Shown one piece after another: positions 1 to 64,000 of a stretch of DNA of 64,000 nucleotides. The stretch is from Xiphias gladius (lineage: Eukaryota; Chordata; Actinopteri; Istiophoriformes; Xiphiidae), in contig NC_053422.1 of the NCBI RefSeq assembly GCF_016859285.1, positions 13,067,501-13,131,500 on the forward strand, read 5' to 3'. The stretch's first letter is position 1. The number at the start of each line of letters is the position of its first letter. A program made the translations under genes and the position numbers. The notes under the pieces were generated by a model, which did no database searches, was not told where the DNA came from, and was given only the letters and a program-made list of their open reading frames with translations.

Positions 1-779
1 TGTTTACAAAAATTGTGTCAAACCATAGTGAAAGTGCGTGTGAGGTGTTAGCTGTGAATATGAACGTGTGTCCTCATCTTGACGTTACTGTGTGTGTGGG
101 TGTGTGGGGGAGAGAGAGGGCTGAGCACATGTCTATGACTCAGTCTAACTTGCATTGGTTTCCGCTCCATGTATGGTGATACACACTGCACTCCCTCTTT
201 CCTCCCTCTGCTGCTTTGCTTCTGTCTTACACTAACGAGCACTCATTAGTAACTCTATGATGAACTTACCAAAAACTAAACGTGTATTTATTGTATTAGC
301 AGATGAATTCAGCTGGTTACTTATGTTTGATCAGATATAAGTTATTTGATTGATTGACCATTTTGGGTAGATTTTGTTTCTTGCACATTTCTTACTGTGC
401 CATAGACAGTAGCCCGCATGTATATACACTGTAGATTTTGTAGATGGGTTTGGAGTTGTGTACAGGAGTCATGTACAGCCTGTATTATGCCCTATACCAG
501 AGGATCATTACCACTTTGCTTACTTACAAGGCAGGTTATTGAATGGATAGGTTCACATTGTTCTAGGTTCTAGTCTTAAAAATCACATGCCCATAGATAC
601 GTTGAAAGGGCTACTGGTCTTTGTGATTGTTTTTCCTGTCTCCTGTCTGCAGAGAGATCCCTCTCTAAAGCAGTTTCAGTATAAGAGATGGGGGGACAAA
701 ATCTACAGCCCTTCTTCTGTATAGAAATACACTCTAAAGTTTTTAGTAGAAGCTAGTATGAAATGTCAGCAGTCTGAGT
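1..779. other. Non-coding sequence, left edge
   Basis: Only short spurious frames and a small GT-rich patch near 90-120 are seen. No recognised coding similarity on either strand. Confidence 0.5.
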
Positions 780-1409
780 TAAGGCCTGGTCACACCAGAA
801 AGGGGTACAGCGAAAATGAATCTGCACATCTCTGAGAAATATTTGATCTGGAAGTCTGGTGATGTAGTGACAGTATTGGCAATGCTAGTTGAAAATGGTT
901 ACTGCCAGTTAGCCACGACAGCTCCTGGAGATTGTCTCTATTTTTCTCTACTGTTTTATTTCCTTCTTCCTGACATTCTGTTCACCATTGAACGCCGTTT
1001 TGTCCAATAAGATACTTGCTGAAGAGGGAAAATGAAGCTCTCTGAGCTTAGCTCGGCCGGTGACGGGAAATAACTGTCTCCAAACTGTTGATCTTTTGTG
1101 GAGCAGTTTATACTTTGAGGAAGGAGGTTAAACAAAAGTGAATGATGCAACACAGTTTATAAGCTACAATGGCTTCCTCCAGCTCTCTGTCCCCTCATTG
1201 GTCAGCACTGTCCAGATGGCTTGCTATTGATCAGTAGCAAGCCATCTGGCGTGAATTTGCAGGTCAAAGTAGAACTTGACACGCAAAATTTGCACAGATT
1301 TGTTTAGCCCTCATGAGACAATCCACTAATCACAGCTATTCCAATGAAATGAAGTGAAATCACAGCAAACTTTTGCTGTTTTTAAATGTTTGTGTGACCA
1401 GGCCTTTAG
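780..1409. mobile_element. Non-autonomous DNA element (MITE-like) with ~17-bp terminal inverted repeats
   Basis: TAAGGCCTGGTCACACCA at 780-797 is mirrored by TGTGTGACCAGGCCTTTA at about 1392-1409. There is no transposase-like frame between them. The ends resemble a widespread fish repeat family. Confidence 0.6.
1212..1249. repeat. Perfect 15-bp inverted repeat (hairpin) with 8-nt loop
   Basis: CCAGATGGCTTGCTA (1212-1226) and TAGCAAGCCATCTGG (1235-1249) are exact reverse complements around TTGATCAG. It lies inside the inverted-repeat element. Confidence 0.85.
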
Positions 1410-3041
1410 CCAAGTCAAGTGGGTATCTTCCAAGCAGTACAACATTTGCTCTTTATGCTTCTCTGGGCAGTGTTTACTTGCTGAACTGTGGTGGAGAGAT
1501 AGTAACAAAAAGAGGGAACTTCATAATATAAGGAGAGTCAGGATACCTGCTTGATTTGTCTAACTCAGACTGCTGAAGCCTTGCATCAGCTTCAGAAGTA
1601 GGACTGGTGAGTTTGTCCGCCTTTAATTACATTGACAGTGCTTTAAGAAGGGTTCTCCTGCAGCCAGTATGGACAGGGAAAAATTTATACAACAATTTAT
1701 TCTGTTAATATACATATTAGCATGTGGGTATTGTTTTAAAACGTACTTGAAAAAAAATGTGAACCTATCCTTTTAAAACCTTCTCGTGCTGTCTTTCAGT
1801 GATATTTGAGATTATTTAGGATGAAGATTTGTAGACACGTTTGTGATAAGTGTAGAGGGATTTCTTTTTTTTTTTTTTTTTTCTTTTTTTTTAATGTTTA
1901 CATTTTATGTAGAGGGAGAGTTGTTCTTTCCTGGTCTTGGATTGTTAACTCGGTTCAGAACAGAGTGGACTGTTCCTGCCGTGACTCGATACCATTGCCA
2001 TTCATCGGCAATGTTGACACCCTCTCTCGCACACGCGCGCACACACACACACATAAAAAACACAAACATACACACACTTCTCCTCCTTTTAGGCAGCCTT
2101 CATATCTCTGGGATCTGTAGTTTTTTGGCAGTGAGGTGGGACAGTGAGACTGAGCAGGAAAGCTCACTATTTATCTTGTTGCATTGTTTTGGACACCTTC
2201 ATGTGAATGTATCTGTGTTGTGTTTTTGGCTAGAATAAAAGGCTTGCTCTTAATTTAACCGTTGTCTCTGTTATGGATTCATTTATCTTTGAGTGCCTTT
2301 GAGTCTGAGACTTGGGGCTGTGTTTTTTGCATTTCATGTTGTCATTGCAGGTCTGTTGGGTCCATTGTCGGTTGTGTGCAAGGAGTTTTTTTTACTGCTG
2401 GCATACAATTAAGCCTAAGTGAATGCTATGGTCCAATGACAAGAACCTCAAAGTGTTTAAATGGAATATCTTGGTTATATCACATAAGTATTTCCACAAT
2501 TACCACAGTCCTCTCCCTTTGCCTCTTGGTCATGAACACATTGTTGAGAAGGTGTTGAAATCTTGCAAGGAGCAGACTTGGAATAAATGATTAAAGAGTG
2601 AATGGAGGACTAAAGCTTTCCAATGTTAGTCTGTTTTATTTCATGATGCAATTCCTCCTCAAGTGCAAGAAAAATTGTACGGATCATAACCCTTACTTTG
2701 AAGAAACAAGTGTCTCTTTTTACTTCCCAAAAAGACAGCGGTTGGAAAGGCAAAGGATTTAGAGGGCTAAGCCCCCCCACGTCCAGTTTAGGAAACTCCG
2801 GGCCCTCTGCTCTTCCTCTGCAGTGAAGGCACTTAATCATACTCACTGCGCTGTAATGGACTTAACATGCACTAACGCCTCAGCCTCGACCGTTTCTCCT
2901 CCTCCTCCTCCTCCTCCTCCTCCTCCTCCTCCGATCTGCTCTCCTATGTCAGAGTGATGTAGGGTCACGAGAATGGGGAAACACCTTCCAAGGAGAAAAC
3001 ACACATGCGCTTTCAAAACACACACACACACACGCATGCAT

Positions 3042-3088
<47 letters not shown>

Positions 3089-5700
3089 TCCTCTCTGAGT
3101 GCTGAATGGTGAGAGAACAGCACAGCTGCATGAGGTGAACTTGGATAGAAACATTTCTCCAAACTGAAGGTAAGACATGCAAAATTCATTTCTTTTGGGG
3201 GGGGGGCTACTGAGAGTTATAACATCAGTTTTTTAGGAAGAAACTGATTGTGTTCATTTTCACTCTATAAACGGGTTTTTTCTAATTGTTTTTTTTAAAT
3301 CATGCATAGTTCTTGGTTTTAGATTTAGTTTGCCTGTGTGGCTCTTGGGCCTTTTCTTCAAAATTCCTTTTTTTTTTTCTTTTTAATTAAAGGTTACCAA
3401 GTATAGTAGCAGACTGTCACTCTGATTTAAAAAGAGATGATCAATCCACTGCTCTAACATTCCTGCCCGGATAACTTCTCTCAACCCTGACTCTAGAGAA
3501 AACACAGCAATTTTAGTGCAAACTTGAAAGTACAAATTACTAAGCAACACAGCTTACAACTATATTTTAAAATTAATGCATCTGTGTTCCTGTGAGTGCA
3601 TTTGTTAAGCATTTCATTGGAAATATTTAGTGTGTTTGTGTTGTGTTTGTGCCGGTTTATTATTATTATTTCTTCTCTGTACAAGCGGCTCAAATTGCTT
3701 GGAGCTAGAATGTGCTACAAAACATGAAACTTTTCCCAGTAACTGTAAATGATGTGCAAAGGCTTCCCAGGAAACATAAGCCCAATTGGCCAGAGGATGG
3801 CACTGTAATTAAGGCCGAGAAACGCAATTTTGGAAAGGCCACAACCTTCACACTTTAAGTCCGATTGACTTGAAATTTGACATACAAGTCCAGCTCAATG
3901 TGCTCTACAAAAAAGCCTTCTGGACCATAAAAGTTCACCCTGATGGTTTTTTTGTTTGTTAATTTGCATGATGTGAAAAACAGTAATATTGCATTCACTT
4001 TTTGGATTCCAACTCTATCAACACCAAATTTGTTATATAGTTTTGTCCGACTGAATTCTATTATAAATGGACAACATTTGTCAAAAACATCATCAATCAG
4101 AAAGTTTGCAAAGGACGCGGATTTGCAGGAAATTGGCCAGAATTTAAGTTGCTTTAGATCAATCCTGATTATACTCAGTAGGGGCATCTGGCATGGTGTG
4201 CAGACTTTAAAACCACCAACAGGCCTCATTTTGTGAACTGGCATACAGTAGGAACAAAACTCACTAAAATCCAGTAGTGTGAGCCTTTAACCTTTGTGTT
4301 ATGTTGACATTAGCTTTATTTCCTCATTGTTCCACAGTAGTATGTGTTAATATAATAAAAGTAATGCCAAAATCAACAATTTTTCTTCAGATATATATAC
4401 ATTTTTCTTTTTCTCTGATCTTTTTTAAAACCATATACGTTGAAAAATATTGAAGTCATGACCTTTCCCTGTAACACAAACTACAGAATTGACCATAAAG
4501 CACTGTTATTATGCCAAATTAGTTGTTTTATTCGTCACATAGACAATTGTTCGTCAAATATATTTTCCTTATGTCAAAAAGTCCTTCACAGACAAGAAAA
4601 TGTACAGCATGTTATCCTACATAATGATGTTACTTATGGTTAAGGTCAGTTAGACCTCAGCGTGGTCTAAACTCCGTGTCAGACCTCTTAGGAACAAACT
4701 GTTCCAATAACAGAAATGTAGGTAGGCTTACTTTGGGTTTTGGATTAATAGCGCTGTGTATACATTTCTGACAACAGCAATCACAGATGCAGTGCATATG
4801 AAAATCCACTGTATTTAACTGTACTTTATAGCTGGGGTAAACAGTAATGCATCGTAGTCAACTTCTGAAACGTCATCAGTTCAAAAGTTTATAAGCCATT
4901 CATATAAAATTAGAAAAAGACCATTTTTAAGGTGGTAAAACATTGTTAAATCCAAACTAGTTGTGATGCTGGAGCGTACATGTCTAAAATTCAAATTTAA
5001 GGAGAGCACATACAAACTTTCCTCCATCAGCAGAATACAGGGGAAAACAAATTCTGTACACACAGTATATCATTCTGGACAGGGAATCTCAAACATCAAA
5101 GTGAAGTCGCAATATGCAAAACACATTTTTGAGTGGAGGGGGACTTAGTTTTTTTTTTTTGAGCTGTTAAAAGGGGGCCTGGGGTCTCTGGGGACACAAA
5201 CAGAACATGAGGGTTAGGGTAGTTACAAATCACATTGAGTGGCATGTTTGCAGCTGTTGTAGATTTTTTTTTTTTTTCTTTTTTTTTTTTTTTAGTTTCT
5301 GTTGTTTGTCTTACACACCTGCCTTAAATGTAAAAGCTAAGAATATCCCAAGAACATCCTCTCCCAGCCTCGTGCTTCTTTTCAAACAGCTCACCTCATG
5401 ATTTATTGCCCCACCTGCTCCACTGTTTAATTTAAGATTAGATCGTCGCCTGTCAGCCAAAGCCCTGCTCTTTCTAAGCCCCTCACTCAATATCTTAGCA
5501 AAATATCAAAATATGCCAGTGTAGGTTTAGACAGTGAAAACTAATAATATCTGTCAGTGTTGAAGCCATGGGCAGCGAGCGAGACGGTCCACACAAACCA
5601 AAGCCAGCAGTCCATTAGCGCAGAATGCTAACAGTCGGCCAGACTCTGGGAAATCTCAGAACATTGTCAAGGTCTGTGTGGAGACGACCAGGGCCAACCG
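1410..5700. other. Upstream non-coding region with microsatellites
   Basis: AATAAA at 2234-2239 and 2582-2587 could mark 3' ends of a plus-strand gene to the left, but no coding sequence supports it. A (TCC)n tract lies at about 2896-2932 and a (CA)n tract at about 3017-3083. A stretch at about 3840-4250 with long but mutually overlapping frames on both strands looks like an old repeat. No real gene was recognised. Confidence 0.45.
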
Positions 5701-5728
5701 ACCCAGAACAAGAAGCTCCTAAATCCCA

Positions 5729-5734
<6 letters not shown>

Positions 5735-5803
<69 letters not shown>
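5735..5803. repeat. (TG)n microsatellite, ~34 units
   Basis: An uninterrupted TG run about 1.25 kb upstream of the kcnk4 ATG. It is the longest pure dinucleotide tract seen on the kcnk4 side. Confidence 0.95.
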
Positions 5804-5804
<1 letters not shown>

Positions 5805-6179
5805 TTTCTCAAAGGTAAACACAGTTCAAAGAAAACATTAGAAGCCAAATGAAGATAAGTGATAAAAATGTTTTTGATTAATGTCAAGATGTATGTTTGG
5901 AGTTTTGGCAACGTCTAATCGTTTGTGAGACCACTGGCAGGGCGGCCTGGTGTGTCTCAGTCCCTCCCTGGTTATTATGACAAAGTCCCAACAACGCGAA
6001 CACCCATTTAATGCCACTCGTGCCCCGCTGAAGCCGAGAGAGAAACGGGGAACTGTGCCAACTTAAAGCTGTTCCGTCTAATGCATGTACCCTTGAAATA
6101 CATTGGTTTTACCTGCATTTTTTAAATCTAAAGTAATGTGTTTTTTCCTGCTTAAAAGTCTTCAAAGGGCTTCAAAGGG

Positions 6180-6326
6180 AAGCAAATGGACCCACGATCC
6201 CCCACTCCTGAACACTAAAGACACAGGCGACCCAGAGAGAGAGTGAAGAGGAAAGAAGAGTCAGAGATTTTTCCATCACCTGATTTGTGGAGCTTTAACA
6301 TGGGATTAGCTCCAGACATCAGTGAG
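6180..6326 (+). other. Candidate kcnk4 5' exon (UTR or alternative start)
   Basis: A purine-rich stretch is followed by ATG at 6300 and nine open codons (MGLAPDISE) ending GAG|GTAAGG, a near-consensus donor. If spliced to an acceptor at 7051-7052 the frame would continue through AAA into the kcnk4 ATG and add ten residues. Human TRAAK has a longer alternative N-terminus, so this is plausible, but the acceptor lacks a pyrimidine tract. It may be 5' UTR only or nothing. Confidence 0.3.
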
Positions 6327-7055
6327 GTAAGGTACTGCCTTTATCATCTGCTCAGTTAAAAAACATCCTTTATCATCAAAGCTATCACAAAGCCACTGAA
6401 AGCATTTGAAAGTGAAGAACAGTGTCTTTTAAACATTACAATAATTCTGCATTTGGCTGTGATTACATTGGATGCACTTCTTAAGAAGTGGATGCATTTC
6501 TTCAGACACTGCACCTTCTGTCCAGTCATTTGTTTTATCATGGACATAGTGCATCTCCCCCTAACTGGGCCAAGTTGGGTTTTTGATATGGTTTGTGTTT
6601 GAAGCGATTCTGGGCACGCTCCAGGTTAAACACGTCTCAACTTTAGTAGCGCCTCACACTACGTAAGAGTGACACAGAAGAAACAAAAAGGTGTATCTGG
6701 AGGGACGTGTTTGTTTACCTGGTGACTTAAAAGAGCATTCCACCAATTTTACACATTATTGTTTGAAAGCTCTAAGTCTCCTGATTCTAACTGGTTCCAG
6801 TCAAACTAGAACTCTGGGTCTAGTTTGACGCACAGATGTATAAATAAAAGTCATTAATATCTGTCAGCCTTCCAAGAACACTTTTGTTGCTTGTTTACAT
6901 TTTTCCATGCTCACACATGCAGCACCTCTCTAAAGGAACTTCCTGTTTATGGCCAGCTTGTGCCCCAGTGTATCCTGACTGAGAGCCTGACAAGATCCTG
7001 GCCTCTGAGTTCTCACCTCTAACCCTGGAGGGGTGGGGGGGTCGGCGGGGAGAAA

Positions 7056-7244
7056 ATGCGGTACACCACTCTCTTGGCCCTGCTGATAGGGGTCATGTTG
7101 TACGTGGTGATGGGAGCGCTCGTTTTCCGTACCCTGGAGGCCCCCAAGGAGAGCTCGGCGTACAAAGACCTGCTTAAAACCAAGCAAAACTTCCTGGATA
7201 ATAACTCCTGTGTCACCGAGCTGGACTTCCACAAGCTTGTGAAG
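7056..7244 (+). CDS. kcnk4: kcnk4 coding exon 1 (N-terminus, TM1, start of cap)
   Basis: This exon encodes residues 1-63: TM1, the conserved extracellular FRTLE.P step and the cap helix with C52, expected to form the inter-subunit disulfide. It ends ...CTTGTGAAG followed by GTAACA, phase 0. Confidence 0.92.
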
Positions 7245-10200
7245 GTAACATCTCATTACATTATCCCACGCAAACACTCAGTGTAAATGTGGCTATAATT
7301 TTAAAATAATACAGAATTTGCTCTATCTGATTTAACCTGACAGGAGACACGACACACACACACGTCAGCTTCCACAAAAACAGACTTGTGTGATATGTAA
7401 GTTTGATGTGGTACCAAACAGAGGTTTGGAGTGATGCAATCCCAGTAAATCTGTTGAATATACAGTAGCTTTAAAGCACACTGGAATATAACATGTTTGT
7501 TCAAATATTTCTCTAACACCTGACCTTGTGTTGTCAATATTTAAAGGTATGCCAACAGAAGTCTAAAGGTTCTATGTTAGCTACACAACAAATGAAAACT
7601 GCACAAAGTAATTAAATAATGTTTATTAAGACAGTACCTTTGTAGAGCCTCTTTCGTTTTATAAAGTAATATTATCAGTCAAACCAGAATTTCTTCAGTA
7701 AATACATTACAAATATTGTTACAAATATTATTTGTGCTTGGTTGTGCCATGTACAAATATTATACATGGAACAACCAAGCTCTAACGATTTGCTGAAACA
7801 AATACGTACCAGCCATACAGTGCTACAGTTACAATCAGATGACAGTAAAAAAAACATCGGATCGATTTAATAATACATTTATATAATACAATAATAATAA
7901 AATTATACAATTAGTAAAGACATTAAATCGAGTTATGTAGATGCACAGGTACTATACTGTATATAAAAGAGACATACCATTATATTACTCAGAACAGTTT
8001 GTTTGTGACAAAATTTTTAAAGATGGAACATTAGTTCTCAAAAGCTTTGATAAAAGGATGTGATATTTAACATTAATCTTGACAGTGTAAGATATGCGAT
8101 GTTATTCAGTTTCATCAAGAAGACCAGGAGTGTTTGGAAATGAGGTGTTTGTGTTGAGACAGGCCCATAATCTCAGGCTTAACCAGTGTTACAATTATTG
8201 TGAAAGACTGAAAACGAAGTGTTTTCCCCAAAGTTCCTTCCCAAAGGTTCCCCCTTACTGCTGCACTGTACAATACATGCCAAATTGAACATATTTTGAC
8301 ATGAGCTGCAACTTTGTCAAATGGTGATGATTTGTTTTCTCATGTAAAGCATCTATGCATTATTCCAGTGACCATATGAATATTTTCACCATTTGGTCTC
8401 TCTCTAATGTCACCAAAATAAAAGAAAGAAATGAAAGAAGAAACCAAATGAAACTAATGTAACTTGTGCAAACCATGTAGAAAAAATCCACCTGACGGAG
8501 AACTTAAGTCTGCAAATTATTACTGAGTAACAATTATTAAGCAATGCAAATTATTTGATCTCCTTGCTGTAAAATAAACAAACTGGCTGGGGTCCTATTT
8601 GATACATTAAAAGTTATTTTATTTCATGTTTCATCTTACATATCTTGTACATTAATGTTTGGCACTTACGACACAAGGAAACTGGACATTCATCGTAATG
8701 TACTTGAACCCATGTAGAGTTAATCTCTAACTAAGTCTGATCTCACTGCTGGTCCGCAACATGCTTTGCTATTTTTTTGTCAGATTTGATCTTCTAATTT
8801 ATATTATCTGTTAAATATGTGCTGCTATGTGGCCGTCAGCAAAGCATGACATGAAATACTGACAAAATATAAGAGAAATAAATGACGAAGAAATGCAAAC
8901 AAATAAAGCTAAACAAATGCAAGTCTAAACAGGTAAATGCTGATATTGTGTCCCGGTTTTATGTTGGAGGATAAATTTACAGTTAAATAACTTGAATCCC
9001 TTCCCTGCAGGGAGTGTTGTCTGCGGTGGAAGCAGGCCTGGATGTGAGCAGCCTCTCTGCCAACTTCACCAGCCGCTGGGACATGGCCTCCGCCTTCTTC
9101 TTCTGTGGTACCATCATTACCACCATAGGTCGGTGGCAGGGCAAGACCTCTGTTGTAAAGATTGCATGTCTGGTTTGCATGGTGTGGAAATGATTAATAT
9201 GAAACGGTATTTTTCCACAGTAGTACAGAGCTGTACAAACTATCATCTACAGTGTTATGGGATTGGTTCAAATTGTTGATGAGCTGACAGGATCCTTATA
9301 ACTTGAATGCCATCTAAATGTGCTCTTTATGCCTCCGCACCAGCGACAGCAGTGGCCAAATGAATTATGTTTATGTGTGAGTTGTCCGTTCTGTCCAATT
9401 CTCATGAACGTGATACACCAGGAACGCCTGGAGGGAGTTTCATTATATCTGGCACAACGGTCCATTTGGACTCACGGGTGAACTGATTAGAATTTGATGG
9501 TCAAAGGTCAAGGTCACTGTGACTTCACAAAACACGTCTTTGGCCATAACTCAACAATTAATACGCTAATTATGACAAAATACACTTAATACCTTTTATT
9601 AAATTCCTTCAAGGTGTTCACTACATATATTATATGAGCCTGGACAGACAAGGATATAAACTGCAACTCGACTGGTTGGTGAAGGTATACGACTATGAGT
9701 TGGTAATTCTAGTTAAAAGTTTATGATGATTGTAATTTCCCAAATTGTTGATCTGATGAGACACATTACCTGCAGCACATTACTGACTGTGAGGAGGTCG
9801 TATTGAATCAGGGGTCCTCTGGACTGCCTCTAACTTCTCTCAGACTTTGGATGTGGTTTTAGCACTAAAATGCTTTTCATTACTCTTAATTCCCAAAATG
9901 TAGGACTACTAATGTTAGGACTGGGACGCCCCTTATTTTTAGGAGTTTTTCCTACCTCTGGCAGTTAGGAACTACTTTAGGCCTTACGATGTTTTGTGAA
10001 TAAGGCACCAGGTCTACAATTTGGTTTTTGGTTTGTCCTTGCTGATAAGGGACAGTGTCAAGGGACAGTGTCATTGACCAACCCACGACCATGGGAATGA
10101 CGCTCGTGACTTATTGTTGTATGGAGGATTTTGCATGCAAGTGTACTTGCGGCCTGAGAAACTGCAGACTGGAGATTTAGTTACACCAACATTTCAAAAT

Positions 10201-13200
10201 AGCGGTGCTGACCTGGAAGCAAACATTATGTAATCGGTTGAAAAATAATCTCTGAGTCAAAGAATCAAGTTGTTGAAATGGAAATGTAAGAAACTGGGCC
10301 AATCTAAAATAAAATACAGTATTAGTGGCAATATCAATATAGTAGACATGTCCTTTATTTCTCTTTTTCCTCTCTAATACTAGGCATCTAAATCCCTGTG
10401 TAATGATCAGACCTGAGTATTTGTCTGTATGAATTGATGACCCTATCCTATTCCTCCTGTCTCTGTCTCTTCTCTCTTGTAAATGGAAGTTACTGATACA
10501 AAAAATGTTCACAAACTATAGGGGCACAGCTTATGTATATTGAATAAAAAGCCCTCGTAATTAAAATAACTTCATAAGCAGTCTCTTTAGAATTTACAGG
10601 CTTATTAACTTATGTAAGTAGCTAAAGGTCTTTGTGTTGTTTCTGCGTTTTTTAACAGGCTTCGGGAACCTTTCTCCTCGGACATGGTACGGCCAGTTGT
10701 TCTGCGTGTGCTACGCCTTGGTGGGCATCCCCATGTTTGGCATACTGCTGGCTGGAGTGGGTGACCACATGGGCACGGTGCTGCGGAGAGCTGTGGCCAA
10801 GATTGAGACCCTCTTCCTGGTGAGAATGGTCTGTCCTGCCCAGGAACCAAACCTCAGTTGGATTTACACCTGTCTGAATCACAGCTAAGGACTAAGCATA
10901 TCAACAAAATCAGAGATTAATATACAAATGCTATCTAAAGTAGCTAGAAGTGGCTGCTGCCTCCACAAAAGTCACAAAATGTGAATTGCAAACAAAATTT
11001 CTGCAGGTGATAATTTATTTCAAACCTGTATTAATATAGGATGCGTAGCTGTTACCAACACTGCCTGCATACTTTAACATTGTGGAGGTGACACATAATG
11101 TAGCTGCAGCTCACCAGTGAGCAACTACTCGGGAGCCTGTGTAAGGCAGTGATAGCTGAAGAATTGAATTCTTTTACTTATTTGCTTTGCCTATATAGAT
11201 TTTTCCAGCCAGTTTAGATCCAACCAAGAGGTCACAAATGAAATTCTCTATTCTCAGATGCTCCTTGCACCTGTACAGCGGAGGATCTTCAGCCAAGAGA
11301 ATTAAATAATTAAACAGCTTAACAAAAAAGCTTACATGTGAAAGTTCATTCTTCACCTTAGAAGGAGTAGAAAGTTTCACTTTTTTTTCAACTTCCAATT
11401 GCATCTCATCAGCAAATTGGGTTTGTTCAGAAGCAAAGCACTCAAAAAAGCCAGTAAGATCATTTTTAGTTAAAATAATTTTGTCAAAAAGTTTATTTAA
11501 TGACAATAAGGCATGAGCATTGATTTCTGAGGATAGATTTTACAGGATAGAAGTATGTACAACATAACATAACATGAGCAGCACATGATACATAAGCCAT
11601 AAGAAAATTAAGAAACAGGCATCCAAAAAATAACACTTGTTGGTTGTATTTATATTAAATATAGATTCATTGAATTAAGGAAAATACTGCAGGATACACC
11701 AACAATTTGCACCAGCACTGTCCATGTAAAAAAAAAAAAAAAGTGTGGATGTGACATTAAACAGAAGATATGTGTGGTCAAACCATGAGTGTTTACACCA
11801 AACTTTTAAGTCTAATAATTTTTTTTCATTATTCCAATTTTATTTTTGTCCACTTTTGTTCTGTTTTGAAATCTGTAACTATGACAACAGTCTTAAGTAA
11901 TCATTATTATTCATTCCTCCTATTTGTTTGCTGTTTCCTTTGTCGCCCATAGAAACATAAGGTCAAGCCGACCACTGTGCGTGTGATCTCAGCGGTTCTC
12001 TCCATCCTGATTGGTTGTCTGATCTTCCTCGCCGTGCCAACAGTCGTGTTTCAGAAAGTGGAGGACTGGTCGTTTCTGGAGTCACTCTACTTTGTGGTCA
12101 TCACTCTCACCACTGTTGGCTTCGGAGACTACGTACCAGGTACTGACAAACAGACACACACAGTACTCAAGTTACAAACAACCTCCATGTGTGTATCATT
12201 TCAAACTGATCTAGAGCAGTGGTTTCCAACCTGGGGGGTGAAAAGCCCCACAAGGAATAGCAAGATGATTCTGAGTGCTCACAAGATGATAATCAGGGAA
12301 GGAAATGAGAAAATCTAGATTCTGCTACACAGAAGTCTGTTTATTTGTCAGACCTTTTTCCCATATCTTTCTTCTTGTGAAAAACTGTGTAATTTGATCT
12401 CTTCAGGTCTTTAAAAATCATTCAAAATAAACAGTGTGATAACTGAAAATTACTCCTCCTAATTACTTGATTAAACTGCAACAACTCATAGACATGCATC
12501 TTGTGACGGGAGGTTGGGAGTAAACTGTGGCGTAGGCATTGCTTTGTCTTGGAGCTGTATTCACATTATAGGGGAAAACAAGGCTCTTGTGCCGTCTGTG
12601 CTGCTTTGCTCAGTGCAGGATTTTTGGGGAGCTAATCCACAGAGCCAACATATTGACAGTATCAATTTTCAAATACTGTTAGACACTAACAGTTAAGGGA
12701 ATTCTGTCACAACTTCTTTTCACTTCCATGATGCACGGAGAAGGGAACAAGTCTGAAGAGGTAAAAACTCCAGCAACACTTGTAGTAAAAGAACAAATTC
12801 AGTATGATTGTTACTAAATAGATCCATTTAGAATGCAACGTATTGGTTTATCTGTCATTTTTAACTTCAACGGTCAAAGTTCAACCAGTCTTAACTTTTG
12901 GTGTAGTATGGTGCTGCACTACCAGACGTAGTATTGCTGCAGGATATAAAGTACATAAACAGTTAGAGCTGAAACAATTAGTTGATCAATAGGTTAGTTT
13001 GAGCTACAGATTAATATAAGCAGCCTTTTTAATAATCAATTAATTGTTTATAATTTTTCAAGCATAAATACTTGGTTTTGGACCGTTGGTCAGACAAGAA
13101 AAAAGAATCAGCAGACTAATCGACAATAAAAATAATCATTAGTTGCAGCCCATTAAGCAACAATGGAAGAGGCATGTGCAAAAGCTTTTTTTCTCTAATA

Positions 13201-14803
13201 ATGTGAGCATTGCTTAAGGGGCTTCAAGCTAAAAATGTGGGGAGCCACTGGTGTAGCGATTAGAGCAAATGCCCCTCAATCAGACCACCTTCGTTAAAAC
13301 CTCGTCTATAGCCTCACCCTGTACTCACTGAACCAAGAAACTGCATCCTAGGATTTCTCTGAGACAGACCCCTAACGTATGTCCATTGTGGTTGAGCAAG
13401 AGAAGCAGTATATCTCAATGTGGGTCAGAGGAACATCATACCTTATTCAACCCCACTTTCTCCGTGTCCAGGTGGTGGTCGTGCGGGTGGCATGTTCTTC
13501 AAGCCTCTGGTGTTGCTGTGGATAGTGTTTGGTCTTGCCTACTTTGCCTCCATCCTCACCATGATAGGCAACTGGCTGAGGGTGCTGTCGAAGAGGACCC
13601 GCGCTGAGGTGAGATATACACAGTGCAGGAATGTATACCAAGAGGGGAAGAGCTGGACTTAATCTTGTTTTAGACCCTTTTCTTCTCTACTGCTTATGTC
13701 TCTCTCTCTCTCAGATGGAGGAGTTGAGGGCCCACGCCACAGACTGGACCCAGAACATCCAGAACATGTCCATGGACTTCCGCATCCCTAACCCTCTGGA
13801 GTTCAACGACCCCTTCCTTCTGCAGCGCCGGCGCTGGAAACGCAGCGAGCGCCGTCGCATCCGTCGGGGAGCCCAGGGTACTCTGGGATACTGGATCCGA
13901 GGGGGATCTGAGAATGGACACCTGCCGATCCGCTGGGCCGGCCTGTCCAGCTCCATCAGCCAGCTGGACGCCCCTTCGTCTCTCGAGAGGGGAGTGGTGG
14001 CTAGGTCCAGGCCGCGGGCCAGCCCTGCTGGAGGGGGAACAGTCCCGAGAGCAGGGCCTGGATTGATGGTCGATCCTGCTGTGAGTCTGCAAGTGGAGGG
14101 CAGGTCGTTTCCTCACCTGCTGGCCCGCTCATTCTCCCTCCCTGTGGCCCGCTCCACCTCAGAGCTGGACTCGGCAGGTGCAGCCATGCAGGGAGGATCT
14201 CCCTCTGGATCTGAATCTGCTTTTGACTCCAGATCAGACGGCTCCTCTGTGTCCTTGTCCTTCCCGGCACTCCACCAGTTACAGCCCTGCTGTACCATCA
14301 CCACCATGGAGAAGGGAGGAGCAAGAGCCACAGACATGGACACAGCACAAAAGAAAGATAAAGTGATTCCAGCAGAGAAATGTGGATCTGTATCAAACAA
14401 TAGCCACAAACATACACCTACCCCTGGCTTTTGCCAATGCTCCTCCCTTCTGCCCCCTTTTTTTCCTCCTCCTCTCCCACCAATCCTCCTTCCCTCCCCT
14501 CCCCTCAACAGTGCTTCCTCAGCCAGCTGCCAGCTGCTGGATTTCTTCGGGGAGAACCTGGCGTACATCGACGAGTCCTCAGACACGCTGAGCGACCGTG
14601 CCCAGCCGGCAGCGAGCGAGGAGAAGAGGAGAAGGCCACGAAAGCCCAAGAGAAGGAGCATAAGGAGGCAGCTGTCACACAGTTGGAGCCCCCTGCGGGT
14701 AAAGACGTCCAACAGGGACATGCAGCCACCATCCAATCCCCCTACACCACCTCCAGACTCCTCTCTTTCAGACCTGCCCCGATCGGAGAAGCAGATGGAT
14801 TGA
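7056..14803 (+). CDS. kcnk4: Two-pore-domain K+ channel TRAAK-like (K2P4.1), six coding exons
   Basis: Coding exons are 7056-7244, 9011-9128, 10659-10819, 11953-12139, 13472-13608 and 13715-14803. All introns are GT-AG, phases agree, and the join is 1881 nt (626 residues). The protein has TM1 starting [10 protein letters not shown], nearly the human TRAAK start, then a cap cysteine (C52), an NFT glycosylation site (N81), pore 1 TTIGFGN (about 100-106), TM2/TM3, pore 2 TTVGFGDY (about 209-216) and TM4 ending [14 protein letters not shown]. Near the C-terminus [16 protein letters not shown] matches the conserved TRAAK tail, which separates it from TREK-1/2. Family knowledge: these are plasma-membrane background K+ channels of neurons, opened by membrane tension, arachidonic acid and heat. 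The ATG at 7056 is chosen because it matches the family start and an in-frame TAA lies at 7020. The tail from exon 6 (362 residues) is much longer than in human TRAAK. An unrecognised intron there is possible. Confidence 0.93.
9011..9128 (+). CDS. kcnk4: kcnk4 coding exon 2 (cap end and pore helix 1)
   Basis: The acceptor is CCCTGCAG. The exon encodes residues 64-102 plus the first base of Gly103, including the N81 glycosylation site and [18 protein letters not shown]. The intron splits the first glycine codon of the pore-1 GFG signature, a position typical of K2P genes. The donor (G|GTCGGT) is weak but in phase with the next exon. Confidence 0.9.
9270..9725. repeat. Interspersed repeat in kcnk4 intron 2
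   Basis: Sequence such as GTCAAAGGTCAAGGTCACTG and a GGTTGGTGAAGGTATAC end is typical of a common fish interspersed repeat. It is recognised from general familiarity, so boundaries are approximate. Confidence 0.45.
10659..10819 (+). CDS. kcnk4: kcnk4 coding exon 3 (selectivity filter 1, TM2)
   Basis: The exon completes Gly103 and reads [15 protein letters not shown], then TM2 with [18 protein letters not shown], a K2P hallmark. It ends CTG|GTGAGA, phase 0. Confidence 0.92.
11174..11506 (-). other. 110-codon open frame of unknown origin in kcnk4 intron 3
   Basis: The frame reads, in part, [20 protein letters not shown] and is open for 110 codons in A/T-rich intronic DNA, longer than most neighbours. 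I do not recognise the protein. It may be a fragment of a mobile-element frame or chance. Confidence 0.2.
11953..12139 (+). CDS. kcnk4: kcnk4 coding exon 4 (TM3, pore 2)
   Basis: The acceptor is GCCCATAG. The exon encodes residues 157-218: a basic TM2-TM3 linker, TM3, the [11 protein letters not shown] pore helix and the second filter TTVGFGDY. It ends in phase 1. Confidence 0.92.
12960..13152. mobile_element. Degenerate fish MITE copy (GTTAGTTGCAGCCC-end family), kcnk4 intron
   Basis: GAAACAATTAGTTGATCAAT at the left and AATCATTAGTTGCAGCCC at the right, with GGACCGTTGGTCAGACAAG inside, match a common fish element seen again at 17401-17580 and 38108-38412. Confidence 0.6.
13472..13608 (+). 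CDS. kcnk4: kcnk4 coding exon 5 (TM4)
   Basis: The exon encodes residues 219-264: a short Gly-rich linker and TM4 ([17 protein letters not shown]...), then the [14 protein letters not shown] exit helix that is near-identical in TRAAK. The donor is GAG|GTGAGA, phase 0. Confidence 0.92.
13715..14803 (+). CDS. kcnk4: kcnk4 terminal coding exon (long cytosolic tail)
   Basis: The acceptor is a TC-rich tract ending CTCAG. The exon encodes residues 265-626: a short TREK/TRAAK-like amphipathic part, a very basic stretch ([16 protein letters not shown]) that could contact acidic lipids, then Ser/Pro-rich low complexity and the conserved [13 protein letters not shown] block, ending with TGA at 14801. 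A strong pyrimidine tract ending CAACAG at 14511, and an internal GTGAGT at 14081 (not in phase with it), leave open an internal intron. The frame is open throughout, so one exon is the simplest reading. Confidence 0.8.
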   Translation: MEELRAHATDWTQNIQNMSMDFRIPNPLEFNDPFLLQRRRWKRSERRRIRRGAQGTLGYWIRGGSENGHLPIRWAGLSSSISQLDAPSSLERGVVARSRPRASPAGGGTVPRAGPGLMVDPAVSLQVEGRSFPHLLARSFSLPVARSTSELDSAGAAMQGGSPSGSESAFDSRSDGSSVSLSFPALHQLQPCCTITTMEKGGARATDMDTAQKKDKVIPAEKCGSVSNNSHKHTPTPGFCQCSSLLPPFFPPPLPPILLPSPPLNSASSASCQLLDFFGENLAYIDESSDTLSDRAQPAASEEKRRRPRKPKRRSIRRQLSHSWSPLRVKTSNRDMQPPSNPPTPPPDSSLSDLPRSEKQMD

Positions 14804-15239
14804 GCTCCTGCACTCTGACGACCACCACACTCACAGCACAGTGCCAAAGTCGAGATGTGACAAAACATGAATAACCCAAAACAATGCTGTGGGTTTCCAG
14901 CAAACCCAATACTCCCACCCACACACAACATGCATACCATCTCCAAATCTCGCTTTACTTAAGTCAACTATTATTCAGTGCTATTTATGGTTAGCCTTGC
15001 AAAGTCAGCCCACAAAAGTTTCTTCCGTTACTTTGTGATCAGGCAAAGCTCAATAGAAATTTGTTCGGGACAGGAATCCCTTTAAATAGACTGCACAATA
15101 CATGATTTACAACTGTTGTCCAAAGAGACATCAAGATGAACCCAGTCCTCATGACTCAACAATGGTTCTATTAGGTTGGCTGTCACACAGCGAAACAAAA
15201 ACAGAAAAAGGCTGGCTAGTCTGGAAATGCCAGGTTTTA

Positions 15240-15245
15240 AATAAA
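15240..15245 (+). promoter_or_regulatory. Possible kcnk4 polyadenylation signal
   Basis: First AATAAA downstream of the kcnk4 stop, about 435 nt into the 3' flank. Another lies near 16973. Which one is used cannot be told from sequence. Confidence 0.3.
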
Positions 15246-16207
15246 TCTGAAGAGAGAGACAAATAGGCCTTTCAGATGAAGGAATTATTCTTTATTTCAA
15301 AATCGACCATACCTGGTATAAACAGTTGGTCAGGAGTGCAAGAGGTTTCAGGAGGCAATGAGTCACATCATTTTCCAGACATCATTACACATAATTATCT
15401 ACTTTGTTGACCTGGATCTCAGCCACTGGGCTCAGTCGATTCTCGGCAGACGCATTCATCACTGGATGTCAGATTTAAGCTTTGTGAGGCTAACTCGAGG
15501 CGACTGACTAGTAGCTTTAAATTCAGTGCTGGGTTTCCCGCAGTGTTGTACAGCTGAGGTGGGGCACCTTGCTTGAAACAAGACCACTTCAGGTAATGTT
15601 AGAAAAATTATTTGACTTTTACGAAATATAAAATTGAAAGGGAAAAAAACAGGGAAAGAGAGAGAGGATGGATTTTGTAAAGCAAATGCCATATATCTAG
15701 TAAGTGTTGACTGTTGTTTAAGCCGTCATCTACTAACTAAATTGATCACAACACACCAAGTTACCGTCCACTGCTTCGTGTTTAAACATTTTGTGCTCCT
15801 TACACCGTGATAAGCATTGTTGTGTGCTTGCCTCGGATATAAGTGGTCAGAGTGATATTAAAGCAATGCTGTGGTTATTTTTAAGTTTGTGGTTTTTACC
15901 AACTCTGCGATCAAGTGTCCTTACTGTTGGCAAGAATCTGCTTGTAACCACTTTTCCTCTTGGCTGATACAGTTTTTAATGGTTTTTTTATTTATTTCTT
16001 TTAATATTATTTTCAAAAACTTTACTCCTTTGCCACATAAATAAGCATGCAGGTTTTTCAGATTGTGTACATGCCTTTCAAGTGCTATTTGTCCTCAGCT
16101 GAACTGTTGTTGTTTGACATTAACAGGGCTCGTGCTCCACAGCGCACCTTGAAGTTGTACAAAGGCTGTAGTGCCTATGAAGTGATGTTGATTGATATAA
16201 AACCAAA

Positions 16208-16622
16208 CCTGTGTCCCAGTTTCGTACTACCTACTATTTCTAGACTTTTTTTTGAGTGTATTCACCCTGGAAAAGTGACAATTCAAAGATACATCCTAGG
16301 ATGCCTTCAGTGACGTTCCCGAGGTCGTCGGGTGTTTCCGGTCATTCAACTTCACACACCCTCGCTCAGTACACTCAAGACAGTTAGCAGTGCTCACAGA
16401 TGGCGAGACAGTTCCAGAAAAATCTTGGAAAACGAAAAACCTTTAGTATTAAATCTCTAGAAAGACATATACTTCTCTTTAATTGATTGACATATCAGTT
16501 CCTTAGTATATAATGCTAAAGTATGTCCATTTCTTGTATACTAACCCCAATTTAAAGTAAAGCTTACTTTATAGTACATACTTTATACAGTTAGTATGCC
16601 GTATAAAATTGGGACACAGTCT
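16208..16622. mobile_element. MITE-like element with inverted ends
   Basis: CTGTGTCCCAGTTTCGTAC at the left mirrors GTATAAAATTGGGACACAG at the right. No coding potential between. Confidence 0.55.
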
Positions 16623-17139
16623 GTTGTTCCCAAACCTCCAGTGGATGTGAAATGACGTGAACCCTGAACTCTGAGAGTCCAGAATGAACTCAGCCCTTGG
16701 TGGATGTGGGATAAAAAGTCAGTTCCCGCTTACTCAGAACCAGGAGCTACTACACGAGGCTATCGTGGCATATTGCCCTCTGCCAGCGCCAAAATAAGTA
16801 ACTTACTGAATCCACACTCAAATTCAGGCGCCCACATATTTTGTAATTCGTTGAGAGGGCTGGAAGGAGAAAGATATTCACATGGCACTGTCATTATGAG
16901 TCTGACTGCTGACGTATGAAGGTCAAGTATGTTTTCCCTCTTTCTCTATGTTTCTTTTAATTCTTTTTATGTAATAAAAAAGATGGTGGCAAGTCTTAAA
17001 GTATTAAATTTAAATGTGAATGTAAATCCAAATGTCAGTTATACATCTTGGTGTCAAATCTAAACCCTTAAGCTAAATATCTAAATAACAGTTACAGAGT
17101 ATCCTAAATGTAAATCTAAGTGTCATACCCTAAATCCAA

Positions 17140-17580
17140 TGGTGGAATGTAACTAGGTGTATTTACTCAAGTACTGTTCAATACTTAAGTACAGTAGCAT
17201 TGACTCTTTTCTTTTCTTGCAATTTTATACTTCTACTCCACTACCAGGGGTAAATATTAGCCTTTTCACTCCATTACATTTATTTGATAACTCTAGTTAC
17301 TTTTAAAATTAAGCTATTTGCATAAAAGACATATGAAGAGTTTCTAAAATATGATGCTATGATACATTGAACTACCCAACAGTAAATACAACACAAATAC
17401 AGCTGGATTGATTAGTCATTTTTCATGCAGAGGTGCCAAACATTTTTTGTTTCCAGCTTCTCAAATGTGACGATTTTTTATATTTTATTTTATTTTTTGC
17501 CCTTCTTTTTAATTATTTGAATTATTTTCATTTATTTTTAATAATTTTGAGGTTCGAACTGTTGGTCAGCCAAAACAAGA
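17140..17580. repeat. Two adjacent degenerate fish repeats
   Basis: 17145-17310 carries ACTCAAGTACTG, ACTTCTACTCCACTAC and CATTACATTTATTTGATAA of the fish TACTTAAGTA repeat family. 17401-17580 is a partial copy of the family described at 12960. Both are common in fish intergenic DNA. Confidence 0.5.
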
Positions 17581-18052
17581 AAATATAACAATACATCTAG
17601 TGATAACTCATATCCAAAACAAAAACACATATAATATATATATAATGTTATAATTTATCTACATACTTACAAATAACGTGTTTATGTGCAGAATTTCAAT
17701 AAACTGTACTCTGAATAGCAGAATAAATTAAAAAAATTCTACAATCCTGTTTAAGGTTTTTTTCTTCATCTTCGAGGATTTAATTTAAGTAGCTGTCTAA
17801 CTCTGTCTTTGTGCATAACCCATGTTTAAAAAAAAAAACGTATTTTATTGAAAAAAAAATTTGTGCGGTTCCCAGTTAAAAGGACATTGGAAAACAAATT
17901 CCACTTTTTTGTGTTGTTGACAGAGGGCATTGAGCAAATCCACTTTCTTTCTTTCAGAGTGACACCAACACAGCTTTTAACAATAAGTGGTAAAATATCA
18001 GACCTCACCTGGGTCCATCAAGATCTTTGCTCCTTCTGGTAGGAAAGCTGGA

Positions 18053-18480
18053 CTTAACATTTACATTTAGGATATGACTTTAAATATTTAAATTTAAGTT
18101 TTATATTTAATATTTAGATTTAGCATTTATAATTAGCAAATACATTACATTTAGTACTGTTTTTACAAGGAAAAATAGATATAACAGGTTAATAAATTTC
18201 ACTTTATATCTTTTTTTAATATTATTAAGCTAAATGTGACAGAAATTGGTTGCTAGTTTGAGCCTTACAAACTTTAAAAAGGGGGTGTTTAGCAGAATAT
18301 ACACTCAGCAGCCACTTTATTAGGTACACTTGTACAATCTAATGCAATCCAATACAACTGATCTGCTTTAAATTTGCTTATAATGTTCAGTTATTGTTGA
18401 CACTGTCCTAGAGGTTTTAATTTAATTATTTATTTTAGTGATTATATATTTTGATTATATATTTATTTGATATGATTTTC
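18053..18480. repeat. Dispersed repeat copy A (paired with 39485-39900)
   Basis: Shares, in the same order, TTTAAATATTTAA / ATATTTAATATTTAGATTTA, CATTTAGTACTGTTTT, AAGCTAAATGTGACAGAAAT and CACTCAG..GCCACTTTATTAG with the copy in trmt112 intron 1, so the two are clearly homologous. The CACTCAG..GCCACTTTATTAG end belongs to a known type of fish inverted-repeat element. Confidence 0.65.
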
Positions 18481-19437
18481 ACCTTCACCTCTGCAGTAAG
18501 TTCAACTCAACACAGATAAACTGAACTGCCAATAAAAATGTACTTAATGTCACTCTTAACCTGGAATCCAAGCACATCAGCCTGACACGAATTTAAGGAT
18601 AGAAATCACAGAAATGTCGCCATCGTCTGTTTTAAAAGAGAACAGCCAGGCCTCTGTGGATTTGGCCTCCCAGCTGTTTTGTCCTAACAGGGCCTCAAGT
18701 CCTGCTCTGGTCTCCAAGTTTGACTTCTCGCAGAATATGGCTTCAGTAATGCTGAGGACACAGATCAGTATCTTCTGTTTACTCCTGTGTCCTGTTACTC
18801 TGCAGCTCTGCTGCTTGTACAATATTTCATTTGGTGTTTATAGTGTCTTGTTGACCCAGGAGCAGTATTTTAATTTGCCAGAAATAACCGAGAACAATTT
18901 CTAGTTGTGACGAATAAGGTTTTTTTTTAAAAACCTGTAATGTGAGATATATTTGACATAGACCATAGGGTGCATGTTAGAAAGAGAATTGCTATTCACA
19001 ACCTTTATCAAAGGCTCTCTTACATTTTTGGTCAGTCTGGGAAGTGTGAGGGAGTGTGTCAAGAACCAGAGCATGAATCATGACATATTTTTCTATATGG
19101 AGGCAAAACAAGCCGGACCTATGCGTGTAAGGGTGTGGGTGTGCTCTTGATGAGGGTTTATGCATACACTCCCTCCCAAGGTAAAAGGCGCAGACATGAT
19201 GTATGAACGGACGTGCGTGCGTGCGTGCGTGCGAGAGAGTGGGGGTCTATATCCACAGTAGACTCCCCTCCCAAGGACAGTGGGACCCAGTGTGAGACAG
19301 AGCTAGGCGCTCTGCTGTGGGATAAGTACAGGTTGGATATAGCAAGGGGTAGTTAAGTGGAAAAGACTAACAGATGCTGGGGCTAGTTTACTCAGGGGGG
19401 AGGGAGCCTCACCACAGCTCTAGCACTAGCACCCCAA

Positions 19438-19475
<38 letters not shown>

Positions 19476-20067
19476 GAGACTGCATTCTCACTGTGGCTTA
19501 CAAAGAACAATTTTTACAGCAATGGCTGGAGAACAGTTTTTATCTCTTAAGCTATTTTACCACCAGTGAAGACAGATGCATCTCCAACAATGTCTGAATT
19601 CATTTTCAGGACATTAAAGGCTAAGTTCACCAAAATTACAAAAGAAAAAAATCTTTCTAATGTACCTGTAGGGGCATCTAACCATGCATAGTCTTGGTTT
19701 TATTTAGGTTTTTCTCTTAATACCCATCTATGAGAGTTCTGCCTCTATGACAATACAATAGAGGTGAACTGAATTTTGTTTACGGTGCACATAAATATCA
19801 CCAGTTCCCCTATTTTGATCGTGGCATTTTTTATGATTTCAGTGAACAAGCCCTTTTAAGAAAATCACAACAGCAAAGCCTAATCTCTTGAAATGAAGAG
19901 AAATCAAAGCGAGATATGTACAGCTGTCCAAATACGTCATTCAGTAGCCTCTGAAATAAAGACAGGTAAGTACAGGTGTGTATCGTGATATCATTACATA
20001 ACGGACAAAGTGGAGGCGAAAAAAAACGTTACAAACACAGTGACGTAAATATCAGCCTGTTGCACAT

Positions 20068-20191
20068 ATATGTGTATGTGTATATGTATATATGTATGTA
20101 TATATGTGTATACGTGTATGTGTATATGTATGTGTATATGTATATGTGTGTATATGTGTATATGTATGTATATATATATATACACACAGCA
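20068..20191. repeat. (TATG/TGTA)n low-complexity tract, LINE 3' side
   Basis: Alternating TATATG/TGTATA sequence directly abuts the truncated end of the LINE fragment. Frames here that read YVYMYIC are artefacts. Confidence 0.9.
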
Positions 20192-21723
20192 TTGTGAGGA
20201 GCTTCCTTGTCTTGATATCAGTGGCCTCTAGCTCCTTCCTTGGCCAGCTTATTATACCAGCGGGGTATCTGATGACTGACAGGGCGTACGTGTTAATGGC
20301 CCGTATCTTGTTCTTCCCATTCAGTCGACTTCTTAGGACCTGCCTTACTCTGTGTAGGTATTTGGCTGTGCCCGACTTCCTTGTGGCGTCCTCAAGGTTC
20401 CCATGTGCCTGCGGGATCCCAAGGTATTTGTAGCTGTCCTGAACATCCGCAATGCTGATGTTCCCCTCTGTTCTGATCATCTTCCCTCTCTTCAATACCA
20501 GCCGACCACACTTATCTAATCCGAATGACATTCCGATGTCGTTGCTGTAGTCGTTGCAGTGAGTCGATGTCTCGCTCATTCCTGGGATATAGCTTGATGT
20601 CATCAAGGAGGCTTTGAGTTGGCCTCCAGAGTTGTTTTCCACAGCCCCCATTGAGTTCTTGATGAAGGCTTTTAGTGTCCTGTTGATGTTGTACATCTCC
20701 AAGCATTCATGTATCCATGTTTGTGGCATTGAGTCATAGGCCTTCTTGTACTCAATCCAGGCACAGCTTGGTCTTGCAGTCTTGGGTGACTGCTCTATCT
20801 GCTCTATCAACCAGTAGCTGGTCCCCATCCCTTAATCTAGTCCCTGGTATTACTACAAATTCTTTTCAATTCATTTAAGCCGCTATGATGCCTGACAGGA
20901 GCTTCCATGTTGTACAGAGAAAGGTTATTGGCCGGTTGGGATGGGGGTCCTTCATGATCCTTCATCTGTACATCTGTCCGCCCTTGGGTTAACCACTCCG
21001 GGTGGCTACAAGATGGGTGGATCAGGGACTGGTGCTGTCCAGCTCTTAATACCTGACACTCGTTCTTGGATGTCTGCCATTGTAATGGTTACTGGATCTC
21101 GTTCTGGGAGATTGCTGTGATCCACTAGTTATGTGATGCCTCCTGCTCCCATATGCTCTTCAGGTATTGTTCAGTCTCAGCCCTGGGAGGATCTGTTCTC
21201 GTGTTATTACCTTGCCACTGAGAGTACACTTTGGATGGTTTGGTGGAGAACATCCTATTTATTTTCCTGGCTTCTGCTTCTCCTGTGTATCTTCTCTGTA
21301 TCTGTAGCCCTGTGTTAAGGTCGTAAGGGCTTGGAAGGATGATGATATCTCCCCTCTGACCTGTCGTCCTGGCTCCCCCTTGCCGTAGCATGTTCGTTGT
21401 ACCTCATCAATCTCTAGTTGTGATAGCAGTTGCCGTTTGCTAATGTTGGAACACTAGTAGTTTGTTTCCTTGTCAGCTTAGATGTTGGGTTTCAAAGCAT
21501 CCATATATCCCACAATCTCTGCATGTAGCCCCTCCCATCCGGGTTACTTGTATTCCATTCCAACAAATCCCTATTATTTGCCCTGCTCCATGTATGTCTT
21601 TTTCCAGTAGCCCATTTCTCATCAGGGTGACGTCCGAGCCGGTGTGACTCTCGAATTTGTGGTTTCACTCATACTGAGGTAGGCCAGCAGCATCAAGTCC
21701 ACACTAGATATGTATAACCCCAC
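20192..21723 (-). mobile_element. Defective non-LTR retrotransposon (R4/Dong-like LINE), reverse strand
   Basis: Minus-strand translations give reverse-transcriptase landmarks AWIEYKKAYDSMPQTWI, YSNDIGMSFGLDKCGR, VQDSYKYLGIPQAHGN, RVRQVLRSRLNGKNKIRAIN and [12 protein letters not shown], and upstream NRMFSTKPSKVYSQWQGNN / DPPRAETEQY. The coding is broken. The segment around 20580-20640 is frameshifted and internally deleted, so of the catalytic YxDD box only LLDDIKLYPRNERDID survives in another frame. The element stops at the (TA)n-rich tract before the C-terminal endonuclease. The assignment to R4/Dong is from remembered motif similarity. Confidence 0.8.
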
Positions 21724-21787
21724 GCTGGCTGGGATTTGAACCCCCCCTGCGCCAAAGTCAACAGTGTTAACCACTGAGCTATCCAGC
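21724..21787 (-). repeat. tRNA-like sequence at the LINE 5' end
   Basis: On the minus strand GCTGGATAGCTCAGTGG (A-box like) is followed by GGGGTTCAAATCCC (B-box / T-arm like), closed by GCTGG/CCAGC ends. The D and anticodon arms pair poorly, so it is tRNA-derived rather than a working tRNA. It sits immediately upstream of the LINE body and next to (TA)n. Confidence 0.55.
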
Positions 21788-21790
21788 TGC

Positions 21791-22206
<416 letters not shown>

Positions 22207-22209
<3 letters not shown>

Positions 22210-22543
22210 AAACATATATACAGACAGAACATCTGCCTACAAATGTTTTCCACACACACAGTCGCTATAAAATTCACAATAAAATTCAGGCATTATTTTC
22301 TCTATCAACATGACCTCAGCGGCCGCACACACACACACGCACAACACACCCAGTTGCTCTGTCTCTCTCTCTCACACACTCACACACACACATACACACA
22401 CACACATAAACCACTGGCATACCAGAGAGCCTATATTTAAAATGAGCTCGGGGGATGCTTTTTATTTTCAGCATTTAGACATTCTATCAAAAGTGGTCAA
22501 TGTGGATACTTGGTGTAGAGAGAGAGACTCGGTGTGTGTGGCA

Positions 22544-22575
<32 letters not shown>

Positions 22576-23608
22576 AGTAAGTGAATCAGTGAGGCTGATG
22601 GTAAACATAGGTATGACAGAATATAATCACAGCATAGGAATAGCAATGAGTCAACAGCTTTTTACAATAAGATAATGAAGGCACATTCACAAAATGAGCA
22701 TGCGAGTGTGATTACGGAATTTTTGAGCCCGACCCAAATAGTTACAAATTTGCTATGGCTACAAAATACCACCTTTCAAACTTGTAGTTGTTCCAAATAC
22801 AGCCCTATCATCCCACGTCTCATTTTCAAAGCCTCTCTTTTCTCCCTCTCCCCTCCCACCACAAATCCCAGAACCTCGAGCAACAGAGAGAGAAACAGAG
22901 GAGATGAGGGGAGCATTTAAATCTAGCGTTCCGTGAGTGGTCGGGTCGGTGTCTGGAAATCTTTCACATCCTGTTTACGCCGGGCAGATTTCAGCTCGGG
23001 ACCGCAGAGAGCTGGCAGGGCCTCTGCCTGGACACAGCTCCTCTCTCTCTTTTCTATCTGCTCCCTGCCTCCCACGCCTAAAGGTCTCTGTCTGCAAACC
23101 TTTCCAAACCGCCTCCCTCCTATCAACACCTTCCAACCCTAAAGCAAACAAGCACCCGTCTAGCTGCCCACGGCCGCAGGAACACGACCAAGGTGGAACC
23201 AAAAGTCTGATAAAAAGAATCCTTTTTATGCAGCAGGCAGACCAAATGTGGCCAAATCACACAACACCCCCTTTTTAATATCGAAGCACAGGTTTAATTC
23301 AGCTATGTTGTCATATTTACAGTGTCCTACATCAGACGGAAAGTTCCAGAGAATGAAAAAAAAGGATCTGACAAGTTTCATGCCTGTAAAGAATGGGAGC
23401 AAAATCCTGATATTTGAGTCAGGTAGAGTAAAAAAATAACATCTCGAATATCTGCTAAAGGTGATCAAACAGCAAAGATTAATGAACAAAGGATCCATCT
23501 GTCCTCTCGTCTTTATTTTCCCCCTGAGCGAAGCAGTGTGTAGCTTTGGTCCTGTAGTCATTCTCCTCCTCTCTGCCCCCCTCACCTCTTCCTCTGAACT
23601 CGCTTCCC
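22207..23608. other. tgfb5 3' flank
   Basis: CA-rich stretches occur at 22326-22410 and (GT)n at about 22539-22572. The better-complexity part at 22900-23260 may belong to the tgfb5 3' UTR. No protein-coding similarity was recognised. Confidence 0.4.
23512..23517 (-). promoter_or_regulatory. Possible tgfb5 polyadenylation signal
   Basis: AATAAA on the minus strand about 92 nt past the stop. TGF-beta genes often have long 3' UTRs, and another copy at 22461-22466 would give about 1.1 kb, so this assignment is weak. Confidence 0.25.
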
Positions 23609-23767
23609 TCAGCGGCATTTGCAGGATTTGACGACCATGTTGGAGAGTTGCTCAACACGTGGTGTGCGGCCAATGAAGTACATGATGGTGAGGGGCTCCA
23701 GGTCCTGAGGAACACAGCAGGGCGATGCAGAGGCCTCAGGGTTCAGCTTGTTGTACAGGGGCAGGAT
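23609..23767 (-). CDS. tgfb5: tgfb5 exon 7 (ligand C-terminus, stop)
   Basis: 52 codons plus [21 protein letters not shown], the [19 protein letters not shown] finger and the SCKC end. Most family members end in Ser; here the last residue is Arg. Confidence 0.95.
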
Positions 23768-26700
23768 CTGACCAGGGGAAAGAAATAAAGGAAAGTTAAC
23801 GGCCCTGAAAACATACTTTCAGTTTCTTCCTATGAAAAATGAACACAGTTTTCTGCCAAAGTCCCAGTTTTGGTTATTTCACATGACTTTCTGACAGACA
23901 GACTTTCTGTATTTGTGTTTTCTCTTTGTGCCACGCTAAGCTAAGCATTTACGGGCGGTTCAGCTTCATATTTACTGTCCAGATGTTAGAGTGGTCGATC
24001 TTGTTATCTAACTCTTTGTTTGAGAAAAAATAAGCTGGTTTCCTAAAACGTCTGAGTGTTTCTTTGATCAAACCAAAGCGACACAGTCCTGAGTTAAACT
24101 CTTCATAAAGAATGCCTAAGAATAGTTCTTTGAAACTTTAACTTTGATTGCTGTGTATTTAGTCATAAATATTTGATGTAGTGTTGTAATACCAACAGCT
24201 TTTCAGGGGCTTTTAGAAGAAGGCTCAGTAGGTAAATCCATTATTGTCAAATCAAGTTTAACCATTGGCACTATCCTATAATCACTGTCGGTCAATGTGT
24301 TTCCCCTATTTCTCTTTCACATACTTTAACATGTACGACAAAAACTCCCAAACTCCATAAAACCAGGCAAATCAAATTGTGTTAAAAGCCACAGTGGCAG
24401 CAAAATGTCTCGTTGTAGCAAACTTGAGTGTCAAATAAATGTGAAAATCCAATTTTAGCTGACCGTGGTTTTTTCCGACGACAAACAAAGCATGTTGAGC
24501 TCATTTAAGCAAAAGGCAAAACGTCACTCGCATTTCAAAGTTTCTGTACATTGAAGTCTGGCTGACAGTGGATTGGAGTTTGGTCCAAACCACAGCATTT
24601 TACTACAGAGACTGAGGAGTTACTAAGATTTTATCTGACATTTCATTATTTGTTTTTGTTTGGACTGCAGCAGCTGCTTATAACTGATCAGATGCCGTTG
24701 ATCTCTGTTTATATAATTTGGCTGTGTCTCATGCTGAGAGGTCTGTAACTGTTTCCATTCAAATTATTAAGCAAAAAAAAAAAGCTCACGAACCTCAAGA
24801 TTGGAGCAAAATATAATCTGGAAAAAAAGAGCACATTTGTCTTCGCTTGATCGTATTAGAAAGGGTAGTGTAATTCATTCGTCTGAGTGGTTAAAAGAGA
24901 TATTTTTGTGGTGGCGTGTTTCACAGTGGCCAGTCAGACTCAAAATGAACCCAGTCATACAGTACAGGCCTGGATATTGTCTGAAAGTTTATAATTCTAG
25001 TCCTGATGTGTTAGGAGTTTTGGTACCAAAACTGCAGTGTATTCAATAGTTCACTTTAAAGGAATAGTTCAACATTCTTGGCAATGTGCTAATTCATACC
25101 AACATCTCTAAAGCTCACTAATTAACACTTTGCGCTTTGTTTGTTTAATCCGTACAACAACAGACTGTGGTTTAATGCAGCGCTACATACTGAAACTTTT
25201 CTTGGCGCAGGGAGAAAAAACATGATATAACATGTTAATTAGTGAGCTGGTAGGCTGAGCTTTGGATCTTTCGACAGAGCCAGGCCAAATGTTTCACCCT
25301 GTTCCCAGTCTCTCTGCTAAACTAAGATAATCATGTCCTGGCCCTAAATTTGAACTTATCTAACAGATGTGACAGTCAGATCAATCTGCTAATCTAACTC
25401 TGGGCAAGAAACCAAATAGGTGTTTTTTCCAAAAGGTCAACCTATACCTTATAAAAACTTTTTTTCTACAAAACCCCTTTTTTCAGTTTAACAAAAGAAG
25501 ACAAAATGTTAAATGTCTAAAAACAATCAGCTATATAAACACTTAATAAAATAAGTCTAAAAGTGGTAAAGGTTTGATTTACATGAGGAACAACATGATG
25601 AAAAAATAAATAAACCAGATTTACGAATCACGACAGGCATTAAGTGCCATGAACACGTTTCAATACTGGGTACTACAGACATATTTCAGTCTCTACAAAA
25701 AAAAATTGAGTTTTGATTTCTAGCCCTAATCATATATAAATACCCACTCACCATGTTGTAGTGGTTGTTGGCACTCCAGAGGTAAGGGCAGTTGCCAGCA
25801 CAGAAGTTAGCTTTATAACCTTTGGGCTCATGGATCCACTTCCAGTTGAGGTCACGTCTGAAGTCGATGTAGAGTGAGCGCAGGCAGCAGCCCTGGTCTG
25901 AGCCACTGAGACACACAGAGAGACACACCATACACATTTCAACTCCCAAAGCTGGGTCATGGGAAAATCACCACGGGTCACTATTGACGAACCAGCCATC
26001 ACAAGGTAATAACCATGCAAGGCTGCCAGAGTTTTCCCTGCAGTGTGAGGTAGTCTAAATAAAAAACTGCATGCCTGTTGATCTGCAGTCTAAACACAAG
26101 GTCAATACTACACAGTAGTCTGCAAAGTGAGTTTTGGGTCTGGAGGGAAAAAAAAAAAATTTGAAATCCACCACCCACCACAACCGGATTTGAGAATTAT
26201 AAAACTACAAATCCTGTCTGTGCTGTAAATCAGTCAAACATAGTCACACAGATGTGGCTGGTTGGCGGCCTACCGGGAGCAGGTTGTGGTGTCTGTGGCG
26301 GCTGCCCTCTTCTTGCGGTTCTTCTTTGCCGGGTTGTCGACTCGGTCACTGGGCAGCAAGGTGAGGATGAGGTGCGGTGTCTTGGTGCTGAAATCCGCCT
26401 GGCCTTTAACCTGACTGGGCTTTCTTAGCTGACGAAGCTGTTCGTCATCCAGACCTATGAAAAGTAGTGGACAGTGGTGGAAAGTTACAAATTTACTAAC
26501 TTCCATGATATGCTACTTCATACTTCTACTCCACTACATTTATTTGATAAATGTAGTTACTAATTCCATCACAATTTAAAGCTAATAATACAAATATAAG
26601 CAACGAACAAATTATTATATATTATTATTGGTTAAGGTAAGACTTTATTGATCCCAGAGGGGATTAGCACGATAGCCAGCAGTAACTAAAGTTATTAACA

Positions 26701-29700
26701 TTATCTCCAACTTAACCAGCTGCAACATTAAAGTTCATATAGTCAATAATTACAATCCAATCCTTCTTGGGACCCCCAAGAAGTAACAGGATAAACCTGA
26801 GGGGGGTCACACAATAGTTAACAAGAGGAAAAAAAAGAGAAAAATTACTCTGCCACACAAATTATATTTATTTTTCAGATATTTCTCTAATCTTTGTTGT
26901 TGTTGTTTTTTTAATTGTGAAAAACTGGATAGGTTTCTCTCTTTAGGACTGTAAAAACTAAAATCAATCAATAACTGATACTGAATGGAACTGATACTGT
27001 ATATGCAACCTGTCACATTTCTTCATTTTAAAAGCCAAAAACGATTGGGAACCCCTGAGTTAATACCTTTGAAGTTTGCAAAATTTTAATGCTGGAAACA
27101 TGTGGTAGTTCAGATATAGTAATAACCAGAAATCCACAGATTCTGTTCATGAATATCCTCCAGCCATGGTTTTTATACTTCTAAGTGTTTTTCTCAGGAG
27201 TCAGGAGGACTAATTTTGAAGTTCTACACTTTTAGAAAAACTATTGCAGTACACAGCTGGAAACAGCTGTTTACAAGGCCAGGAATGATGGCCTGACTGT
27301 TATGTATCTGATTTAATGGTTTTTTCTGAGAATTTCTGAGCTAAAGGAGTTGAAGAGCCCAAAACAAGCCCCTGCTTGTCTCACAGCAGTATCAAAAGTT
27401 GAATTTTTTCCAAGTGTAGAAAAAAAACCCAAAACAAACCTGACTTGGCTCAGCTGAGTGTAAATCTTGAGGAAAGTGCCATAATTTGGAGTCTAAATTA
27501 AGCAACACGCAGTCTGGTATTCAGTAGTATCACGGTGTGAACAATTTCTCCATTATTCCTGTCTGACCGTCTGCTAGTGATTCATTAATCATTTCATAGA
27601 CGCCTTACAGAAGAGTCTGCACAGGACCGATAAATCTTCCACAAGTGCTTTTAATGCCCCTACAAAGCCATTTACAACCAACCTGTTAAAGCTGCATTTC
27701 TCAGCTGTATGGCCACTGGGATGAAACTGTTTAATGGGTTTAACTTCACCTATATAGTTCATCAAATCTTTGGCACACCGCTCGTCATGTTAATTGATCT
27801 ATTTCTTTATGTGTTTTGGCTCAACAACTAATTTTCCATGCTGATATCCACAGACAAGCAACATCTACAGATACTTGCTGCAGCACTCGGGAAAGTCCAA
27901 AATCATCATAATCAGGCAGAATCTCAGATCTCAGTCTTTCCCTGAACATTTCCATCTATCACATGAAACAGCTTTTCTGTAACAGGTGGGTCAATTCAGT
28001 TAACTCACTTTCCTGGGGCTTGAGCCAAATATACAAGTACAGTTTAAGATTTAGTATCACTGGGGGTTACTCTGACCTTTAGAAAGGTCCTCTATTCATC
28101 CACTATCCATATACATGTACAGTATGAGTACCAAGACTTGGCTTGCATGATGTGCCGTCAAAACAAAAAGAACCAAAACTAACCCGCAAACAGGGCCTCC
28201 AGCTCCTCACTCTTGTTGGGAACGATGTTGTTGGTGGACGGGACGAAGGTGCAGCAGGGACAGTGGACGCCCAGCTTCAGGCCAAGATTATTCTCTGAAG
28301 CGGGAAGAAGGAAAAGGACACACGTGAAGATGAACTACACAAACAGAGTTGTATGGATCATATACTTGTCTTGTGCTGAAGCTGACCTGGATCTGACAAC
28401 CAGTCCTTAATGGTTTCTGTGACATCCACAGAGATCCAGGATCCCTTTGCCCTGGGCTGAACGGTGCGGGAGTCAATATAACGTTGAGTGGAGGTTGTCT
28501 CTTCATCTGGCTTCAGCAGCTGACACAAAAAAAAAAGTGATGGAGGCACAGATGACACAAGCAACACATTATGATGTTTTGCTTTCTTTTCCTCTATATA
28601 TTTAAAAAATATATATATTATATTTTCCACTGTGGTTAAGGGGTCAGTGAGTTAATCTTCCTTAATTTTTACATAACACATGGATGGCACAGGGCATTAC
28701 ACTGTGTTATTGTAAAAACCAATAATAACCTTAAGAACTTTCATTAAGCCCATAAATTATGTAGACTCGCTTTCCTGGGGCTAACATTTTACCGTAAGAG
28801 GTTTAAAATGCCTCCCTCAAGCCAACACATAAATTCAGCTTAATTGGTGGAGATTAAGTGTCATAATAGTCTTGTTGGCCTGATGCCCAAAACCCTGAAA
28901 GGAGAAATCTATACAAGAGACAAATTTAAATGGTATTCCTGATTACACATTACGCATATGAACATCATTTTTCATAGAGAGGAAACAAGTGAGAGAGACT
29001 TTTCTGTGGTTTTGGTTCTACTTCTGTTTTAATAAAACAGGACAAATGGGGCCTTAGGGGATTTTACGGAAGCAAGGACTTGGTGTCTGCTTCATAATTG
29101 CAGAATAAAAGGTTTTTATTTGGATGTAAAAGCTTAAAAAGGCAAAGCAGTCTCTGACTGATATTGCTGATTACATGCTAGTCCGGTGTTTCAGGGTTTG
29201 TGCTCTCTCGTCCCTTGGCGTCGTGCTGTCGTTTACCTGATAGATTTCCACTCTCTGCTCTGAGGCCCGGGCCTGCGGGTTGGGAGCTCTGAAGATCCTG
29301 AACTCGGCCATGACCAGGGTGCTGTTGGTCAGGTCGACGCCACTGACGTCGAAGTGGACGACTCTGTAGTGGGGGTTGGGTGCTACTGGTTGCACCGTGT
29401 CTGGATGCAAACCAAAAAAAAACAAAAAACTGAGCGTGAAGGATGTCTAATGACAACAACATCTCACGCCTTCTTAGACAATGTTGTATTCATACGATTG
29501 GTAAAAACAGCGCCGCGGGACTGATGAATTGTCTGGGACATAATTACTGCTGATGAGTGTCACAAAAGTAAATGATAAGTTTGGGGAACAGTGAGTAATG
29601 GTGTCTAGTCTTATGTTAATATCTGGGCAATTGTTGCATTCATGGGTTTAACTGTATAAAACATCACCTACCACATGGACAGTTACATATTGATGTACCA

Positions 29701-31525
29701 TGTATTATCCAGCACCATTATTCTTCAAATCTCTCAAATGTGGTGCATCAACACTCAGCTTTGCCTCTATAAAGCTGCTCTGAAGGCGTCAGAGAATTGA
29801 GTGTCTTGCTCAAGCGTACATCTACGGCAGCTGTTGAAGGAAGGGGGCAGGATAACTCTCGATAACTTACTTTCTCCACCCCTCCCTCATTTTCCCAAAA
29901 GACACTGCTTCCGTTTCATGGGCAGTAGTACTGCAGCCCCCAGCAGTACTCGTGGTTTAAACAAGCAATGACAGGCAGTACCTTCTGTTCTGTTGATGTA
30001 TTGTCTGTGCAAATATCGTAATTAAAAAAGTACTGGTACTTTAGTTTACAATTTCCATTTCACGAAACTTTGATCCATTTCAGAGGGAAATATTGCACTT
30101 TTTACTCCATTCACTGGATCTGTCAACTTCAAATATTAGCTACTTTCTAGATAAAACATTTTACAAAATGTATAGTAACACCTTATTTTAAGTCCCTCTA
30201 TTACCATTCATAAGCAGTACACAAACATTTAATAAACAGTTTATAACACACTATAATGTAGATATACACAGCTGTAAGTGTTTTTGTGTATTTGTCGAAA
30301 AATAAAACTTCTCAAAACTGGAGGCTAGTCAAAAAAAATAAATTACAATATAGTAAAATATTGTTTTCATATAAAACGTGTCTACATAGAAGTTATAACG
30401 GTTGACAAAGACTGTACATTAACACTTAAAAATGTCCAAATAGCTGCTTATAACTACATTATGATGTGTTATAAGCCATTTATTGAACGTTTATAGACAG
30501 CTTATAAATGCTAGATAGGGGGGCTTGAAGTACTGTTACCAAATGCATTATCAATATAAAATTGGTGCACTGCTACAGACTGAACCACACAACCAAACAG
30601 TATAAAGTAAACAGTTGGAACCACCTGCACCAGATACAACAATAAACATGTGCTTATGCATCAGTACATCCGCAATTTAACCATCAGAAATGATGGTTTA
30701 AGTAGGAACCCATCGGGTTTTGCTGCTAATACTCCTGTACTATTACTCGGGGAAGATTTTGTTCTGGTGGAAGGGAAGTCTATGGCTGCAATTGAGTCAG
30801 CTCACTTTATTCTTGACATGCGGTCCATTAAAGTAGGAAAAAAAAGTGACTACTGCTATATGTTAAATCAGGGGTTCGCAACCTCGGGCGTGGGGCACCA
30901 ATGGGGTCCCAAGATGATTAAATGGATAAGAAAGCAAACTATTCTCCGATGTTGTAAAATCGTGGATGCTTTAACCTTCTCAAGCCTTTTAAAACCCCTT
31001 GAAATAAAATGATATAAGAAGGAAAATCATACGCAGATTTAATATAAAGGGGTCAGAAGCCAAAGGGCTGGGAACCATTATACGATGTAATTTGGATCAT
31101 TCCGGGCCCTCTGAGGCCCCCGGACCACACATTGAGAAACCCTGCCATAACGCATACATGGACTCACTAGTGTCGGTGCGGGGGGGCAGCATATCAATCC
31201 TCTGCACCTCCTTGGCGTAGTAGTCCTCCTCGCTGCTCTCGCGCTCGCACGCGGACTCGGCCAGACGCGCGCGCTCCTTCAGCAGCTCCCGCGTGCTGTT
31301 GTACAGAAGCATGACCTCCGGGGGCACCGGGCCAGGCGACGGTGCCTTGTCCTCGTCCGGCGGGCTGCGGATGCGGAGCTTGCTGAGGATCTGTCCGCGG
31401 ACCGCCTCGATGCGCCGGGACTTCTGCGCGTCCAGGTTGATGGACTGGCACGTGTTGAGCCCCTCCACCGGCAACACACCGGAGAACCGGAGCAGCAGCA
31501 GCAGCGCGAGGCGGGGGAGCCACAT
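23609..31525 (-). CDS. tgfb5: TGF-beta precursor, TGFB2-like fourth family member (candidate tgfb5)
   Basis: Exons in transcript order are 31525-31168, 29400-29237, 28519-28387, 28294-28184, 26454-26274, 25905-25752 and 23767-23609. Phases fit and the join is 1260 nt (419 residues). A hydrophobic signal peptide (1-22) precedes a latency peptide with LNTC (C26), [17 protein letters not shown]-glycosylation sites at N76 and N145 and the HCPCCTF cluster. A furin site NRKKR (about 301-305) precedes the ligand. The ligand has all nine cysteines, [35 protein letters not shown] and the ending [11 protein letters not shown]. Family role: a secreted latent dimer that signals through type I/II receptor kinases to Smad2/3. 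CPCC, the ACERE block and the absence of RGD resemble TGFB2, yet linkage to kcnk4, trmt112 and atg2a argues for a separate ohnolog. The symbol follows fish usage and is less certain than the family. The ATG at 31525 is preferred over 31582 because the signal peptide starts there. Confidence 0.92.
25058..25420. repeat. Fish interspersed repeat in tgfb5 intron 6
   Basis: AAAGGAATAGTTCAACATTC, AAAGCTCACTAATTAACAC and TTGTTTAATCCGTACAACA belong to a very common fish repeat. The same family recurs at 33100-33235 and 34076-34210. Confidence 0.6.
25752..25905 (-). CDS. tgfb5: tgfb5 exon 6 (cystine-knot ligand, first half)
   Basis: 154 nt; encodes [40 protein letters not shown] and NNHYNM. Acceptor TCTCAG, donor ATG|GTGAGT, phase 0. 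Confidence 0.95.
26274..26454 (-). CDS. tgfb5: tgfb5 exon 5 (end of latency peptide, furin site, ligand N-terminus)
   Basis: 181 nt; encodes [11 protein letters not shown], the basic NRKKR cleavage site and the first ten ligand residues [10 protein letters not shown]. The region between ALFAG and KTPH is shorter than in human TGFB2 and has no RGD. Donor CCCG|GTAGGC, phase 2. Confidence 0.9.
26474..26600. mobile_element. Fish MITE fragment (CAGTGGTGGAA end) beside a tgfb5 acceptor
   Basis: CAGTGGTGGAAAGTTAC followed by ACTTCTACTCCACTACATTT is the terminal part of the TACTTAAGTA family. It begins about 20 bp from the tgfb5 exon 5 boundary at 26454. Confidence 0.6.
26785..27060. repeat. Fish repeat with GATTGGGAACCCCTGAG end
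   Basis: The left part has ACCTGAGGGGGGTCACAC and the right end AACGATTGGGAACCCCTGAG, which match the family also seen at 12215-12310 (CAGTGGTTTCCAACCTGGGG) and 30865-31135 (AGGGGTTCGCAACCTCGGGC). Confidence 0.5.
28184..28294 (-). CDS. tgfb5: tgfb5 exon 4 (latency peptide, CPCC cluster)
   Basis: 111 nt; encodes [18 protein letters not shown] and [13 protein letters not shown]. The CPCC cysteines form the latency-peptide dimer bonds in TGFB2-type proteins. The exon lies between TTCAG and G|GTTAGT and has no long open frame of its own because it is short. Confidence 0.92.
28387..28519 (-). CDS. tgfb5: tgfb5 exon 3 (latency peptide)
   Basis: 133 nt; encodes [18 protein letters not shown] and the [10 protein letters not shown] helix. 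Donor CCAG|GTCAGC, phase 1. Confidence 0.92.
29237..29400 (-). CDS. tgfb5: tgfb5 exon 2 (latency peptide)
   Basis: 164 nt; acceptor TGCATCCAG, donor CAG|GTAAAC. It encodes [18 protein letters not shown] and [20 protein letters not shown], closely similar to TGFB2 exon 2. Confidence 0.93.
30174..30540. mobile_element. MITE-like element in tgfb5 intron 1
   Basis: Left end GTAACACCTTATTTTAAGTC mirrors right end GGCTTGAAGTACTGTTAC, with internal TTTATAACACACTATAATG and TATAAGCCATTTATTGAAC repeats. A second partial copy lies at 56715-56900 in an atg2a intron. Confidence 0.6.
31168..31525 (-). CDS. tgfb5: tgfb5 exon 1 (signal peptide, start of latency peptide)
   Basis: The exon encodes residues 1-119. 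It includes the signal peptide, C26 (the position used for LTBP/GARP bonding in the family), the straitjacket helix [13 protein letters not shown] and [16 protein letters not shown]. The donor is ACTA|GTGAGT, phase 1. The exon is GC-rich compared with its flanks. Confidence 0.93.
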
Positions 31526-32424
31526 TGTCCGGTGAGGAGACGGAGGGACGCAGGGAAATCCAGCTGCAGCGGCCAAGGTCACTGCGGCGGGTTGGGACTA
31601 AAGCTGAGTCTCAAAGCCAAGCACGAACAAATGTGTGCGTAAAGTGATTTAGGATTTAGACTTGAAGGTTAAACCGATGCGTCCACAGCCCCAAAAAAAT
31701 CCAATATCCGGTTCTAACAGGGTATTTTAGTCAAAACCACTTCACGTGGAAAAGGAAAACCACATCTGCTGACTTCACTTGTATTCTGCTAAGGTAATTT
31801 ATAACATGGTTCATACATGCGCCTGCCTATTTCAAACCCAGACACATACAGATGCATTGTCAATCATTATTTAGAGTCTACATTTAAGTTAAGAAATCTA
31901 AAAGGAACTGTGTTTTTTTTTTTTTTTGAGCCAGTACTTGAGAAAACTGCTTCTGAACGCCAAATGGTGTCACACACTAACCAAACTCCGCCGTGAAAAC
32001 CTCAAATTTAGGGACTGGAAATTTGGCCGACGCTTCAGTTCCAGTCTGGTGCGCTCAAAAGCTCCGGTGTCATTCGGTGCCAGTGCGTGCGCACTTTCCG
32101 CGAGTAAAGGTGACGATATTGAATTACAGTCTGTCAGAGAAGTTAGGGTTTTATCCGTCTCCGTCGTCCATCCTCGGATGATTCAACAGCTTTCAGGAGA
32201 AAAGAGTCATCACAGGAGCTCAGCCCATGTCGCAAATCTTCCAAACAAAAACCCGAGCTGCACATTTCATCTGAAACAGCAAGGTTCCTGTGCTCTTACC
32301 TCCGAAAGACCCATCTGTGGAGCAAAAAAAAAAAACTCGCCCATACCCGCTTCCAGAAAATCTAGTTACAGCCTTTATTAAAAAAAAAAAAAAAAAAAAA
32401 GAAAGAAAAAAAAAAAAGAAAAAA
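31526..32424. other. tgfb5 upstream region
   Basis: GC-richer sequence up to about 32180 next to the tgfb5 start is the natural place for its promoter and 5' UTR. No specific element was identified. It ends in long A-runs (32322-32424). Confidence 0.4.
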
Positions 32425-32974
32425 CCCAGTGAGATCCTCCCATTCCCCGTTATAGGTAAACAGAAAGCGGCCTGCACCAAAACGTAGGAAAAAACTTGAT
32501 TTATGTTGGAAAAACTATGTTGGGCCTGTAAATCCCCCTCATATAAACATCAAAACAAGGAACAAGTCAGACAAACATAAAAGCAGGTGGTGCAGAAAAA
32601 TATGTGAAAGAAGTCCCTGTGCTGTGAATCAAAAAAAAAGAAAAAAAAAAGGAAAAAAAAAGAGGCAACTTTTCAGCGAATTACTTAAATGTCTCCTCTT
32701 AAATGAGCTCCCGTCTGATGTCTGCTGGGCAGAAACCTCTGCTGAAAACACTGAGACCGGCTGCACGATGTGGCTCCATTATTCTGCAGATTCTCTGTGA
32801 GAAATGCACAGAGCCCCAGACAGAAGGAGGGAGGGAGGGAGGGAGGGAGGGAGGGGCTGGGTGTAGAGAGAGGTGGTGGTGGTGGAGGAGGTGGGGTGGG
32901 TTGCCACCAAAGTGAAGGGAGTGTGTGATTATGTAGGCAAGAGCCATCTTCCTCACTAGAGGAGGAGGCGCGCA

Positions 32975-33016
<42 letters not shown>

Positions 33017-33951
33017 TTTGTATTTTATTCTCTCCACAAAAATGCCTGCACCACCCACACTCCACAGGTAAACATCTCCCGAGGGCACATCAGGCTTAAA
33101 GGAGTAGATCTGCGTTTTTGGAAATATGCTTATTCACTTTATTACAAAGAATCAGATAAAATGATTGATAACTTTCCACTCTCATGTCCGTATGGTAAAT
33201 ATGAAGCTGGCCCAGAGCCTTATTTTATATATTTAGTCATCTCTGTCTGCATAGACCGATACCGGAACACTATTCCATCGAATTAATGCAAAACCATCAT
33301 GAAACCAAAAATTAAAACATATAAATTTACTCCCTTTTGGGGTCTGATCACAGGACATGATTGTACAGAGCTGGTATCTATGTATGCTGTAACACAAAAA
33401 AAACAAAAAAGAAAAACCCAGTGAGATCCTCCCATTCCCGTTATAGGTAAACAGAAAGCGGCCTGCACCAAAACGTAGGAAAAACTTGATTTATGTTGGA
33501 AAAACTATGTTGGGCCTGTAAATCCCTCATATAAACATCAAAACAAGGAACAAGTCAGACAAACATAAAAGCAGGTGGTGCAGAAAAATAAGTGAAACAA
33601 GTCCTATTGCTGTGAATCAAAAAAAAAGAACAAAAAAAGGAAAAAAAAAGCCGCAACGTTTAAGCCAATTACTTAAATGTCTCCTCTAAATGAGCTCCTG
33701 TCTGATGTCTGCTGGGCAGAAACCTCTGCTGAAAACACTGAGACCGGCTGCACGATGTGGTTCCATTATTCTGCAGATTCTCTGTGAGAAATGCACAGAG
33801 CCCCAGACAGAAGGAGGGAGGGAGGGAGGGAGGGAGGGGCTGGGTGTAGAGAGAGGTGGTGGTGGTGGAGGAGGTGGGGTGGGTTGCCACCAAAGTGAAG
33901 GGAGTGTGTGATTATGTAGGCAAGAGCCATCTTCCTCACTAGAGGAGGAGT

Positions 33952-33992
<41 letters not shown>

Positions 33993-34390
33993 TTTGTATT
34001 TTATTCTCTCCACAAAAATGCCTGCACCACCCACACTCCACAGGTAAACATCTCCCGAGGGCACATCAGGCTTAAAGGAGTAGATCTGCGTTTTTGGAAA
34101 TATGCTTATTCACGTTATTACAAAGAATCAGATAAAATGATTGATAACTTTCCACTCTCATGTCCGTATGGTAAATATGAAGCTGGCCCAGAGCCTTATT
34201 TTATATATTTAGTCATCTCTGTCTGCATAGACCGATACCGGAACACTATTCCATCGAATTAATGCAAAACCATCATGAAACAAAAAATTAAAACATATAA
34301 ATTTACTCCCTTTTGGGGTCTGATCACAGGACATGATTGTACAGAGCTGGTATCTATGTATGCTGTAACACAAAAAAAACAAAAACAACA
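32425..34390. repeat. Tandem duplication, two ~0.98-kb units
   Basis: Unit 1 (32425 to about 33415) and unit 2 (33417 to about 34390) share the same order of landmarks: CCCAGTGAGATCCTCCCATTC, the AAACTTGATTTATGTTGG segment, CTGATGTCTGCTGGGCAG, a (GGGA)n run, a TGGTGG run, an (CA)n run, CATCTCCCGAGGGCACATC and TGTACAGAGCTGGTATCTATG. Offsets shift from 992 to 976 bp, mostly through repeat-length and single-base indels; substitutions are few. No protein is encoded. Confidence 0.92.
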
Positions 34391-36006
34391 ACAACCCAAA
34401 AAACACGCAATTTGATTTCAGTTGCACTTTAAAATGGGTTTAAGACGAGACAAAGTCCTGACAATATCTGTAAGTTGCATATTTTCGTTCCATTTCCAGG
34501 CAGAGTAGGGTTTTACTTGCTGATGGCCTGTGTAAGAAACTGTGAACTTCCTTCTGCTGTGCTTCTGCTGACCCCTGATAGTTATATTTGGCCTTATTCA
34601 GTCTTCAAAGAAGGTGAGAGAAATGCCAAGTTCTTGATAATTACCGGACGAAGCAATTTAAAAAAAAAAAAAAATGTTTCCAGGTACAGGTCAACAGAAG
34701 CACAGCAGAGTGAAGCTCACGGTTACTCACAGTATCTGACACAGGTCATCAGAAAGTAAAACCCTACTGTGACTGGATATTCGACAAAATGATGCAGCAT
34801 CTAAATACTGTTAGGGAACTCGGCCTTTGTTTAACCCATTTTAAAGACTGATGAACGTTAATAGCAACAACCACTTGTACAAACTTACATCCATGCAACA
34901 TGCCGCGTTCATGGCATATAGGAGTTTTGCTACTTTAACCAGGCTGGCTTTTTCCAGTCTCTCAGTTAATCTCTCAGACTGTTGGTTGTGGCTTCATATT
35001 TATGCACAGACGCGAGTGGTTTCGATCTTTGACAGAAAGCCAAGAAGCATATTTCCCAACATTTCAATCTAAATCTGTGAGCATCAAAAAGATAAAATGG
35101 AAGACGGAGATATGAGCGTTATTAGTCCTTTCCAGCGATTTCAAAATGCAGCTTTAGTCAGGATCTCAGTGTGATTATTCATGCTGACAGCTAAAGGCTT
35201 ATCCTTATTTTATTAAATCACACCACAGACAGCACATCCCTTTTTATCTTTATCTTTTCAAGCTTTCCATCCAGCTCTTTTCTTTCTTCTCTGTTCCTCT
35301 TCGGTCTCATTGTTAATTACAGTTCAGAACTTGGAGAGGACTGTTAATCTGTCAGGGGTGTCTTTTATTGCTGCTCTGCTGCCATCCCATTATACCATTA
35401 TTATAGTTGTGGGTGCAGGCCTGTAATTGCTATAAGTAGAAGGGAAAGGTAGGAGACACCCCCCCCTCCCTCCCTCCCTCCCCGCAATAATCGTCTGTCC
35501 TGGCAAGGTTTCTAAAAATGATAACACCGCCTGCGAACAAACAGGCTACCGTTCCGACTTGACTGCTGCTGCTGCTGCGCCATCTCAGACAACCAGAAAC
35601 AAACCGATCTTTCTGGACCCCAACTATGTCTTTCAACAATCTTAAAAAGTTTAGATACACGTGAGGCATCTCGGATCACAAGAGCCCGCCCAGGTGGGGC
35701 GGGGTGTTACGTGTGTGTGTGTTTTGTAATGTGTGGCTCAAAAGAAGAAAATAAAGACTTCCTCGAAAATAACTTCTAGCCTGCCTGCTTTTGCTGCCTT
35801 TTTTTGTCAAAGCCAAATATAGACAAGCCACTGCCACGTCATCTGGCGCTAAGCACTTTCTTAAACCCTGAGAAAGGGTGAGATGGGGTTCAGAGCCTCG
35901 TCGCACACAAGTGGGGGTTATACTTTAGCATGTAATATAATATAACAATCCATTGTTTCCACAAAAAACCTTAAACAATTCTGGCTGTCATGGAAATAAG
36001 GACAGT
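34391..36006. other. Intergenic, no gene seen
   Basis: A C-run with TCCC repeats lies near 35460-35483. No coding similarity was recognised. Confidence 0.45.
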
Positions 36007-36012
36007 TTTATT
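36007..36012 (-). promoter_or_regulatory. Likely trmt112 polyadenylation signal
   Basis: AATAAA on the minus strand about 297 nt beyond the trmt112 stop, the first canonical signal in the 3' flank. Confidence 0.5.
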
Positions 36013-36308
36013 GAAAAAGAAAAAGAAAGAGCCCGAACAGTTACACAAATAAATACAGATAAAAGCACTGGGGGTTACTCTCAGGCAACATTTACATCCG
36101 TTGCTCCTCAAATCTTCTCTCTCCACTGGCAGCATCAGCCACTCAAAACGTCTCAACTAAAATCAACCAAACAGTGTGGCCTATTTTCTCATGGCACCAA
36201 CTCAAACCAGAGTCCAGCCTCTCTGCTCTCTCTCGCTGAATACCCACAGTCCCCATCTTGGTGACAGTTTGGGTTGAGGTTGTGTAACGAGGACTGTTGT
36301 GCTGGCAT

Positions 36309-36410
36309 CTACACCTCGTCCTCGTTCAGCAGCATGTTGGGGATTCCTCTGGAGATCGGGAACTCGCGTCCTGACTCGGGACACTGCAGACAGCCCTCTA
36401 TCACCTCCAC
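36309..36410 (-). CDS. trmt112: trmt112 exon 4 and stop
   Basis: 33 codons plus [19 protein letters not shown] to NEDEV. The acceptor TTACAG is preceded directly by a (GT)n tract instead of a normal pyrimidine tract. Confidence 0.95.
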
Positions 36411-39400
36411 CTGTAACACACACACACACACACACAAGGTATGAGACGACCGCTAGATGTCATGATAGACCTGTGGTTCCCAACCCCTGGTTCATGGTTT
36501 AATAATTATTATACAACTTAAAATACTATTTTTTTTTTTTGCAGTAATTATCTTGAAACTTGGTGAAGTCTGCCTCATTTATCTTCCTTCATCCCCACAG
36601 ACCCAACGACTATATACTGATTTTTAATTAAGGGACCAGTGTGTAGGATTTAGTGGCATCTAATGGTGAGGTTACAGACTGCAACAAACTGAATACCCCT
36701 CCCTTTCCATATGTGCTGGAGAACCCTAGGATGGCCTTCAGGTAATGTAAAAACGCAAAAGGCCCCCTCTAGAGCCAGTGTTTGGTTTGTCTGTTCTGGG
36801 CTACTATAGAAACATGGCGGTGCAATATAGTGGGCTCCATGGAAGAGGACCTGCTCACTATCTAACTATCTACATGAAGGGCTCATTCTAAGCTAACGAA
36901 AACACAACAATTCTTAGTTTCAGGTGATTATACAGTAAGGAAAATAGAAGTTTACATGAAATCTGTGCAAGGCCACTACCTGAGTCTGCATTTATATTTT
37001 TCATCTAGTGCGTAACAATAAAAACCAAATACAAGATACACGGTCCTGCCGACTGCTTTACACTATTTCAGTGATCCACAGGTGGTAGGAATTTGCCAAG
37101 AAATGCAGCACTGTGTGCTAGAAAAGGCAGTGAAGGAAAAGACTGCTAGTATGTAAACACTGATGTTAACAATTCATTGGAAACATTTAAAACAAAAAAA
37201 AACAAAAAAAAGCTAATGTTTTGCGGGGAGGAAATGCATTCAACATGTTTGTTAGACCTCAAGGATACACACAATGGCTTTTGGTGAGAAACGCTGAATT
37301 TAAACATAACATTTGTTTACAAGAAAATTCCACAGGTCACCTTTAAATTTAGCTTCTGGTTAGTTTCATTTATATGCCCACCCACTTTCTCTCTTGTGCA
37401 CTCTTTTCCTTCTCTCTCTCGCTGTCATTTTCCAACTTGGTATCAAGGCCAGTCAAGGTTGGGAATATCTGCAGCCAGGCTCCAAAATTATGTGTAAAAC
37501 CTTCCTAGAAGAGTGGAGGCTGTTATAGCAGCAGATTAATGCTCATGGGTTTGGAATGAGGTGTTCAATAATCACGTGTAATGTTTGGGAGTCGAGACAC
37601 TTTTGTTGCTTTACTCCACCGCACTAACATGGCGCAGATATGAAAAACAAGACACTGAGCTGGAGACGACCACATGAAAGCTTTGTTGCTAACTGCTGTT
37701 GCCAGTAATAGCAACGGGAGAACAAGTACACGCTGTACCTTTGTATGCTACAGTGTGAGAGTGAATATTGTAAGCTGTTTTATTTCTATCCAAAAAGCGT
37801 TCTACACAAAAGATATCTCATAACTGTCATAATCATTCACAACGCTAAGTGAAACAAGAATAAGAAACACTGCTGGGATCTACAATGATAAATGATATAA
37901 TGAATGTAAAGGCGGTCTTTGGCAGCTGTGTTTTCAATGAGTCCAAAAACATAAAAGGAGCGAGACGTCTTTTCTAACTGTTAACAATAGCTTCATGCTT
38001 GTGACAATGTGTGGGTTTGACGGAAAATTAAAAATCAAAGCACTAAAACAACTTGTGATATTAAATTAGAAGAAATTAAAGAAGTAGAGCTAAAAAATTA
38101 CAAATTAGAAATATTTTGATAATGGTTTAAGTCAGTTTTAAGCAAAAATGCAAAACTGTCTCTGGTTCTAGCATCTCCAATATGAAGATGTCCTGCTTTT
38201 TTCTCTTTTATATCTCTGTAAACTGAATATCTTTGGGTTTCGGACTGTCGGTCGCACAAGATAAGACATTTGATGACGTCACCAAAGCAACTGGCAAAAT
38301 GTGTGAGGGGACTGTCACTCTTTTCGGACATTTTAAAGACCGTAAGATGAATCAATTGATCGAGAAAATAATAGGCAGATTGATAATGAAAATAGCTAGT
38401 TGCTGCCCTAAAAAGAAACATTCACATGCCAGAAATATAACTAGATAGTAAAAAATTCCACTGTAGTAAAAACAAACACCAATACTGACAGGAATGACCA
38501 AGCTTTTACCTCTAATAGCACTCTGTGCACTTTCTTCAGGAACTCGTCGTTCTTCTCGTAGTCGGGCACCAGCTCACCCGGCAGGTCTTGCCGATGACCC
38601 AGCTATAGAGAGAAAATGCACAGTAGCTAGAATTCAAACCGGACCAATGTATCTCCAGAGATAAATATGAGCCTCTCAAATGAGATCATTGAACTGGGCA
38701 GAGAAATTAAGAGCGAATCTCTGTACTTGGAAAAAAGGTGCACAGTGATTTGAAAGTAGTGGATGCTTGTTCTGGGCTTTTTCTAAACGGGCTTTTGTGT
38801 ACAACTGAGCGGGTTGCTTTATCTTAAGGATTCAACATGAAGCCTGTGTGGTAAGACACTCTTGTAAATGTTTCTTCAATGTTGAAACACTCCCCTAGGC
38901 AAGTGCTGTTGACACAAATTAAAGTCTAGTCCTGTGCAGGTTTATTTAATGAGAAAGATTCAATGTAGAGCATCACATCACACTACTGGGCAGACTCTGG
39001 TGCAGTCTGACACACCTCCTCTGCAGCCTGGACCAGAGCGCTCCACTCCAGCTTGGGAATCATCCGGCTGACAAACTGAGGGTTGAACTCCACCTCATTC
39101 ACCTTCACCTCAGTTGCCTGCACCAAAAAAAAACAACACAACCTATTAGCATGAACATTCAGAGTCAGCTTGTGCCCTTCAGACATTTATGTATAAGAAA
39201 ATGGGGAGGGGGGGTCTCTGAGGGGTTCTCAGAGATCTATGTTTGAGGTGGTGTGGTTTTGAAAAAGGCTTTTCATACCCTGGTCTGGTCCTACACTGTT
39301 GGCCTATTGTCAAGGGATAATTAAATAGATAAGAAATATTTGGAGCAAAAGGCTGATGAATCTTTTGTTACATTATACCGGGGCAAGAAAAAAAGTTATG

Positions 39401-40407
39401 GCACAGGGTAAGAAACTCTGTAAAATACTTTGGCTGCTGGCAAAGAAGCCATGCCACCTCTCACTATAAGGTAGTCCAGTACAGGATGTAACCTTTACAT
39501 TTAGGATCTGGCTTTAAATATTTAAGATTAAGCTGGATATTTAATATTTAGATTTAACATTTATAATAAGCATGTACATCACATTTAGTACTGTTTTAAA
39601 TAAATTTAACTCTAAATCTTGTATATTTGAGACTTTAAAAAGTTCAGATATCTTTTTTTATTATTAAGCTAAATGTGACAGAAATAAATTGTTCATTTGT
39701 GCTTTACAAACTTTACAAAGGGAGCGTGTAGCAAGATATACACTCAGTGGCCACTTTATTAGATAAACTTGTACAATGTAATGCGATCTAATACAACTGA
39801 TCCGCTTTAAAGTCTACTTTAATGTTGCTTATAATGTTCAGGTTTTTTTTGACACTGTCCAAGAAATTTTAATTAAATTATTTGTTTTAGCATTGAAGTC
39901 ATAGTTAGTGATGGTGTTGTACTGGACTGCACTATATTCAGGAGGTGTTTTTAATATTCAGCTCCCCTCATATTTGTAAACAGGAAGGACAACAGGTTAG
40001 AAACGCCTCTCAATATAATAATATAATACATAAATAAACTTCATAAAAAGGAAGGATTTACAGCAGAACCGTTAGACTTAATTGTAATAGACTGCACAGG
40101 TGTAAGTAATAAGGTGGCCACTGAGTTTGTACCGGATCCTGTTCATGCACAATTATCGTCAACACAACCGCTGCCCTTGGAAATACGAATACAGAAGATG
40201 TTGCATTAACTTAAGATAACTACATCCTCCTTTCATTTCAGTGCCCGAGCGACACGCAGCACCAAGACTACATGATGTTACTGCTAAGTGGTCAGCGTTA
40301 GCAGCGATGGCAGCCAGGTGTGTACAGTTTACCTTGATGAGCAGCGGGTACCCTTTGGTGACTCCCTTCACGTGAGACGTCAACATGTTGTGAGTGAGCA
40401 GCTTCAT
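36309..40407 (-). CDS. trmt112: TRMT112 methyltransferase activator subunit, four exons
   Basis: Exons in transcript order are 40407-40333, 39117-39016, 38602-38510 and 36410-36309, all phase 0, 372 nt, 123 residues (human about 125). The start [16 protein letters not shown], the middle [17 protein letters not shown] and the end [19 protein letters not shown] are near-identical to vertebrate TRMT112. Family role: a small obligate partner that stabilises and activates several methyltransferases acting on tRNA, 18S rRNA and release factor eRF1 (TRMT11, ALKBH8, BUD23, METTL5, N6AMT1), in nucleus and cytoplasm. It is transcribed in the same direction as tgfb5 and atg2a. The introns are filled with repeats, and intron 3 is about 2.1 kb. 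Confidence 0.95.
36415..36436. repeat. (AC)n abutting the trmt112 exon 4 acceptor
   Basis: On the coding strand this reads (GT)n immediately followed by TTACAG and the exon. Confidence 0.9.
36628..37110. repeat. Common fish repeat in trmt112 intron 3
   Basis: GGGACCAGTGTGTAGGATTT, AGTGGCATCTAATGGTGAGG and AGAAACATGGCGGTGCAA are signatures of a very abundant percomorph repeat. Right boundary approximate. Confidence 0.65.
38108..38412. mobile_element. Fish MITE copy in trmt112 intron 3
   Basis: Contains GTAAACTGAATATCTTTGGG, CGGACTGTCGGTCGCACAAG, TGATGACGTCACC, GAGAAAATAATAGGCAGATTG and AGTTGCTGCCCT, the order expected for the family also at 12960. Confidence 0.7.
38510..38602 (-). CDS. trmt112: trmt112 exon 3
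   Basis: 31 codons, [20 protein letters not shown] to VHRVLLE, acceptor CTATAG, donor GAG|GTAAAA. It corresponds to the family segment before VEVIEG. Confidence 0.93.
39016..39117 (-). CDS. trmt112: trmt112 exon 2
   Basis: 34 codons, [16 protein letters not shown] to LVQAAEE, acceptor GGTGCAG after a T-run, donor GAG|GTGTGT. Confidence 0.94.
39485..40128. mobile_element. Dispersed repeat copy B with complete inverted-repeat element
   Basis: The left part matches copy A. ACTCAGTGGCCACTTTATTA at about 39742 is mirrored by TAATAAGGTGGCCACTGAGT ending near 40127, giving a ~385-bp element with ~20-bp inverted ends and no transposase. It lies in trmt112 intron 1. Confidence 0.7.
40333..40407 (-). 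CDS. trmt112: trmt112 exon 1
   Basis: 25 codons from [15 protein letters not shown]... to LLIK, donor AAG|GTAAAC. Confidence 0.94.
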
Positions 40408-40471
40408 GTTTACAGACAGACGGCGAAAAGTTACCGGTAAAGTACACAGACAGCCACAGTTTATCTTTACC

Positions 40472-40522
40472 TACATGTAAACGGGGTTTACATGTAAACG
40501 GGGGTTTACATGTGGGCCGGAA
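40472..40522. promoter_or_regulatory. trmt112 upstream tandem 17/18-bp repeat and ETS-like site
   Basis: Two copies of TACATGTAAACGGGG(G)TT (40472-40488 and 40489-40506) and a third partial copy (TACATGT to 40513) lie about 65-106 bp upstream of the trmt112 ATG. CCGGAA follows at 40517-40522. Each copy holds the palindrome TACATGTA and a forkhead-like TGTAAAC. A proximal-promoter role is inferred from position only. Confidence 0.45.
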
Positions 40523-40529
40523 ATGCCGC

Positions 40530-43361
40530 CGTTGCGTGGCTACAAAAGTTCCCCCGAAGCTTTGGCGTCACCGACGTTGGTTCCTATGTTAGGGCCGTTA
40601 CCGTTGAGCTTTTTCCAGATGTCGTCACGTTATACGAGTCTCTTTTGTACCCTGCTCTGTAGACATCCAGTTAGGACCACTGATATATTGTGTAACGGGG
40701 TCCTCTTCGGTGATGTTCACAATAACCAGTAACCAGGAACTAGCATTCTGATCGTTTAGCATTACTGGGTATGCTTTCAGTTTTTTATTGAAAATGTTTT
40801 AGAGAGTTGTTGATTCAACCTTATAATTTAAAAAAAATGTAGTTTAGGCGTTTGAATTGTATTACAGAGCTGTTTCTGGTATTTAGCCTACCCGCATACA
40901 TATAAATAGGCTGTACATAGATAGATAGATACTTTATTAATCCCATATATATATAAATTTTTTTGTAAAATTAAAATTTTCACTACATTATAATGTGTAC
41001 TGTAACCAGCATTGGAATTTTGTAGATGTTCGAGTTTAGCACGCAACAGCCCAGAGGCCCCAGACCCCCAGGGCCCCCAAAATCCCCAGACCTATTATCT
41101 GTTAGTTGTTTTTTGTTTGTTTGTTTTGGTTCTTAATTAATTACACAGTTGTCAAGGCAGACCCTGCAGTATTAGTTTATTCTGTGGCCCCATCTTGTAG
41201 AGGGGCATGGTGCTCACGGGGTAAGGGGATGTTCAATAAAATTACCACAACAGGGGCCAGCAGCAAAATTTTGCCCAGGGGTCCAATAACAGCTTGATCC
41301 AGTCCTGGCTATTTTATATAGTTTTTAGTATTTTAACATTTAATAATGGATCATATCTCATTAGTCGATCACCAAAAAAATAAACTTTCTGAAACATTTT
41401 CAAAGTAACTAGTAACTGTATCTCTTAAATAAAATAGTGAAGTACAAAGTACAATATTTGCTTCTGAAATGTAATGGAGTAAAAGTTTGATGTAACATAA
41501 CATGGAAAAACTCGTACAAGTGCTACAAAAGTACAAGTGCTATAAAACTGTACTTAAGTACAGTATTTAAGTAAATGTACTTGGTTGCATTCGACCACTA
41601 TTCATAAAAAAATATGTTGATTTGTGTTAATCGTGTTGCTTATTAGCAAAAATGTCAGGGAAAGACAGTGTTCAGTTTTTGTACTCAAATTTTTTATTTT
41701 TTGTATTAATTTTTTATACTCCTTGTCTTTGTTTTATACAGGTCATTCATACAGTTTATGATATAGTAAATAGTAATTACACACAAGAGGTGTAACAAGC
41801 ATCAGCCTGTCACCCTCACAGACATGTATCATGCGCACTCACAAACACACACACATACACACAACCACACTCACGCACACACAGGGACACATATCCCTTA
41901 CACTTAAACAAAAAAAGATAAAAATGTAAAACTTTTTTTATAATCACAAAACCTCCAATTATTCTTTCTCCACTGTCACCACACTCAGATCTCCTCAACT
42001 CTTATTTTGAAAACGAGTATGACAATATTTTAACAAAAAAAAAAAAAAAAACAAGAAAGAAACTTTTAAAAATTGCAGGGAGGCAGCTAAAGAAGTGGGC
42101 AAAGCAATTTTGAGGAAAGAGTAGGTTAATTCAGATCCCACGCCCTGGTCCTAAACTCCTCGTGGAAACTGAAGCACAAATGAGCTGTAACGCAGGCAGA
42201 ATAGGCACTGACTGACATCTATTAGTAAAACAATTAACAATTAAAGTCCGACTTGACTTTGTGAAACTTCAACAGAATCCAATGTGCTACAAAATTTAGA
42301 AGCTTAATGCGATCCGGTGTTTCTATTCAGTCAGGTATGTATCAATATGAGCCAGTGTGTGTTATATTTGTGGTAGAGAGGGTACATGATTGAGGAAGGC
42401 AAAACAAACTAGTCAAAAAGGGTTCTCTGCAAAGTTTATGGCACAAATAACAGCACTGACAGAAGTGGATGCATAGTGGGGCTAAAGCTGAGCCAGTCAC
42501 ACAGGGTGGTGTTGTGAAAACCATCTGCCAACATCTGGAGAGTGTTAGCAAAGGACACTTCATTGACATATTCTCCCAGTCTCCACTATAAAGATCACTG
42601 GACAACAAATAGACCCAAGCTCGGGTCACATTACTTGTCAATTCATCACACACACCGCACCCGAAAAAGACGAAATTATATTTAAATGTATCTGAGATTT
42701 CGGCCATAAATTCACCAACTTCCCAGGTTCCTGAAATAGTCTGACAAAGGCCAAAAGCTGAAACAGGTTGGTTTCAAAGTGAAGTTGTTCTTTATACTGC
42801 TGCTAAAACTATTTTGCGTCCCCTTGAAGTAGGTACACTTATGCCAAAAATCCTTACTTTAAATTACAATACAAACGGTTTAAAGCAGCACAATTCAGAG
42901 TACATGAAGTGCCCACAATCTGCGTCTTTCTTACGAACAATGAAAACCTTGAGAGTGATTATCATTCCTGCCCTTGGTTGGATTGTAAATTAAGCCAGTT
43001 AAGAGTATTGGTGATATGTTTGCACAGACAGCATAGAAAATCTGCAGACTAGTGTATTACCGAGAGGAGGAATATGAGGAGAGCTCTTGTTGAATGCAGA
43101 ACAGAAGAGTTAAATCTGGTGCGTCCATGTATAATGGAGCCACATAAAACACTGGGTATCAGTAACTGCAGTAGTTGTTAGCCGTTGCTTTGTTTTTGCA
43201 TTGGAGCACACGCCGAGTCTCATTAGTCCACACACACATGCAAATACACATTCAAACCCTGAATTCGCTCCCTTGGTTGAGACTTTCCCATATCGTGATC
43301 TCACTAATCTAATCCACACACACACACTCATTCTCTCTCACACAGACACAAAAAGCCGACA
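40530..43361. other. Region between trmt112 start and atg2a stop
   Basis: A TAGATAGATACTTTATTAATCC stretch at about 40918 resembles a fish LINE tail. 41385-41606 is a copy of the TACTTAAGTA repeat family. The part from 41693 to 43361 is probably atg2a 3' UTR. No other gene was recognised; a PRDX5-like frame, the mammalian divergent neighbour of TRMT112, was looked for and not seen. Confidence 0.45.
41693..41698 (-). promoter_or_regulatory. Possible atg2a polyadenylation signal
   Basis: AATAAA on the minus strand about 1.66 kb past the atg2a stop, in an A/T-rich stretch. No closer canonical signal was noticed, but the UTR length is unverified. Confidence 0.3.
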
Positions 43362-46146
43362 TCATTCTTGGCCGTCCTCTGTGCGCCACTTCAAGAAATC
43401 TTCCTTCCGGGCGTCTGGTTTGATCTGGTTCCTCATGCCACCGAGCAGATTGGAGGTGGCTTCAGAGGCCACTATCAAGGGTCGAACTACAGTAGGTGGG
43501 ATCTGCCGCAGGACGCCGCCCACAGCACCAGGCAGACCCTTCTGTTCGTGGCCCCGGGATGCTACATCGCACAAAGTCTGAGCCGTGTCAATCACTCCCT
43601 GGAGGAGCAGAGAGAATGAACATCATGCACCGATTAGAAACCTGGTTATGTATGGCCAAGAAATTGCTTTCTTCTGGTTTCTCTAATCCCCCATCCCGAT
43701 TATTTAGACTGGGTTCCTCATATAATCAGATTACTGCAGGAAATCGACAGTAAAGTTACTACTAGAATGTGAGAAAGTGACTGAGCTAAAAGATGAGTGC
43801 ATTAGACTGCTTATTTTTGGATTCTCTGCTCTCTAGAAGGGTCCATAACCAGTTTTTTTAGAGGTTAAATTTGGGGACGCACCTCTCTGACGGTGTCGTA
43901 GGCCTTGGCCACGCCTTCTCGGAGGTCTGCAGGCTGGGCGGCTCTGCGTGGCCGGTTGGAGGGGGCCCGGCCCTCGGTGATGGCGTAGCGAGTCAGGGGA
44001 GGCGTTGGGGATAGGATGTCGTACACCGTCTCTGCTGTGGCCTGTAAAAACAGCAGACAGAAACCAAAGGTTAGTTTTCCTTATTCTAATCAAGAGTACA
44101 AGGACAGAGTATCTTGTATAGATTGTAAAGAGCTTTGAGGAAAGGTTGTTATTTTGGGCTACGTAAATAAAAATGAATTTTAAAATTGAAACCCAGACAC
44201 CAAATACCTGAGGGCTGGTTTATTGTGAAATCCTTGAAAAACAGGTGTCCGCACAGTTGGACACAACGAAAAAAAATTCACAAGAATTTCTCAATCTTAT
44301 GTCATCATTGAGTTAGACTGCCTTGTAACATGCAGTTTCTTTTCGAGCTATCAGAAAAATGTTTTTGCAGAGAAAAGTGTATTCCCACATGGCCCATATG
44401 GCAGCCATGTAGTACATCTTTAATTCACAGTCACCAGTCTTGAACTGCACTGAAAATCCATTATAGACTGAGTACCTGTATGGCCTGCACCAGCCTGTTG
44501 CTGAGCTCCAGAGCAGCTGATGCTGTTGAGGTGCCGAAGGACGCTGCCCCCCTCTGGAGGCCTCGAATAATGCGTCCGTCTTTCCTGTACTGCTCTATGG
44601 GCAACCAGAACAGATCCCTCACTCCATGGACTGGAGAAACACACAGAGATGGAAAAGAGGGGATAAACGAAGAGATAAAACAGGATAAAGAACATTAACG
44701 TGTTAAGCTGTCAGTGTGTTTGGAATAGACAAGTATTATCAACTCACACAGCTGGACAACCGAGTGCATGGGGCCAACCCCTCCCAGAATGCCCGGCAGC
44801 TGATTCTTTCTGATGTCTGTCAGCCACTCTGTGACGGCGTACTGGATCACTTTGTCTACACCGAGGAGACTAGGAAGTGTTGCAGAAGAAAGACAGAGAG
44901 ACTTACAACGGAAAACTCTACTGGTTTGCTTTTCAAACATAATGATCTACTCTCAAAAGGTCACAAATTACTGAACACTGAACATTTGTTTGGGCCAGTT
45001 GGACATTTGGAGAGAATCTCTGGGATGACAGCACTATCTTTCAAGCAACCAGGGAGTTCAGTTTGGCAGAGTGGTGTGTGTTTCTACCCGTGTCTGCAGC
45101 AGAGCCTCTTTAGCTTCAGCTCAGAACAGTTTAACTGGGCCAGGCCGATCAGAATCCCTGCAAACGTTCCCTGTGAAACAGAATAATGAATATTCAGTCG
45201 GCCTTGACATTTATTTCCTGATCAAATACACATGACTCCTACAGCTTTCTTTATGATAAGCTTTTGGTCAGGCAGGGTGACAGACGAAATGTCTCACCTG
45301 TTCAATGACGACATGTTTCCCATGATAGTCCAGCCAGATAGGCACTTCAGAGGTGAAACGAAACTCCCTGAAAAGGACAGAGGGAAGGATGGGGAAATAA
45401 TCAATCAATAACTTAAACCTTTATTCATCTTCAACTAGCTGGCAGAGTGCACTCAGTCTTCTTTCGCAATATTCTGCTTTCTTACCCTTAAGGTCACAGT
45501 TTTGACACATCTGAAGTTGTTTCACAACACAGAAAAAACTATTTCTCCTTTGATTGCAACTCCCTTGATGGGTCCTGGTGTATTAGTTTCTACATACCGG
45601 AAGTAGATTGGCTGGTCAGAGGAAGAGGTGGAGCCGGCAGAAGAGGAGCTCTGCTCGCTGTAGGTAGTTTCTACAGAAGCTGTGAGATCAGGTCCCAGAC
45701 CAGCAGCTGCCTCTGCCTCCTCGGGTGACTTCTGGGAGGGGTCTGCCTTCACTGAAAATAAATGGAGAGAAATATAGGAAAATACATATTTTCCATAGCA
45801 TGTTCATGTAAAACATGCTCGAATAAGCTTGGCTAATCATATAAATATGTTCTGCAGCCAGTCAAAATGTATCATGCCACAGGGACAATATGCTGTACTT
45901 TTAGAACTAACTCCACAAAAAGCAGCTTAGCAAACGATGCGTGATGGATCTTGTTTTAATATCTTAATATTTATGTCAAAATCCCATCACATTAAGTATG
46001 AAAGACAACTGATTAAATACACAGCAAAGAACCAAAAACAAAATCATCAGACATAGCTCACCTTCAGTTGCTGGGTCCACAGGCAGGTAAGGGTTAACGG
46101 AGGAGGCTAGATTACTGAAAAAGTCCTTCAGGAAGAAAAGTGCGTC
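43362..46146 (-). CDS. atg2a: atg2a exon block 5 (last eight exons, C-terminal domain)
   Basis: Exons 46146-46062, 45751-45598, 45367-45298, 45170-45088, 44869-44748, 44630-44476, 44041-43883 and 43598-43362. They encode [13 protein letters not shown], a Ser-rich linker ending [61 protein letters not shown], the [20 protein letters not shown] segment, YDILSP...[20 protein letters not shown], and [20 protein letters not shown] up to [12 protein letters not shown]. This is the conserved ATG2 C-terminal domain. Confidence 0.94.
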
Positions 46147-49100
46147 CTATACAGGCGATGGGGGAAAAAAACAGGCTGGTTAGATGTTGAGAGTTTACAG
46201 GAGCAGCCCAAACTACTGGCCCGTCAGAATAAATGGTGCCAACGGATCAGTATGCCACAAAATTTTCTGTGACGTGGTAAAAATGGTAAATGGACAGCAC
46301 TTACATAGCGCTTTTCTAGTCTTACCGACCACTAAAAACGCTTTACACTACATGCCATTCACCAATTCACACACACACATTCATACATACTGACAGCATA
46401 GCCATTAGAGGCAATTTGGATCTCAGTATCTTGCCCAAGTAAACTTTGACATGCGGACTGGAAGAGCCGGGAATCGAACTATCGACCTGCCAATTAGTGG
46501 ACGACCCGCTCTACCGCCTGAGCCACAGCCGGAAGAGCTTCATCAGGCACAACACACAGACAAAGTCAAACTACTCATGGCTTTGAACTATTTTAAACTA
46601 TTCTTTTATTTAAATCAAATAAAACTGAAAATCAAGAATAATTATTGGAAGCAGTCACATGTCTTCAAGTTCTAGTGCTGGTATGAATGGTAATCTCTGA
46701 TTGCTTCATTAGTACACGAAGAAAAGCCGAGTCAGTGACTTCATTTTCCACACAGTGAGAACAAAAACAAAATTCCACTGCAGATCTCAAGGCTCTACTC
46801 AGACACTTTTGGCCGTCATTTACTTTGACTGAGACTGGGTTTGGATGCATGAGATTACACAGTAGCTGTTAGTATGTAGTTTCAGGCACTGGAGTTACCT
46901 GGTCGATGTTAAGTCGTAGCGGCAGCAGGCTGACCCGAAGACAGCACTCTGGACCACCGAGGCCAGACTCTGGACACACCTGCAGGGCCTTCACTGTCAG
47001 CTGTAAAAAGAAAACACACAATCAATATCATATACATATTACATAATGAATATTTATGAATATTTTCATCAAGTCATCCTATAAACAGAACAAGTTTATA
47101 TAAAAGAGCAAGCCCTCTGACAACTTTCCACCTAATTCTTCCTATCTCCCTAAACAAGAATCCTTTAAGCTGTATCAAAGCTATACCAAATATTAGTTGA
47201 AAACTATTCTTTGTACTTTACTGTGACTGTACAGTATTACAAGAAAATTTACAACATCCCAGTCAGGTAATGTCAAACACAGAAAACGCCTCATCACATC
47301 TTTCTTTTCAGTAGTGTATAAATCAAAGACTCCCTGTCTGTCCATCTCCTCCCCTGCTGCCTCTGTGCTGTCTCACCATGTTGGAGTGGGCTCGGCGGGG
47401 CATGCTCTCGCTGGTGTAGAGGTAGAGGAATTTGTTGATTTGTGAGGAGGCCAGTCGGTCTCGAACCTCCAGCTCCTGGACGATGAACACCTGCCTGGAG
47501 AGGGGCTGCTCGCCGCCGGGACAAACTCCGACCACAGCTGCCATTGACCCCTCCCCATCCTGCCCCGCTACTCCCACTGGGTAGGACTCATGCTGGAAGG
47601 ACACCTGGAAGACAAAACAGGAGGAATGTGTTGGGGAAGAGGTAGAGACTCAAGATAAATCAATTGATAACTACTAGTCAGTTTCATCTCAATTAATGTC
47701 ACTACAGCAGAGTAAAAATTTCCATTACAAGTCCTGCATTCAAAATCTTAAGTATTTAAAGTTAAAGTACATACATTTCATTAGCAAAATGTACTTGAAA
47801 ACCAATAAGTGTCAAAAATAAAGTATTTGTTATGCAGAGAAATCTTCAGTAAAGTGACTAGAAACTAAAGCTGTCAAATAAATATAGATGAGTAAACAGT
47901 ACAATATTTGCCTCTGAAATGTAGTGGAGTAGAAGTATAAAGTAACAAAATTAAATTGCTTAAGGAAAGTACATGTAGCTCAGAATTGTACTTACAGTAA
48001 GTACAGCACTTGGCTAAGCGTGCTCATTTTCATTCCACCACTGTACCTTGGTGAGCTGGATCTCCATCAGCAGCGTGTGCTGACGGCCACTGCCTCCTGC
48101 CCACCGCCAGGAGTTCTGGGGACGAGAGGAGGTGACGGAGCGAGAAGGGGACCCACGAACACCAGCAGGGACTGAACGACTTCTGCAAGGAGAGGAGGAT
48201 GGAAAATAAAAGTGATAGAAAAAAACTGAGCAAACAATGTATACACCTTTTACGTGTTAATTATATGAAAATAAATCAACCCACTTGTGGCACCGTGCGT
48301 GCGCGTTACCTGTTTGCCTGCTGGGCATGTATGGACATGGGCTTGCCACCAAAGTCCTTGCCCCCATACAGATGCCAGACCACAGAGATCTCCCGCAGCA
48401 CCACCCTGCTCTGGGGCACCGGGAAGCGGCTGGGGGCTCGGAGCAGGTCAGAGCTGCCTCGAGGCCTTGAGAAGTGACTGTCCTTCACCCTGATGGGCCC
48501 CTTGGACAGCACCGTCACCACGGGCTCCCCGTCCCTGGGCTGTAACAAACCCCACATGTGGACATTTTGTGAAAAAGCTGAAACGGAGTCAGGCTATATG
48601 GCTAATGGGGAAGAAAATGTTTTTAAGAAAAACAAGAGAGAGCAAGCAGAGAGACTCACAGGAATGCCCATGCCAGGAGCCTCCAGGATGCAGAAGTCGT
48701 CGTTGTCGGTGGAGCCCTCTGAGCCTTCCTCTGACATCATATCTGCCTGAGCCTCTGTTGCTGTGGCAACCAGACCATCAAGCTCAGAGTCCTCCCCCTG
48801 CAGGATGGAGGGGCTGGTCTTCGAGGCTTCACCAGGGAACAGGTAGACGGAGACAGGCGAGCCTCTTGGCATGGAGGGGGAACCTGGACAAACACCAAGA
48901 ATCCAGCATTATGTAAAGAACTGTAGGCTAGCCAAGCTGGTACTGTAAACACTCCACCCTTTTCTAGAGTGACTAAAGCCTCCTGAGCACATGTATGACG
49001 CATACATTTGTAAATTACACCACTTTTCTTACGGCAGATGTTATTGTTGTTTTGGTTTGAGAAGAAAACGAAAAAATCCTAAAGACTGTCCATCACTTGA

Positions 49101-52100
49101 AGACTTTATTAACACAACATTTTGGTCCTCAGACGTTTCATTGGGCAAAATCCATACGGACAGCAACATACATATAAAGGGTATAAAAGGTACATAAAAG
49201 ATAGAAAAAGGCACTGAAGGCAATCTTTTAGAGACTAGAGGCAACACTGTGTAATATGGGATTGAGTTATTAAACATCTTTTATTAAATGAATTTAAAGC
49301 GCTCTATTTAATCATGTGAACCATTTATTATGTATGTTTACAGTTGTAAGAGCTCAGTATCATCTTTGATTTTGTATTTGAGGAGCTAGTTTTCCTAAAT
49401 TTGTATGCATAGTGGGAGGTGTTGCTGGTGTCCTCTGATTGGCAGGTTTTTTCCCCTGATGAAAGACATGCAAGGTGCTTCTGGTTTGAATGAATTTTGC
49501 CTGATAACCGAGACATTGTGTTAATAAAGCTAGTTCAAGCGATGACCAGTCTCCCCTATCTGTGAAGCTTCACAACAGATTTATAGCACTTATGGAAATC
49601 ACTTTAAATAAATCAGCCCACAGTTCTCTTCCTATACACAAGGACACTTGTCGTCATTACAGAGTTTTACTGAACCATATCCTGTTGGCATGATCAGATG
49701 TGTAAACAAAGAGAAACTCTGCAGTACCTGGGTCCAAACTCTCTTCTCGGTGGCTCTTCTCTGTGTCAATTAAGGCATCAGCCAGATCGTACTGGTTGAT
49801 CTCAGCGGTTTCAGCTGGAGGGCAGGGCAGCACAGAGGCAGGACTTTCTGACAGCTAACAAGACAGAATATCACACTGACATTAGGCAGTTTTACGGCAT
49901 CTTTATACCACTTGTCAACATTTACTCAGTCCTTCTTTTCAGCCGTTTTGCAATATCAAATATGTTCAGAAGTTTCATCTGAAATTGATCGTCCATTCAC
50001 TATTCATTATGCAGGACATTACATGCGAGAGACTTCATACGCTTCAGGTTGGCAGATCAAAATATACTATCAAACACTGCTTTTATCTGTGATTGCTTGT
50101 GATGTTTGTCATCTACCAGATGAAGTTTATTTTAAGTCACCTTGAGTTTGAGCATTAACTAATTGCAAAACATCTAAACTGTACTTTATATGAGTTAATG
50201 GAGTTGCATTCATCTAACCCAAATTCATTATTTTATTCTTATCCATCCATTATCTTTATTCTCCAGTGAATACACATTCCTTACTGGTAATTTCTGGCCC
50301 GCGATCTCAGTGGGTGAGGCGTGTCGGGGCGGGGGGTGTAGGTCACCCTGGGAGACCAGGTACTGGAGCACATTGACGAGGGCAGCGCAGGAATCAGCAC
50401 AGGTGTGGAGGTGGACCACATTGTTGGAGCAACGGAGTTCAAAGAGAGGCTGAGACTGGAGGACACAGAATTCAGATTAGAGGAAACAGAAGAAACCCAT
50501 TTTAATACAGACAGGAGAATGAGGAAAGGTGGTCATAGACGGTGAGATAGTAAGAGGACACAGAATGGGAAGAGAGGGACATCTCGAAAAAATACCAACG
50601 AACTGACGATCAATCAAATCTGGTAGCTGCTGTAGGTTATCTCTTTTTTTGCATTTGTTCACTTGCTCCTTTGTTTTCTTCTTTTGCAATGCAATATATC
50701 AAAGACTGATCAGATTTTGACAAAATCTGTGTAAATGATCTAATGTTTGCATTCAGTTTCACAGAAACAGCGAGTACAAGTAGAATTCTGCAGGTTAAAA
50801 AAAACAACAATCTGATCACTTCCACCACTTTAAGTTGCTTGAAAGGTAATTTTTACACTAATAACTCATTAGCCAATGCTAGTGTGCTAAAGCTAGAAAG
50901 AACTGCTCCTACTGACAGTCATACAAGTTCTGTTTTATATAACTAATATACAGCCCTACGTATGTTAAATAATGAAATAAGCAGAAATCAGCTGGTGCTC
51001 ATCTGTCTCGTGATATGAAACACCAGAAGAAGCTTAAAAAAATATCTGCACTTGTAAAGTACTTTTGTGTCTTTCAAATCAGATCACAATGTTTATCAAA
51101 TTCAAGGAGGTGTAAATAATTAACAGGCATAAAATGATGTCGAGAAAGACAAAAACTAAAAATGAAAAAAAAAAATAAAGTAAAAAATAAGAATATACCT
51201 GAACACTATAAACATAAAATGGAGTAGACAATGCAAATGGACCTACTAAACATATTTAGTAAGTTTACCATCGCCCCCGTTGGTTTTGGTTCCACGTCAA
51301 ACTGAAAAATGATCCTCGTCTTAAATTGGAGGCCTCAAGTCTTAAGCTATTATTATAGTGAAACTTCATTATGGTAAAACAAATATTTATAAACGGGGCC
51401 TGTGCTTGTTAGTGGTTTTTGAAGGAAATTGAACTAAATTATAATGTTTTGTTGACATTCACATTTTCTCTGGCAGGGGTAGTCATTTTTTTGCTGCGGT
51501 GCTTCATGACTGCAGAGTGTAAGGGAAGGAGACACAGGTATGTTAAACAGATGGCGATCACTCACCAGTTTGCCCGTATCACTGCCTTTCCATGTGGTTA
51601 TGGCGAGCTCCAGCAAGTCAATGTCCAGAACACACACATAATCTGCATAACACAAAGACACATGGTGGTTTTCATTAGAGTAATCAGTGTCCAAAACACA
51701 AACACACACACACACCAAGTGCTTAATCCAAAAATATTGTGGTTTCAATTATTCAAGCCTCTGTACCTCTGTACTCCTTGTTAAACAGGGAGGTTTTCAT
51801 TGGAGTGCACCTCATTTTGACATTGAGTCTTGTTTACATTACTAATATTGATTACAATATTGGCTATGAAATAAGACGTCCCTGATTGTAAGATAAAACG
51901 GCAGATACCATCTTTAACAAGTCAAGTGGCCTTTTACTAATTTACATTTTATTACTTCATACAGAATCAGCATTAACCAGTGGATATAGCTGTTCTGTTG
52001 TTAGCGTTCAGCTAAATAAAAGCTCTGATATCAGTCACACTCATCCTGTTGGGAAACTTTCCCCAGTCCAAGGCTAAGGTACAGTATGTGTAAGTGTGGC

Positions 52101-55100
52101 TGAAAAATGTTCTTTCATCTTGTTTATCATTCACGTCCTAACACACTGGTTCACAAAAGTGATGAGAATGATTTTCTTTTTGCATTCCTCATCGTGACGC
52201 CCTGTGACACCAATTATTTATGGTTACTTGACTGATGATTTGGTCCCCCGTTCGGTTTCCGCAGTTACAGCTGAGACGCTGGGAGACACTTCTGACTCAT
52301 TTTCACTCGTCAGGAATTTATTTCTTCTGTGGCAAAACATGAACAGACTGAAACTCCTCTAACGTACACTGTGCTTCCTCAATATTTAAAGTGCTGAATA
52401 ACTCTCACAGACACACTATAAACAGACATGAAGAGACTTGCTATCTTATCAACATTAGGGCTATGAAAACCAAACACAAGTGTTGGGCAGTATTTTCTAC
52501 AACTATTCTCTAAGTGTCAACAGCAGACACATGTGTATCACGTGTCTTACCTCTCCTCAAGTCAACGGTGTCAGTCTCACATTTGTCAGAGAGGTAGAGA
52601 GCGGAGTCATCCAGGATGAATCTAGCCACAACGCAACAAAAAGACAACTCACACAAAGATCTTCCACCGTGAGTCACCAGTTCATATAATGTGAAACAAA
52701 GTGACAGCAACATTTCAAAACATTTACTTTGCTTATCATCATTCCAATTTTTTTTAGTTTGTGTTTTATTTAATGGAAATTCTTGGTGTTCAGTTGGTGG
52801 TGAACTGTACCTGAGGTGGAAGGTGGCAGTGTCTACAATGATATTACTGGACAGAGAGAAGGACTCTGCCGTGAACAACACTCGCAGTGGCAGATACAGA
52901 GGTCTGGCAAACAGAAAAGCAGAGGATGAGGGTGAAACAAAGAGAAAGGCATTGTTTACACTTGCATTTTAAATTTAAATCACTTTTATTTTTTAGTTAC
53001 ATACCTGTAGTCGACAGCACAGGTAGCGAGGTGTGTGTGGAGGACTGTGATGACAGCAGGTGCGGTGTATCCCAGAATGGGATCATCAATGACATCCAGG
53101 AAGTCAACCAGCTGCAAAAAAACAATCACAAATAGACTCACTTGGCAGGAGATACAGCAAATCAGAGACATTTTAAATTCATCCACCTAATTTGATTTCA
53201 ACACAGAGTGTGGCTTGTATTTTTCTGCACAACCCAAATTGTTTAACTGGAAAATAAAACAGAACAAACTGCATTTGGGGTAATAAGAGCATGAGTCTGC
53301 AGGTCTATTTGGTTTTGAAATTTGTTGTAATAAATCATACTTCATTAGCTACAATGTAATAGTATGTATAGTACGTACTTGTTATCTCAGGGAGCAACAA
53401 AGGGAGTGTTTTTTTTTTTTATATACAAGCGGGCCTTGCGAGCTAAAGCACGCTAATAGCAGCTACTAGCATAGACAGGATAATGTTTCTGGTCAAGTCA
53501 TCTGTGCCCGAGCTCTCTGGATTTTTCTTTAATGTTTTTTATTGGCACGATGGAAAAATCCTCAGATGCTGTTTGGCAGACACTTTCTCTAAACCTGCCA
53601 CATCTACATGACTGATTTACACTTTACACGTCCAAAATCACCTTCAACTCCCCTAAAGCAAGCACCTGAATGACACGGTTTATATGGCTGGAGAAAATGC
53701 TAAAAATGCTAGAATATGATATTGAAATAGGACAATGAAGATTTTCTATTTTAGCCAAAGCAACAGCTGCACCCCATGTTCAGAACATTGCTACGGGAGA
53801 AATTGGTATCTGCCTCTCCCTCCTTCTGTACTCTCCTTTTTCTCCACATTGTCCAAATTTCTATTTCTGTATGAATGTGGAATGTCAAAATAGATGGTCA
53901 GGAGAGAGAAAAAGCCATTTCATTTTCTAACTCAAAATCCTCAAATCTGTCATTTCTCTCTAAGATCTACTGTAGTTGTTCTCCAAATATTTGATGCGTT
54001 GTCACACTTTTACTGTAGGCAACTAAAAAGTGTTGTGAGAAAAACACCTAAAAATTACCTAAAAATGCAATGTATACTGCAAGTAACTGTTTTTAGTCTT
54101 TTTATGAGCACTTTTTCTTTCAAGGTCAAGGTAGAATTTTATTGTCATTCTCTCAATACACAATACTCAGTATACAGGGGGGGAAAAAAATGTTTTTCTT
54201 CAGTGAGAACAGATCAAATAAAAATGGAAAACCAAGTACAAAGACAGTAGAGTGCGAGTAGTATTATGTTGAACATTGCGGGTCAGCAAAATACTAAGAA
54301 GACTGTTTTTAGCTTCCTTGTGCTGCTTCTAACCTGCTCATGCCAGCTCTGATTGGTCTGTGTCATATAATGTCGCATGGTGGCACCCTGGAGTCGAAGG
54401 GCAACTAGGAATTCCTACAAGGAGACACAGAAACAAATGTTAATTAATTTCCAACATGCACCAACAAAAAAAAAATCGGCCCAGGAAGAGGACATACCTT
54501 GACATTCCTCTGGAGGTCCAGTGTGATTTTGATGGCTGTGGATAACATCTGTAGCTCCCCCTCCCTGCCGCTCACACTGCTCACACCTACCTCTGTGGGG
54601 TAGATGGTAGGGTCCAAGTGTTTTGGAGGAGTGAAGCTGGGCATCTCCAACCGCTGTGGGATGGGGGTGTCTTTTACCACTGCTGCAGTGGTGTGAAAGA
54701 AAACAAAATGCGCTTTGATGAGCCAGAAGATACATTAACATTTTCTAATTAGCATTAAATCTACTTCAAGATAATTTAAAGAGGAAAATATGAATTATGT
54801 TGCAATTAAATGTTTGCAAACAACATGGAAATGTGAACCTCGGTGGTAGAGCTCAACGCGTCTGCTCTCAAGACACAGGAAATTAAGATTAGGGTCATTC
54901 TGGTGCTGTGCTACACTGAATATCTTCCCCCTTTCCAGGTCAAGCACAATTTCCCCATGACTCTCGTCCTCCTGAATCAATGAAATGCGATTGGAAACAC
55001 ACAAGTTATTTAATGACCATGGATACAAGTACATAAATTTTAGATAGGACTGAAGAACCTCACAAAAAATAGGGTTTTAAAAACGTTTGCTTACACAAAG

Positions 55101-58100
55101 AAAACAAGTCAACAGATTACGTTACATGACCTGATGCAGTTAAACTCATCAGCGCCCTCATTAAATTCAGTGTCCTCCTAATACTATGGAGGAGCTGCCA
55201 CCTGGCTCACCTTCCTGTCTGTTCTGGCTTGGAGGCGTCCTTTGCCGATAATGACAGTGAGGGAGAGGAGGCTGAGGTTGTGGTTGGGTCGGGAAGCTGA
55301 CTGTTGGGTCCTTCCAGAAGACTCACTAGCCAAGTAGAACTGAGGCTCATCCTCTTCTGAATCAGAGTCTTTGGCATAGAGAGAGAGAAAACAGAGGAAA
55401 ACATACTTTACCTGTTTAATTTCATTCATCAATGGAGGAACAAACCTCATATGTATCCAAAATATAATACAAAATCCTTTTTGGCAGGCCAGTTGCTTTA
55501 AGGTCTAATAGATCTGCATGTCAAACTCACCCAGTCTAAAGGCCGACTTGCAGAGCTGGAACTCGTCGTGACGATGGCGGCTGTGCTCGGGGCTGTGGGC
55601 CGAGGGGGAAGGAGGGGGAGGTGGCTCCCACATCAACAGGTCATTGTTGATCCTTTTGAGGACAGAGGTGGATGATGTTACTTCTGATGCAGTATTTAAG
55701 ACCAATATACAAGGAAAAAAGCAACATAAAAGAGTCAAGAAAATCTATGATTTTTGAAGACAGATAAAGTGCAGCTTGTAACACTTGACTCTGAGTGAAC
55801 TTGGAGAAAAGGAAATCTTGTAAAGTGAAAAAGATCTAAATTTGTTGTATTTAAGACATTCTACTGAAGATAATTTTAAACATTTTCCAACTTCTGAGGG
55901 GATACCTGGATAATGTGATCATTTTACTCTTCACATACCTGTTGTAGATGCTCTGAAAGGCCTGTTTGCTGGGCAGGAGGATGTAAGCCAGCGGCAGGCT
56001 GATGTCCACAGCACAGTGACACTGAGCGACACACTGAGCCTGAAACTGACGCATCTCCTCTGGATCGGCTGGAATCACCATCTTAAACAGGGAAGGAGGA
56101 GAGAAGGAATGAGTTAGGTCGGGAATGTTGATAAAAAATGGCTGATAAATGAGATGGGATCATTTTGTCGGCACACCTCCTCAGTCTCAAACATGGTGCG
56201 GTTGGAGGAGAACGGAGAGCTCGTTTTGTCGTTGAGTTCACAGTGACTTTCAAAGAATGCGGACCCCAAGTCCCTGATGAGGCCCAGGTTCATCCCACTC
56301 AGACCAGCTGCCGGGCCCTGAGCCTCACCTCCACGCACATGCACTGATATCCTGTTCACAGATACATGAGGGCAGATCGATTCTGAAACATGTTACTGGT
56401 TTGTGGTAAAGTAGATTATAACAATATTATCTGTCTGATTTGATGAGCAAGAATCACTGAATTTAGAAGCAAAAACTCCACCTTTCTCTTGCAGAGCTCC
56501 AGTACTGATTTCTAGCAGATTATTGCATGTAGTTCAACACCTAAAATGTTTTCATGAAATACAGTATGTTTCTAATTATTCTTATGATCACGACTACTGA
56601 CCTGGGTAGAGAGTCATGGTTTTTCTTCACTCTGATACAGGGGAAAGAGCCGCCCTCCCAGCCTTCATATGATCCTGGTGAGACACAACACATCAGGTAT
56701 CTGCTCTGTATTTCACATTCAAGTCCCCCTATTTATCATTTATAAGCATATAAGTATATTAAGTTTTAATGAATGGTTTAAAACACACTGTAATATGGTT
56801 GTAAGCAGATATAAGGATTTTATAAGTCTTTATTGATGCAACAGTATCACTTCTTCTGTGGAGAGCTACAGTCCGTGTTACATATCAAGCCCTTACCAGA
56901 GACATTTACCTGAGACAAGTTAACCGCTACTCGTAATAAAACTAAATACTAAAAGCTTTATATTAACAAAAACAAGAGGTTTACTCAAGTTTCTCTCAAA
57001 ATAACATGCTAACTTGAGTCAGTGAACTGTTTGATATGTTTTAATTGTCTTATTGTTTTATTGCTTGTTTTTAATATACGTACCGTGCAGGTCGGTGAAG
57101 GAGGCCTCCAGCAACTGGGTGAGGCAGGGAGACCACGGCTGTCCTGGGGTGGTCTGGCCGCCTTGGAGGTCCGGGGCCTCCTGGTGCTTCAGTTCCAGCT
57201 CCATCAGCTCCAGCACCAAGGTCTCCTGCCGCACTGCCCTCTGAGTCGGAAGCCGACGCTTAGGGAGAGGTCGCAGATCAGGTATGGGGAAACGAAGCCT
57301 GAGGATGGCGTGTGGGGAGAGGAGGGTGAAGGAGGAGCACAGCTCACTGCTCTCTGTCTGAGAGGAATGAAAATGAGAAATCTCTTAGTATTTATTTATC
57401 AAAAGAAAGTTAGCTGAACATGGATTTTATGAGTTACAGTTACACCTATAGTTAGTGTCGACCACTGAGGAGCCGAATCTCCACATTGGCCTTAGGCAGC
57501 CCAGCTACTGAAGACTACTGAGGTAGTGCTTATTTGCTCTGCCATTTACACCTGGAAGTGTTGTTCATTTGCTGTGTCAGCACAAATGTGATTGGTCCAA
57601 CATGATGGGATTACCTCTTCAAGCTTTTTGGAAAAAAACTTTGTTTATTTTTGGTTTCCCATTGTCGTGCTGACGTAAAGATCTGTGACTCTGCATAACC
57701 AAACTGGATTACTTACACCAAAATGATGTTTTTTAAAATTCTTTTCTGCTCATCCAAGAGAAGTCTCGTTTATAATACAGAAGGGCTGCTGTACAGATTA
57801 ACAGCTCAAAAAGAGGTCCAATAACATGTCTGCTGATTTGTGTTTTCAGCTGACTGTATTTCCCCTGTCTGCCATGTTTTCTGGCATGCGTTTTACCTGG
57901 GTTACTGATTATTTCATTTGATAACAGATTTATATTTTCAGGGCTGCTTTTCTGTGTTTCCTTGATGATGGGATAGGTGTCTGTGAGGTTCCACCTGTGT
58001 GAGTCCAGGTCCAGCAGTCTGTGTGGGACAGTGGCTGAAGGCTTTGCTCAGGCTCCCCAGGCGACTGACGATGTCCAGGTCAAGCTCAGCACTCAGCTCT

Positions 58101-61100
58101 GCCAGCTCGACCCGCACCACACTCTCCCGCCGCACCACCCGCTGTTTGCCCTGGCAGCACATAAACACACAGACATGCACATGACATGTGTTAAAGACTA
58201 GACCGATATATATCCATTTTCTGATAAATTATTGTTAGTGCGTTATTATCCAGTTGGTTACTGTACGTACTCCAGTATGACAGTTTGTTTAATTACATAT
58301 TATTTGTAGATCTAATCAATATTACACCAAGGGAAACATTTCCCTGATAAATCTTTCTAATACATCATAGATTCAAGTTGGCATGAGTATGCTTATGATT
58401 ATTGGCATTGTCATGGTCCAGGTTTTCAGAATGCAGTTTTATTGGTGCCAAAGCTGTTTTCCTTTCCTTATGATATAATTGTGGTAGTAAACAAATAAAA
58501 TTATTGATTGAATATTTTTTCTGTATGAAAATGATCAAATTTAAGGTATTTAATACTGGAAAAAATATAGAATTTTGGAAACTTTAGTCAATAAAGCTTA
58601 GTACTCATCTTTAATATAGGGATGTCACAACATACATGCTTTGAAAATAAACATGACATTAAAAAGTAATGTCCTGTAACTTTCTAATTATTATTGTACT
58701 AACTTTTTATACCTGCTTCATTTGTAGTCATGCTTCATTGAGTATTTTTTCCTGTTGTCTTCAATGACTTTTGTCAATCCTCAAACACCAGTTTTTGTTA
58801 GGGCTTGGTTTTAACCCTGTAACACTTAACTACTGTACTGCCAAACATTATTCCTACAGCACATTTTATACATTGAAATACAAGGTATTTTACACAAAAC
58901 CAAACTGAAAATGATTTAAAAACAAAAACTTTATCTGTGACATAAACGTTTTGCACTTTCCTCTCAGGGTGTGTGTGTGTGTGTGTGTGTGTACCTTACG
59001 CAGGTGTTTTTCACTGAGACTGTAGTGTAGTTGGGCACATGGTCTGGCTGCCGCTCCAATTGTGAACAGACCAGATTTCTGGAACTGAAGCAACTGGAAA
59101 GAAACACAAAGAGACACACTGTACTCTCAAGTCTTCCTGATCAGCTTGGTAAGATAACAACAAACAAAATACTTTCAGACAACAAGTAAAAAATTGGTAA
59201 TGTATGACATTATCATCTGACATTTTCAGCTTTGATTTGGGTCATCTTAATTTGTGGTTTAAATATGACATATTTGTTTTGTGGCTAAATAACTTCAGTC
59301 TGAACAGACATTTCACATTTCACATAAAAAAAAAAATTACACTAATTGGTGTGATTTTTTTTTTTTTTATTATTATTTTTGAGGTTTTGCGTTTTTTTGA
59401 CAGAGACAGGAAACAAGGGCAGCAAGACAGGTTATGTGGTATGCGCCTTAACTATTAGACCACCAGATGCCCCTTCGTGTAATTTTTTTTTCTTTGTCCT
59501 TCCAGCGTGACATTTATTGTGACTCCATGCTGGCAGTCACACATAGAGTATGATGTTGGTTCTAGTACAAAAGAAAAATAAGGAAAAGCTGTGACAGCGG
59601 TGTTCAGATATTAAGATGCTACACCTTACATTTACGTAATGTGATCACTTATCACTGCTACAGACATCAATACTGGCCACATTGAAAATATAATGACCTA
59701 ATGTGAAAAGCCTAACAAAAATTAAGATCTTGGCACAAAGATGTAATTTAAGTTTTAATTCTTACAGTGTGAAAACAGCCACAAAGTCTTTTTAAGAGCG
59801 AGACAGACAGACAAAGACATTTTCTACCTCGCTGTACTGAGGCTTTCCATCCTCCCAGAGGCACTCTAGCAGCTCCAGTCTGCTGAAGGAAAGGTCAGAG
59901 GTCACGGCTCGACTGTGGCGTATCCCGCTCCGCATCTCACAAGCAACCTGCACAGCTGCTCCCGTCAGTCTGGGAGAGAGGACAACAGGGGAGACGAGAA
60001 AGAGAATTGGACACAAATTAGTGACTCTCCGCTACGAGAAGATTGTAGGAAAGACAAAACAACAGTACTTGGAATATGGCGTGCTGCAATTTAAATAACG
60101 TAAAATGTTGTCAACATTTCAAACAGATAACATATTCCTCAATACATATAGGCTATTTAGCTTCATCAAGGTTTATAGTACTTGGAAAAGCCTCTTAAAA
60201 GCCTACTAAAAGTCCAAAATAAGTAGCTTCAAACTGGCAAATTTTCCGCAAAAAGAAATTTAGATGGAAAGATGTGTCTACATGAATTAATACTCACCAA
60301 GGACAAAATATGTGTCTGTGTTTTTTTTACCTGAGATGGGAGTGTGGGCAGGCCTTGGCAAAGCCGCTTCTGAGATGATGGAAGTCTCTCTCACTGAACA
60401 TGCTGTCCTTGAAGAAGGCCAACTCCCGGAAGAACACCTGAGACACTTGAGCCAACGACGAGGCTACGTCAAGGCTATTGGGCGGGTCCTCCTGCAGCAG
60501 GGTTAGGGTGAGCCCGCCAAGCGTCAGACGCAACAAAGCTTCAGGCTTCAAATTCTCTGCCTGGCCGCTGTGTGAGCGTCCTGCAAGCAAGAGGACGAGA
60601 GTTTGGATTTATTTCATAACACTTCTTTCAGAAAATACTGAAAAAATAAGGTAAAATGTTTTTGTAAATAGGTAACTTGCAGGCTACCTTGATTAACATT
60701 GAAAACAAGGGCAAACTAAGTAAGGAAATTTTAGGTGTAATTATGTTAAAGAACAATTTCAACTTTAAACTGCAGAATTACTCAGTCTGAATGTGAGTAT
60801 AATTTTGAGAATAGCTCAGTACTTTGCACTGCAGATTGCTGATTTTACCTCTGGTCCGGCTGCTGGCTTGCGGCAAACTCGACAGGCAGCCTGCTACAGG
60901 ATATCTCCTGGGACAGTTCACCATGCCCTGTAAGGGAAAATTGAAGTCGAAATAAGATTGCTTGTGATTTGATGAGGACATTTACAAGTTCCAGTTCTGT
61001 GTAAGGTAAGAAAGAGGACCAAGTAACTGAACTTTAACATTAAAAATACTAATGCTATTTTTGGTAATATTAGTACTGGTTGATTCCAATATTGTTTACC

Positions 61101-61159
61101 TAGGGATCTACACTAATTGTGCAAATCAAGGAGAAAAAAAAAAAAAAAAAACGCACACA

Positions 61160-61197
<38 letters not shown>

Positions 61198-63356
61198 CAC
61201 ACACACACGCACACACACACACGCACACACACACGCACGCACACGCACGCACACACACACACACGCACGCACACACACACGCACACTCACACGCACACAG
61301 ACGGACACACAGACAGACACACAGGCTGTACCTGTGCAGACAGTGCTGCAGGCTGTGTGACGCTGGCAAGACTGTGTGTAGAGGACTCCATATCACTGTC
61401 TGACAGCTCGCTGCCGGAGCGCACAGACGTCACGCTACTGCTCATCCCAGTAGGGCCCATAGAGTAAAACATTTCTGCAGGAACACACACAGGCTGACAA
61501 GTTCAACGCTACAATGTACACAAACACTTTGTGCCACATTGCTGCAAGGAAAGGAGCAGCAGGATTACTTTCCAAGTCATTTCCAGATCAGTGCTCTCTT
61601 TATTAAGAGTAAAGAAAACAGGATCACATGTGCATGTAGCTTTTTCATTGAAATTACAGCAAAAAAAAAAAACAAAAACAAAAAACAAAGATTGATTTCC
61701 TGTACCTTGTATAAGTTTTATTAACAACTATAGCACTGTAAAAGCTTAGTTTTGTAATACGAGCAATATGATCTACCATTCAATAAAAACCCAGTTTGTT
61801 TCATTGATGAATGTTATTTTTGCTGTTTTAAACTGTGTCTTTTTGACATGTTTAAGTCATAAATACCTCTCTTCGGAAGGAACCTCTTCATATGTATATT
61901 ACACATAAAAAAAAATGTCTGGCATGATTAAACTACATGCTTTCAGGAGCAGGCCTGCTAAGGTTATGTTGAGTCTCAGGCAGACACATTTTAAGTGGAC
62001 CTTTGCTGTTCTGTGTACCTCCATTCTCCAGGCCGGTGACATAGAGCTCCAGGTCAGACTCTGCATCCCACTCCCTGTCTCTGGGACTGGAACCTAACTG
62101 CTTACTGAGGTCCTCCTCAATCATACGCAGGTCATCTGAGTCTAACGGTCGGCTGTGTACTCCACCACATGTTTCTGGCTCTTGGGGACAGAGGACAGAG
62201 AAAATGGAATCATATATGCGTGAAAGAGAACCAGACATAGACCAAGTATGTTAATGAGACATTTACAGATTTCTGTGACCTTACTGTCTAGCTCTGAACT
62301 ACAGAGGAAACAGCACAGGCTTGTTCAGGCTTATTATTCTGCGTCTCAGTGTATCTGTTCAGGGTCCTCTTGCCTTTGAAAGGTTTGACATTATATTGTA
62401 TATTGCTAAAGCTTGTGGGCACACAATTACCTCCTAGTTTCTAGACACATAAGGAGTAATGAATAAGCAGTGAATTTGTGGTCTGAGTTTGTAAGTGCAT
62501 GTAATGATGTAAACATCATTAGTACATTTTATTCATCATAAGCAGCAAGGAAAGAGAGAGAGTATTTTCCTTGCTCTGTTATTTAAAAGCAACTTTATTT
62601 GTGGACAGCATATTACCCTGAAGGCTAGTGTCCATTTGAATATTATTTATTAATGATATCATAACAGGCCTATACTTTGACTGGCTTTTGCTTTCAGCCG
62701 AATAAATCTCCATCTTTTAAATCACAGAGGCAAATGACATAATCACGATATATTAAAAACAGATCACAGATTCAAACTTAAAATTTTCATTAAAATGTCT
62801 TTAAAAGTGTGGTCAAAACTGTTCAAAGTTCAACTGAAAAAGCAGGCAAAACCCTGCCTTTGCATTGGTTCATGTTCAGTTTATCAGAGTGCTTTAGTGT
62901 ACCAGTGTCTATGCAGAGGGCTGCCAGCAGGTCTGTCAGATGGATTATTTGATCGGGAGCCAGCAGCATATGAACACAGCCCACCTTGCCATCCAACTCC
63001 AACTGATGAACAGAGAAAGAGAGACAGGATACAGAAGTCAATATGAGAGAACGGTTGTATTGACTAAACCTTCAGCGTGTTAAGAGTATGCACACACGAG
63101 TGTGCACACACACCTTTGGTCCAGGCAGCATGTCATTCTGTTTGATCTTGACGGTGGTCTCGATGAAACCGGAGCAGCTTCCTATGAGCAACGGCTGAGA
63201 TGGAGGACAGGGAGGGGCTACCGCGGGCTTTGCCTCCTCCTCTTCCACCTCTTCCACCTCTTCCTCTTCCTCCTCCTCTTCTTCCTCCTCCTCCTCCTCC
63301 TCCCCCCCTCCTTCACTTGCGGTTGCTGAATCTGGGTGTTCCTCCTCAGGAGGACT
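43362..63356 (-). CDS. atg2a: ATG2A autophagy lipid-transfer protein, C-terminal ~1782 residues (5' end off window)
   Basis: 37 exons join in phase to 5349 nt ending in TGA at 43364-43362. Reading starts at the equivalent of about human residue 230, so the Chorein-type N-terminal exons lie beyond 64000. Recognisable blocks include [82 protein letters not shown] (LC3-interacting region), [65 protein letters not shown] and [12 protein letters not shown]. Gene order (kcnk4, trmt112 neighbours) and sequence favour ATG2A over ATG2B. Family role: a rod-like bridge moving phospholipids from ER to the growing phagophore, acting with ATG9 and WIPI4, and also found on lipid droplets. Confidence 0.95.
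46268..46532. repeat. Fish interspersed repeat with tRNA-like tail, atg2a intron
   Basis: GGTAAATGGACAGCACTTAC, ATAGCGCTTTTCTAGTCTTA and the end GGGAATCGAACTATCGACC...CGCTCTACCGCCTGAGCCAC are typical of an abundant fish repeat. The tail resembles a reversed tRNA B box and A box. Confidence 0.65.
46899..49854 (-). CDS. atg2a: atg2a exon block 4 (six exons; LC3- and WIPI-binding region)
   Basis: Exons 49854-49728, 48883-48660, 48539-48310, 48182-48047, 47604-47377 and 47000-46899. The second holds [10 protein letters not shown] and [16 protein letters not shown], whose FCIL equals the human LC3-interacting region. The third holds [19 protein letters not shown] followed by [15 protein letters not shown], where human has YFSRP. 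Then come [20 protein letters not shown], the [13 protein letters not shown] exon and [18 protein letters not shown]. Confidence 0.92.
47695..48044. mobile_element. Fish MITE (TACTTAAGTA family) ending at an atg2a splice donor
   Basis: AGTCCTGCATTCAAAATCTT, AACTAAAGCTGTCAAATAAAT, CTCTGAAATGTAGTGGAGTA and the terminal TTCCACCACTG show a near-complete copy. The terminal CAGTGGTGGAA (minus strand) begins three bases into the intron that follows exon 48182-48047. Confidence 0.7.
50285..55368 (-). CDS. atg2a: atg2a exon block 3 (nine exons)
   Basis: Exons 55368-55211, 54971-54839, 54682-54498, 54414-54334, 53111-53005, 52903-52811, 52621-52551, 51642-51566 and 50455-50285. Landmarks are [118 protein letters not shown], and [20 protein letters not shown]. 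The donor of exon 54971-54839 (CGAG|GTTCAC) is weak, but the join YHR-A(V)VKDTPIP matches the family. Confidence 0.9.
55531..60580 (-). CDS. atg2a: atg2a exon block 2 (nine exons)
   Basis: Exons 60580-60331, 59969-59828, 59093-58995, 58150-57995, 57357-57084, 56674-56602, 56351-56177, 56081-55939 and 55652-55531. Landmarks are [101 protein letters not shown], and [10 protein letters not shown] with a Pro-rich run. Exon phases are consistent throughout. Confidence 0.9.
58969..58993. repeat. (GT)n directly at an atg2a donor
   Basis: On the coding strand the exon ends AAG|GTACACACAC..., so the repeat starts at the donor itself. Confidence 0.9.
60849..63356 (-). CDS. atg2a: atg2a exon block 1 (five exons)
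   Basis: Exons 63356-63114, 63002-62903, 62180-62019, 61474-61332 and 60927-60849. The first holds a long Glu run followed by [18 protein letters not shown]. The second is [20 protein letters not shown]. The third has [14 protein letters not shown] and the acidic [10 protein letters not shown]. The fourth is Ser-rich ([20 protein letters not shown]). The fifth is [17 protein letters not shown]. Two of these donors are followed at once by CA/GT repeats. Confidence 0.88.
61150..61322. repeat. Interrupted (CA)n tract beside an atg2a donor
   Basis: About 170 bp of CA with CGCA interruptions, ending about 10 bp from the donor of exon 61474-61332. Confidence 0.95.
63234..63308 (-). repeat. In-frame Glu-coding GAG/GAA repeat in atg2a
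   Basis: TCC/TTC triplets on the plus strand encode a run of more than twenty acidic residues broken by a few Val. It lies between ASEGGG and [10 protein letters not shown], upstream of the conserved IGSCSGF block. Confidence 0.85.
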
Positions 63357-64000
63357 CTAAAAAATTGAGTCAAATCTTTGAGCATGTTTGGTTATAGACC
63401 AATGTTACCTAAAAGATTACCACTGGAGTTCTTGTCAGAATTGTAAGAGATATTGTGGAGATATTCACAAAAAGCCATTTGTTGTCATTTATTCATGTAC
63501 AAAATGAAAGTCAATTTTGAAGGGCCACACCAGTATGTTCCTCTGAGTTTAGAAATTAGCACAGTTATGTTTTTTAGGTTGCCACTGTCGACAAAAAAAC
63601 TTGTATTTTCTTTTTTTTTTCTGCTTCTGTACAGGCGTTACATACTAGTAATTTAAGTTGTACTTTGCAATGATAAATTAGCGCAAGAGAAAACAACTTA
63701 TTCTGTTTGGCCATCACTGCGGGATTACTTAAGTGAATTATCAAAGTCTGAACGAGGCTGAGACTTCCCCTGATCAAATTATAAGACCGTTACCCCTGTA
63801 AACCCCTCAGGTCCACATCAACAGCTCCTGGTCTGCTCTGGTTGTGGTGCAGAATGTTGTTTAAGCCTTTTGAGTTTTTACCCATTTCATCATTTTCATC
63901 CCCATTGTTAAATTTATTTATTCTTACTGTTTGTGTTTAGTTTACAATTATTCATAACATTACTTCTGTTAGTAAGTGAGCGAGTAAGTAAATTGAACAC
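63357..64000 (-). other. atg2a intron running off the window
   Basis: Sequence beyond the first in-window exon shows no coding similarity. It is read as part of the intron separating it from the N-terminal exons. Confidence 0.6.

Follow-up and report, generated by a model that had tools for sequence, protein, structure and literature searches.

An intact TGF-beta6 (TGFB2B) gene beside kcnk4 in the swordfish genome, very probably a TGF-beta ohnolog that mammals lack

A 64,000-nucleotide stretch of the swordfish (Xiphias gladius) genome, referred to here as the window, holds a TGF-beta gene in the company of kcnk4, trmt112 and atg2a. Its presence there raises the question of whether it is a further member of the family, distinct from TGFB1, TGFB2 and TGFB3, and by what kind of duplication it arose. 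Our analysis indicates that the gene, called tgfb6 below, is very probably an intact orthologue of fish TGF-beta6 (later TGFB2B). It would represent TGF-beta in the KCNK4/ESRRA/ATG2A paralogon as an ohnolog that is sister to TGFB2 and missing from mammals. Both the gene and its interpretation as an ohnolog lost in mammals are already published, as TGF-beta6 in 2010 and as TGFB2B with a 2R origin in 2018.

On the minus strand, a seven-exon gene encodes a TGF-beta precursor of 419 amino acids, running from an ATG at 31525 to a stop codon that ends at 23609; the complete precursor proposed in the initial annotation is exact to the base at both ends. Exon lengths are 358/164/133/111/181/154/159 bp with the stop counted in the last, every intron is of the GT..AG type, and the frame is open across all seven exons, which are as follows.

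31168..31525, minus strand: tgfb6 exon 1, with start codon, signal peptide and LNTC; matches the Pfam propeptide
29237..29400, minus strand: tgfb6 exon 2, 164 bp, with AG/GT borders
28387..28519, minus strand: tgfb6 exon 3, 133 bp
28184..28294, minus strand: tgfb6 exon 4, 111 bp, with the HCPCCTF bow-tie cysteines
26274..26454, minus strand: tgfb6 exon 5, 181 bp, without RGD; RKKR furin site and beginning of the mature peptide
25752..25905, minus strand: tgfb6 exon 6, 154 bp, first part of the mature ligand, with Arg25
23609..23767, minus strand: tgfb6 exon 7, 159 bp with the stop, second part of the mature ligand, with Phe91, Ile92, Gly93 and Arg94

The predicted product matches the Pfam families TGFb_propeptide (E 2.3e-39) and TGF_beta (E 8.3e-25), and its best match among solved structures is the TGF-beta2 proprotein 8fxs (E 2.4e-150), followed by TGF-beta3 and then TGF-beta1. 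It has the sequence hallmarks of a TGF-beta proper, namely an early prodomain cysteine (in LNTC, near the prodomain start), bow-tie cysteines (CPCC), a furin site (RKKR, at residue 302) and a nine-cysteine ligand, here a mature peptide of 114 amino acids. In known family members, a prodomain cysteine of the LNTC type provides the link to LTBP or GARP. The precursor also contains three N-X-S/T sites for N-glycosylation and is free of RGD. Both features of the TGFB2-like latency peptide that had been claimed for this gene, CPCC and the lack of RGD, can be read in the predicted protein. The observation of the gene is confirmed as real, far beyond chance.

The same gene was cloned previously from the gilthead sea bream, Sparus aurata (FJ966093), and named TGF-beta6 (Funkenstein 2010, PMC2881917). 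According to that report, the sea bream gene also has seven exons, of which exons 2-6 have exactly the swordfish lengths (164/133/111/181/154 bp). Its mature peptide likewise has 114 residues and nine cysteines, and it shares with the swordfish gene the lack of RGD, a count of three N-glycosylation sites and eight of ten TGFBR2 contact residues. The differences given there are small: a precursor of 420 rather than 419 amino acids, INTC in place of LNTC, and exons 1 and 7 of 361 and 156 bp as against 358 and 159 bp in swordfish, which perhaps reflects in part how the ends and the stop were counted. This likeness is one of published lengths and counts set beside the swordfish gene. The same source describes expression of the sea bream gene, conserved synteny in five teleosts, and an equivalent region of mouse chromosome 19 that has no TGF-beta gene. 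In a later study (Zheng 2018, PMC5979292), Funkenstein's gene is cited as the earlier report, the name TGFB2B is used, elephant shark, coelacanth and python are added, and the origin is assigned to the 2R genome duplication. Liu 2022 (PMC8931421) likewise recovers TGF-beta2B as a clade, made up of cartilaginous and bony fish, and allows for either 2R or a genome duplication in fish as its source. The identity of tgfb6 with the TGFB2B of these two studies rests on Zheng's citation of Funkenstein, not on sequences.

The position of tgfb6 between kcnk4 and trmt112/atg2a is borne out, with all three neighbors matched within the window. Their names rest partly on a search with human query sequences, which also returned a few short or low-complexity rows.

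7056..14665, plus strand: kcnk4, a K2P channel of the TRAAK type, matched in six exon pieces by the human KCNK4 query
36315..40407, minus strand: trmt112, four matching exon pieces, E 4e-4 or better, human TRMT112 query
43362..60608, minus strand: atg2a, five pieces examined; the gene's full extent may differ

When joined, the kcnk4 pieces have KCNK4 as their best solved structure, at 303 bits versus 286 for the best KCNK2, a gap of 17 bits. The five joined atg2a pieces match ATG2A at E 8.7e-98, in a match list that holds no ATG2B chain for comparison; taken singly, only the last gives a Pfam ATG2 match (ATG2_CAD, E 5.1e-15), the other four giving none. One of the two trmt112 pieces tried matches Pfam Trm112p at 21.4 bits, just below the cut-off of 22. 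A genome-wide search for this family returned no matches, probably because its 40-residue domain is split by introns. We take kcnk4, trmt112 and atg2a to be genes of human 11q13, and with all three in the window the tgfb6 locus corresponds to that region and to mouse chromosome 19. No ESRR gene was seen in the window, either among the 49 ESRR matches listed or as a match to the ESRR query domain, and four long open reading frames in the window gave no Pfam matches. By eye, an open frame on the minus strand at 20052-20831 resembles a degenerate fragment of a LINE-type reverse transcriptase; long dinucleotide repeats follow it near 21.7-22.3 kb.

Searching the swordfish genome with the tgfb6 precursor gave at least 45 TGF-beta matches. 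Among those listed, exon-split loci of the TGF-beta-proper type occur, besides the window, on C22 (tgfb2), on C4 and C10 (two tgfb3) and on C7 (tgfb1), these names being assigned from similarity to the PDB isoforms and from the tree. A maximum-likelihood tree was built from eight precursors: tgfb6, the four swordfish paralogues, and three PDB isoforms (one per isoform), of which the TGFB2 and TGFB3 rows are presumed to be human. The set includes no shark, gar, frog or python sequences, two of its rows are without exon 1, and 8fxs seems to carry engineered changes. Omitted were the loci L001-L008, as well as loci on C5, C11, C18, C21 and C24; the latter either resemble tgfb6 only weakly, as different members of the superfamily, or do not match it. 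A TGF-beta superfamily gene on C18 carries the same propeptide exon twice (L014:7982-8098 and 9014-9130), 1,032 bases apart and with identical translation, which reflects either recent duplication in tandem or an artefact of the assembly.

In the eight-row tree, PDB TGFB2 and swordfish tgfb2 form a pair with support of 98/97 that excludes tgfb6, and tgfb6 adjoins this pair at 96/94 on a long branch (0.86); the branch of swordfish tgfb1 is long as well. Approximately unbiased (AU) tests reject constraints that join tgfb6 to swordfish tgfb2 (p-AU 0.013), to the C4 tgfb3 (p 1.4e-5) or to both swordfish tgfb3 copies (p 4.2e-5), whereas rejection is less strong for its union with the TGFB3 clade as a whole (p 0.029) or with that of TGFB1 (p 0.025). 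With these eight rows, tgfb6 forms a lineage of its own, distinct from the TGFB1, TGFB2 and TGFB3 sequences of swordfish and PDB alike. The clade apart from TGFB1/2/3 that had been anticipated is recovered as a separate branch, but not as one equidistant from the three, since it is sister to TGFB2; nesting within TGFB2 or TGFB3 as a teleost duplicate, the outcome that had been named as contrary, is not seen in the tree or the AU tests.

TGFB2 is the nearest relative of the whole precursor (57% identity over 388 columns), CPCC in the bow-tie and the lack of RGD are common to tgfb6, 8fxs and swordfish tgfb2 on C22, and tgfb6 and 8fxs have in common an extra cysteine in ACERE. In contrast, tgfb6 and TGFB2 are only about 56-57% identical, and TGFB2 has Lys25 and Lys94 where tgfb6 has Arg25 and Arg94. 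Across 97 columns of the mature core, identity with PDB TGFB2 and TGFB3 is 76-77%. We rejected the assignment of tgfb6 as the TGFB2 orthologue itself, as it does not group as the same gene with PDB TGFB2 and swordfish tgfb2, and a separate tgfb2 is present on C22.

Linkage elsewhere in the genome bears on how tgfb6 arose. On C23, which carries the window, kcnk4, tgfb6, trmt112 and atg2a lie together. On C10, tgfb3 shares a span of ∼330 kb with one ESRR and one ATG2 gene, with ESRR-like DNA-binding exons at 12.07 Mb (∼117 kb from tgfb3) and, at 12.40 Mb (∼200 kb from tgfb3), the only one of the three genome-wide ATG2 matches that lies outside the window. Similar ESRR-like exons are found at C4:13.32 Mb, ∼55 kb from the other tgfb3, and TREK/TRAAK-type matches (31 in all, E <= 1e-8) occur on the same chromosomes but farther off, at C4:12.34 Mb and C10:16.62 Mb. 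The swordfish tgfb2 lies at 0.43-0.45 Mb on C22, where genome searches (49 ESRR and 31 KCNK matches) gave no ESRR or TREK-type match nearby, and a KCNK/ESRR pair is found on C1, apart from tgfb2. Copies of ESRR, KCNK and ATG2 outside the window are named from identity, not from trees. Liu 2022 (PMC8931421) reports that human and mouse have ESRRG close to TGFB2, and that ESRRB accompanies TGFB3 across species. The recurring company of TGFB with ESRR and ATG2 on C10, and with ESRR on C4, is what block duplication predicts, even though tgfb2 is without such neighbors.

A second kcnk4-like gene is located at C17:20.79 Mb, with an ESRR gene, esrra-like in its DNA-binding domain, ∼14 kb away (C17:20791325-20814631). 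Identity to the query domain reaches 95% in the first DNA-binding exon, more than in any other match listed, and 80% in the second exon, compared with 81% for the C1 copy. No C17 row is present among the at least 45 TGF-beta matches listed, and this segment is probably the teleost-duplication (3R) sister of the window segment, without tgfb6. ESRR-like DNA-binding domains with 73-83% identity were noted at two more sites, C4:14952383-14954006 and C7:27690296-27691550, in addition to those on C1, C4:13.32 Mb, C10 and C17.

Three other histories for the gene were weighed against ohnology. An independent duplication of a TGFB2 ancestor as a single gene, which then moved beside kcnk4 with no block being duplicated, would account for a tgfb2 that has no ESRR/TREK linkage in this genome. 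However, a TGFB gene recurs near both ESRR and ATG2 on C10, and near ESRR on C4, which block duplication would lead one to expect, and we regard the single-gene event as highly improbable. The chance that tgfb6 is a fast-evolving copy of tgfb2 or tgfb3 from the teleost-specific duplication (3R) is slimmer still. The proximity of the precursor to TGFB2 (57%, 388 columns) and the long branch of tgfb6 are in its favor, and duplication in fish is one of the possibilities mentioned by Liu 2022 (PMC8931421). Nonetheless, groupings of tgfb6 with swordfish tgfb2 (p-AU 0.013) and with the C4 tgfb3 (p 1.4e-5) are both rejected, two tgfb3 copies already exist elsewhere in the genome, and orthologues are published from elephant shark, coelacanth and python (PMC5979292).

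The long branch could also signal a decaying copy on its way to becoming a pseudogene, but this is scarcely credible given an open frame over seven exons, intact splice sites, the furin site and nine mature cysteines, as well as a mature core that retains 76-77% identity to PDB TGFB2 and TGFB3 (97 columns) and a sea bream orthologue that is expressed (PMC2881917). For the coding frame, the intact gene model contradicts decay. We therefore retain the reading of tgfb6 as an ohnolog sister to TGFB2. As originally framed, a fourth TGF-beta ohnolog kept in fish and lost in mammals, the idea stands with regard to ohnology and mammalian loss, which the tree, the linkage, PMC2881917 and PMC5979292 all favor; its restriction to fish was too narrow, given the python sequence of Zheng 2018.

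By analogy with other family members, the tgfb6 precursor would dimerize and be cut by furin at RKKR, and its prodomain would hold the 114-residue ligand latent, with the cysteine of the first prodomain helix probably binding LTBP. Release would be independent of RGD integrins, as for TGF-beta2, and the freed dimer would be expected to signal through TGFBR2/TGFBR1. At Funkenstein's ten TGFBR2 contacts, tgfb6 agrees with TGF-beta3 at eight, the differences being Tyr91Phe and Val92Ile. It follows TGFB1/3 in having Arg25 and Arg94, PDB TGFB2 and swordfish tgfb2 having Lys at both positions, while Ile92 is as in TGFB2; in place of the TGFB2 signature of Lys25, Ile92 and Lys94 it has Arg25, Ile92 and Arg94. 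PMC10706148 states that Lys25, Ile92 and Lys94 may account for the weak binding of TGF-beta2 to TGFBR2, and that TGF-beta2 is not released via RGD integrins. Combined with this view of the residues, Arg25 and Arg94 predict that TGF-beta6 may need betaglycan less than TGF-beta2 does, although Ile92 argues partly against this. It is conceivable, though we hold the idea only tentatively and lean somewhat against it, that TGF-beta6 is a functional hybrid in which a latency peptide of TGFB2 type, with CPCC and without RGD, surrounds a ligand with TGFB1/3-type Arg25 and Arg94, and which would bind TGFBR2 well without betaglycan and be released without RGD integrins.

Of the five TGF-beta loci found in swordfish, four have no RGD in the exon-5 region read. 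The RGD of PDB TGFB3 is missing from both swordfish tgfb3 genes, the C4 copy reading HSRLDLD (L023:2860-3024) and exon 5 of the C10 copy, whose start is inferred, likewise lacking it (L027:4694-4849). The tgfb1 on C7 keeps its RGD.

The discovery of TGF-beta6 is over a decade old, and the additions made here, within-genome linkage evidence and the contrast of receptor contacts between tgfb6 and TGF-beta2, are modest. The gene confirms for a further fish genome, through linkage of several families inside it, that the TGF-beta genes of jawed vertebrates formerly numbered at least four and that one of them was lost in mammals. If the hybrid reading is true, swordfish would depend mainly on tgfb1 for activation by RGD integrins. 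In fish models, knockouts of tgfb1-3 could also be confounded by a fourth ligand whose latency and receptor contacts are of mixed type.
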